Shown: positions 1 to 44,167 of the stretch, in pieces | How the letters are laid out: each line of letters begins with the position of its first letter | Position numbering within the stretch: the first letter of the stretch is position 1 | IMG/VR virus record: IMGVR_UViG_3300032242_002385 | Location: 1-44,167 of that record | DNA: 44,167 nt | Source: a virus | Reading direction: 5' to 3' (one strand) | The notes under the pieces: generated by a model | Told to the model about the DNA's origin: nothing | Seen by the model: only the letters and a program-made list of their open reading frames with translations | Databases searched by the model: none | Position numbers and translations under genes: made by a program

Positions 1-67
1 CACCACTATGTGATGACTTTTGTTCCATTTGCTCTGTTAGAGCGTTTAAACCTCTTACGATTCCCAT
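1..67 (-). CDS. Unknown protein, N-terminal fragment (cut by window edge)
   Basis: Only the first 22 codons are visible. The ATG at 65-67 is preceded by a good ribosome-binding site (AAGGAGA, 7 bases upstream) and by a TGATATAAT promoter-like site, so the start is well supported. The fragment begins MGIVRGLNAL and continues with a polar stretch rich in Gln, Glu and Ser. It lies just downstream of the primase, where phages often encode a single-strand DNA-binding or other replication protein, but the visible part is too short to assign a function. Confidence 0.7.
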   Translation of the reverse strand, partial: MGIVRGLNALTEQMEQKSSHSG

Positions 68-113
68 ATATTTCTCCTTAGTGTAAAGGGCTGTTTGATG
101 CCCTGTCTTTTAT

Positions 114-122
114 ATTATATCA
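114..122 (-). promoter_or_regulatory. Extended -10 promoter, TGATATAAT
   Basis: On the minus strand the primase stop codon TGA runs directly into TATAAT, giving a perfect extended -10 box (TGnTATAAT). There is no good -35 at 17 bases, as is usual for extended -10 promoters. It would drive the gene starting at 67. A weak hairpin (AGGGC/GCCCT, about 78-100) lies between this box and the ribosome-binding site. Confidence 0.45.
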
Positions 123-1082
123 CAAAACTGCGTACTCAAAGTGCGATATTGCATTTTTTATACACTGTTTTATTTGTTCATCTGTCATATCCCCAACATC
201 TTTAGCCCCAACTGGATATATGTTAGAACTATCATAATAAGCCCAAAGAACATTTTTATTCCTTAGTTTATTAGCAATGTTGTATCCTAGTGCTCTACCC
301 GCATTATCATTATCTGTCATAATAATAATCTTTGATGAATACTTATTTAAATTGGCAAGGTTTATCTCTGATAAACTACCGCCAAGTGTAGCCACCGCAT
401 TTGGGAATCCCGCTTGCCATAACCGTATTGCATCAAAACTTGATTCTGTAACAATGATTGTTCCACCTTCACGCTTTGCTTTATGCAAATTAAACATTGT
501 TTTATTGCGTGGAAGATTAGGACTATTTTTAAATCTTTTTCCTTCTATAGATCTGCCAATTATTCCTACTGGAATTCCGTCTGGTGAATGAAGAGGAACT
601 GTTACCATGCCCTGTTTATATGAAAATCCAAGTTTAAAGTGTTCCATGGCTTCTTCGGTAATTTTGCGGGATAAAAAGTATTTTTTTCCATCTGTCATAT
701 ATTGCATAAGATTGTTATGTAAAGTGTCAATCTCGCCTTGACTATACTCTACAAATTCTGGTTTATCATCTAATATTTCTTTTAACTCTTCTTCAAGTAA
801 TTGTTGTGAAGTTAATTTGTGGGCATATATATATCTTAAAGCTTCAAAATCATTTCTATTTGTTAGGCCTTTAATCATGTCCGTTACAGTGCCACGTGCA
901 TTACACATTGGGTTATAACAAACATATAGTCCTTTTTCATAACTTACAGCAAATGAAGGACTGTCGGTATTGTTATGAAATGGACAAAAACAAACAAAGT
1001 CGGAACCAGATTCAGAAAATATAGAAACATTAATGGAACGCAGAATAGAGCGGAGATCCGCTTTACTATAAACTTCTGTCAT
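120..1082 (-). CDS. DnaG-type DNA primase
   Basis: Makes RNA primers for phage DNA replication, acting with the DnaB-type helicase encoded just upstream. The 320-residue protein has an N-terminal CHC2-type zinc finger (C33-P-F-H36, C55, C60) and a C-terminal half with Toprim features: a glutamate in VTESSFDAIR (E213) and the metal-binding acidic pair in MTDNDNAGR (D257, D259). It is shorter than bacterial DnaG (about 600 residues) and lacks a clear C-terminal helicase-interaction domain, as is common for phage primases. It follows the 93-residue gene at 1086-1367 with only 3 bases between them. The start ATG at 1082 precedes MTEVYSKADL, and the order zinc finger then Toprim matches the family. 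Assignment to the family is secure; the exact primase activity is inferred. Confidence 0.9.
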   Translation of the reverse strand: MTEVYSKADLRSILRSINVSIFSESGSDFVCFCPFHNNTDSPSFAVSYEKGLYVCYNPMCNARGTVTDMIKGLTNRNDFEALRYIYAHKLTSQQLLEEELKEILDDKPEFVEYSQGEIDTLHNNLMQYMTDGKKYFLSRKITEEAMEHFKLGFSYKQGMVTVPLHSPDGIPVGIIGRSIEGKRFKNSPNLPRNKTMFNLHKAKREGGTIIVTESSFDAIRLWQAGFPNAVATLGGSLSEINLANLNKYSSKIIIMTDNDNAGRALGYNIANKLRNKNVLWAYYDSSNIYPVGAKDVGDMTDEQIKQCIKNAISHFEYAVL

Positions 1083-1085
1083 TTA

Positions 1086-1367
1086 TTATCCTTTAGGTAT
1101 TAAACTTTGTCCTGAAAAACCTTCGTACTCTTTAGCTTTCCTTTTACCTAAGTATATTCCATACATTACTAGATTAAAGGTGTAATGATCTTTTGTCTCA
1201 TTATATTTTACATTAAACTGAGGGCTTATGTCAAGGACTGGAATATAACCCTTGTCCCGCATTTGCTGAACAAGAAGCCTCTCATAATTCTCCCTTGAGC
1301 TTTGGAATTTAGAATCATCTTTAATAACTCCGTTCATCCAAAAGTCATGTATCTTTCTTGGGTACAT
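1086..1367 (-). CDS. Hypothetical 93-aa protein between helicase and primase
   Basis: I do not recognise this protein. It is 93 residues, soluble, basic at the N-terminus (MYPRKIHDFW) and rich in Tyr and Lys, with no Cys pairs or membrane segment. The start ATG at 1367 has a clear ribosome-binding site (AAGGTGG) and sits 25 bases downstream of a TGGTATAAT box. Its place between helicase and primase genes suggests a role in replication (accessory or loader protein), but this rests on context only. Confidence 0.75.
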   Translation of the reverse strand: MYPRKIHDFWMNGVIKDDSKFQSSRENYERLLVQQMRDKGYIPVLDISPQFNVKYNETKDHYTFNLVMYGIYLGKRKAKEYEGFSGQSLIPKG

Positions 1368-1391
1368 GATCCACCTTTATCTTAGGATTAA

Positions 1392-1412
1392 ATTATACCA
1401 AGATAACGGTTT
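1392..1412 (-). promoter_or_regulatory. Promoter with extended -10 TGGTATAAT
   Basis: TATAAT at 1392-1397 with TGG at 1398-1400 forms a perfect extended -10. ATGACA, a 5/6 match to TTGACA, lies 16 bases further upstream and overlaps the last codons of the helicase C-terminal frame (ATG ACA TAA). It would start transcription of the 93-aa gene and the primase independently of the interrupted helicase upstream. Confidence 0.55.
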
Positions 1413-1746
1413 ATGTCATAGGATTTTCGTAAATTTCCTTTACAACACCCCGATTTAAATCCCAATCTAAATAAAAATCAAACTCAGTTCCGTGACGATT
1501 TTTACGGCTTACAATTTCCATAATATTAGTGTCTGGAGTTCTATGCACAGCCATAGCCATATCAGCATCATATTCAATAGCCTTTGACCATGCTACTTGT
1601 GATAGCAAAGGTGGGGAATCTTGATCTGATATATCATCCATTGTTGCTGCAGTAATATCAATAATTGGAATATTATTGCGTACTGCTAACAATTTAAAAT
1701 CACGAGAAATATTGCGATTACGCTCTACTTCTGATTTAGCTCCTTA
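1411..1746 (-). pseudogene. Helicase C-terminal part, same frame, beyond the in-frame TAA
   Basis: This is the distal RecA-like half of the DnaB-type helicase, in the same frame as the upstream part and separated from it only by the TAA at 1744-1746. Right after the stop come G-A-K-S-E-V-E-R-N and then a basic helix and the strand LAVRNNIPIIDI, matching the DnaB layout after Walker B (a loop, then KxLAxxxxxPVIxL). AVHR and SRKNRHG near the end fit the C-terminal arginine-rich nucleotide-contact region. The first available start in this frame is a TTG at 1692 with no ribosome-binding site nearby; an AAGGAG sequence overlaps the stop itself but has no start codon at a workable distance. Whether this part is made by readthrough, as a separate chain or not at all cannot be told here. 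Confidence 0.75.
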
Positions 1747-2637
1747 TGAATCATTAAACAGTTGATGATAATCAAGAATAACAATATCAGGTTTATGCTG
1801 GTCAATCTTTGCTTGTACGGTTTGTGGAGTGACTTGACCAGTACCTTCATTTGACACTAAGATAAATTGATTCTTGTTGGCAAACTTTTTTGAACCCCAA
1901 TCATCAAATGTGCTTATATCAATTTGACCTCTTGCAAAATCTGAAGCCTTAAACAAACCTGAACCTAGCATTGTATAAATACGGTCACGCATATTTTCTG
2001 GTGTCATTTCAAGAGATACAATCATAGGCTTAAAACCTTGTTCCCAAGCTTTACAGGCTAGATAAGAGGACATCCATGTCTTACCCCTACCTGCCCAACC
2101 AATCATGACTATAAGGTGTCCTGGAGCCATTCCTGTAGGGTATGCATAGTCAATAGCTTTGAAGCCTGTCATAATTCCTGGGCTTCCGCCCATTGCATCA
2201 GAACGGTTCTTAACTGCTTCAAAATGTTTTTCAGCCAATTTATAATCAGTTAAATCAACATCTCGAACATTGTTTGTAAGTCTACTTAATGTAGTTAATT
2301 CTTTTTGCATATCTGCAACTACTTTTGAAGATGCATTGTTCTTTAAACTTTGTCCAGATGACAACAAAAGATTTCTTAGTTTAGAAGCAAGGTATTCATT
2401 TTTTAATTGATCTAAATAGTATGCAGTCTCGCCTTTAACTGACTCTGGCTCAAAATCTTTAAAACGTTCTGTAAGAACTGAAACATCTGGAACAGCTTTA
2501 AACTTTAAATAATAAGACTTTAAGCCTTCCCACACATCTTTGTGGGAAACAAATACATCATCAATATTATCTGCAAGAACAACAGAAATATCTTTATTCT
2601 TGCATACTGCTGTAATGACTGCTGATTCAGTGTTCAT
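1744..2637 (-). CDS. DnaB-type replicative helicase, N-terminal part ending at in-frame TAA
   Basis: The N-terminal part (297 residues from ATG 2637) of a hexameric replicative helicase. Residues 1-125 look like the all-helical N-terminal domain. The RecA-like motor starts near residue 145, with Walker A in GWAGRGKT (K186, T187), the catalytic glutamate in SLEM (E210) and Walker B in DIVILDY (284-290). The frame stops at TAA 1744-1746, ten residues after Walker B begins, although the homologous sequence continues in frame to 1411. The full gene would be about 408 codons, a usual size for phage DnaB helicases. The ATG at 2637 overlaps the end of the preceding gene (shared AATGAACACTGA) and is preferred over a TTG at 2652. 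Truncated like this it lacks the conserved distal motor motifs and should not work as a helicase alone. Confidence 0.85.
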   Translation of the reverse strand: MNTESAVITAVCKNKDISVVLADNIDDVFVSHKDVWEGLKSYYLKFKAVPDVSVLTERFKDFEPESVKGETAYYLDQLKNEYLASKLRNLLLSSGQSLKNNASSKVVADMQKELTTLSRLTNNVRDVDLTDYKLAEKHFEAVKNRSDAMGGSPGIMTGFKAIDYAYPTGMAPGHLIVMIGWAGRGKTWMSSYLACKAWEQGFKPMIVSLEMTPENMRDRIYTMLGSGLFKASDFARGQIDISTFDDWGSKKFANKNQFILVSNEGTGQVTPQTVQAKIDQHKPDIVILDYHQLFNDS

Positions 2638-2959
2638 TGTCTCTTTCTTCAACCATAGATTTAGTCTTTGACCTAATTAATTCTCGACGGGTCTTATCTT
2701 CTTCTGTCTGCTGTAAAGTCAAATCAAGCTTTTCAAAGTTATAAAAAAACCAAGATAGCGGGTGACCAGACTTTGTAATTCTAAAATAATATTCAAGCAA
2801 AACTTTTGCTCTATCAAACCCAATGCTATCTATAACATCAAGCATAGCCCACTTTTCTCTGTACTTATTTACAACAGCAGGTTTATTATACTTTTGCTTG
2901 TATAGAGCACAGTAAAGTGAAACTAAAGCATATCCCAGCTTTGCTTCATCTTTTGTCAT
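2627..2959 (-). CDS. Hypothetical 110-aa protein, possible helicase loader
   Basis: I do not recognise the sequence. It is 110 residues, mostly helical by composition, with aromatic-rich segments (SLYCALYKQKYN; LEYYFRITKSGHPLSWFFYN) and a charged C-terminus ending in VEERDNEH. Its stop overlaps the start of the helicase gene, implying translational coupling. A small helical protein encoded directly before a phage DnaB helicase is a common place for a helicase loader or primosome protein; that role is inferred from position only. Confidence 0.7.
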   Translation of the reverse strand: MTKDEAKLGYALVSLYCALYKQKYNKPAVVNKYREKWAMLDVIDSIGFDRAKVLLEYYFRITKSGHPLSWFFYNFEKLDLTLQQTEEDKTRRELIRSKTKSMVEERDNEH

Positions 2960-3165
2960 TTTTTACCTTTTAGCTCTTCTTCTATTTCATTAACTTTTTC
3001 CATCAACTTTTCTTCTACGAACTTATAAACTCTATCTGTAGCGGTTCCCGTGTTTTCTCCAGCACGAACAAAATCCTCTACTCCAATACCTATCTTTAAA
3101 CTTTCAAAGTTTCCTAAGTTGCGAGTAAACTGCAACTCAACTTTAACGTTCGTCTGATTCGTCAT
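2956..3165 (-). CDS. Hypothetical 69-aa protein
   Basis: I do not recognise this protein. From ATG 3165 it is 69 residues, beginning MTNQTNVKVELQF, with an N-terminal beta-like half and a charged helix at the end (VEEKLMEKVNEIEEELKG). A purine-rich AAAAGGAAG stretch lies 8 to 12 bases upstream of this ATG; the alternative TTG at 3186 would add seven Lys/Arg-rich residues and is less likely. The gene overlaps its upstream neighbour by 23 bases in another frame and its stop overlaps the next start by 4 bases. Confidence 0.65.
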   Translation of the reverse strand: MTNQTNVKVELQFTRNLGNFESLKIGIGVEDFVRAGENTGTATDRVYKFVEEKLMEKVNEIEEELKGKK

Positions 3166-3382
3166 TTTTCTTTTCTTCCTTTTCAACTAGAGCAAACCCT
3201 GGCTTAAATTTCTTATGATCTTTATCTGAAAGATGTTGATATAACATCATTAAACGATCTGATATAGCTATCATAGCATCTAAGTCCTCTTTTTGTCCAG
3301 CCAGCTCCATTGCATATTCCAAAACCTTTAATGCAGCATCAAGAGTTTGTTTTGCCTCTTTGTTTAATTTATCATTTACCAT
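3143..3382 (-). CDS. Hypothetical small helical protein, 79 aa
   Basis: A 79-residue, strongly helical, charged protein: a continuous helix-forming N-terminal two thirds (DAALKVLEYAMELAGQKEDL and following) and a Lys/Glu/Asp-rich tail (EKEEKKNDESDER). No catalytic motif is visible. Its ATG at 3382 overlaps the end of the upstream gene by 7 bases and its own end overlaps the next gene. Function unknown; neighbours suggest an early or replication role. Confidence 0.7.
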   Translation of the reverse strand: MVNDKLNKEAKQTLDAALKVLEYAMELAGQKEDLDAMIAISDRLMMLYQHLSDKDHKKFKPGFALVEKEEKKNDESDER

Positions 3383-3891
3383 TCAGGTTGTTTCCAAACT
3401 GGAACAAATGTTCCATCATCTTTTTTAACATATAAGACATTCTCCTGTTTTAATCTTGCTTCTAATTCTGGTCTACTTGGCATATCTCCTGGAGTTACAC
3501 CGCCGTCAGATCTAGGTCTTCCTCTATGAACTGTTTTAAAAAAATCATGCATTTTTCTTATATCATCTTCACTCCAAAAAAACTTGCCTGGAGTTTTATT
3601 ACCGTTTAAAGAATAAACTCTTTGTGGATATTCTAAATTACCTTTATATAAATGCATCTTAATTGTGTCTTCATGCTTGCCAATAATTTTTACTACTTCT
3701 GACATTGGGTATGCATGTTGCTTATTTTTATCGAAATCCAACAAATTATAAGCAACACGCTTCCCAAGATTATAGTCCCAAGCAATTAATAGGTCCTCTG
3801 CTCTGGATCTACGCAATACTTTGTGTAATCTATTGTTTAAATAGAAATACCGTATCGAAGCTGAGCTGCTTCTTCTACTTTTGCGAGCCAT
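3376..3891 (-). CDS. Helix-turn-helix-like DNA-binding protein
   Basis: 171 residues. The N-terminus is very basic (MARKSRRSSSAS, then LHKVLRRSRAED). The middle contains MSEVVKIIGKHEDTIKMHLY followed by a short strand and FFWSEDDIRKMHDFF, which resembles a MerR/excisionase-like winged helix-turn-helix: a helix, turn, recognition helix, a wing, and then a helix that reads the element order. The tail is Arg/Lys-rich (VHRGRPRSDGG). Such proteins in phages act as DNA-binding regulators or accessory recombination/replication factors. The ATG at 3891 lies inside the upstream zinc-ribbon gene (55-base overlap). The DNA-binding assignment is from pattern; the target is unknown. Confidence 0.6.
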   Translation of the reverse strand: MARKSRRSSSASIRYFYLNNRLHKVLRRSRAEDLLIAWDYNLGKRVAYNLLDFDKNKQHAYPMSEVVKIIGKHEDTIKMHLYKGNLEYPQRVYSLNGNKTPGKFFWSEDDIRKMHDFFKTVHRGRPRSDGGVTPGDMPSRPELEARLKQENVLYVKKDDGTFVPVWKQPEW

Positions 3892-4022
3892 GATCCAAAC
3901 CTATTTTCTTTTCTGACCATCCATCTTTTCCCACACATGACACAAAACAATTCGACCCGCAGATTTTGGGAATAAACTCTGTCAACGAATACTCGTCCTG
4001 TGCATTTTTTACAAAATAACAT
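3837..4022 (-). CDS. Small zinc-ribbon protein, 61 aa
   Basis: 61 residues with two Cys pairs, C4-K-K-C7 and C27-V-M-C30, spaced 19 residues apart, as in treble-clef or zinc-ribbon folds that bind one zinc ion. The rest is basic with a short C-terminal helix (WLAKVEEAAQLRYG). The ATG at 4022 is 23 bases after the holin-like stop; its ribosome-binding site is weak. Likely a nucleic-acid-binding or protein-protein adaptor; a specific function is not assignable. Its large overlap with the next gene is unusual, but the Cys pattern supports that it is real. Confidence 0.65.
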   Translation of the reverse strand: MLFCKKCTGRVFVDRVYSQNLRVELFCVMCGKRWMVRKENRFGSWLAKVEEAAQLRYGISI

Positions 4023-4044
4023 TATTAAGTTTTCTTACACTTAT

Positions 4045-4224
4045 TTACTTTGCTGGTGCATTAAAATGGTCAATAGCACCCTTAAGTACTGGACCAAGGA
4101 CACCGACTAGTGCTGCCCAAGCAACCTTCTTGACATCGTGATTTCCACCTTGCCAAATAGCTACTGCTGCTGCAGCGGTAGCATATAGATAATGCTCTAC
4201 AAGAGCCTTACGCTTTGCGTTCAT
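4045..4224 (-). CDS. Holin-like small membrane protein, 59 aa
   Basis: A 59-residue protein beginning MNAKRKALVEHYLYATAAAA. It has a basic N-terminus, a first hydrophobic helix (about residues 12-24, TAAAAVAIW), a short polar turn with Gly-Gly-Asn, a second hydrophobic segment (about 34-47, VAWAALVGVLGPVL) and a short charged tail. This two-helix architecture with basic start is typical of small phage holins, which form pores in the inner membrane to let the endolysin reach the cell wall. The start ATG has a strong AAGGAG site 7 bases upstream. It follows the metallophosphoesterase by 19 bases and probably shares the promoter at 5025-5054. The endolysin itself is encoded 30 kb away in the head block. 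The holin call is structural inference, not a recognised sequence. Confidence 0.65.
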   Translation of the reverse strand: MNAKRKALVEHYLYATAAAAVAIWQGGNHDVKKVAWAALVGVLGPVLKGAIDHFNAPAK

Positions 4225-4243
4225 ATTTTTTTCTCCTTATAGG

Positions 4244-4999
4244 TTATGCGGTAAATATTTTACCGTCTACTACACAAGTATAATCTCGTGTAATTTGAAT
4301 TAACTGGACATGTGGATAATCATTGACAACATGTGCCACTGCAAATCCTGCCTGCCAATTCTTTTGGATTGAATAATCCATTTTGGTTTCATCGCATAGA
4401 TGACCAATTTCATATCCACGTAGTTCTTGACCACTTAGATTGTATGTTTGAAAATAAGCACCCATGCGGTGAGAGTGTCCACGCACTAAGGATATACCCC
4501 AGTTTTGAACATCGTTACGTACAGATTCTCCAGAGTGTTTGGAAATGGACTCGCCATGATGACCATACAAATCACCAAAACGTTTAACTGGCGGTTCATT
4601 ATAATGATGCCAATTAAAGCCATGCTTATTATATTCGTAGAGTGAATCTGGTGTAACGAAATCTAGTAGTGTTGGAGCTTTCTTTGCAATGTAGTCTCCA
4701 TGTCTTGTCCAACCATGATTACCGTCATGAAAATGACAATCAGCATTTGGAACAATTTGTCTAATATCTGCTAGGAATTGGCGTGTTCCTGTAACTCCGC
4801 CATCCATAATTGAAATTCCTTCATCAGGCAATCCATCTGCCCAACGACTTGTAGAATCAGCATCATCAATATCTCCAAGCAGATCAACTGCATCTGGCTT
4901 CCACCATTTCATTACTTTAAGAAAGAGTTCAACCTTTCTTTCATCGTGGCGTGGGAAGTGGACATCTGAGACCATCATCCATTTTAAATCATTAGTCAT
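4244..4999 (-). CDS. Calcineurin-like metallophosphoesterase
   Basis: A 251-residue phosphoesterase of the two-metal calcineurin-like superfamily. The metal-binding motifs appear in order: D12-V-H14 (SDVHFPRHD), GD43-I-D-D46 (LGDIDDAD), G93-N94-H95 (DGNHGWTRH), GHH at 146-148 and GHSH at 174-177. Members hydrolyse phosphomono- or diesters, including nucleic acids or cyclic nucleotides; which substrate is used here cannot be read from sequence. Similar genes are frequent in phages of actinobacteria and may act in nucleotide or DNA processing. The ATG at 4999 has AAAGG upstream, and the gene is the first of a group (phosphoesterase, holin-like, zinc ribbon) behind a consensus promoter. Confidence 0.88.
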   Translation of the reverse strand: MTNDLKWMMVSDVHFPRHDERKVELFLKVMKWWKPDAVDLLGDIDDADSTSRWADGLPDEGISIMDGGVTGTRQFLADIRQIVPNADCHFHDGNHGWTRHGDYIAKKAPTLLDFVTPDSLYEYNKHGFNWHHYNEPPVKRFGDLYGHHGESISKHSGESVRNDVQNWGISLVRGHSHRMGAYFQTYNLSGQELRGYEIGHLCDETKMDYSIQKNWQAGFAVAHVVNDYPHVQLIQITRDYTCVVDGKIFTA

Positions 5000-5024
5000 T
5001 GAATCCCTTTCTAGGATTTAGTTA

Positions 5025-5054
5025 ATTGTATCGCATATTATTATTTTTTGTCAA
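5025..5054 (-). promoter_or_regulatory. Consensus sigma70-type promoter upstream of phosphoesterase
   Basis: TTGACA (5049-5054) and TACAAT (5025-5030) are separated by 18 bases, 26 bases upstream of the phosphoesterase start. The -35 box overlaps the TGA stop of the HNH gene. This is one of the two strongest -35/-10 pairs in the window. Confidence 0.7.
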
Positions 5055-5311
5055 GCACAATGTGCTTTATCGTGTTCTAATCTTGAACATAAAAACAGAT
5101 TGATTAATCTATTATCCATTTTATTTTCATTAATATGGTGAATAGTTTCCCAATCTTCTATAATTCTATTTAATTGTTTTTCCATTATTAGGCGGTGTTC
5201 ATAATACCAGCCTTTAAAGTTTTTAGGATGTTCTGGTACTTTTACCAAAACATAACCTTCTCTACTTACTTTTTGTTCCCGCTTTGTCCAACTTTTAATT
5301 GGAATATACAT
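5051..5311 (-). CDS. HNH endonuclease
   Basis: An 86-residue HNH nuclease of the small phage homing-endonuclease type. The core is EHR (38-40), then ETIHHINENK with His58-His59, then MDNRLINL (Asp66-Asn67) and a final H80/H84 (SRLEHDKAH), giving the beta-beta-alpha metal fold that cuts DNA. The N-terminal part (GYVLVKVPEHPKNFKGWYYE) fits the usual HNH-3 lead-in. The start ATG overlaps the stop of the upstream gene by one base (TAATG), with no good ribosome-binding site, so translation may be coupled. It may be a free-standing mobile gene inserted at the junction between tail and lysis genes, or a domesticated nuclease for packaging. Confidence 0.85.
   Translation of the reverse strand: MYIPIKSWTKREQKVSREGYVLVKVPEHPKNFKGWYYEHRLIMEKQLNRIIEDWETIHHINENKMDNRLINLFLCSRLEHDKAHCA
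5053..5067. promoter_or_regulatory. Perfect 15-base palindrome at the -35 box (possible operator)
   Basis: AAGCACA and TGTGCTT flank a single central base, covering the last four codons of the HNH gene and abutting the TTGACA box of the next promoter. A site of this form and place could be an operator for a dimeric regulator. As a hairpin it would have only a one-base loop, so a terminator role is unlikely. Confidence 0.35.
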
Positions 5312-5781
5312 TATGCGACTGTCTTAGTTGCAAGCCCAAACGCTAGTATTTGTACTTCTACAATTGCAGAAGATTTTGCTCCGCTAGTATCGTGAACGAT
5401 AAAAGAACAACTATCGCCTTGAATATCAGTCAAGTGTACTGTTGGAAAAATTGTTGAAGATGTGCCAATTAATTTGGCTGTAGCAACAACCACAGGAGTA
5501 GCACCAAAAGCCACTCCGCCGTATTTAACGCCAGTTGCGGTTGCTTTGCCAGCTGATAGTTGACAACCATATTTAACGCCCGCAAAAGACAAATTGCCCG
5601 CAGAAATATAGGCGGGTGCTGCTGGAGTTTGATTTGAGGTAGAATCAACTACCTGAATAGAAGCCATGTTACCCGCAGCAAGAGTTACATAAAGATCATC
5701 ATGTGATTTTAGTGTTTCAAGAATACTTGTAATCTGTGTAAAATCAATTACTGCATTGTCTACTATGGTATTAATTGCCAT
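5311..5781 (-). CDS. Putative tail tip or virion surface protein, 156 aa
   Basis: 156 residues, Ala/Val/Thr/Gly-rich and predicted all-beta. The middle has two copies of GVKYG with similar flanks (SFAGVKYGCQLSAGKA; ATGVKYGGVAFGATP). The C-terminal half (ATPVVVATAKLIGT, then HLTDIQGDSCSFIVHDTSG) resembles the small beta-sandwich of H-type lectin-like phage tail tips, in which a Pro-Val-Val-Val strand is followed by a Phe-Xaa-Val strand. It lies right after the tail fibre gene, so a role in receptor contact or fibre attachment is plausible. The ATG at 5781 overlaps the previous gene by 11 bases, with a GGGAGA site upstream. Confidence 0.6.
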   Translation of the reverse strand: MAINTIVDNAVIDFTQITSILETLKSHDDLYVTLAAGNMASIQVVDSTSNQTPAAPAYISAGNLSFAGVKYGCQLSAGKATATGVKYGGVAFGATPVVVATAKLIGTSSTIFPTVHLTDIQGDSCSFIVHDTSGAKSSAIVEVQILAFGLATKTVA

Positions 5782-6166
5782 CTAATTTATCTCCCTCTGC
5801 ATGAACAAATATCTCTTTTTGTCCCGCTTTAATTATATCAGAACCTATCCATTCAAGAACATCTGGTTCAATAATATGTCTACGCTTATTATCGCTTATA
5901 AGATATATTTTACCATCTGAGATGTCTTTTACCAAAGACCCATCTCGAAAACCAAGTACACCACTGATTGGATAATTTGCCATCATTAACTCTTTTGTAT
6001 ATACTATTGGCAGGTTCCAAGTGTTCATAGCCCTATCGGATATGAACCTAAATCGTTTATTACCTTTGATGTAAAAATAACCCTTTTCGGTATGTGCAAT
6101 TAATCCACTAGGGACTATAGGGTTATATGTTTTGTTAGTTTGTTTCTTCTTGAACAGGCTGATCAT
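5771..6166 (-). CDS. Hypothetical 131-aa protein with repeated beta units
   Basis: I do not recognise a named family. From ATG 6166 (MISLFKKKQT) it is 131 residues; AAGG lies upstream. Two similar units are visible: KGYFYIKGNKRFRFISDRAMNTW and, later, GKIYLISDNKRRHIIEPDVLEWIG, each with a strand, a Gly/Asn-Lys-Arg turn, a second strand and a Trp. This pattern is like the short beta repeats of some phage fibre-associated or cell-wall-interaction proteins. It overlaps the 55-aa gene upstream and the tail tip gene downstream, and so belongs to the fibre block. Confidence 0.6.
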   Translation of the reverse strand: MISLFKKKQTNKTYNPIVPSGLIAHTEKGYFYIKGNKRFRFISDRAMNTWNLPIVYTKELMMANYPISGVLGFRDGSLVKDISDGKIYLISDNKRRHIIEPDVLEWIGSDIIKAGQKEIFVHAEGDKLDGN

Positions 6167-6302
6167 TGTTAGCCTTATTAGCATTTTGTGTAAGTTCTGC
6201 TCTTAACACTGCAATTTGTGTCTCATAATTTGAGACGATTTGACCAATTCTTTCTTGCAATGCTTGAATAATTAGTTCTACTTTTTGTTGTTCATCATTC
6301 AC
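6135..6302 (-). CDS. Small coiled-coil protein, 55 aa
   Basis: A 55-residue frame starting at GTG 6300-6302 with an AAAAGGA site 8 bases upstream and a TTGACA/TATACT promoter further up. The product (after the start residue: NDEQQKVELIIQALQERIGQ and onward) shows heptad-like spacing of Val/Leu/Ile through about residue 37, then a polar Asn/Gln/Glu-rich tail. An ATG nearby is in another frame and stops at once, so GTG is the only workable start. It overlaps the next gene by 32 bases. A short coiled coil after the fibre gene could be a fibre-assembly chaperone or hinge; this is inferred from position. Confidence 0.6.
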   Translation of the reverse strand: MNDEQQKVELIIQALQERIGQIVSNYETQIAVLRAELTQNANKANNDQPVQEETN

Positions 6303-6327
6303 AATATATTCCTTTTCTCTTTTGTCT

Positions 6328-6357
6328 AGTATATCATTTACTTTGTTAAGTTGTCAA
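6328..6357 (-). promoter_or_regulatory. Consensus promoter with extended -10 (TTGACA / TGATATACT)
   Basis: TTGACA (6352-6357) and TATACT (6328-6333) are 18 bases apart, with TG in the extended -10 position (6335-6336). It overlaps the last codons and stop of the long fibre gene and would drive the 55-aa coiled-coil gene and following tail tip and HNH genes. Confidence 0.7.
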
Positions 6358-9300
6358 GTTGTGCTTGAAGACTATTTATTTTATTAGCCATTTCTTTAAT
6401 AGCTCCCACAAAATACATAGGGAGTTTATCGTAATTAACAGAATCAAGAACGTCATCTTTATAAACTAACAGTTCTTCTGATCCCACAATTTGTGCAACT
6501 TCTTCAGCAATTAAACCTAAATGTTTAATTTCTGGCGTATCACTAAAATCTGGTTTGTAATTAAAACTAACGGGCGACAATTCTTTAACAACATTATACA
6601 TATTTAATGTATCTAAAGATAAAATATTTTCTTTATATTTTCTACTTGAAGGAGCATAATAAACTTTTAATTGCAGTCCATCTTGCACGACAGTCCAAGT
6701 AGATCCTACGTTGGTGGAGTGTGGTATATTTGGCACCCCGACAGTGCTTGAAAAACTTGTTGCTGACATTACGATGGGGGAGCTTGACATGTCAATACTT
6801 GAAACACCATTATTGATAATTTTATTAGCAATAAACAAATTTTTCCATTGCAAATTTGTTAGACCTAAAGAACTATCATTATTATAATAAGGATACCAAT
6901 TACTATAAACACCGCCTGTTTCTGCACTTACAAATCCAACTGCACCAAATCCTATTCCCGTTACAGAATAAGTTCCACTTGGCGTGGTTCTTGTATAATT
7001 ACTTTCAAAATAATTTCCTGCATTATTTGAATTTCCAATTAAACCTATCAAAATATTACTACCGCTTAAAGTTCCTCCTGCACCAATATTAGAAGCGGAA
7101 TATATACTACCGTTAAAACTTGCATTGCCATTTGTATCAATAGCAAAAGTTGTAGTACCTGAACTATTTTTAGCAGCTATTCCGCTAGAGTTTATAACAA
7201 GTGTTGAATTTCCTGGACTTGGGGTTGCGGTACCACTTCCATTTAAAGAAAAAGAATTTCCAGTTATTGTAATGCCAGTTGAATTTATTTGTGTTGTTTG
7301 ATTATTTGCATTAAAAATAGCAACAGCATTTACACGTGTACTAGCTGTGTTAGCGGTTGTTTGTGCAGAAGTTGCTGTTGTTTGTGCAGAAGTTGCTGTT
7401 GAATTAATATCTGTAATAGTTTTACTGAGCCCTCCAATTGTCACACCGCCATCAATTACAGATCCAGTTCCTCCAATATATACGTGACCATCTCCGTATA
7501 CTCTAAAATTTGCAGTTGATCTTGCAGAATATGCATTTTGTCCCGCCCAAATTACTACATCTGAAGCTGCCGTTGCGTTTGAGGTAATTGGAGTAATTCC
7601 AACATAATATGCGTTTCTAACGGCATAAACGGCTGGCTGAGATGTTGTTGATGGTGGAGTGTTTGAATTTCCTACGTTCGCATCTAAAAATATATCTGAA
7701 TTTGGAGAATAAAATTGTGAACTATTAACTTGCCATCCGCCAATCACGGCTGAAATTGTTTTTAAAGCTCCATCTACTCCACTTAAAGTAGTTGTCCAAG
7801 TTCCAGCTGTATTTGCAAATGTAAGTCCTGCTTTATTTAATATAAAGCCTTGACCAGAAAGTATTGGATATGTTCCAGATACGTTGCCAGGTGCTCCTGC
7901 TGCTAGTGCTGTACCTTGCACTATAGACCCTAATGTATCTAAGTTTAAATTACCACTTATTCTTGCAGCCGTTAAATAAGATGTTCCTGCTATAACTATA
8001 CCTGTTGCATAAGCAATACCATTTGGCATAATGTTTGTACTTTGTGTAGTTGGAATAAAAGAAATATTTCCTGCAACTGATGCTGTGGTTGCTTGAGAAA
8101 GTGTAATAGATGTTCCAACAATTGATTTAACTGTGGTATTAGGTATAATTCCATCAGCGTATACAAACATTCCTGCTGTAATTCCCGTTGCAAGTGTTAC
8201 AGAAACTGTTGTTGCTCCGCTTGCTGCGGGGCTAGATAGTGTAGTTGAAACAACTTTAGTAGCACCAATGCTAACTTTACTATTTGTGGTTCCATCTCCA
8301 AGTAATTGAATATTTTTAGCTACAACTGAACCATCAATTCCTACGTGAAAGTTTGATGTAGTTCCTCCGCCTTGTGGACCTCCCGCAAAAAAAGCAGAAC
8401 CTGTTGAAGCTCTAGATAAACCATAATATTGTTGACCTGCTGGTGCTGAAGTGTTGGCAGATGTAATAGATTGATTATCAATTGTGTATCCACCAATTGT
8501 TGCGTTGGTTGTATAAAATGTTACGCCCGTTGTTGTTTTATTTAAACTTATCCATGTTGTTGAAGGTGTACCTGTTGTTGCAGTAAAATCAAAAGCTTCT
8601 ATACCCCTATTGCCCATAACAATTCTTGGGCCAGTGTCCGTATGATCACCAATAACAAATAGTCCAGAACTGTTTGCAGATGTAATGCTTACTGGACCTG
8701 TAAAATTACCACCAGTTGCATTTATAGTTCCAGTTACAGTAAATGTTGGGGTAGATAAAGTTGGATCCCAACCAAAACCAAGTGTGCTTGAACCAACGTG
8801 AAACTTACCAGTTGAATACCAATAATTGCTAGCATCTAAGTAAATTCCATCTAAAGTTGAAGTAGAATCTACTCTTTTACCAATCTTCATTGCTCCAGAC
8901 GAACCATTTAATATAACTGGTCCTGTAAAATATCCACCAGAAGCTTGAATATTTCCAACAACGGTTAATGGCGTCGTGGCAGCTGGATCAAAATACAATA
9001 TGTTTTTAAGAGAAAATTTTCCAGCAGAATCTAAATAAAATGCTGTATTTGCGTCGGACCAAAGACCAGATCCACTATAAATTTTATAAGGTAAGGTTGT
9101 TCCATTACCCGTAGCATCAATTTTTATAGCATATGCACCACCCGCACCTGTTGGACCAACTGAAAATGATTTGCCTACAAACAAATTAGTTGAATCAATT
9201 TGTGTAGCAGTAATTGATCCTGAAATAATATTATTAGCTGCTATAGTATTTGCTGCAATATCTGCACCTGTAGATTGTAAAGCTCTGCCAGTTGCATATG

Positions 9301-12211
9301 TATAAGATCCCGTTGCATAACCATCAACATCTTTTGCAACAACGGTAATGTAATAAGTTGTAGGCGTAGCGGTTGTATAATAAGTTAAATTATTACCATC
9401 TGCTGGGTATGTTTTAACAACGCCAAATAAACCTGGGGTTTCTAATGATTTAGTTATAGTTCCAGTATCGGTTGTATTGGGGTTAAAACTTGGAGTTGTT
9501 GATACATGTACTTCATAAGTAACGGGATCTGGATTATTTATAGCAGACCAATTAACTTGTAAAGCACCACCAAATGATTTTACTGTTATTGTAGAAGGAT
9601 TAGAAGAAGGTCTTTGTAAATCACTTGAACCGCCAGAAGCATTTAAAAGAACTGAATTTGAACTTTTTGTTTTTGTTGAACTTAAATGACCAGCAGAATC
9701 TACGGATGCAACTTCTGCGTAATAATAAAGAGAACCCTTTAATCCTGGAAAAGAATAAACAAGCCCCGTTGTTCTTTCATCTGAATATAAAAGTGTTCCT
9801 GTTGTTCTTGAGCTTGTAGTGTTGCTGTAAATATTAATACTATATCCAACTACGTTTGTTGAAGGAGATGGAGGATCATATGTAACATAAACTCCATAGG
9901 CTATTGCTCTCACTTGAACATTTGTTGGTGGCAATATTGCTGTATCACTTGTTGTAACATTTGGAGCAAGAACTGTATATTCAGAGGTATCATTAGAATT
10001 ATTATATGCTGCAGCTTGAATTACATATGTAGTGCCTGATTGCAATCCAGAAATCATGTATTGTGTTGTATTTAAAGAATTAGATGCAGGAATCATCTGC
10101 ATAATCATTGCACCCATATTATCCATTGGGTAGTATTGTAAGAAATATCCTTTAGTTGTATATGCTGGTAAACCGTTATCAACATCTGTTGCGGTAATAT
10201 TAACCATAATAGATGTATCCGTTACGTCTCCCGCCATAACTGGAGCTATATACGGTGCTGGAGGAACAGGTGTATTTGAATTTAAACTAATTATATTAAC
10301 AACTAATGGTTGGCTTAAATGACTTTCGTTGCCAACAATATCTACATAAGAAACTTTTACCCAGTGTATGTTGCCGTCATATAATGGAAACAATGCAAAT
10401 GATTTTATTTCTCCGCCGTCAACAAAATTGTAAGTTCCATTAATTGAATCGTCTGCTTGATAGACTTTTACTGCTACAACTCCAGCTGGTAATGCTGCGG
10501 GCGGAGAAACTATATATCCACTTGGAATTCCAAATACGCTAAATGTTGTAATATCTGGTGTAAGATTTCCAACATTTGATGTTAGTGTTGGCGTTGTAAA
10601 TTGAGCACCTAAAGATCTTGTTGCAGTTTCTGCATATTCTTGATATACCACTCCAGTGTAAGAAGGGTATAAAGCACCGAACTGATTAAATATATCATTT
10701 GCAGTAATAACAATTGGATTTGCTCCCAAAGCACCTGAAGGGTATTTATAAAATGATGCTTGATATGTTTGTCCATTATAGACTGCTGACAAAATAATAA
10801 TGAATCTGGAAGTTAAAGAACTAGTTCCAGTTGCTGTATATGGAATACTTATGTCGTCTGTAGATGTCCATGTTACTGTTCCTAAAACTGGTGTGTCTGG
10901 TGTTAATAAATTTAAATTATTTGCAACAGGGTTTTGCGGTATAATTTTTTGAGCTGTTGAAGGATCTGTAACGCTTCCATCAAATCTTCTATATCTTGCT
11001 CTTACCCATCTTGTTTGATAATCTGAAGATAATACAGTTTTTATTGCTGGAGAACCACTTATTGTTCCCTCCCAAACAGTGTTATAACCATCCGTTGGTG
11101 CAGTAGTTGAAGTTGGGTCTGAAGCAATAATTTCTTCAATTAAAGCATCTTGAAAATCTGGAAAAGTTGCTGTATTTGGATAGTTATTAAATGTTACAGT
11201 ATATCCATTATAGACTCCAGTTGCTGATATGCTTGGCACTGGAATATTGCTATGATACCCGCTAACGCTAGCAGTTGCTGCATGTGCACTTTGATTTCCA
11301 TACATATCCTGTGCAACAACAGATACTTGATAAAAACCATTTTGAAAAGCACCAAAAAGTGATTGATTTAACTGTCTTGTAACTAAATAATTATGATTTA
11401 TTCCAGATATTGGAGTGCCATCAATAAATCTTATTGGTCCGCCATCTATTGGTTGCAAACCAATTACAAATTTTGCAAGATGAGTATTGTCTGTTTTTGT
11501 TGCAACATCATATAATCCTGTGTCAAATATAAAACTAATTTTTAAATCTTGACTATTTGAACCATTCCAATCTACAACAAGACCAGTGACATCGCCTGGT
11601 TTAAATGAATCTGAACCTCTAACAATTTGTGTAATCTGATCTGACCCAGTACTCCATCTTCCATCATCATACCAATAATTATTTGCACTAAGATAAATTC
11701 CATTTTCTCCATTAGGTCCAACTTGTGGTCCAATTTTAATTGTAGGTCCTGCCTGAACAATTCCTGAAAATGTAGCTTTACCCGTTTTAGCATTAAGAAG
11801 AAATTCTTCATTTCCTTGGCTATATGCAGCAAGTCCATATTGATTCATAACAATTCCAGTACCCGTAATTGGTGTTGATGTTATATCAATCTTGCCCAAA
11901 TTTTTAGGTAACTGTGTTTTTGTTTTATCATTAGTATTTAAAGATATAGATCCACCAACAAGTCTTACATCTGTATTGTTTTGTATGGCTACTAAATTAC
12001 TTCCGTCAGATCCCGTCCCTGGAACTTCATATGGCAAAGTTGCATAATCAGAAACTATTGCATTTCCATTTGCATCTGCACCTTCTGCCCTTACACCAAT
12101 AATTACATAGTCCCCAGGTGTTAAACCTGAAAGAGTCAAGGAAGAAGTAGCAGGCGTACCCTTATTAAATTGAGCATTGGTTGTTGTTACACCGCTAGTG
12201 CTTGCTGCCAT
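6338..12211 (-). CDS. Tail fibre with C-terminal S74 intramolecular chaperone
   Basis: A 1957-residue fibre that probably projects from the tail tip and binds the host. The first half is a chain of fibronectin type III-like and related beta domains (for example LTLSGLTPGDYVIIGVRAEG; YMISGLQSGTTYVIQAAAYN). Near residues 150-200 and again later are similar blocks with GIYLSANNYWYDDGRW and GIYLDASNYWYSTGKF, i.e. internal domain repeats. A tandem TSAQTTA heptad pair lies near the shaft end. The last 103 residues are a peptidase S74 (endosialidase-type) chaperone: it begins SSRKYKENIL, with the Ser1855/1856 and Lys1860 dyad that normally self-cleaves after trimer folding, and contains HLGLIAEEVAQIV and a final coiled coil. 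Cleavage would remove the chaperone from a mature trimeric fibre. The ATG at 12211 has AGGATAAT upstream. Confidence 0.88.
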   Translation of the reverse strand: MAASTSGVTTTNAQFNKGTPATSSLTLSGLTPGDYVIIGVRAEGADANGNAIVSDYATLPYEVPGTGSDGSNLVAIQNNTDVRLVGGSISLNTNDKTKTQLPKNLGKIDITSTPITGTGIVMNQYGLAAYSQGNEEFLLNAKTGKATFSGIVQAGPTIKIGPQVGPNGENGIYLSANNYWYDDGRWSTGSDQITQIVRGSDSFKPGDVTGLVVDWNGSNSQDLKISFIFDTGLYDVATKTDNTHLAKFVIGLQPIDGGPIRFIDGTPISGINHNYLVTRQLNQSLFGAFQNGFYQVSVVAQDMYGNQSAHAATASVSGYHSNIPVPSISATGVYNGYTVTFNNYPNTATFPDFQDALIEEIIASDPTSTTAPTDGYNTVWEGTISGSPAIKTVLSSDYQTRWVRARYRRFDGSVTDPSTAQKIIPQNPVANNLNLLTPDTPVLGTVTWTSTDDISIPYTATGTSSLTSRFIIILSAVYNGQTYQASFYKYPSGALGANPIVITANDIFNQFGALYPSYTGVVYQEYAETATRSLGAQFTTPTLTSNVGNLTPDITTFSVFGIPSGYIVSPPAALPAGVVAVKVYQADDSINGTYNFVDGGEIKSFALFPLYDGNIHWVKVSYVDIVGNESHLSQPLVVNIISLNSNTPVPPAPYIAPVMAGDVTDTSIMVNITATDVDNGLPAYTTKGYFLQYYPMDNMGAMIMQMIPASNSLNTTQYMISGLQSGTTYVIQAAAYNNSNDTSEYTVLAPNVTTSDTAILPPTNVQVRAIAYGVYVTYDPPSPSTNVVGYSINIYSNTTSSRTTGTLLYSDERTTGLVYSFPGLKGSLYYYAEVASVDSAGHLSSTKTKSSNSVLLNASGGSSDLQRPSSNPSTITVKSFGGALQVNWSAINNPDPVTYEVHVSTTPSFNPNTTDTGTITKSLETPGLFGVVKTYPADGNNLTYYTTATPTTYYITVVAKDVDGYATGSYTYATGRALQSTGADIAANTIAANNIISGSITATQIDSTNLFVGKSFSVGPTGAGGAYAIKIDATGNGTTLPYKIYSGSGLWSDANTAFYLDSAGKFSLKNILYFDPAATTPLTVVGNIQASGGYFTGPVILNGSSGAMKIGKRVDSTSTLDGIYLDASNYWYSTGKFHVGSSTLGFGWDPTLSTPTFTVTGTINATGGNFTGPVSITSANSSGLFVIGDHTDTGPRIVMGNRGIEAFDFTATTGTPSTTWISLNKTTTGVTFYTTNATIGGYTIDNQSITSANTSAPAGQQYYGLSRASTGSAFFAGGPQGGGTTSNFHVGIDGSVVAKNIQLLGDGTTNSKVSIGATKVVSTTLSSPAASGATTVSVTLATGITAGMFVYADGIIPNTTVKSIVGTSITLSQATTASVAGNISFIPTTQSTNIMPNGIAYATGIVIAGTSYLTAARISGNLNLDTLGSIVQGTALAAGAPGNVSGTYPILSGQGFILNKAGLTFANTAGTWTTTLSGVDGALKTISAVIGGWQVNSSQFYSPNSDIFLDANVGNSNTPPSTTSQPAVYAVRNAYYVGITPITSNATAASDVVIWAGQNAYSARSTANFRVYGDGHVYIGGTGSVIDGGVTIGGLSKTITDINSTATSAQTTATSAQTTANTASTRVNAVAIFNANNQTTQINSTGITITGNSFSLNGSGTATPSPGNSTLVINSSGIAAKNSSGTTTFAIDTNGNASFNGSIYSASNIGAGGTLSGSNILIGLIGNSNNAGNYFESNYTRTTPSGTYSVTGIGFGAVGFVSAETGGVYSNWYPYYNNDSSLGLTNLQWKNLFIANKIINNGVSSIDMSSSPIVMSATSFSSTVGVPNIPHSTNVGSTWTVVQDGLQLKVYYAPSSRKYKENILSLDTLNMYNVVKELSPVSFNYKPDFSDTPEIKHLGLIAEEVAQIVGSEELLVYKDDVLDSVNYDKLPMYFVGAIKEMANKINSLQAQLDNLTK
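7356..7397 (-). repeat. Two perfect 21-base tandem copies in the fibre gene
   Basis: The unit GTTGTTTGTGCAGAAGTTGC plus T on the plus strand occurs twice in a row. It encodes tandem TSAQTTA heptads, expected to extend a trimeric coiled coil in the fibre shaft. Perfect DNA identity suggests recent duplication. Confidence 0.85.
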
Positions 12212-12214
12212 TTA

Positions 12215-13123
12215 TTATCCTAACTGTAAGTAATATTCTATGTCTAGTGGAACTGCGTATAATTTTGCAATAGGAGTATCAAGAACTGATCTGCTAATAA
12301 TTGCGGTGCTTTCACTTATTTCATTAAGTATTGACACTCTAATTGCATCTACTGTTATATCGCAATTTAAACCTACCGTTGTTAATGTTATTTCTGAAAT
12401 AGAAGAAAGAGTATTAATTGCTGATGGAAAGTTTAAAGATAATATTTGATAGCCTGAAGATACATTTCCGTCGTAAGGATAATTTAGTTGTATTTGATTT
12501 CCGTTTACATCTGTAAGTTTAACAACCAAAGTTCCAGATTTAGCTGGGTCTACTGATACTAATACATCAAGTGTGTCTAAGCTTGTGTAAGAAATTGCAT
12601 TAAAAAGAAAATTATTGTTTGTTACTGTTGTGCCCGTTCCAAGTGTTAGGCTATACAAACCAACTCTTGGAGAAAATGGATTTTGACCTTGATATGGATT
12701 TTGAGTAACAGTTGTTCCAGTTGATGTCATAATCCAATCTGCTGGTGTTGAAAAATCTGTTAAAATAAGCTTATCTCTTTCTCCAAATACTTTATCTGTG
12801 TTTGAAGGAAATATACCTACCTCATATATATTTGCAGCGACCAAAGGATCTATTTGGCCCTTAACAATAATAAGATTTGGGGTTCCATTTTTATAAGATT
12901 TTAAAGTTACAGCACTTCTTGCTATTTCATATGTTAGTGCAAGATCGTCAACTGTTGGGTTATTATTCATCGCTCCAATGGCAATAGATGAAGCCCAATC
13001 TCCAGAATGACCGCTTAAATATTTTAATATAGCGTTTGTTCCGTTTGTTGTAATAAGATTATTAGAACGACCAATTTCTTTTCCGTTCTGTTTAAATACA
13101 TATGTACCTTTAAATTTTATCAT
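12215..13123 (-). CDS. Minor tail protein with beta-sandwich (carbohydrate-binding-like) region
   Basis: 302 residues. The N-terminal part (MIKFKGTYVFKQNGKEIGRS, then LITTNGTNAILKYLSG) resembles a repeated phage tail tip motif with a strand, a turn and an N-T-hydrophobic helix. Residues about 120-270 form a beta-sandwich-like stretch (LTDFSTPADW; GLYSLTLGTG; VLVSVDPAKSGTLVVKLTD; ITLTTVGLNCDITVDAIRVS) similar in layout to galactose-binding or carbohydrate-binding modules. It overlaps the preceding gene by 4 bases (ATGA type) and is followed by the long fibre. It may connect the hub to the fibre or bind host glycans. No named family is certain. Confidence 0.65.
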   Translation of the reverse strand: MIKFKGTYVFKQNGKEIGRSNNLITTNGTNAILKYLSGHSGDWASSIAIGAMNNNPTVDDLALTYEIARSAVTLKSYKNGTPNLIIVKGQIDPLVAANIYEVGIFPSNTDKVFGERDKLILTDFSTPADWIMTSTGTTVTQNPYQGQNPFSPRVGLYSLTLGTGTTVTNNNFLFNAISYTSLDTLDVLVSVDPAKSGTLVVKLTDVNGNQIQLNYPYDGNVSSGYQILSLNFPSAINTLSSISEITLTTVGLNCDITVDAIRVSILNEISESTAIISRSVLDTPIAKLYAVPLDIEYYLQLG

Positions 13124-13842
13124 ACAGTATACACCTCTGATAAAGTATTAGGTTGACCTGAAACATAGTCTGGGCTATATGGAGTAATTGTAATTTTATA
13201 TGTTCCATGCGGTACATTTCTAAATATACCGTATGCTGTTGCAGCACTTAAAGTTGCTGGAACAACAGGAATGGATTCAAAAGCTTTGGTAGATGTATTT
13301 GTAATTGTTAACACATAACTAGTAGCATCATTTACTGTATCAAAATCAACCCTAACTTGTGGATATGAAACCGTAACATTATAATTTAACACTTGTAATG
13401 GCAGAGGGTATGTTGGTTTAATTACAGTAGTTGTATACTTAACATTGTTTCCTACAATTTTTTCAAATTGAACATTAATAGACAATGTTGTTACTCCCCC
13501 GCTTGTTGTTGGTTTTGGCGTTCCTATTACTTTTAAATTTGTTGGTGGTGGCAATTTTACATCTGTTGGAATCTCAACACTAGAACCGCCGTCTGAATTA
13601 AGATAGCCCAAAGGGGTTGAGGTTTCGGATTGAAGGCTTGTTAAAGGATCGCCCTGTTCAATATACTTGATAAACTCAGAATCTGGAAGAACAATAACGT
13701 TACCTGGACCAACCAAAGCTTCGATTTTAGCTCTTGCAATTGGATTAAGGTTATTTGGGTCGCTTTGTGCCATGACCCATTTGCCACGGGATGCTGTGGC
13801 TATGGATCTATTATATGTATTATTATCTGTGCGATTTACCAT
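13120..13842 (-). CDS. Minor tail protein with fibronectin-like domain
   Basis: 240 residues. The N-terminal 70 residues (SRGKWVMAQSDPNNLNPIAR, then KIEALVGPGNVIVLPDSEF) look like a small connector segment. The rest is beta-rich, with a Pro-Pro-Thr-Asn-Leu-Lys-Val start at about residue 100 and an immunoglobulin/fibronectin-like end (DATSYVLTITNTSTKAFESI; GIFRNVPHGTYKITITPYSP). This matches accessory tail tip proteins. The ATG at 13842 has GGGAGA 5 bases upstream and a TGGTATAAT box beyond it, so a new transcript probably begins here. Exact role unknown. Confidence 0.65.
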   Translation of the reverse strand: MVNRTDNNTYNRSIATASRGKWVMAQSDPNNLNPIARAKIEALVGPGNVIVLPDSEFIKYIEQGDPLTSLQSETSTPLGYLNSDGGSSVEIPTDVKLPPPTNLKVIGTPKPTTSGGVTTLSINVQFEKIVGNNVKYTTTVIKPTYPLPLQVLNYNVTVSYPQVRVDFDTVNDATSYVLTITNTSTKAFESIPVVPATLSAATAYGIFRNVPHGTYKITITPYSPDYVSGQPNTLSEVYTV

Positions 13843-13865
13843 TTTATCTCCCGTTGACTATACCA

Positions 13866-13874
13866 ATTATACCA
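13866..13874 (-). promoter_or_regulatory. Extended -10 promoter, TGGTATAAT
   Basis: TGGTATAAT is followed at once by a second copy-like TGGTATAGT (13857-13865). It lies in the 35-base gap between the 2023-aa tail gene and the next minor tail gene. No convincing -35 is seen; AGGTTC and TTTAACTAA lie upstream, partly shared with the gap at 36755-36790. Confidence 0.5.
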
Positions 13875-13877
13875 TTT

Positions 13878-16800
13878 TTAGTTAAATGAACCTTTTTGTC
13901 CTGCACTATTAACACTTTGTGCACCACCCGAATTACCATAATAAACAAGTCCATCAGTTCCAATAATTTTCATTCTAACTTCTAAATAACAAGGTCCTGC
14001 AACATAACTTGTTCCTACATAAAAAGATGGATCAAATTGCATGTTCATTGAAACAGCTGGGTCATAAGCATCATATTGCAATGGTACTTTTTCTCCTGTA
14101 TTTATTAATGTACCAGAAGTTGAAGTCCCATGATAAAATCTCCATTCCCAAGTCCAAGATGCCCAACTTCCAAATGGACCTAATGTTGCGTCTGGCCCCC
14201 AATAAAAAGATCCTCCTGTTTCATGCTTTACTGTTGCTGATGGAAGATACCAATGAAAATCTTGTGAATGAACTCTCGGTGCTTTTCCTGTAGGAACATT
14301 AAATGTATTATTTGGAACAGTATAATAATTACCATTTAAATCAGTACTTGTTTGTTGTACGCCAGCTATTGCTGGAGTAACTGTTAAATTAACCTGTTCT
14401 CCAGGTGCAAATTCTAAACTATCATTAAAAGTTGAATCATTAAAATTAATTCCATTTGTAGATAATATAAACGTAACGTTGTTTCTTATATGAGACCATC
14501 CTAATCCTGTTTTGCTTATTGAAAAACTTGATGCTGGTTTTGTTGGATTTGTAATAGATTGATAAGAAACATTATATGCTTGAGCAGCTGCATAACCAGT
14601 CCATGTGCCAAGTACATTGCTACCGCTTTGTATAGCAAGATTTGTTACAACATCTGTGGTTGAAGATGGGTTAGCTTTTATATTTGAAGATTGACTTAAA
14701 CCAAATGAATTATGTGATTGAACATTAAATGAATATTGTTTGCCATTTGTTAATCCAACAATTGTTATGGCATACGAATTATTTGGTCCAACTGGCAAAG
14801 AACTTATTTGAAAATTAAAAACTTCATTTGACAAATTATTTGTAATAGCTGGATAACTTGTTATTTGATATGAGTTTATCCCTGGGTTTGAAACAAGATC
14901 TTTGTTAATATAAAATGTAAAATCAGAAGTTGAACCTTGATTTGTTAAAATAGGTACAGGCTGAATATTTGGTGCTATTGGAAGTCCTGGCGTAGTTGTT
15001 CCACCACCCGTTGCTGGTGATGAATTAACATCAATAATTTCAGAATTTCCACTACCTTGTCCAATAATATTTGTTGCTATGATATGACAATATATTTTAC
15101 TACCAACATAGCTACTATCTAAAACAGCAGAGTATGTTGTTCTTCCTTGAATTGGTGCATAGTTTTCATTTTTATTACTGTACCATTGATATGAGTATGA
15201 TTGTGGAAAACCTATCCAATTTGAGTCCAAATTATTAACAGTATAATTAAAATCAGTTCCAGTTAAATTACCTGTTATTCCTGGTGTTGTTAATAATATT
15301 GGTACTGTATTGGAACCTCCTTGCGATCCACCCTGATTAATAGAATCACATACATACTGTAATGTTGCTACTGGACCAGAACCAATTTGAACACCATTTT
15401 GTTTATCAACTGGAGTAAAACTAAAATTATAAGTTTTTCCTGGAACAAAGCCAGATCCAACATATTTAGTTCCAAACCCTAAACCTTCGTCAATAAGTTT
15501 TCCAGAAGCTGGAACTATACCGCCATCTACTGTAAAATTATAAGCATTTTCTAATGATGATCCTACTGTCCAATCTATGGCTATTACATTTGTCATGCCG
15601 TTTGATGCGTCATCTGAAAAATCTGAAACAACAGTAGGTGTAATTGGATTTAATACGACTTTATCTTCTTGATATAGCCAGCTATTATAATTAAAAGTTG
15701 TTTCTGTAATGCCATTAAAAATAACTGTAACGTTTGCCCACCCAGCCGAATGCGGTGGAACCACACATGTTAATGCTGATGAACTTGTAACTGTAACTTG
15801 ACTTGCTTGAAATTCATCAAAAAATACTGTAGGTTTATTTGAATTTGACCATCCATCACCGCCTGTTATTAAAGCAACGTCTCCTCCTGATGTAGAACCA
15901 TAAGGTGTATTTGAACCATTATTATTTACAATTCCTAAAAGATTTGAAGGCGTTAATGAAGGAGAATAAGATAAATAATTTTGATTTGGGGAAGTATTAC
16001 CTGTTCCTTTGTACCCTATTTCATTCATTGTTAATGTAGTTAATAAACCTTTGTCATATGATTGTTTAACTGATTGTACAAAAAATGTTAAGTTTTTAAT
16101 GTTTTTAAGTGTATGATCTAATGATACAATATCGCCAACCTGTATAAGCGGGTTACCAAAAAGATTAACCGTAATATCTTTGCTGAAAGCATTAGATGCT
16201 CTTGCTACAACCCCTAAAATAGAATTTGCAGACTTTTCTGATTGAATCCAATCTGATTGAATTTCTACAACTTCATTAATATTTTGTTGATTTAAAACCC
16301 TTTCAAGAGTTTGTTGATCCGTTAAAACTATCATATTTCTTGATAAGATCATGAATTGTGCATTAACAACCTTGCTGTAATCAGAAGTTGTTTGTGTCCA
16401 TATTGCATATCTTGAATTGTTTGCAAGTGCAAATTTTGCTCTAAAACCAGAACTTACAACTGTTGAATATGCTAAAGCTTTATCATAAACTACAATATGA
16501 TCTGTTGCTGCACTTGCAGCAGTTGATTTTTTATAATACAAAGAATACATAACCTTAAATGGTTCTGCACCCAACGACGGCGTTAGGGATAGCTGAACGT
16601 CATAAAGATTTAAACCAATAAATGCTGGTCTAGATTGAACCATAAAGAATTTTTCGGTAAGTCTTTTACCAGAAACAATTGCATCAAGATATTCTGTTTG
16701 TTGAAAATGATAATTTGTTTGATTATCTATAACACTTTGACAAGCATATATTTCTGAAAGCAAAGAATTAGAATTTAATGACGCTGAAGATGTTGTGTAG

Positions 16801-19800
16801 AATCCAAACTGAGTACCTAGCCCACCGTTTATTGAAGTTACGTCAGCATTTGTAATTCTTCTATCATTTATATATACAACCAAACCGCCAGACTTATTTA
16901 CAAATTTAAGAGAAATATACCCTTTGTCGTTTTGAGCATATGTAGCAACTTTAGGTTCATTATTAAAACTATTTAAAATAATACCAGTAACGTCTTTATT
17001 CATTAAACTTGTAGAATTTCCCAAACTATTTACACTCGAAACATTAAGTATGTAACTTACATTTTTTGTTGTAGCATTCTTAGAGGTTATTCCAATAGTA
17101 TAGTATCCACCACCATATGTATACCCAACTACAAGCCCCCCAGTAATTTCAGTTTTAATATCAGGAAGTTTAAATCTTACAGAATAAGTGTTATAGTTTT
17201 GATCTATTTCATTAACTGGTGGCAATACCATAGATATTGAAGTAGAATTAATTGGCACTGCTATTCTTCCGCCGTTTACTATTGGAAGATTTTGACCTGG
17301 TGTTAATAAAGAACCATTGCCCGACCAAAATGCAAGTTTGGATCCAAAGTCGTTAGAAGTTTTCATAACAATGTGTGATTTTGATTGTGTGCCAAATAGA
17401 CCTCTTTGAACGTTTACAAATCTACCGCTTGGTGTATATGTAATTGTACTAGGATCTAAATTTTTATTTGAAAACTTAGCAAGCTCTTGATTTAAATCAT
17501 TATCATTTGAAACATAAACAGCTTTTGATTGACCGCTCTTTGTACTAGAAAGAATAATTTCTTTATCTCCTACAGAGACTATTTCTCCTTCAATAAATCC
17601 GTAGCCTTGATGATTAATGGTAGTTGTGTAAAACAAATCTAACAATTCATTTTTTGGAATTGTGTAATCTGTTTGAGCAAAATTAAGTATTGAATCTTGA
17701 AGATAGTAAAATGGCACAAGATCTTCTGTTTCTTGTTTCCAAATTATGTCTGGTGCTTGTGTAATTGCTGAAACAAGCTTATCATTAACGTTAGTTAAAT
17801 TTACATTTTTCTTAATTTGTGGAGTTCTATAACGCATTATAAGTTTACCAATTTTTGTTTTAATATTTTCGTTATACGTATCAACAACCACATTGCTATC
17901 TTTAACAGAATATATTACTTGATTTTTTGTAATGATATCATTAAGGTGCATAAACCTCATGATACCGTATTCATCAATCCAACCGCTAATTTGATAAGCA
18001 AGAAAAGCTTCTCTTAATATATCATATACGGTTTTTTGTTTAGCATCTGCAAAAAAATAACTAGTTGTTAAAATTTGATTATTGCTTGTTAAAGCAGTTT
18101 TTAACATATTGTAATCATAATCAGTAAAGCCAGATGAATCCATTACATTTGTAAAAATATCAATTAAAGATTTACCACTGGAAACATAATCGTTAACTGG
18201 TAATATTTGTAAAAATTTCATAGAATCAAAACAATTTATTTTTGTAACTTTAATATCTTGATTGTCCCAAGTATCAGCATAGAATACGCCAGCTGGTATT
18301 GTTCTTGTTGAATTTGCAGATTCAGAAGTTAAACGTGCTGATGGTATATAATAACTTAAATAAAATTTAACATTTTTAACCAATAAATTTTTTAATGGTG
18401 ATGAATATGCGTCATTAGCGTTTGTAGAAAATACTGATAATGGAAGATTTCCAGGCTGTATTGTAAGCGGTACATTTGATAATTCTATAATTGCACTATT
18501 TGAAGATATGGAAGACAGGGGGAGAGGTGTTGATTTATTATCAATTTCTTTTGTAATATCAAACATTAATACAAATTGAGAAAGATCCAATTCCATTCTA
18601 GGAGATATTTCAATTACTTGCAACCTGGTAAATTCTGATTTGGCTGCTGCGGATATATTTGGATAACCATCAACTATGTGTGCAGCTGTTTGAGTAAACA
18701 CAACTTTATTAATTTTTTGAGCTATTGTTATATTACCTTGATTATTAATTCTTGGCATGGCTGAAGAAGAATCTTCTGCCCACGTCCACTTATTTGTTGA
18801 CCAGGTAGTGCCGTTATAATACAGAACAAGCAATCCAGAATCATTAATCATTGTGTTGTTTACTGGTATAGATGATTGTAGAACATCTCCCGCAAAAAGA
18901 TTTAAATGTCCATCAGGTTTTGATTGACTTACGTTAAATTTTAAAACCATTTTGTTTACATTAAACAATTCTTCATATGCAACACCTATAGATACCGCTG
19001 TTCCGTTTGATGTTGTTGACCCTGGTAACTCAGAAACAAAATATTTATATTGAGATATTGGAGATAATGCACCATTTTTATAAATTGTGTTTGCATTTGA
19101 AGAAAACAAAGTTTTAGGGGAATAAACTATTGGACTGCAAGGCATTACATTTGTAAAATTATTACTTGGCAAAGTTACAGATCTTGCTACATCTTCATCA
19201 GAAAAAGAATTATTTCCTGATCTTACATAGCTTTCTCCTGGGCGGAAAAATGAAAATGGAGCATCTGTTGACCAAAGGTTGTTATAACAAACATCAAACC
19301 ATGTAACAGAATATACCTCTATATGTCCAACCAATAGGCCCCAATATCCTGTTTGCTCAAGAGTTTTATTAACAAAATCAAGATTTAAATCAAGTTGATT
19401 ATATGGGATTGTGGTTGAATCATGTGGGTCCGCTCCAACATATAAAGTTATTTTTTGCCAATTAAAGTTATCTATGGTTGCATATGTTGTGCCAAAAGCT
19501 TTGGCTCCCGCATTAGATGCTTGTGCGGTAACGCCAATTAAATTTGTATCTGCAGATTTTAAATAGATTACAATCTTATATGAAGATGGATTTGACGGAT
19601 ACATTGGAAGTTTTTCCAACTTAATAGTTGCATTTCCTTCAAAATTAGATCTATCAGAATTGTTGTATGAATTAGCATTTACAGCAATTCTTGTAGTATC
19701 ATTTTTAAGAAATACCCCTGTGCTATAGTAATCTGTCAATGTTGGGTCTGTGGCAACCGTATCTATTTTTACTTTAGGATATGATGACTTCCAACCACCG

Positions 19801-19949
19801 ACAGAACTAAACAGATTTGTTCCGTCTCCTGAAAAAGTAACGTATGGTTGATAAATTAAGTTGTAATTCCATTCAGCAGAAACCACTGGCTTTATCTGAA
19901 TTGCTTGTTGCTCAAAGTAATTTTTAACATTAGTATTATTACTAAGCAT
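13878..19949 (-). CDS. Large tail tip hub / adhesin, 2023 aa
   Basis: The second large tail protein after the tape measure, the usual place for the tail hub or central tip protein. The first about 1200 residues look like a baseplate-hub region, with segments such as FADAKQKTVYDILREAFLAY, GIMRFMHLNDIITKNQVIYS and FSKDITVNLFGNPLIQVGDIV, which fit the ring-forming and OB-like domains of siphovirus hub proteins, plus a concanavalin-like insert near residues 910-1080. The rest is a chain of Ig/fibronectin-like domains (TPTVVSDFSDD; PGITGNLTGTDFNYTVNNLD; GLTNGKQYSFNVQSHNSF). The last 120 residues are rich in Trp and Tyr (SWASWTWEWRFYHG) and could be a receptor-binding tip. The ATG at 19949 has CGGAGA upstream, and the gene follows the previous one with no gap. 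A specific enzyme activity is not apparent. Confidence 0.75.
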   Translation of the reverse strand: MLSNNTNVKNYFEQQAIQIKPVVSAEWNYNLIYQPYVTFSGDGTNLFSSVGGWKSSYPKVKIDTVATDPTLTDYYSTGVFLKNDTTRIAVNANSYNNSDRSNFEGNATIKLEKLPMYPSNPSSYKIVIYLKSADTNLIGVTAQASNAGAKAFGTTYATIDNFNWQKITLYVGADPHDSTTIPYNQLDLNLDFVNKTLEQTGYWGLLVGHIEVYSVTWFDVCYNNLWSTDAPFSFFRPGESYVRSGNNSFSDEDVARSVTLPSNNFTNVMPCSPIVYSPKTLFSSNANTIYKNGALSPISQYKYFVSELPGSTTSNGTAVSIGVAYEELFNVNKMVLKFNVSQSKPDGHLNLFAGDVLQSSIPVNNTMINDSGLLVLYYNGTTWSTNKWTWAEDSSSAMPRINNQGNITIAQKINKVVFTQTAAHIVDGYPNISAAAKSEFTRLQVIEISPRMELDLSQFVLMFDITKEIDNKSTPLPLSSISSNSAIIELSNVPLTIQPGNLPLSVFSTNANDAYSSPLKNLLVKNVKFYLSYYIPSARLTSESANSTRTIPAGVFYADTWDNQDIKVTKINCFDSMKFLQILPVNDYVSSGKSLIDIFTNVMDSSGFTDYDYNMLKTALTSNNQILTTSYFFADAKQKTVYDILREAFLAYQISGWIDEYGIMRFMHLNDIITKNQVIYSVKDSNVVVDTYNENIKTKIGKLIMRYRTPQIKKNVNLTNVNDKLVSAITQAPDIIWKQETEDLVPFYYLQDSILNFAQTDYTIPKNELLDLFYTTTINHQGYGFIEGEIVSVGDKEIILSSTKSGQSKAVYVSNDNDLNQELAKFSNKNLDPSTITYTPSGRFVNVQRGLFGTQSKSHIVMKTSNDFGSKLAFWSGNGSLLTPGQNLPIVNGGRIAVPINSTSISMVLPPVNEIDQNYNTYSVRFKLPDIKTEITGGLVVGYTYGGGYYTIGITSKNATTKNVSYILNVSSVNSLGNSTSLMNKDVTGIILNSFNNEPKVATYAQNDKGYISLKFVNKSGGLVVYINDRRITNADVTSINGGLGTQFGFYTTSSASLNSNSLLSEIYACQSVIDNQTNYHFQQTEYLDAIVSGKRLTEKFFMVQSRPAFIGLNLYDVQLSLTPSLGAEPFKVMYSLYYKKSTAASAATDHIVVYDKALAYSTVVSSGFRAKFALANNSRYAIWTQTTSDYSKVVNAQFMILSRNMIVLTDQQTLERVLNQQNINEVVEIQSDWIQSEKSANSILGVVARASNAFSKDITVNLFGNPLIQVGDIVSLDHTLKNIKNLTFFVQSVKQSYDKGLLTTLTMNEIGYKGTGNTSPNQNYLSYSPSLTPSNLLGIVNNNGSNTPYGSTSGGDVALITGGDGWSNSNKPTVFFDEFQASQVTVTSSSALTCVVPPHSAGWANVTVIFNGITETTFNYNSWLYQEDKVVLNPITPTVVSDFSDDASNGMTNVIAIDWTVGSSLENAYNFTVDGGIVPASGKLIDEGLGFGTKYVGSGFVPGKTYNFSFTPVDKQNGVQIGSGPVATLQYVCDSINQGGSQGGSNTVPILLTTPGITGNLTGTDFNYTVNNLDSNWIGFPQSYSYQWYSNKNENYAPIQGRTTYSAVLDSSYVGSKIYCHIIATNIIGQGSGNSEIIDVNSSPATGGGTTTPGLPIAPNIQPVPILTNQGSTSDFTFYINKDLVSNPGINSYQITSYPAITNNLSNEVFNFQISSLPVGPNNSYAITIVGLTNGKQYSFNVQSHNSFGLSQSSNIKANPSSTTDVVTNLAIQSGSNVLGTWTGYAAAQAYNVSYQSITNPTKPASSFSISKTGLGWSHIRNNVTFILSTNGINFNDSTFNDSLEFAPGEQVNLTVTPAIAGVQQTSTDLNGNYYTVPNNTFNVPTGKAPRVHSQDFHWYLPSATVKHETGGSFYWGPDATLGPFGSWASWTWEWRFYHGTSTSGTLINTGEKVPLQYDAYDPAVSMNMQFDPSFYVGTSYVAGPCYLEVRMKIIGTDGLVYYGNSGGAQSVNSAGQKGSFN

Positions 19950-20561
19950 TTAAATCTCCGTAAATTCTATCTTTAGGTTTACTAAATCGTATCCCGTGTT
20001 TGCTTTTGATACTCTTCTTTTTACTATATCATAGGTAAAGTTTGTCATAAATGCATTATATACACCGTTGTTGGCATTTGTTTGAGAATGTATTGAATCT
20101 GTATATGGAGAAATTGCGTTTGTTGGCACAGTACCAGTGCTTATTAAATCTGTTCCTGTTGAATTTTTATATATATTTTCTTGTGCAAATATAAGCTTTA
20201 CCCATACAGGTGAGAATGCATTAATTTCATAAAAGGCTTTTATCCAAGCCCCGCCATGTGCGTTACCTGAATCTCCCAAACTCATAGATTGTTCTTTTTG
20301 ATTAGGATTATAATCAACTAAATTAGAATCAATTGTTGGAAAATCATGCCAATCAGTTGTAATTTTAAATTTGCGAGCAATAACATATTGTCTTAAAGTT
20401 CCATCTGCCATTCTTTGTTGTTGTTGAATCAAATCATAAGATATTGAAATTGGGTTGCGATTATGATCGCTAAGTCTATACCAAGTTCCCGTGCCAGTAG
20501 ATGGATTATAATTTAAAGATACTTGAACGCCAGTTGGGATTGGTCCAGCGATTGAGGACAT
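19950..20561 (-). CDS. Distal-tail-like protein, 203 aa
   Basis: 203 residues, beta-rich, encoded between the tape measure and the tail hub, where siphoviruses carry the distal tail (Dit-like) protein. It starts MSSIAGPIPTGVQVSLNYNP and contains ITTDWHDFPTIDSNLVDYNP and a C-terminal strand ending LKIEFTEI, a typical closing beta pair. Its start overlaps the tape measure stop by one base (TAATG). The structural role is assigned from position and composition rather than a recognised motif. Confidence 0.6.
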   Translation of the reverse strand: MSSIAGPIPTGVQVSLNYNPSTGTGTWYRLSDHNRNPISISYDLIQQQQRMADGTLRQYVIARKFKITTDWHDFPTIDSNLVDYNPNQKEQSMSLGDSGNAHGGAWIKAFYEINAFSPVWVKLIFAQENIYKNSTGTDLISTGTVPTNAISPYTDSIHSQTNANNGVYNAFMTNFTYDIVKRRVSKANTGYDLVNLKIEFTEI

Positions 20562-23500
20562 TATACTCTCACACTCCTTGTTGTTTGGGTCATAGCGTTT
20601 TGACGTTTGATGGTATCAATAACAACCTTAGCAATCTGATTAGCATCAGCATTAGTTTCTGCATTTACAGTAATATTATACGTATTACCCATTGTACCAC
20701 CTTGTGATACATTTAGTCCAGTTTGAGACATTTGCGGGAATGAAGGATTAAATGATCTATTATTAATAGCACTCATAAATCCTACACCGTAACTAGATAC
20801 GCTAGAAGCATTCATTACATATTCGCCATTTGATAGCATGGCTTGTATTGAATCAGACATATTAGATCCTGGTCCAGATACTAGACCTCCAAAGGCTTTC
20901 TTTACTGGAGCAGATGTTGACGATGGAGTAATACCTTCCATTTGCACTTTACCGTTATCATCTAAAACTTTAAATGTATAAACTTTTCCGTCTTGTGTAA
21001 TTTGAAAATAAGAATCTTTAGGTAAATGTGATTGTTGAGCTAATCTTTTAATATTATCTCTTGAGGTAACTCCTGGAAGTTGAAGCGGGTTAAAATCATT
21101 ATAATCAGAAGGGGAAACACCGTAGTTATTTCTGCTGCTTGGCTTTAAATTAGGAAAACGCTTATATATGTCTTCAGGGGAACCAAATTGCATAGGAGTT
21201 TTTGGATCTAAAGGATTGTTAATAAGTAATTGACCAGTATTTTTATCCGTTGCTATTGTATTTGCTGTTAAAGCACCTGATACTCCTGTTGCTGCAGTAG
21301 TTGCAGCACTTTGTGCTGCGGTTTGTGCTTTGTTAGCAAGATCTTGTTTATCTGCAATTTGTTGTGCTAAAGTATCTGATTGCATTTGAAGTTTATTTAC
21401 ATTACTTTGATTTGAATAATCTGTTTGATTTGTTATCATTTCTTGTTGTAACATTGCAGATTGCAAGAAATCTCCGCCAGCTCTTGCAGTTCTAATTTTA
21501 TTTTGAAGATCCGCTTGCTTTTGCATGTATTGTTGTTGTCTTTGCAACTCAGATGTTATATTTTGTTCTGTTTTTAATTGAGCATCTATAACTTTTTTAG
21601 CTTTTTCTAAATCTTTTATTTGACTATTTAAATCAGCTGATATTGCTGCGGTTTGTTTAGCTGTAGCTGTATTTGCATCATTTTTTTTCTTATTTGCTGC
21701 TTGCATATCTGTTTCTAATTTTTTAGTTGCAGCACTTGGTGTAGTTTCAGATTTATCTGGCTTTACATTATAGTATCCTGGCATATCAGTTCCTGTTGTA
21801 TTAATTTTAAGACCTAATGCCTGTGCTTTTGTAAAATCTGATATTTGTCTAGTTGTAAACCCTTGTTGTTTTAATAGGGATACATTGTTTGCACCTTGCC
21901 AATCTCCTGCTGATTGTAAAGAAGCAATTAAACCGTCAACATATCTTTGGGATGTTAATGCTGATGAGCCAATTGCATCAATAATTGATTTATAGGTATC
22001 CCATGAAGTTGTGTTTATTGCAATATTTGATATTTGACCTACAAAATCTTTAAAAGCTTGTGTATCTGGCTTCATTGATGCAAGAGTTGATTTAATTGCT
22101 TGCATTTGATTTGCAACGCCGACTGAAGAACCTGTGGCATCATGACCGCTCATGCCCAAAATTAATTGTAACATATGATCTGCTTGTGATTTATCTATGC
22201 CATTAATTGCCATTTGTGTTTTAACAAATTGTTCTGCAATGTCTTTTGCTGCGCCAGCATTTCCAGTATCTTTTAATTTTTCTATTACAAGTGAAAGCGG
22301 ATTATCTTTAGGCAATCCTTTAACCATTTCTGAAAAATTCTTTAATTGTTGACCAGTATAATTAAGTCCTGGAATTAAACTGCTATTTGCTCCAGAATCT
22401 TTTGAATATACTGCTTGCTGAAACTGTAACATTGTATGTGTTGTATCTGCTACTTGACCACCAAAAAATTGAACGGCATCAGCACTAGATTTAAAAGTTG
22501 CTGCAGCTTGTGCTTTATGTTCTTTTTCAATATCCATTAAATGTTTAATTCCAGAATATGCAAATCCTGCACCTGCTGCTAAAGCTATTAATTCTGGTTG
22601 TCCAGTCATAGCAGCCATTCCACCCCATTGAGCTGCTGTGCTTAATTCATTTCCAACCCCTGGTATTTTCTTTAACATTGGGGTTGACATTGTTGCAACT
22701 GTCATTGCTCCCACAGCTAAACCAGTTCTTCCTGCAAATCCTAATTTATTATTAAATAAACGATTTTTAATTCCGCCCATTAAACCTGAAGATTGTTGTG
22801 CACCTTCTTGTGATGCTTCCGCTAAAGCAGCACCTGCTGCTTCTGCTTCTGGTATTGTTGATTTAACTCCGTCAGCCCAACCTAATCCAAACCATTTACC
22901 TAAAGTCATCATAACTTTAGATGGGGATGCAATTTCTGCTGCTGTTTTAATTGCAACAATTGTTTCTTCAACAAGCATTGCTGATGCTTTTGCTGCTTCA
23001 GATTTTTTACTTATAACTCCGTCTATAAATCCTTGTGCAACCTGCTGTCCTAAAATTTTATATTCATCGGTTTCTGTTTTCTTTTGTTTTTCAAGATCAG
23101 CCATTCTATCTTGTGCACCCTGCAATTGTGCTTTTCTAATTGCAATTTGTGTATGTTTAATTGCTTCAACATCTTGAACTTCTGCTTCTTGTAAAATTTT
23201 AAGTTGTTGTTTTAATGGTTTTTCAAAACTTGGATCTACTGGTTTATTTGAATTTGCAATAGATGAAACATTATAATTTCTTCTTCCAGTTCCAGCGTCA
23301 TAATTTGGAGCAACAGATTGATATGCTTTAAGTGCCAAAGGTTTTGCTTTATCCGAATCAATATACTTTGAAAGCTGTAACTGTTCTATTTCAGAAAGTC
23401 TTCCTTGTGATCTAGCATTTGTTACTCCACTTGCACCTGCAAATATTGACAAAGATTTATCTGCACTAAACGTTCTTCTTCCACCAGTTATTTCTGGATG

Positions 23501-26251
23501 CAAGAATGGGCTATTTGCTCCAGGTATTTCGTTTGCTGTATCTTTTACATCTTGAACAACTTTATTTAATACTTTTTGATATAGCTCTTGTTCTGCTTTT
23601 GTTACAGGTTGTACTCCAGCTTTAAATCCAGCAATTTCTTCTGGTTTAATACCTGCAACTGAATCAGATGCTTCTTTAATAATTTTATCCATATATGCTT
23701 TTTTAGCTTTTAATGCAGCGGAATCATCTGGAGCAATATCTTTAGAAAATTCTGAAATTGTTGACATTGCTTGATTTTCGGGTCTTCTTAAAGCATACAG
23801 TTCTGATGCTCTAAATACTTTATCATCTTCTTGAGTTCTTGAACTCATTGATCTATGGGATAGATCTGTTTGGTTTTCAAGTTGATGTTGAGCAGATGAA
23901 CTTAAATTAAGATTAACATTTCCAAGTTTCTTTAGTTCATCTATTGCTTCACGAATTATTTGAGGTGCTTTATCAGCGTCCCCGCTTATTTCTGAAACCA
24001 TTAAAGCTGAACCACTTAACTGTGTATCAGATGTACTATAGCTTCCGTGTGGAGCAAGCCATTCACCTTCTCCAGTTTCTGGATTCATTTTAAAACGTGG
24101 AGTGCCCTTATTAAATCCTGGCAATTGCCCTTTCATCATTGCTTTAATAAATGGAAGATTTTTTCTTGTTGTTTCTGCATCAATTACAGCTTCACCTGGT
24201 GCAAGCATTGCTGGGAATGTATCTGTTTTTCCATCTCCAGAACCTGGAACAAGACCTCCAGCAAATCCTGGCAAACGCAATTGTTCATAAACTCTAGCTT
24301 CTGTTGTAGCAGCTGCACCAACGGTATTTAAAAGTCCTTGTATTCCTGTACCAGCATTTAATGAAGTTACCATTCCATCTATACTTGTAGTTAAATCTTT
24401 AATTGCCTTTTCAAGTAAACCCACGGAACTAACGTTTTCTAAAATATTTGTATTAAATAAAGCTGAGGCATTTTGTGCTGCAATCATTTCTGGTGTAAGC
24501 ATTTGACCTAATGTTTTACCACCAGTTGCAAGTTGTTTTAAATTAAATGCACCTTTAATTAAATACCCAATAAAGTTGCCCATTAAACCTGTTAACATAA
24601 TAATTGGTCCCGCTAAAGCAACACCAATTGCTAAACCACCCATTACTGTTTTTATTGGTCCTGGCAAACCATTAAATAATTTTGCAACCTTATTTCCAAA
24701 ATCTAAAATCTTTGTTCCAAATTTCATAATAGCGTCTCCAACTGGATAAAGATCTGCTTTAAATGTTGCCATAGCTCTTTGAAATTGTGCCGTTGTTGAT
24801 TCTGTTGCCTGTTTCATTTCTTGATTTGCTAAACCAGCTAATTGTGCTGAAGTAGCACCTGCAACTTTTAATGCATTTTGTGTTTGACTTCCTTGTTTGC
24901 CAAAATTTTCAAGAAGTGCAGAAACACGTGCAAATTGAAATTTACCAAATAATTTTTCAATAAGTTGTTCTTTAACCAATGGTGATAATTTTGCAAGACC
25001 CATTTGTAAATCCTCAATCATTTGTACAGGATTACCCTGTGTACTATTTTTAATTGAAGTTAAATTAATCCCGTATTGTGCCCATTCTTTTGATGCTGCT
25101 GCTGTTGGGGCAATCATAGAAGCAACTGCAGATTTAACTGCGTTAGCTGCTTGTGCTGCTGGAATACCAGCTTCACGCATTGCAACAAGCATAACTGCTG
25201 TATCTTTATATGTACCACCAAGTTGTTGCATAATTGGACCAACACGTGGAATAGCTTCTGTCATATCTCCTAAAGTCATTGTTGTTTGCTTTTGAATATC
25301 TGACAAAAAGTTAACTGCATCAGCTAATTGATTTGTGCTTACTTTATAAACATTTTGAAGTGCAACAACTGTATTTGTTGCTGCTGTTGCATCTACAGCT
25401 CCTAGTTTTGATAAACGCTGTGTTTGATATGTTGTATCTAAAAGGTCTTTGCCTTGTCTTCCCATGGCAGCAAAATTAGCTGCAACTTTAACTGTTTCAT
25501 TTTGAGCAATACCCATTGTTTGTGCAACATTTTTACCTAGATTTAAAACTTGATTAGAAATTGCATTAATTTCTGTTTGGCTTGGAGGGGTAAGACCTTC
25601 ACCGTATAGTCTTTGCAATCTTGTAAGTTCTGTATTTACATCTTTAAATGCTGAAACTGCTTGGCTACCAAATAACAATAATGGCATAGACATACCAACT
25701 GTTAATTGACGACCTGCCCACTGAGTATTTTTACCCCAGTTGATGAGTGATTGCGAACCTTTATTTACTGCAATAGCATAAAGATTTGCTTCATTTGTAG
25801 CAATCCTTGTTGCATTAGCAACCTTATTAATTTGAGTTGGAGTATATACATTAAGTATACCTTGCTTTGTTGGATCATTTACAACAATAGAATTTTGAAG
25901 TTTTGTTTGTTCAACCGCCAAAGCCCTCATTTGAGTTACAGCTTGTGAAGACTTCATTCTTATGATGTTGTAGTAATCTGTAAGCTTTAACTTTCCTGCT
26001 TCTAAAGCTTGACCAAACTTAACGGTTTCATCTTGCATTTTAACTGTCTGTTGTGTAAACTGACCAGTTGACAGCATTGTCTGCTTAAATGAAGCAGAGA
26101 TAGAATTTAAATCTTTTGCTAGTGTGGAATTAACACCTACACCAGCTAAACTTTTTTGAAGTAATTCAACTTGTGTTTGAAGGGTTTTAATCTGACTATT
26201 TACGGAGCTAAAATCGCCAAGGGCGACAACATTTAATTCTATACGTGCCAT
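20561..26251 (-). CDS. Tape measure protein
   Basis: A 1896-residue tape measure that sets tail length and is ejected with the DNA. It has a long helical, Gln/Ala-rich N-terminal part (QIKTLQTQVELLQKSLAGVG), then a TP901-like tape measure core with a conserved pattern (FKDVNTELTRLQRLYGEG; MREAGIPAAQAANAVKSAVA), hydrophobic segments near residues 540-570 (VMGGLAIGVALAGPIIMLTG) and 1190-1260, and coiled-coil parts near 1590-1680. Two related Gly-rich units, FAGGLVPGSGDGKTDTFPAM and FGGLVSGPGSNMSDSIQAML, each followed by a similar Gly-Glu motif, occur near residues 670 and 1800. At about 1.5 angstrom per residue the tail would be near 280 nm. A GGGGGTGA site precedes the ATG at 26251. No peptidase or lysozyme domain was recognised. 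Confidence 0.92.
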   Translation of the reverse strand: MARIELNVVALGDFSSVNSQIKTLQTQVELLQKSLAGVGVNSTLAKDLNSISASFKQTMLSTGQFTQQTVKMQDETVKFGQALEAGKLKLTDYYNIIRMKSSQAVTQMRALAVEQTKLQNSIVVNDPTKQGILNVYTPTQINKVANATRIATNEANLYAIAVNKGSQSLINWGKNTQWAGRQLTVGMSMPLLLFGSQAVSAFKDVNTELTRLQRLYGEGLTPPSQTEINAISNQVLNLGKNVAQTMGIAQNETVKVAANFAAMGRQGKDLLDTTYQTQRLSKLGAVDATAATNTVVALQNVYKVSTNQLADAVNFLSDIQKQTTMTLGDMTEAIPRVGPIMQQLGGTYKDTAVMLVAMREAGIPAAQAANAVKSAVASMIAPTAAASKEWAQYGINLTSIKNSTQGNPVQMIEDLQMGLAKLSPLVKEQLIEKLFGKFQFARVSALLENFGKQGSQTQNALKVAGATSAQLAGLANQEMKQATESTTAQFQRAMATFKADLYPVGDAIMKFGTKILDFGNKVAKLFNGLPGPIKTVMGGLAIGVALAGPIIMLTGLMGNFIGYLIKGAFNLKQLATGGKTLGQMLTPEMIAAQNASALFNTNILENVSSVGLLEKAIKDLTTSIDGMVTSLNAGTGIQGLLNTVGAAATTEARVYEQLRLPGFAGGLVPGSGDGKTDTFPAMLAPGEAVIDAETTRKNLPFIKAMMKGQLPGFNKGTPRFKMNPETGEGEWLAPHGSYSTSDTQLSGSALMVSEISGDADKAPQIIREAIDELKKLGNVNLNLSSSAQHQLENQTDLSHRSMSSRTQEDDKVFRASELYALRRPENQAMSTISEFSKDIAPDDSAALKAKKAYMDKIIKEASDSVAGIKPEEIAGFKAGVQPVTKAEQELYQKVLNKVVQDVKDTANEIPGANSPFLHPEITGGRRTFSADKSLSIFAGASGVTNARSQGRLSEIEQLQLSKYIDSDKAKPLALKAYQSVAPNYDAGTGRRNYNVSSIANSNKPVDPSFEKPLKQQLKILQEAEVQDVEAIKHTQIAIRKAQLQGAQDRMADLEKQKKTETDEYKILGQQVAQGFIDGVISKKSEAAKASAMLVEETIVAIKTAAEIASPSKVMMTLGKWFGLGWADGVKSTIPEAEAAGAALAEASQEGAQQSSGLMGGIKNRLFNNKLGFAGRTGLAVGAMTVATMSTPMLKKIPGVGNELSTAAQWGGMAAMTGQPELIALAAGAGFAYSGIKHLMDIEKEHKAQAAATFKSSADAVQFFGGQVADTTHTMLQFQQAVYSKDSGANSSLIPGLNYTGQQLKNFSEMVKGLPKDNPLSLVIEKLKDTGNAGAAKDIAEQFVKTQMAINGIDKSQADHMLQLILGMSGHDATGSSVGVANQMQAIKSTLASMKPDTQAFKDFVGQISNIAINTTSWDTYKSIIDAIGSSALTSQRYVDGLIASLQSAGDWQGANNVSLLKQQGFTTRQISDFTKAQALGLKINTTGTDMPGYYNVKPDKSETTPSAATKKLETDMQAANKKKNDANTATAKQTAAISADLNSQIKDLEKAKKVIDAQLKTEQNITSELQRQQQYMQKQADLQNKIRTARAGGDFLQSAMLQQEMITNQTDYSNQSNVNKLQMQSDTLAQQIADKQDLANKAQTAAQSAATTAATGVSGALTANTIATDKNTGQLLINNPLDPKTPMQFGSPEDIYKRFPNLKPSSRNNYGVSPSDYNDFNPLQLPGVTSRDNIKRLAQQSHLPKDSYFQITQDGKVYTFKVLDDNGKVQMEGITPSSTSAPVKKAFGGLVSGPGSNMSDSIQAMLSNGEYVMNASSVSSYGVGFMSAINNRSFNPSFPQMSQTGLNVSQGGTMGNTYNITVNAETNADANQIAKVVIDTIKRQNAMTQTTRSVRV

Positions 26252-26271
26252 ATTAAATTATTCACCCCCAT

Positions 26272-26888
26272 TTACATTTCCATAAAGCCAAGACCTTCGT
26301 TTTGACCAAATCCTTCTTTGGAAGCAACCATTGGATTATTTAGATCTGAAACATCTCTAACTTCTTCTTCTTTTTGTTCATCTAAATCAACGCCTTGTAG
26401 TGCTGCCATAAACTTCATATTTCTTTCTTCTTTTTCTCTTGATGCATTTAATACTGCATTAAGCTCGTCAATAGAAAGATTTGATTCTAATTCATCAAAA
26501 TTTTTCCAATGACCTAAAAGAAATACTTCGGACTCTAAGGAGCGTAGATCTAGTTCGTCCCAACTAGAGCTGCTCCCAGAAGGTTTGGGTCTGTAAGCTT
26601 TAATCCTCCACAGATTTCCAAAATTTTCATCATTGTAGGAATTTCAATAAGATCTTCAAACTTGTCTTTATCTGTAGAAAGTTCTGGCTTAATTGTTTTC
26701 AAACAATGCATTGCTGCTTCAATAAAAATTTCCATGGCTAGGTCTTCAGATGCATCATCTGGAAGCTTTTCCATAGTCTTGATTATTTCCATAAATTTTC
26801 TTAGCGGTTTAATTGGTAGGGGCTTTAAAACAATTGCCTCACCATTTGATAGTTCAATCTCGATAATATCGTATACTGCTGTTGCCAC
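26272..26888 (-). CDS. Tail assembly chaperone, -1 frameshift fusion (205 aa)
   Basis: The long product of programmed -1 frameshifting, equivalent to gpGT of lambda. The first 102 residues are shared with the short chaperone; after slippage at CCCAAAC the frame shifts back by one base and gives a further 103 residues, starting PSGSSSSWDELDLRSLESEV and ending GFGQNEGLGFMEM before TAA at 26272-26274. The extension is acidic and helical (REKEERNMKFMAALQG; DEQKEEEVRD), as usual for the T part that binds the tape measure. Nothing else occupies 26272-26549, and this frame is open throughout, which supports the assignment. It lies directly before the tape measure gene. Confidence 0.85.
26549..26568 (-). 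promoter_or_regulatory. Hairpin downstream of the slippery site
   Basis: On the minus strand TCTAGTT and AACTAGA form a perfect 7-bp stem with a GGGACG loop, starting 14 bases after the slippery heptamer and containing the zero-frame stop. It may stimulate frameshifting. Confidence 0.5.
26550..26888 (-). CDS. Tail assembly chaperone, zero-frame product (112 aa)
   Basis: A 112-residue protein of the tail assembly chaperone type (gpG-like), which coats and folds the tape measure before the tail tube assembles. It begins MATAVYDIIEIELSNGEAIV and has a Pro-Leu-Pro-Ile turn, then helices (RKFMEIIKTMEK; AMEIFIEAAMHCLKTI) and ends GGLKLTDPNLLGAALVGTN. The start is a GTG (26886-26888) with AGGAGG 4 bases upstream; the overlapping ATG is in a different frame and does not encode a long product. 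It follows the major tail gene after a terminator-like hairpin and has its own TGGTATAAT box. Size and position fit the family well. Confidence 0.85.
   Translation of the reverse strand: MATAVYDIIEIELSNGEAIVLKPLPIKPLRKFMEIIKTMEKLPDDASEDLAMEIFIEAAMHCLKTIKPELSTDKDKFEDLIEIPTMMKILEICGGLKLTDPNLLGAALVGTN
26583..26589 (-). promoter_or_regulatory. Slippery heptamer CCCAAAC for -1 frameshifting
   Basis: Read in the zero frame as C CCA AAC, this fits the X XXY YYZ rule exactly, with tRNAs able to re-pair on CCC and AAA. It lies at codons 100-102 of the chaperone, ten codons before its stop, the usual place in long-tailed phages. Confidence 0.8.
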
Positions 26889-26912
26889 ATTTCCTCCTGT
26901 GTTGTTAGTTAA

Positions 26913-26936
26913 ATTATACCAATATAAATGGTATAA
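26913..26936 (-). promoter_or_regulatory. Promoter with extended -10 TGGTATAAT
   Basis: TATAAT at 26913-26918 with TGG directly upstream; TTGTTT lies about 16 bases further up (near 26935-26940). It sits between the hairpin at 26944-26973 and the chaperone start and could restart transcription of the chaperone and tape measure genes. Confidence 0.55.
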
Positions 26937-26943
26937 ACAAACT

Positions 26944-26973
26944 CAGAACCCCCCGCTTTTGGCGAGGGGTCTG
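26944..26973 (-). terminator. Hairpin terminator after the major tail protein
   Basis: On the minus strand CAGACCCCTCGC and GCGGGGGGTTCTG form a long GC-rich stem (one bulged T, one G-T pair) with an AAAA-containing loop. A T-rich stretch (GAGTTTGTTTAT) follows, rather than a clean T run, so termination may be partial. Placing a partial stop after an abundant structural gene would lower transcription of the chaperone. Confidence 0.65.
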
Positions 26974-27001
26974 AAATCTATATTAAGTTGTTATTTAATT
27001 T

Positions 27002-27799
27002 TTAGTATGCACCGAATACACGGTCAATAACCACTCCATATTCTGAACCTGCATATGCTGGATCAGAGTCTGGCAAGCAACGGAAATTCACTGGGAACAC
27101 TGTTGCTGCATCACGCTTTAGTGCATGCATTGTAGTATCAATTGATACAACACGACGTGCAACATAAATGCGTTCTTTTTGACGCTTTGGAGAAGAAGCT
27201 CCTACGCCAGTTGAAGCACCTGCTTCTACTAGAGCTGATGTTGTACCAACTTGAGCTGGAGCTTGTCCAACTGCAATAAGTACACGCTCTACTGGAGCAT
27301 CTCCTAGAGCACCTGCAGCTAGATTTAACACTGCTGCTGGGCTATCTGAAGTTGAGATACCCAAAGAAGAATCATTGTTTACTAATGTTGTATAATTTGC
27401 GATTGATGTGCCAGTTGAATCTGTTGCATAAACATTCTCAAGTTGACCCCAAGAAAGTTGTAGATTCTCAAGTGTTGCTTCTGTAAGTTCTGACTTAAGC
27501 ATAACCTTAAGTGTTTGCTTGAACAAACGAGCAGCATCCAAAAGTTGATCTACCATAACTTCACCATATACTGGTTCGTATGAAACTTCAAGTCCATTTG
27601 TTGTAAAACCTACTTCACGATAACCTGAGCCAGATGCAAGAAGACCTGCACGAGCTGATTTACCTGAAGTGTTTGTTCCAAAAGCTGTTTGCAAAGCAGC
27701 ACCAGTTGTTGCTGGACGACCTGCATCGTTAGAACTGTTTCCGTTGCTAACAAAAAGTGAAGCTGCACCTACGATAACATTTTTAGTATTTGTAGCCAT
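27002..27799 (-). CDS. Major tail protein
   Basis: 265 residues, a size typical of siphovirus tail tube proteins. It begins MATNTKNVIVGAASLFVSNG and contains a variable Gly/Ser-rich loop, then TTNGLEVSYEPVYGEVMVDQ, LLDAARLFKQTLKVMLKSEL and a C-terminal half with KRQKERIYVARRVVSIDTTM and a closing strand (SEYGVVIDRVFGAY), consistent with a beta-barrel tube subunit. It follows the tail terminator and precedes the chaperone, the standard place. A translation leader shared with the capsid gene lies upstream and a hairpin terminator downstream, both fitting high expression. Confidence 0.85.
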   Translation of the reverse strand: MATNTKNVIVGAASLFVSNGNSSNDAGRPATTGAALQTAFGTNTSGKSARAGLLASGSGYREVGFTTNGLEVSYEPVYGEVMVDQLLDAARLFKQTLKVMLKSELTEATLENLQLSWGQLENVYATDSTGTSIANYTTLVNNDSSLGISTSDSPAAVLNLAAGALGDAPVERVLIAVGQAPAQVGTTSALVEAGASTGVGASSPKRQKERIYVARRVVSIDTTMHALKRDAATVFPVNFRCLPDSDPAYAGSEYGVVIDRVFGAY

Positions 27800-27824
27800 T
27801 TATATATTTCACCACCCTATTTTA
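27800..27824 (-). promoter_or_regulatory. Translation leader shared with the major capsid gene
   Basis: AAAATAGGGTGGTGAAATAT, then AT-rich bases, precedes the ATG. The capsid gene has AAAATAAGGTGGTGAAATAA in the same place. GGTGGTGA is close to the full anti-Shine-Dalgarno match GGAGGTGA. The rest of the 99-base gap (27825-27898) holds AT-rich sequence with no gene. Confidence 0.65.
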
Positions 27825-27898
27825 TCTAGATTGTAAAAACAAGATGACATTTACTTTCCTCAAGATAAAGAATAGCATTAATGCCTAATAAAACAAAA

Positions 27899-28414
27899 TT
27901 ACAGGAATTTACCTGTAGTGCCATCAACCTCTCTAGTATAAGCATAATGAATAGTGAGCATTCCAGTCATAAACCCGCCTTCGTTTTGAAAAGCTTGGAT
28001 TGGATCAGCTGATTCAACGTTAAGCCACAAAAAACTAAACGGGCTATTTGGATCAAGCGAGAAATTAACATCAATAGCAGATTTATCATATCTGCGAAAA
28101 AGGTCAATTAAAAAATTAATTATAGTTTGAATCTCTGATGTAGCCCTTGAAGTAATTTCAAATGTCATTGTTTCTTGGCTTACCCACCATTGTACATTTC
28201 CTCTTTTTATAGCAACATCGTAAATTATATATGTTTTACCAGGTAGCAAATTATTAAATTCTGGAACTTGTTGAGCAGGAATAATTGGAACAAGTGGTTG
28301 TGTAAATCCTGTAGCTGTATAATTTCCTGCTGTTAAAATACCAGCATTTTGTAGTTGATTCCAAATAAACGATCTAATATCATATGCTGCTACATGTGTA
28401 TAATCTGCTGTCAT
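27899..28414 (-). CDS. Tail terminator-like protein
   Basis: 171 residues, encoded directly before the major tail protein, the usual place of the tail terminator (gpU-like) that caps the tail tube. The sequence has a helical start (YDIRSFIWNQLQNAG), a middle beta part (KTYIIYDVAIKRGNVQWWVS; ETMTFEITSRATSEIQTIIN) and FLIDLFRRYDKSAIDVNFSL, a mixed alpha/beta pattern like this family. The ATG at 28414 overlaps the upstream gene by 4 bases. Assignment rests on position and pattern. Confidence 0.65.
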   Translation of the reverse strand: MTADYTHVAAYDIRSFIWNQLQNAGILTAGNYTATGFTQPLVPIIPAQQVPEFNNLLPGKTYIIYDVAIKRGNVQWWVSQETMTFEITSRATSEIQTIINFLIDLFRRYDKSAIDVNFSLDPNSPFSFLWLNVESADPIQAFQNEGGFMTGMLTIHYAYTREVDGTTGKFL

Positions 28415-29112
28415 TTAATAACCTCCAAGTTACCGCCCATTGAATCTACAACTGAAGCCACGGCTCTTCTAACTTCAGATACACCAGTCTTATCTAAACT
28501 TAAAACTGCTGCTGTTCCTAATGCTATTTTCTCATACAATCCAGATGAATCCATAATTGAGTTAGTGTGTTCAAGATACCAATTAACCATAAAATCAGAA
28601 AATGCATTTTTAGTTGCAACTCCGCCTGGATTAAGAATTGTTATTTTAGTTCCAGGTGCTATAAAAGCTTGACCATCATAACCTAAAAATGTTTGTATTC
28701 TACTTGTAACATAACTTATAGGTGCGCCTTTTTCCATTACGCTAGCTTTGTATCTAAAAATATCATTTGAAGAAATGCTTTTATCAAATCCTGCTTTTGT
28801 TGGAACTGGAACGCTTGATTGTAAAAAAGAAGTATTAATTTCAAGAATACCACTTAAAATTGATTCTCTTTCTAAAACAAATAATCTTCCATCTGGCGAA
28901 CCTAATCTTCCCCATTCATATATATGATGATATTTCTTTGGATTATTTACTGCTTCTCTATCTAATGATTGAACAAATTTTTCTCCTGTTATGGTAAAAG
29001 CTGCTTTTGCAATTTCTTGCAAAACACTTGGAGATACAAGTTGTTTAACAGCATCCATCTTGTACTGAATTTGTTCTATAAATACCTTATTATCAATTTT
29101 CAGTGATAGCAT
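28411..29112 (-). CDS. Tail completion / connector protein (HK97 gp10-like position)
   Basis: 233 residues between head closure and tail terminator genes, the place of the tail completion protein that joins the tail to the head. It starts MLSLKIDNKVFIEQIQYKMD, with a helix, ALTITGEKF-like segment (AKAAFTITGEKFVQSLDREA), and a C-terminal half with PGTKITILNPGGVATKNAFS. It is longer than typical HK97 gp10-type proteins (about 110-150 residues). The ATG at 29112 overlaps the end of the upstream gene by 20 bases. Function inferred from position. Confidence 0.6.
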   Translation of the reverse strand: MLSLKIDNKVFIEQIQYKMDAVKQLVSPSVLQEIAKAAFTITGEKFVQSLDREAVNNPKKYHHIYEWGRLGSPDGRLFVLERESILSGILEINTSFLQSSVPVPTKAGFDKSISSNDIFRYKASVMEKGAPISYVTSRIQTFLGYDGQAFIAPGTKITILNPGGVATKNAFSDFMVNWYLEHTNSIMDSSGLYEKIALGTAAVLSLDKTGVSEVRRAVASVVDSMGGNLEVIK

Positions 29113-29548
29113 CTGTTTGTAGTGGAACCCTTTGTAGAGTAGCTTCGTAGTAATTTACTTTGCCAAATGGGTCCAAAACAGCATGTGAAGAATACACTTC
29201 AAAGATTGAATCTGGTTGACCATTGACATCAATTTCTACAAAAACTTGTTTATTATCACTTGATCTAATATTTTGTATACGCCAACGCTTACTTAAAAGT
29301 TGAGTTGTTTTAATTTTTAATTGAAGTTTTTCTGCGTAACCGCCAGTGGGACCTTTATCAAAAGTTTTACTATCACCTCTTGTTGAAGCACCGCCAGCTT
29401 TAATAGGTTCTACTTTACATTGAATAGTATTAAAAAATTGCCATTGACGAGTAATTGCTCCAGTGTTTTGATCTTGTGAATTAGTTTGCTTATAAACATC
29501 TGCTTTTACATTCATAATAGATGTTATAAAAGATGCATTTAATGTCAT
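29093..29548 (-). CDS. Head closure (head-tail joining) protein
   Basis: 151 residues with the layout of SPP1 gp16-like head-tail joining proteins: an N-terminal strand (NVKADVYKQTNSQDQNTGAI), then TRQWQFFNTIQCKVEPI, and a C-terminal beta part (KLQLKIKTTQLLSKRWRIQN; VFVEIDVNGQPDSIFEVYSS). It is next to the connector gene, with a 4-base ATGA overlap, and is followed by the completion gene. The role would be sealing the portal before tail attachment. Confidence 0.65.
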   Translation of the reverse strand: MTLNASFITSIMNVKADVYKQTNSQDQNTGAITRQWQFFNTIQCKVEPIKAGGASTRGDSKTFDKGPTGGYAEKLQLKIKTTQLLSKRWRIQNIRSSDNKQVFVEIDVNGQPDSIFEVYSSHAVLDPFGKVNYYEATLQRVPLQTDAITEN

Positions 29549-30495
29549 ATCATCACTATATTGACATTGCGATATTGGTCAAGGATATTATCAACGGTAA
29601 TATTTCCAGTTCCGTTAAAAGCTCCTTTAGCCATTTCAAATGAAATTTCGCTAAGGTCTACCTTTTGTAAGTATTTATTTCTCCAGTTATAATCATTTGC
29701 CAGAATGTCGTTAGACAAAAGCATAGCTGCTAATTTAATATCTTCTGGTACATATTTGTATCCAATTTGACCTTGAAATTTATATCTAGAACCACTTCTA
29801 AATCTTCCATAATATAGGATAGTTGGATCCATTTGATTATCGTATCTAACGTCCCATCCTTGATTAATAATTCTTATCGCCCTGCCCGTAGGGGTTATTT
29901 CAAGTTTAAATCCAAATGTATTATAAACTGGGTTTTGAGTATTATCAACCAATAAAATATCATTTTCCCAAACTTGATCAAGTGTTAACATTTTTTCTGT
30001 AAGTTCACAAGCATCTGACCCCAAGCCAAAAACTTCTTGTGAACCGTAATATGTGCCAAATTTTTGACCCGTATAACCATCAATTATTGTTCTTGCAATT
30101 TTTTCAACAGAAGCAATTTCTTTTGGATCGTGATAATTTGGATCTGATGGTGTTTTGCCATATGATAAGAAATCTTGAATTTCGCTTACTGAAGCATAAA
30201 CAGATTCTACAGCATAGTATTGAACTTCAGAAGTGTTAATGCCACCTAAACTGTATGTCCATACTACCTGTAGAGTTCTGTTTATTTGCGTTAAATTTGG
30301 AGTTATCATAAAAGAATAAACCCCAGCAGGATTTTCGTCTACCGCCACAATCCCGTTAAAACCAGTAATCGGTGAAGCTGAATTGTCTGCATCATATATA
30401 GTTACGGTTGGAATTGAATCTGCTTGACTCAAAACTCCATTGCTATAGACGTTAAAATATATCTTTTCTTTAGTACCCTTAACTATATTTTGCAA
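29545..30495 (-). CDS. Head-tail connector/adaptor protein
   Basis: 316 residues in two parts. The N-terminal 100 residues are a beta domain (KIYFNVYSNGVLSQADSIPT; ENPAGVYSFMITPNLTQIN). The rest resembles gp6/gp15-type connector proteins, helical with KEIASVEKIARTIIDGYTGQ, a middle variable part and a final helix pair (PEDIKLAAMLLSNDILANDY). The start is a TTG (30493-30495) with a strong AAGGAGG 9 bases upstream; no better ATG exists nearby. Connector proteins form a ring under the portal. The extra N-terminal beta domain is unusual. Confidence 0.65.
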   Translation of the reverse strand: MQNIVKGTKEKIYFNVYSNGVLSQADSIPTVTIYDADNSASPITGFNGIVAVDENPAGVYSFMITPNLTQINRTLQVVWTYSLGGINTSEVQYYAVESVYASVSEIQDFLSYGKTPSDPNYHDPKEIASVEKIARTIIDGYTGQKFGTYYGSQEVFGLGSDACELTEKMLTLDQVWENDILLVDNTQNPVYNTFGFKLEITPTGRAIRIINQGWDVRYDNQMDPTILYYGRFRSGSRYKFQGQIGYKYVPEDIKLAAMLLSNDILANDYNWRNKYLQKVDLSEISFEMAKGAFNGTGNITVDNILDQYRNVNIVMI

Positions 30496-30508
30496 TCAAA
30501 ACGCCTCC

Positions 30509-30910
30509 TTATGCGTAAAACTCCTGAGCTTCTCTAGGAGTCGCCATTCTAAATCCTTCATGTGTATCAAATACTCTTTGTGCATCTGATTCTGGCATTG
30601 CCACAAATGGGTGCTCTTGAGTAAATGTATAACCCACAACTTGATAAGAATGGTTATTTCTTTCCATCTTTACAAGAACTGAAGTTTCTTGATTAAGCTT
30701 TTTCTTGCTTTCTCTAGACTTCTTTTCAATATCTGAAATTTCAATTTCTTGCTTGTCTGTGTTTTTAAAAGATTCGTACATTTGAAATGTAATTCCCTCT
30801 TCTTCAAGACTTGCAATTACTTCTTGCTTTACTTTCAAGTTTGCAGCATCTATGCCAAACGTGTCAGCAATTTCTTTTAATTCTTTAATTTTTAGATCTG
30901 TAAATGACAT
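30509..30910 (-). CDS. Head-region protein with SAP/Rho-N-like N-terminus
   Basis: From ATG 30910 it is 133 residues, MSFTDLKIKELKEIADTFGI onwards. Residues 5-40 look like a SAP/LEM-like helix-turn-helix (LKIKELKEIADTFGID, KQEVIASLEEEGI). A charged linker follows, and the C-terminal half has a short beta part (SYQVVGYTFTQEHPFVAMPE) and GFRMATPREAQEFYA. Proteins like this, after the capsid gene, often link the capsid to the connector. GAGAGG lies 8 bases upstream of this ATG and a TGCTATAAT promoter beyond; an earlier in-frame ATG at 30928 is less well placed. Confidence 0.65.
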   Translation of the reverse strand: MSFTDLKIKELKEIADTFGIDAANLKVKQEVIASLEEEGITFQMYESFKNTDKQEIEISDIEKKSRESKKKLNQETSVLVKMERNNHSYQVVGYTFTQEHPFVAMPESDAQRVFDTHEGFRMATPREAQEFYA

Positions 30911-30933
30911 TATTTTTCCTCTCGTCATTATTA

Positions 30934-30942
30934 ATTATAGCA
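30934..30942 (-). promoter_or_regulatory. Extended -10 promoter, TGCTATAAT
   Basis: TGCTATAAT on the minus strand, between the capsid terminator hairpin and the next gene. No clear -35. It would restart transcription of the connector block after termination at the capsid gene. Confidence 0.5.
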
Positions 30943-30954
30943 GATAATGGTTAA

Positions 30955-30978
30955 GGGGGACACTTTTAAGCATCCCCC
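30955..30978 (-). terminator. Hairpin after the major capsid gene
   Basis: GGGGGATGCT and AGTGTCCCCC form a 10-bp stem (two G-T pairs) with a TAAA loop, in the gap between capsid and next gene. Only a short T stretch follows, so it may be a partial terminator or RNA-stabilising hairpin. Confidence 0.6.
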
Positions 30979-31001
30979 CGCTCCTTTGTAACTGTTTAAG
31001 A

Positions 31002-32144
31002 TTAAAATGTATAAGTTCCAGCTCCGCCTGTTACATTAGATCCGTGTGAAACGGAACCGAATGCACCAGAAGCGACTGAACCTTGTACCTTAACGTTCTT
31101 AACGATTACGTGTGCGTCGTAGTTTTCGACTGCACAACCAACACGGATAAAGAGAGTGTACTCAATTGTATCCTTCTTTGGTTGGAATAGACGATAAACT
31201 GTTACGTCACGCTTGATACCGATAATAAAGTTCTGAGGGAAAGTCAAGTGTAGATCACCATGCAAACCGCTTGGGCTTGTATAGTCTCCTGCTCTTGTCT
31301 CGTCCATCAATGGAACGTTAATTACTGGAATACCAAATGCGAATGGAGTTACAGTACCTGGACCGCCATCATTAGCAGCAGTATCACCACGAACGATACC
31401 TGAAGCGATATCGAATGGGTTGAAACCTGAGCTTGTCATAGCAGTTAGGTTGTATAGGTAATCCTGAACCAAGTTTGATCCTGTGAAGAATCGGAGTTGG
31501 TTACGACGTTGCTTATACTTACGTGGAAGTGTCTTGATTGCAAGGTTAAATACTGCCTTGTCAAGTCCTACTCCTTGTGCATCAACAACGTGTGCGTTGT
31601 CAAGTGCTAGCTTGCGGAATCCCGCAAATGCTGAAAGCAAACCTGTGCTAGTTCCGATACCATTGATCAATACATCCTCAATGTCATTACCAGCTTGGGT
31701 AGCCATCAAACGTGCAATGTGGTCTTCAAGATCTGCACCTTCAATATTGTCTTCAAGAGACTCTGATGAAAGTTCCCAGTCCAAACGTAGTTTACGTGTT
31801 GTCAACGAAACCTTTGAAAATGTTGCTGCAGCGTTTGAATATTGACCAGTTGCTCCTGCATCATATCCTGTGTAATCACGTGGATTATCTTCAGATGCTA
31901 CTGTCATAATTCTCTGACCTACTGAAACACGATCAATTTCTGTTGTGTTTGAACGCATGCGGATTGTACGAGCTGCCTTAGCAAGAATCGTTGCATCCCA
32001 CATGTAATCAAGGAAACGATTAGCTTGATCTGGATATAGGAGACCTGTACCTGAGTTGGTACGTCCGTCGCCTGATAGATCAGTGGCTGGAGTTGTTCCG
32101 AGATTTGTTGTATCTATTACTTTTTGTAGAAGTTCATTACTCAT
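31002..32144 (-). CDS. Major capsid protein, HK97 fold
   Basis: 380 residues. Features of an HK97-type coat protein: an N-terminal arm, RFLDYMWDATILAKAARTIR, an E-loop-like stretch (VSVGQRIMTVASEDNPRDYT), the spine helix (SSESLEDNIEGADLEDHIAR; LMATQAGNDIEDVLINGIGT) and the P-domain (FNLAIKTLPRKYKQRRNQLR), then PQNFIIGIKRDVTVYRLFQP and a closing strand. It follows the protease/scaffold gene and has the shared strong translation leader. It would form the icosahedral head. Arg, Gly and codon choice look more balanced than in the tail genes, in keeping with strong expression. Confidence 0.9.
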   Translation of the reverse strand: MSNELLQKVIDTTNLGTTPATDLSGDGRTNSGTGLLYPDQANRFLDYMWDATILAKAARTIRMRSNTTEIDRVSVGQRIMTVASEDNPRDYTGYDAGATGQYSNAAATFSKVSLTTRKLRLDWELSSESLEDNIEGADLEDHIARLMATQAGNDIEDVLINGIGTSTGLLSAFAGFRKLALDNAHVVDAQGVGLDKAVFNLAIKTLPRKYKQRRNQLRFFTGSNLVQDYLYNLTAMTSSGFNPFDIASGIVRGDTAANDGGPGTVTPFAFGIPVINVPLMDETRAGDYTSPSGLHGDLHLTFPQNFIIGIKRDVTVYRLFQPKKDTIEYTLFIRVGCAVENYDAHVIVKNVKVQGSVASGAFGSVSHGSNVTGGAGTYTF

Positions 32145-32166
32145 TTTTTTATTTCACCACCTTATT
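32145..32166 (-). promoter_or_regulatory. Translation leader of the capsid gene
   Basis: AAAATAAGGTGGTGAAATAA, then A-rich bases, immediately upstream of the ATG; nearly identical to the leader of the major tail gene. Likely gives high translation of the two most abundant virion proteins. Confidence 0.65.
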
Positions 32167-32170
32167 TTGT

Positions 32171-32683
32171 TTAGTTATTTTTAGTTAAGCTATTAACACC
32201 GAGGAAAGTGCCTTGCCATAGACTTGTTTTTTGGATTTTTGTATCCTCCATTGACCCGCTAAGATCACTGGACTTCTTAACTGCAGTTGCAGACTCAAAT
32301 CCCTTTAGGGAGTGGTCAAGATATTCGATCTTTCCATACATATCTGTAACTGACTTATTTAGTGCTTCATATTTTTCTGCCAAATCTGCAATAGACTTGG
32401 TAATTGATGCTGTGGTATCTTCAACCATCTTAGCAACTTCTGAAACTGAAGCATTGCTTGTTGATAAATTCTTTTCAATAGATTCTGAGAAGAAGGTCTT
32501 TAGGTCATCTACCATCTTTGTGAAATCAAGGGTATCCTCAACCTCTGAAATAGCTACAGCCTTTTCAATTGTCTCTCCTGCTAAATCTGATACCTCATTA
32601 ACAGTTTCTGCTGTTGCTGAAGCTACGACATCAACGGACTTTTCAATTACTTCTTCTGTTGTTGTATTTGTCTCTTCTGTCAT
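32171..32683 (-). CDS. Nested in-frame scaffold protein (internal start in protease gene)
   Basis: A 170-residue product predicted from an internal ATG (32681-32683) in the same frame as the protease. The ATG has a perfect GGAGGT 6 bases upstream, much stronger than the site for the full gene. The product begins MTEETNTTTEEVIEKSVDVV and is acidic and helical with coiled-coil-like segments (MVEDTTASITKSIADLAEKY, EALNKSVTDMYGKIEYLDHS) and a C-terminal tail rich in Lys/Ser. That is typical of capsid scaffolds, which help the coat assemble and are then cut up by the protease. Scaffolds nested in protease genes are known (lambda C/Nu3). This call is inferred from the start site and composition. 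Confidence 0.65.
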   Translation of the reverse strand: MTEETNTTTEEVIEKSVDVVASATAETVNEVSDLAGETIEKAVAISEVEDTLDFTKMVDDLKTFFSESIEKNLSTSNASVSEVAKMVEDTTASITKSIADLAEKYEALNKSVTDMYGKIEYLDHSLKGFESATAVKKSSDLSGSMEDTKIQKTSLWQGTFLGVNSLTKNN

Positions 32684-33574
32684 TTCATTACCTCCTTCAT
32701 TTTTCTTAATCGCACTAGTGACATCAATAGGCGAAACCTTTTTTGCTTTGTTTTGATCTGGATAAAGATTAATTGCTGTTGAACTATCAACAACATTTCC
32801 TGGAGCTGCAGTTTCTGTTGCTGCGTGTGTTGGTCCAGGTGCGTCGTCTTTTGTTAGATATGAATCTAAAACTTTTTGAATTGATTCAAATTTTTCTACT
32901 TCTGCTTGCTCAATCCAACCAATGTTTGACATTGTTGTTCCACATGCAACACAATCTTTTGCAATTTCAGAACTTGTAGAAACAATTTCATCTGATTCAC
33001 ACCAAAAAACATTTTCTGTTGGTGTTTCTGCTGCAATGCCTTTATATACTAAACCTGTATCTGTTTTTTGAATTGAAAAAATATTTGCTAGCGGATTTGC
33101 TGGGGAATCTACAAGACTCAACTCATGCAAATCATAATTGTGAATAACTCTACGTTCATCTGAATTATTGTCCGCTTTTTCCATTTTAGCATCTATAATA
33201 TTTCCGCCAATGGAAAATCCTGTTAGTGTACCGTCTAAAACTTTTTCCCAAGTATCCTGTGCACCTTTTGAAATATATGCAGTTACATATACTCCATTAT
33301 ATTTATTGCCAGATTCTTTATCAAAAAATGTATCTTCTTTAAAATTAACCATCTTGCCAACAGCTGTTGGTTGATGCATCTCACGGATATTACCTCTAAA
33401 GTTTTCAAATGCTTTTCTATTTGCTTCAGCAGTAACAATGTCCCCATGACGGTCTAGATTGTCGAGGGACGCAAATCCTGATACGGTTCTTTTTTCTCTG
33501 TTTACCTTGGCAATGGGAAAAGCGAGTGTCATTGAAGATTCGCTGTTTTGCCAATATGTTTTTTTAATATCCAT
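32171..33574 (-). CDS. Prohead protease with C-terminal scaffold domain
   Basis: From ATG 33574 it is 467 residues. Residues 1-165 are the HK97-type prohead protease (peptidase U35/S78-like): FASLDNLDRHGDIVTAEA, the catalytic His in REMHQP (H67) and the Ser in LTGFSIGG (S121), followed by HELSLVDSPANP. The middle is a low-complexity linker with a Cys pair (CVACG); the last 170 residues are helical and acidic and act as scaffold. The protease matures the head by cutting scaffold and coat arms. A TTG at 33619 could add 15 hydrophobic residues but lacks a ribosome site, so ATG 33574 is preferred with moderate certainty. It precedes the capsid gene, the usual order. Confidence 0.85.
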   Translation of the reverse strand: MDIKKTYWQNSESSMTLAFPIAKVNREKRTVSGFASLDNLDRHGDIVTAEANRKAFENFRGNIREMHQPTAVGKMVNFKEDTFFDKESGNKYNGVYVTAYISKGAQDTWEKVLDGTLTGFSIGGNIIDAKMEKADNNSDERRVIHNYDLHELSLVDSPANPLANIFSIQKTDTGLVYKGIAAETPTENVFWCESDEIVSTSSEIAKDCVACGTTMSNIGWIEQAEVEKFESIQKVLDSYLTKDDAPGPTHAATETAAPGNVVDSSTAINLYPDQNKAKKVSPIDVTSAIKKNEGGNEMTEETNTTTEEVIEKSVDVVASATAETVNEVSDLAGETIEKAVAISEVEDTLDFTKMVDDLKTFFSESIEKNLSTSNASVSEVAKMVEDTTASITKSIADLAEKYEALNKSVTDMYGKIEYLDHSLKGFESATAVKKSSDLSGSMEDTKIQKTSLWQGTFLGVNSLTKNN

Positions 33575-33615
33575 ATGTAAGTAAATAATAGCAATAGTTA
33601 TGAATAATTCATAAT

Positions 33616-33966
33616 TCAATCAACAGACTTTATTACACCGCTGTTGATTTCTATAACCTTTTTTACATCCACCCCCTCTGGTTTGTAGACTTTTACTTCT
33701 GGAAATTGATCTGGGGTTCCTGGGTTACCGTCATTTATGTTATTTACGTATGGGGTTTGAATATGGGAATCTGGCAAAACATTGGGAGAAGAAGAGGAGC
33801 TATGTGAGGCTAAACCACCTGTTATAAAGCCCATAACGGGGTATAGCAAGCCTGTAATACTCTTTTGAAAACCTGTGGCTGCCCACATTCCATATGAGCT
33901 AATTAGGGCTATACCAAGCTGTTTTGCCTCACCTATATTAAATTTAAAATGATTTTTTAAACTCAC
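33616..33966 (-). CDS. Small membrane protein, possible second holin
   Basis: 116 residues. Residues about 14-52 are largely hydrophobic in two segments (QLGIALISSYGMWAATGF; SITGLLYPVMGFITGGLA) separated by a few polar residues; the rest is a Ser/Pro/Asn-rich tail ending in VKKVIEINSGVIKSVD. The gene overlaps the endolysin stop by 4 bases (ATGA), so the two are probably co-translated. A holin role is suggested by the endolysin partner and two hydrophobic segments, but a structural role in the head block is equally possible. Confidence 0.55.
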   Translation of the reverse strand: MSLKNHFKFNIGEAKQLGIALISSYGMWAATGFQKSITGLLYPVMGFITGGLASHSSSSSPNVLPDSHIQTPYVNNINDGNPGTPDQFPEVKVYKPEGVDVKKVIEINSGVIKSVD

Positions 33967-34817
33967 AACGCCCCCTTAAGATTATCGTAAACTATTTGTG
34001 GAATTGCTCCGCCTTTTACTATAATTCCAAGTTTTTGATCAAATTTTACAAGTCCTGCTTTTGTTTGAGTATTCATTGTTCCAGTAGCATATTTGGCTAG
34101 TAACAAGCCTTTTTTAACAAGGGCTTTTTGAATTGTTAATACTGCATCATTAGTCTGTCCGATAACAAAAGAATTTTGAGATGATGGAAATGGAGGTGCA
34201 ATAAATACCGTAGGGCTTGGTGATGGCGTGGCAGTTGCTGAACCAGTTGTTCCATTATGCAACATTCCTGTTGCGCCAGCTACTGCTGCTCCAGTTCCTC
34301 CAACTACTGCTGTTGCTTTTTTACTTGTAGAAACTCCAGCTGTTGGCTTAACAATAACTGGATATCTTGGTCTTATTACGGCAATAACAAATAAATAATT
34401 TCTATGTACTCTCCAACAACCTTCTTGTGTTGGATCATTTGGATTGCCAGTATTAAAAGCAATTGTTGTAAATCCTCCAGGACTTGCTGCTTCACATAAT
34501 TCTACGTGATCAGCTACCCCGTCTCCATTCCAGTCGTACATGACCAAATCGCCCGTTTGCATCTGCATTTTATTAACAACCATACCTTGCATTTGAAACC
34601 AATGTAGGGCTGTAGGATTAAAAGAAAAACCTTTAGGAGTTTGTGCAGCAATTAAATGTGATAGTCCAACTTGTGCAAAACACCAACTGATTCCCATTGC
34701 ACAATATGGGGCGTTAGGTACTCCATACCAAATCCCGTATGGATTTTCATTTGAAGCACCTTCGTGAAAACCTATTTGAGTTCTGGCAACATTTAAAACA
34801 TCTAATGCCGTTGCCAT
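33963..34817 (-). CDS. Endolysin: CHAP domain plus C-terminal peptidoglycan-binding domain
   Basis: 284 residues. The N-terminal 130 residues form a CHAP-type amidase/endopeptidase, with the catalytic Cys in NAPYCAMGISWCF (C39) and His in DGVADHVELCE (H104), and the conserved GDLVMYDWNG strand. A low-complexity Thr/Ala/Gly-rich linker (about 135-210) follows, then a peptidoglycan-binding-1-like repeat (NDAVLTIQKALVKKGLLLAK and TGTMNTQTKAGLVKFDQKLG). It cleaves peptide bonds in the host cell wall. No signal peptide is seen, so release needs a holin. It lies between portal and prohead protease genes, far from the holin-like gene at 4045-4224; a virion-associated role is also possible. Confidence 0.85.
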   Translation of the reverse strand: MATALDVLNVARTQIGFHEGASNENPYGIWYGVPNAPYCAMGISWCFAQVGLSHLIAAQTPKGFSFNPTALHWFQMQGMVVNKMQMQTGDLVMYDWNGDGVADHVELCEAASPGGFTTIAFNTGNPNDPTQEGCWRVHRNYLFVIAVIRPRYPVIVKPTAGVSTSKKATAVVGGTGAAVAGATGMLHNGTTGSATATPSPSPTVFIAPPFPSSQNSFVIGQTNDAVLTIQKALVKKGLLLAKYATGTMNTQTKAGLVKFDQKLGIIVKGGAIPQIVYDNLKGAL

Positions 34818-34820
34818 TTT

Positions 34821-36413
34821 TTAATCCTGTGCTCTGCCTTCGCCTTGAGCGTTTCTTGCTTGACCCATTTTGTCATTTGCTCCTAAAGTTCTTTCTTGAT
34901 CTCTAGTTTTATTTCCACTAAAGTCTGATGCAGCGTCTTGCATAGCTTTAGGATTAAGAACAAGAACTTTATCTCCGCCAGAAATTGGAGCAAGTCCTTT
35001 ACGAGCACGAACTTCATTTGGAAGAAGCACTTGATCTTTAAGATAACGATCATCAATTCTTGATTGAGTTTCTTCATCTGTAAGTGCAAGTTCATTAAAT
35101 CTAAGAACAAAAGCATCCGTAAACTGTTTAATAATAACATTAATTTTTACTTCTAATTCTTCTTGTCTTGGACGACATACCTGTTCTTTAAATGTTTTAT
35201 CTGCATCTTTAGCATTTGCCAAAGATACGCCTTGTGGCATACCAATCTTAGAAATAGGTACACGGTGTGCAATAAGAATACGATCTCTATTTTCTACAGC
35301 ATAGTTTTTAAATGAAGAATCTTGAACTCCCGCTTCAATTGGTTCCATATTGAATTCAACACGTGATTGTTCTCCGTCTGAAGGAAGTGGAATATACAGG
35401 GTTCTATGGTTTCTTCCTTTTAATCCTGTTTGGAAAAATTCTAAAAGTCTACGCTCAGAATCAGCAGTAAGTTTTGCACCTTTTACAGTAATAATATATC
35501 GTGGTACAGCTTTATTTTCAAAATAATCTAAATTATATCTTTGTGCAAACTCATCTCCAGCTAAAGCATTTTTGGCAGACATAATGTCTGGAATCCCATA
35601 ATATGTATTAGATGGTGTAAAAATTTTAAAGTGAATTACTTCGTTAGGTTGAGGGTCAGTACCAATTTGATCTGGGGTATCGGTATCACCAAAATTTCTA
35701 AAGAATGTGTAGCGATTATAAACAACTTGAACAAAGCCATCACGGTGACGACGAATACGCATGGTTGTTGTAGGAATATGACCTATGTAACCAATCTTAC
35801 CAGTTGATGTACGACCAACTTCAAGATATGCATTGCCAGTTGATTCTAGGTCTATATAAACCTTTTTCATGTTTTCAATAAATGAATCATCAGAATTTAA
35901 TGATTCTAAATAATCACGTAATTCTACTTTTGCATCTTCAATTTTTGAACGAATTTTATCAAGCTTTTTTGGGTTATCCATGGCATCTTCAACTTTTTTA
36001 GTTGTAGCCCATGTCTCTTCAAATTTATATCCTAGGCCAACAACGTTTGCTGCCTTAGCATTTACCGCTGAATGGTGATAAGGTGAAACATCATATAGTT
36101 GTGCTAAATAGAGCATGTTATATGGAGGTTGTACTATTTGAAATAATGAATATCCTGTTAAATCAAGTGGGTCAAGCTTTTTAGATTTAGCATCGCCTTT
36201 ACCTGTAAATGCTTTTTGCATTCTATCAACCTTACGGCGGAAATTAGGATTTAGTCCTTCAGACTTTTTGATATCTTCCCATGAGACGTTAAATGGATCT
36301 TCATACGTCTTTTCTTGTTTTTCAAATAATTGAAAATCTTCAGGGGTATAAACTCTTACATTACCCTCATCATCATCATTATCCATAACCGTAATCTTAG
36401 GTTGTTCAATCAT
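34821..36413 (-). CDS. Portal protein
   Basis: 530 residues, close to the PBSX-type portal family: an acidic N-terminus, then LAQLYDVSPYHHSAVNAKAA (clip/stem lead), VYIDLESTGNAYLEVGRTST, GHIPTTTMRIRRHRDGFVQV, YGIPDIMSAKNALAGDEFAQ, RYIITVKGAKLTADSERRLL and HRVPISKIGMPQGVSLANAK near residue 400, all typical of the dodecameric portal through which DNA enters the head. The C-terminus is charged and disordered-looking. The ATG at 36413 overlaps the previous gene by 4 bases. It is followed by the endolysin rather than the protease, an insertion in the usual order. Confidence 0.9.
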   Translation of the reverse strand: MIEQPKITVMDNDDDEGNVRVYTPEDFQLFEKQEKTYEDPFNVSWEDIKKSEGLNPNFRRKVDRMQKAFTGKGDAKSKKLDPLDLTGYSLFQIVQPPYNMLYLAQLYDVSPYHHSAVNAKAANVVGLGYKFEETWATTKKVEDAMDNPKKLDKIRSKIEDAKVELRDYLESLNSDDSFIENMKKVYIDLESTGNAYLEVGRTSTGKIGYIGHIPTTTMRIRRHRDGFVQVVYNRYTFFRNFGDTDTPDQIGTDPQPNEVIHFKIFTPSNTYYGIPDIMSAKNALAGDEFAQRYNLDYFENKAVPRYIITVKGAKLTADSERRLLEFFQTGLKGRNHRTLYIPLPSDGEQSRVEFNMEPIEAGVQDSSFKNYAVENRDRILIAHRVPISKIGMPQGVSLANAKDADKTFKEQVCRPRQEELEVKINVIIKQFTDAFVLRFNELALTDEETQSRIDDRYLKDQVLLPNEVRARKGLAPISGGDKVLVLNPKAMQDAASDFSGNKTRDQERTLGANDKMGQARNAQGEGRAQD

Positions 36414-36739
36414 GCTAATCCCATTTCTCTTGCTTCTTTAACATATTCAAGCATTGCAGGCATATCTTGTGGATCTGGAACCATTCCCATTGCTGCCCGT
36501 GATTTTTGTTCTTCTAATTCGTCTTGAGTAACCATTCGGTGTCCCGCAAAAAATATTGGTCTTCCTTCATCAAGACCTAAGTTTTTAGCTTCTTTTTTTA
36601 TTTTATTAATCTGGTGAATATCACCTTTTGTAGATGGGATACAAAGATATCCACCTTCATCATCCATTACCAATGACTCGTCAGGCATCTGCCACATGTA
36701 CAGACCCCAGTTTACTTCATCAATTGGTGTTACTTTCAT
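36410..36739 (-). CDS. Hypothetical 109-aa protein before the portal
   Basis: From ATG 36739 (MKVTPIDEVNWGLYMWQMPD) it has 109 residues, with an N-terminal mixed part, a SLVMDDEGGYLCIPSTKGDI beta segment and a helical, Met/Glu-rich C-terminus ending LEYVKEAREMGLA. The alternative ATG at 36748 would leave almost no leader after the TGGTATCAT box; GGGA lies 5 bases upstream of 36739. Function unknown; position suggests a head or portal assembly accessory. Confidence 0.65.
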   Translation of the reverse strand: MKVTPIDEVNWGLYMWQMPDESLVMDDEGGYLCIPSTKGDIHQINKIKKEAKNLGLDEGRPIFFAGHRMVTQDELEEQKSRAAMGMVPDPQDMPAMLEYVKEAREMGLA

Positions 36740-36754
36740 TTTTCCCATATGCCT

Positions 36755-36763
36755 ATGATACCA
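36755..36763 (-). promoter_or_regulatory. Extended -10 promoter, TGGTATCAT, before portal block
   Basis: TGGTATCAT lies in the 59-base gap after the LamG-like gene, with AGGTTTTAACTAATAG upstream that partly matches the gap at 13866-13895. It lies about 15 bases before the chosen start, giving a very short leader. It may drive the portal-to-capsid operon. Confidence 0.4.
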
Positions 36764-36807
36764 TTTCTATTAGTTAAAACCTAAAAAACGTACAACTAAA
36801 TGCCAAA

Positions 36808-38763
36808 TTATTTAAAATTTGGACTTGTGTATGACAAAATTGCTGATCCACCATTGAAATCGGTGCCATTGCCATTAAACTCTGCTAATGAACCCATATA
36901 ATTTGAGCCTAAACCTATCTGTCCAGTATTTGATGTTAAATAAGATAAGTATCTATTTTGGGCATCTGTTTGAGAAAATGCGTTTTGATAGACAGAAAAG
37001 AATCCATATGTTGCCAAAGAGTACTGATTTAATGATGAAGTTCCTCCAAAATATACTGGAGATGTATTTGTGTCTGGATAAACACATACAAAATGATAGA
37101 TTTCACCTTTGCTTAACACCTTAGATTGGTTTGTATAGTCTAAACCGTTTATGTAAACTGCTGCAAAACCATTCTGAGTAACACTTCCTGTTTGACCCAC
37201 AAAGTATATGTAGGCATCATATCCCACGGTGTCCAATATATATTGATTATATGAATCTGTTACATCATCATATCTAAACCAAAAATCTAATGTTTTAAAT
37301 CCTACGCTTTGAGTTCCCGCTTGAAGTACCGCAATAGAATTTTTATCATCTACATTATCTAACTTTATACCAAAATTTGTAGATCTTGACATAATATTAA
37401 ACATGTTTTTTCTAATTGCATATGTGTCTCCCGTAAAACTACCTTGTCTTGGCATTAATGTAAAAGCACCTAAATCAGAATATATTGACAAATCATTATA
37501 AACCGCTATAAGTAAATTATCTAGTCTTGGTTGATTAATGAATGATGAATCTGATGTAGATATAGTAACTTTTACCAAAATGTTTGGATAAGTTATCAAA
37601 GAGCTATCTGCAAATTGAACTGCTGGATAATTATTTTTAACCTGTTTCCAAGTAGCACCGCTGTCATATGATATGTCTACTGAAACAAAATCTGTTGTTG
37701 AAACAACGCTATTATTTGTATATCCCGAATCCCAACTAATTCTAGCACCAGCTATTTTGGTTGAAGCTGAAGATGGAACCTGATATATCCAAGTTCCAGT
37801 TATTTGTTGTGAAGTTGCGGTTCTTTGGATTGATATTCCAGTATTATCTGCTTGAAGATTATTAAAAACACCTTCTTGATAATCTAAAGGTTTTCCAAAT
37901 TCTTTTTTAAAATTAAACATGTCTTCAGAATCTTTAATGTCAAAGAAATAGCCACTGGTTTCTTTTACATAAGATTGTGGCTTTGAATCATTAGAAGCCC
38001 ATACCATGTGGTTCTTTATAATATTTTCAGACAACACATAATCATAAAAAGCTAGGTCATTTATAATAAAATGATCTTGTGTTGCTGAAGGTCCTATTTG
38101 ATAATTTACATTCATAGAACTTGTATTATTTAAAGCAAATGTAAAAGATTGGGGGATTACAGTAGAACTTCCTCCCATAGCATTTACAGATATATTAATC
38201 TTTCTACCCGTAAAAGAAGCAAATACATGCATTTGAGAATCCCACTTGATTATCTGCTTGTATGAGCTATATGAAGAATCTAGACTAAATACTTCAAAAT
38301 ATATTCTATCTCCAGATATATAAATCTTTCCAGATACTGATGTTCCTGAATATATTGTCAATATGTTATGTATGCTTGTTGGAGCTGAATCTAAAGATAA
38401 CCAAAATTCTATTCCAAATGAAAGATTTTCTGTTCCATTATAAAACATCCTGTATTTATTAGGTCTATTTCTTATGGTTAATATTGTATTATCCGTTACC
38501 TTGCATCCCGCAAAATCTGGAACAACATTAGATTGTGTTGTTAAAGGCAATACATCAGAAAATATTGCAGAAGATCCACCTGACACAAATGCTTGGTTAT
38601 TTATTAATGTTTCATCATATAGACGGTCATACAATACCTGATTATATTCAAAACCTGGCTCATCATAATTAATATCAGCATCATCATAAGTAGATGCTAC
38701 ATATTCATTTAATCTCCAATAACCGAGTGGTGCGTCAGCAAGAACTCTATACTTATAGGACAT
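36808..38763 (-). CDS. LamG/concanavalin-like virion adhesin
   Basis: 651 residues. The N-terminus ADAPLGYWRLNE is the hallmark start of LamG-type (concanavalin A-like) domains in phage surface proteins. The first domain (residues about 1-250) contains SFGIEFWLSLDSAPTSIHNI and ends with a YWR-type closing pattern. A middle beta-sandwich (about 310-420, TWIYQVPSSASTKIAGARIS) and a second LamG-like domain (about 440-640, FKTLDFWFRYDDVTDSYNQY) follow. LamG domains bind glycans, so it may decorate the virion and attach to the host surface. AAGGAGG upstream supports the ATG at 38763. Confidence 0.8.
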   Translation of the reverse strand: MSYKYRVLADAPLGYWRLNEYVASTYDDADINYDEPGFEYNQVLYDRLYDETLINNQAFVSGGSSAIFSDVLPLTTQSNVVPDFAGCKVTDNTILTIRNRPNKYRMFYNGTENLSFGIEFWLSLDSAPTSIHNILTIYSGTSVSGKIYISGDRIYFEVFSLDSSYSSYKQIIKWDSQMHVFASFTGRKINISVNAMGGSSTVIPQSFTFALNNTSSMNVNYQIGPSATQDHFIINDLAFYDYVLSENIIKNHMVWASNDSKPQSYVKETSGYFFDIKDSEDMFNFKKEFGKPLDYQEGVFNNLQADNTGISIQRTATSQQITGTWIYQVPSSASTKIAGARISWDSGYTNNSVVSTTDFVSVDISYDSGATWKQVKNNYPAVQFADSSLITYPNILVKVTISTSDSSFINQPRLDNLLIAVYNDLSIYSDLGAFTLMPRQGSFTGDTYAIRKNMFNIMSRSTNFGIKLDNVDDKNSIAVLQAGTQSVGFKTLDFWFRYDDVTDSYNQYILDTVGYDAYIYFVGQTGSVTQNGFAAVYINGLDYTNQSKVLSKGEIYHFVCVYPDTNTSPVYFGGTSSLNQYSLATYGFFSVYQNAFSQTDAQNRYLSYLTSNTGQIGLGSNYMGSLAEFNGNGTDFNGGSAILSYTSPNFK

Positions 38764-38784
38764 CTTATAGAGCCCTCCTTTTTC

Positions 38785-41700
38785 TTAAGCTTGAGCTTCA
38801 GTCCAGGATAGACGACCAGATACGTTCACGGGTAAAGGTGAAAGATTTGTAACCACAAGTGTTAGTGTGTCTGGACCATCAGGAAATACGTTGGTATTAG
38901 AATAAAGTCCTCCACCACCAATGACTGAGTTACCTAAATCACGAACGTTTGATAAATCAAGGCTGGTTGTTCCTGAAGTAAAGAATCCACCAGTAACTTC
39001 ACCATTTGTAATGGTAGCTCCACCAGATACTGAACTATAATCTGCAATCATAGCTAAGCTTGAGTTAGGTTTTGCTGCACCACCAACAACGTTTGTCCAT
39101 GCTGTTGTAGAGCTAGGTACACCATTTAACAATGCCTGAACAAGTAGGTTTATTGGCTGTGTTTGTGTTTGTGCTGGTGCAGAAGTTGTAATATCTAATG
39201 CTTTCAAAATAAGCTGCATTCTATTTGTTAATTCACGATATCCTAAGTTAGCTGGAACACCATTATCAACGCTTGGTGCAATGCGAATTGAGAACAATGC
39301 TTTCTGGTTATTTTGTGATGTAAAGTAATATGTTCCTGCTGCCTGTACAGAAAAGTTTGAAGTAGAACCAAATGATGTTGCGTTTCCAATCCAGTTAGAA
39401 AATGTTACAACGGTACCAGAAATATTTGAAATTACTGCACCTGGTAATTGACCAGTTCCTTGAACTAATTGCATACCAACTGTAAGGTTTGCTGTTGAAG
39501 TAAATGTAACGGTTCCAACTGTTGTTGTTCCACCTGATGAAAATGTTGCTGAATAAATTGGATTAGCGGAAAATCCAATTGTTTGAGTTCCAGTAATTGC
39601 TGCAGAGTTTGCAACGTTAACAGTAATTGTTTTAGTTAATGTATTAATTGATACAATTTGTGCACCTGTTCCTACTCCAGAACCTGCAACAAACAGACCA
39701 ATTGTAAGTTGTGTTACATCAGATAACTGAATTGTATATGCAGCGTTAGTAGCAGTTGTTGCACCAGTTATAGACACAACGCCCTGAGTACCCTGCAAAG
39801 GAGTCTGTGATGTTTGTCCATATGTAAACAAAAGAGATTTATCATCGTCATAACGACCATCCATCATTACAGAAGTACCCCAGTGTGAGATAGTTGGTGC
39901 AAATGTTGGAAACGCAAGTTCTGCAGAAATTGTTTGCGGTAGATTTGAGTTATAAGTAAATGTTGCTGGTGAGCCTGTTCCCATTGGAGCAAACGTTACT
40001 ATAGGGTTTGCAATTGAAACTGCTTGACTTAAAGATATTGTTGTTCCATTAATTGCTGTAACATAAGTGTTATCTGGAAGTCTTTGTGGGTAGCTATATT
40101 CAATAATTCTTTGACCCACTTGAATTCCCGAAGCATTACCAACTGTAAACGATGTAGCACCTACTGATGCTGTAATTGATTGTGTTGTAGCATTTCCTGC
40201 TTGTTCACGTGTTAAACCAGTAAATGTAGTTCCAGTTTTTCCTGTATAGTTAATATATTCATGAGATTCAGTTACTGTTGGAGTTGTGCCAGTTGAAAGT
40301 GCTGTAACTTGACGAACAAGTAAAGTTCCACTTGATGGGAATAAGCTTGCATCTGCAACAGTTATTGTATTTAATTCTGAATTTGAAAGGGTTGATGTTA
40401 CGGCTGTTGTTGGACCATATGTTGTTGACTCATAACGACCTGGTAGGTTACCAGAACGCATGTAAGCTTCTCCGTTAACGTTATTATTTTGCATCTTATG
40501 TACATAAATAACGTTACCCTTTGGCCCTCTTACACCCCAACGAATAAATCCTGCACCATACCATGTAAAGTCCATATAGAACATTTGCATTTTTGAAAGA
40601 TCAAGGTTGTAACCAGATGGACCAGTGCCATCGCAGACATCAAGATTCCATGAAGTTTGAGGAATCTTTGTATCAATTGTTTTAGATAGAACTCCTCCAA
40701 CTACGTTTGTTGCACCACGATATGCTGGGCTAATGCTAAACTGTGTATCGCTTACAACTTCTAAAACACGATAAGACATACCACGAATAACAACAAAATC
40801 TCCAGCAATTAATTGACGTGAAAAAGATGTTGGGTAATACGTGTTGTCCGTTGCAGTAACTGTTGTACCCCCAGCATCAACGCTAATTCTTCCAGCAAGT
40901 TGTGTTGTTGAATTACGACGAACAGCATAAAGTTTTTGTCCATCATATTCAAAGAATATACCATTTTGTGTATCAAAAATACCCAATCTGTTTGTAGCAC
41001 CCGACCATCCAGATACTGAAACCAAAGTGCTTAGTGGTGCTACTGGAAGAGTTACTGTTGTAGATGTTGTATATGTAAACTGATTCCATGCAAGTACTGA
41101 TGCTACTGTAAAGGTTCCATTATAAGCAGTATCTGTTGATCCGCTAACTACAATGGCAACACCTGGGGTTAGGTTGTGTCTTTCTTTTGTTGTGACAGTA
41201 ACTGTTGTTCCAGAACCTCTCAAAGCGTCAACGTTTGCATATGGACGCAAAATTGTTCCAGATGACATCTGAATTGCTTTACCCGATTGATATCTAAAGT
41301 AACGACGTGTTTGACGAATTTGCTGATGATTTGAAGAAATCTGATTTGTAGAAAAAATAACTCCACCATCATATGGTCTGTGTGCAACTTGACCTTGTGG
41401 TCTTGGATAAACTGCTGCACCAATAGCATATGAAGAAGCTGTAGTTGTAAGTGCTGCTGTAGTTGCTTGTGAAAGTGTAAGTGTATTTGTTGTTGTATTA
41501 ATTGCAGTAATAATTGTTCCTGTAGGAATACCCGTTCCAGTAATTGTGCTACCAACAACTACGTTAGTTGTAGAAGTAACTGGAACTAAAACTGTTGGTG
41601 ATACAGATGCAGATGAAGCTGTTAAGGCTGCTGTTGTTGTAGTTGAAAGTGTTCCAGTGCCTTGTGCTGGGAGTGTAACTTTAAATTTAAATGGTGAAGT

Positions 41701-42630
41701 TACAGATGTAACAAGATAGTTGCCGTTACCAAAACTGGTATTTGCAAGTGTTAAACCTGTAAAACCAACGAGTGCAATTTCATTTCCAAGTGCTAAACCG
41801 TGAGGAACGGTTGTTTGTAATTCTACAGCACCAGTTGTTGCGTTATATGCTGTTGCAATTGAAACAGTTCCAATTGGAGCTTGTGAATAAAATGCACCTG
41901 GATAAATTGATGTTTTATTTGCATCAAAAATGGCTGTAGTTGTATTTGGATTTATAGTTCTTGCTTCATATGTAAATACTGTTGTGCTAAAGTTAAAAGG
42001 CATAACAAAGAAGTTACCATTTGCTGGAGACCATAAAGAATCAATAATAGTTACAGGTTGACCAATTTGCAATCCATGACCGTTTGCAACAGTTACTGTA
42101 ACAAGTTTTGTATTTTGAGACACAGACATTGTTGTAGGTGTTGTTGTGTTTACAGGAATTGCTGTTGCTGTTGGATACGCAGCTTGGTGCTGATTAATAA
42201 GGTTTGTAGATTCCCACTTGGAGTATTGTGCGCCATATTCAAAGTCAGTATCAATAAGTGCTTGTGGAGTAGAAACACGCATCTTGTTTGTTGGATCCAT
42301 CAATGTTTCTGCTGGAGTAATTATTGTTGAATCTTCATCAATAACAATTTGAAATCTATCATTTGTAGAAATTCCACTTGTTACATTGCTATTAAGAACA
42401 ATAGTTGTTTGTTCTGTTTGATCTGAGTTAATTACTGGACTAATTGAAGCAATTAAAGATGGATCTGAAAAATTATAAACAACCTTATTGGTTGTGATAT
42501 CTGTAATTAATACGATTCTTTCTTTTGGAATGTACTTACCAATTGTAAGTGTTCCTGAATTATAGGAATAGCCCCAAGAAGTTCCTGAGACTGATGCTGA
42601 TGTTCCATCAAGTAATACTTTTCTTGCCAT
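38785..42630 (-). CDS. Large virion structural protein with repeated beta modules, 1281 aa
   Basis: 1281 residues. The start (MARKVLLDGTSASVSGTSWG; TLMDPTNKMRVSTPQALIDT, DFEYGAQYSKWE) resembles structural proteins of T4-like cyanophages as I recall them, which is inference. The body repeats a short module with a strand, V-G, then T-G-T/S-G-(I/V), then TxVxxI-T-T-LSQ (for example VVVGSTITGTGIPTGTIITA; LTIGLFVAGSGVGTGAQIVS; LTVGMQLVQGTGQLPGAVIS); at least four copies. The C-terminal part is beta-rich and ends in NVSGRLSWTEAQA. It is probably a surface or neck-associated fibre-like protein. It begins 3 bases after the collagen-like gene and belongs with it. Confidence 0.65.
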   Translation of the reverse strand: MARKVLLDGTSASVSGTSWGYSYNSGTLTIGKYIPKERIVLITDITTNKVVYNFSDPSLIASISPVINSDQTEQTTIVLNSNVTSGISTNDRFQIVIDEDSTIITPAETLMDPTNKMRVSTPQALIDTDFEYGAQYSKWESTNLINQHQAAYPTATAIPVNTTTPTTMSVSQNTKLVTVTVANGHGLQIGQPVTIIDSLWSPANGNFFVMPFNFSTTVFTYEARTINPNTTTAIFDANKTSIYPGAFYSQAPIGTVSIATAYNATTGAVELQTTVPHGLALGNEIALVGFTGLTLANTSFGNGNYLVTSVTSPFKFKVTLPAQGTGTLSTTTTAALTASSASVSPTVLVPVTSTTNVVVGSTITGTGIPTGTIITAINTTTNTLTLSQATTAALTTTASSYAIGAAVYPRPQGQVAHRPYDGGVIFSTNQISSNHQQIRQTRRYFRYQSGKAIQMSSGTILRPYANVDALRGSGTTVTVTTKERHNLTPGVAIVVSGSTDTAYNGTFTVASVLAWNQFTYTTSTTVTLPVAPLSTLVSVSGWSGATNRLGIFDTQNGIFFEYDGQKLYAVRRNSTTQLAGRISVDAGGTTVTATDNTYYPTSFSRQLIAGDFVVIRGMSYRVLEVVSDTQFSISPAYRGATNVVGGVLSKTIDTKIPQTSWNLDVCDGTGPSGYNLDLSKMQMFYMDFTWYGAGFIRWGVRGPKGNVIYVHKMQNNNVNGEAYMRSGNLPGRYESTTYGPTTAVTSTLSNSELNTITVADASLFPSSGTLLVRQVTALSTGTTPTVTESHEYINYTGKTGTTFTGLTREQAGNATTQSITASVGATSFTVGNASGIQVGQRIIEYSYPQRLPDNTYVTAINGTTISLSQAVSIANPIVTFAPMGTGSPATFTYNSNLPQTISAELAFPTFAPTISHWGTSVMMDGRYDDDKSLLFTYGQTSQTPLQGTQGVVSITGATTATNAAYTIQLSDVTQLTIGLFVAGSGVGTGAQIVSINTLTKTITVNVANSAAITGTQTIGFSANPIYSATFSSGGTTTVGTVTFTSTANLTVGMQLVQGTGQLPGAVISNISGTVVTFSNWIGNATSFGSTSNFSVQAAGTYYFTSQNNQKALFSIRIAPSVDNGVPANLGYRELTNRMQLILKALDITTSAPAQTQTQPINLLVQALLNGVPSSTTAWTNVVGGAAKPNSSLAMIADYSSVSGGATITNGEVTGGFFTSGTTSLDLSNVRDLGNSVIGGGGLYSNTNVFPDGPDTLTLVVTNLSPLPVNVSGRLSWTEAQA

Positions 42631-42633
42631 GTT

Positions 42634-43317
42634 TTAATCTCCTAGTAATATATCCGATGCTTTGAACGGATAGAGTGTTGTTTTTTTGGTTGTTACTTCT
42701 CCTGACATAATTCTACCACTAAATGTCGAAATTTTAGAAACTGGTCCAAAAAATGCCAAATACCCGCCTGAATCTAACCAAAAACCAGATCTTTTTAGGG
42801 GCGAACGCCATACATACTCTGGAAAGCTTACTGATTGAATTATACCATCAATAGTTATTAAAAGCCTAAATGGATTAGCTAGGAAAATTTGTGTTCCCTG
42901 ATATGTTAATCTAAACCTTGTTGCATTTCCAGTAAAATAGTTTGCTATATCATCAAGCGGGGTGATTGTAAAATCAAAATTAGGACCTGTTAGATTTCCG
43001 CTAACATTTACAGTTCCTGTAAAGTTATTTATACCTGATAATGTTGGAACTATGGATGAATCTATATATAGACCTGAGTTATCTCCAACTATTCCCCCGC
43101 CAGATCTTATTTTTAAAATAATATTTTGAGTATAAGAATTATATGACAAAGGATCAGTTGCCGTTACAAGACCTGTAGGCCCTGCTGGACCCGTAGGACC
43201 ACTAGCTGCTGGACTTGTATTTGATGCCCATCCATTACCGTCCCATGTCCAACTATAACTACCAAAAGAGTATGTATCGTTAATCTGTGGGCTTAATGGA
43301 AAATCTATAATTGCCAT
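42634..43317 (-). CDS. Virion surface protein with collagen-like segment, 227 aa
   Basis: 227 residues. Starts MAIIDFPLSPQINDTYSFGS, with a YSWTWDGNGW motif; then a collagen-like GPTGPAGPTG segment (residues about 40-50), a beta part (GGGIVGDNSGLYIDSSIVPT, LSGINNFTGTVNVSGNLTG) and a final small beta domain ending YPFKASDILLGD. Short Gly-X-Y segments in phage proteins form triple-helix trimers. The final motif and the Trp-Asp-Gly start are shared with many T4-like cyanophage structural proteins (recollection). GTAGGAGA lies upstream of the ATG. Confidence 0.7.
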   Translation of the reverse strand: MAIIDFPLSPQINDTYSFGSYSWTWDGNGWASNTSPAASGPTGPAGPTGLVTATDPLSYNSYTQNIILKIRSGGGIVGDNSGLYIDSSIVPTLSGINNFTGTVNVSGNLTGPNFDFTITPLDDIANYFTGNATRFRLTYQGTQIFLANPFRLLITIDGIIQSVSFPEYVWRSPLKRSGFWLDSGGYLAFFGPVSKISTFSGRIMSGEVTTKKTTLYPFKASDILLGD

Positions 43318-43333
43318 TGTATTCTCCTACCTA

Positions 43334-43342
43334 ATTTTATCA
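43334..43342 (-). promoter_or_regulatory. Weak extended -10 promoter candidate, TGATAAAAT
   Basis: The stop codon TGA of the upstream gene runs into TAAAAT (one mismatch to TATAAT). It lies 17 bases upstream of the collagen-like gene start. Weak member of the family. Confidence 0.3.
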
Positions 43343-44167
43343 TATTGGTTGTCCCCAGCCAATAAAGTCTCCAAGTACTGCTGAAATTATAAGATCTCCA
43401 GATTGTGCACCTACTGACATTGATACTACTGCAGATATCTTTGTTGTTTCAACAAGAGTTGGTTCAAATCCTTGAGCTTGACCCAACTTGTATCCTGCTG
43501 CAAATGATCTTGCTGATATTGTTGAAGAAATTCCATAAATATTAGGAATTTTAATTAATGTATATCCACGAGAATTTGCTGATTGTGTTATAGAATAGCT
43601 TGTTGATAATACAGCATTTCCGCCAACACGAGTATTTGATGCCTTTGAAAATTCTGGAATAATTAATGAAGGTTCAAATCCTGAAGGTACTCCACCTACA
43701 TAACCTCCGCCATTTACTGTAGCAGTAGCAATAAGTGGGGTAATCTTTGAAGATACTGACAATATTCCAATGTTTGCATCTGAATTTGCAGAAATATTAA
43801 ATATTGGAGAAACTACAAATGCTGTAGAAATTGTTGCATTTGCCTTAGAAGTTATTATTGTATTAATTCCTATAGGCGGAATATATACAGTTCCCACAGA
43901 AGAAACATTGATAGATGAAGATATCTTAATGTTTTGAGAAATTGCTTCTTGTGCATCAGAATAAACGTTTGCAATAAGTTTAACAATAGGAACAAACACT
44001 GGAGGAGCAATAACTGGTACTTGAATTACTTCAACTAGATCAAACTTTTCTGTTGCGTTAGAGTTAACTCCTGCGGTTGCTGATAGGCTAGAGTTAACAA
44101 TTGATGCAACTGCTTTACCGTTGCTGAGTTCTGTAGCGTTGATGTTTTGTAGGTCAAGAGTTGCTGA
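43340..44167 (-). CDS. Large Ala/Ser/Val-rich virion protein, C-terminal part (truncated by edge)
   Basis: The frame is open to the window edge: the codons from 44167 read SATLDLQNINATELSNGKAV and continue without a stop into the visible portion. A GTG at 43999 is just an internal valine. The 275 visible codons are beta-rich with repeated blocks of alternating Ala/Ser/Val/Ile (for example ISSTISARSFAAGYKLGQAQ; GFEPTLVETTKISAVVSMSV), with GFEPSL and GFEPTL shared by two blocks. This suggests tandem beta units of a fibre-like or surface protein. Function unknown; neighbours suggest virion structure. Confidence 0.7.
   Translation of the reverse strand, partial: SATLDLQNINATELSNGKAVASIVNSSLSATAGVNSNATEKFDLVEVIQVPVIAPPVFVPIVKLIANVYSDAQEAISQNIKISSSINVSSVGTVYIPPIGINTIITSKANATISTAFVVSPIFNISANSDANIGILSVSSKITPLIATATVNGGGYVGGVPSGFEPSLIIPEFSKASNTRVGGNAVLSTSYSITQSANSRGYTLIKIPNIYGISSTISARSFAAGYKLGQAQGFEPTLVETTKISAVVSMSVGAQSGDLIISAVLGDFIGWGQPI

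What the first reader, a model, noticed from the sequence alone, without database searches (positions are those of the whole stretch)
1411..2637. Replicative helicase interrupted by an in-frame TAA just after Walker B
The two parts are in the same frame and together give a complete DnaB-type helicase. The stop (1744-1746) is followed by homologous sequence with no frame change, and TAA is used as a true stop elsewhere (fibre, 59-aa gene). The TAA overlaps an AAGGAG motif (TAAGGAGC), but the first usable start codon is 50 bases on. It could be readthrough, two interacting chains, a recent nonsense mutation or an assembly error. A helicase cut between Walker B and the distal motor motifs would normally be dead, so this needs an explanation.
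Basis: partly seen in the sequence, partly recalled or inferred. Interest (0 to 1): 0.75.

Follow-up and report, generated by a model that had tools for sequence, protein, structure and literature searches.

The report
Lone stop in phage helicase gene
A normal phage DNA-unwinding enzyme gene carries one stray stop codon that none of its 163 retrieved relatives has, with no sign of decay around it, so it is most simply a very recent single-letter mutation or an error in a metagenome-assembled sequence, not a new mechanism.

Summary
On the minus strand, 2637..1411, a 408-codon DnaB-type helicase gene carries an in-frame TAA at codon 298 (1746-1744), with homologous sequence on both sides and no frame change. 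The record is a 44,167-base linear IMG/VR fragment. All 163 retrieved relative loci (77 distinct genes) have a sense codon there and no stop anywhere in the gene. In the nearest relatives the codon is Ser (TCT or TCA); TAA is one base from TCA. The window protein has no residue unique to it on either side of the stop and keeps all 52 downstream columns that are invariant in relatives, so nothing has decayed. Among about 307,000 codons in 160 related loci plus the window, this was the only in-frame stop with homology on both sides. The AAGGAG overlap looks incidental: the nearest in-frame start is 51 bases on. TAA ends 22 of 35 window genes, 12 relatives checked carry one helicase gene each, and no sampled tRNA reads TAA. 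Best reading: a private, very recent nonsense change or a consensus error; not programmed readthrough, a split helicase or recoding. Only the original reads can separate the first two.

The parts
1411..2637 (-). DnaB-type replicative helicase gene, 408 codons, interrupted at codon 298
   Evidence: Pfam DnaB_C 9.5e-25; PHROG 19 DnaB-like replicative helicase 7.2e-69; synteny with cultured Streptomyces phages
1744..1746 (-). In-frame TAA at codon 298, private to this contig
   Evidence: Sense codon in all 163 retrieved relative loci, 77 distinct genes; only such stop in about 307,000 surveyed codons
1747..2637 (-). 5' part: N-terminal region, Walker A (GWAGRGKT) and Walker B (IVILDY)
1411..1743 (-). 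3' part: helix and strands completing the RecA-like motor, including NRHG; no usable start of its own near the stop
   Evidence: DnaB_C profile positions 155-247; start codon scan; low-confidence model
1739..1746 (-). TAAGGAGC: AAGGAG motif overlapping the stop; judged incidental
   Evidence: No in-frame start within 50 bases; AAGGAG occurs 12 times on this strand; GGAGC encodes the Gly-Ala also present in uninterrupted relatives

Best explanation
An ordinary DnaB-type helicase gene of a Stanwilliamsviridae-like phage contig carries one private stop. It is either a consensus or sequencing error in the metagenome assembly (about 55% in my judgement) or a very recent, probably lethal or rare, nonsense mutation in a real genome (about 40%). 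One substitution from a serine TCA codon, which several near relatives use here, gives TAA. Translated as written, the message would end after residue 297, just past Walker B, losing the following helix and the remaining strands of the motor; such a protein should not be an active helicase (inferred, not shown). Nothing in the sequence supports rescue.
For: All 163 retrieved relative loci (77 distinct genes) have a sense codon at this position and no stop in the gene. The near clade has TCT or TCA, and TCA is one base from TAA. The window has 0 residues unseen in relatives on either side of the stop, and keeps 52 of 52 invariant downstream columns and 120 of 120 upstream. Divergence from the nearest relative L005 is about equal before and after the stop: nucleotide 0.146 and 0.138, nonsynonymous codons 7.1% and 7.5%. 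The other window genes that could be checked against relatives are uninterrupted. One such event in 306,899 codons corresponds to about 2e-5 unselected substitutions per base, a rate that consensus error alone could reach (own knowledge). The record is a linear IMG/VR fragment.
Against: No reads could be mapped, so error and real mutation are not separated. No other contig of the same phage at near-identity was available (the tool warns that near-identical records may be left out). The nearest relative on the tree has TCT, which is two changes from TAA, so a TCA intermediate must be assumed if the immediate ancestor had TCT.
Confidence: 0.94

Rival explanations
1. Programmed or suppressor-driven readthrough: TAA is read as an amino acid by a phage or host ochre-suppressor tRNA or through its context, giving some full-length helicase.
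For: The downstream part is fully conserved and in frame. Relatives with contigs of 80-112 kb carry tRNA arrays, and the window lacks that part of the genome.
Against: No relative has a stop here, so no conserved device exists. No tRNA with anticodon TTA was found in the arrays read and none in the window. Conservation downstream is equally expected for a very recent change.
Confidence: 0.03
2. Two-chain helicase: the message makes a 297-residue chain, and reinitiation (AAGGAG at the stop) makes a C-terminal chain; the two assemble.
For: AAGGAG overlaps the stop; the break falls in a loop after Walker B that varies among relatives.
Against: The first in-frame start is a TTG 51 bases on and the first ATG 102 bases on, too far from that motif; the TTG start would drop the segment GAKSEVERNRNISRDFK, which includes residues invariant in relatives, E305, R306, N307, N309, I310, S311, F314 and K315. 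AAGGAG is common on this strand, 12 copies.
Confidence: 0.01
3. The phage reads TAA as an amino acid throughout (recoded genome).
For: One in-frame TAA inside a conserved gene.
Against: 22 of 35 window genes end in TAA. Coding density under table 11 is 96.5%, and no other gene is seen to be interrupted. A published survey of recoded phages that I consulted describes TAG and TGA recoding and does not mention TAA (PMC11210395).
Confidence: 0.005
4. The helicase is a genuine pseudogene in a living lineage whose function was taken over by another helicase.
For: The gene is broken as written.
Against: No decay on either side of the stop; 12 relatives carry one DnaB_C gene each, including contigs over 100 kb; the neighbouring primase and other genes are intact.
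Confidence: 0.015

Closest known systems
DnaB-like replicative helicases of Stanwilliamsviridae (Streptomyces phages TunaTartare, Paradiddles)
   Same: 62-63% protein identity over the whole gene; same order: metallophosphoesterase, small genes, helicase, primase
   Different: Those genes are uninterrupted (AGT or AAC at this codon)
Helicase genes of related IMG/VR contigs (L001-L080)
   Same: 75-92% identity, full length, same neighbours
   Different: None has a stop
Ordinary private nonsense change or metagenome consensus error
   Same: Single position, one contig, no decay, the rest of the contig normal
   Different: Nothing that I could test; reads are not available

Membership tests
DnaB-type replicative helicase | RecA-like DnaB_C domain with Walker A, Walker B and distal motifs | tested here: met
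   DnaB_C 9.5e-25 over profile positions 1-246 of 255, reading through the stop; DnaB structures match with best E 2.3e-16
DnaB-type replicative helicase | One uninterrupted reading frame | tested here: not met
   TAA at codon 298; met in all 163 relative loci
Programmed stop-codon readthrough | Stop conserved at the same site in relatives | tested here: not met
   0 of 163 relative loci
Programmed stop-codon readthrough | Full-length product detected | not testable with these tools
   Needs proteomics
Ochre suppression or recoding | tRNA reading TAA | tested here: inconclusive
   None in the window or in the relatives' tRNA arrays read; the rest of this phage's genome is not in the record
Ochre suppression or recoding | TAA avoided as a terminator, or repeated in frame | tested here: not met
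   TAA ends 22 of 35 genes; only one in-frame TAA with homology on both sides
Split helicase with reinitiation | Start codon close to the stop with a ribosome-binding site | tested here: not met
   Nearest in-frame start is TTG, 51 bases after the stop

The most novel reading that the evidence does not exclude
The phage, or its host, carries an ochre-suppressor tRNA outside this fragment, and the helicase is made only by readthrough, which would throttle DNA replication.
Probability: 0.02. Interest if true: 0.7.

Novelty: not a real feature. Interest (0 to 1): 0.08.

Why it matters
It matters little. It shows that a lone in-frame stop in a metagenome-derived phage contig should be checked against relatives before a mechanism is proposed. 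If readthrough were real, it would be an unusual way to control a phage replication fork.

Tried and rejected
A first base-rate survey reported 384 in-frame stops, but many came from spurious antisense query frames; it was discarded and redone with coding-strand queries supported by several relatives. Exact-pattern scans for the stop-bearing sequence in viral contigs found nothing. A second relatives scan with an alignment mostly returned the same contigs. A scan of cellular genomes gave one relative, uninterrupted. The predicted structure is of low confidence (mean pLDDT 54) and is used only to note that the stop lies in the loop between a strand and a helix, which the DnaB alignments also indicate. 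A paper search for premature stops in viral contigs gave nothing directly useful. An ARAGORN call with a four-base anticodon in L050 is probably spurious.

Full report
What is there. The gene lies on the minus strand from 2637 to 1411. Read in frame it gives 297 codons, a TAA at 1746-1744, 110 further codons, and a final TAA at 1413-1411. Each part matches DnaB_C on its own and together they cover nearly the whole domain. PHROG 19, a DnaB-like replicative helicase family, matches at 7.2e-69. The surroundings are a normal phage replication block: a metallophosphoesterase, small genes, the helicase, a small gene and a primase, in the same order as in the cultured Streptomyces phages TunaTartare and Paradiddles of the Stanwilliamsviridae. 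The record is a 44,167-base linear virus record from IMG/VR, so very likely a fragment assembled from a metagenome.

Relatives. A scan of viral contigs gave 80 loci at 75-92% protein identity. At codon 298 all have a sense codon: TCT, TCA, AAT, CAA, CAG, AAG and a few others. With further loci, one relative in a metagenome-assembled cyanobacterial bin and two cultured phages, the count is 163 loci holding 77 distinct genes, none with a stop anywhere in the gene; many of the 163 are second fetches of the same contigs, so the 77 distinct genes are the fair number. The position is variable in amino acid and lies in the loop after Walker B. In the near clade the codon is Ser, TCT or TCA. TAA is one substitution from TCA. 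The closest relative on a tree built without this codon has TCT.

Age of the change. The window has no residue that is not seen in a relative, before or after the stop. It keeps all 52 downstream and all 120 upstream columns that are invariant in relatives. Divergence from L005 is about the same on both sides. A gene that had been dead for any length of time should have collected private changes; this one has not. The change is therefore very recent or not in the organism at all.

How unusual. Among 160 related loci plus the window, about 307,000 codons in genes supported by several relatives, this was the only in-frame stop with homology on both sides. About 4.8% of single substitutions in window genes would be nonsense, so one event corresponds to roughly 2e-5 unselected substitutions per base, with a wide interval of 6e-7 to 1.3e-4. 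A consensus error rate of that order is plausible (own knowledge). A scan over many windows would be expected to meet such cases.

Rescue mechanisms. Reinitiation: the nearest in-frame start is a TTG 51 bases after the stop and the first ATG is 102 bases after it; AAGGAG occurs 12 times on this strand. Its GGAGC part encodes the Gly-Ala that uninterrupted relatives also have. Recoding: TAA ends 22 of 35 genes and coding density is 96.5% under the standard code; the one paper consulted on recoded phages describes TAG and TGA recoding (PMC11210395). Suppression: no tRNA in the window, and in the relatives' tRNA arrays that were read no anticodon that reads TAA; the tRNA-Leu with anticodon TAA reads TTA, not TAA. 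The rest of this phage's genome is not held, so suppression is not formally excluded. A second helicase: 12 relatives, several over 100 kb, have one DnaB_C gene each.

Verdict. I take it to be a consensus error or a private, recent nonsense change, in that order of likelihood, and rate it low. 'Not a real feature' in the novelty section means that no functional device is there, not that the TAA is missing from the record. Shown: the stop, its absence from relatives, the lack of decay, the lack of a nearby start. Inferred: that the truncated product is inactive, and the split between error and mutation.

Noticed in passing
window 26272-26888, minus strand: A 112-aa frame (PHROG 10504) followed in the -1 frame by a second frame ending just before the tape measure gene (20561-26251): looks like a lambda G/GT-type tail assembly chaperone made by programmed frameshift.
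   Followed up: partly
window 33963-34817, minus strand: An endolysin-like gene sits between the portal gene (34821-36413) and the head maturation protease gene (32171-33619), on the same strand.
   Followed up: no
window 19947-19952, 34815-34823, 38761-38787, 42628-42636, minus strand: Four neighbouring gene pairs are in the same frame, separated by one TAA followed at once or soon by ATG; ordinary adjacent genes as far as seen.
   Followed up: no
L050:3277-3370: ARAGORN reports a tRNA-like sequence with a four-base anticodon (ctaa); probably spurious.
   Followed up: no
L192: A 109,918-base contig binned as an uncultured cyanobacterium carries a 79% identical helicase; probably a phage contig binned with a bacterium.
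   Followed up: no
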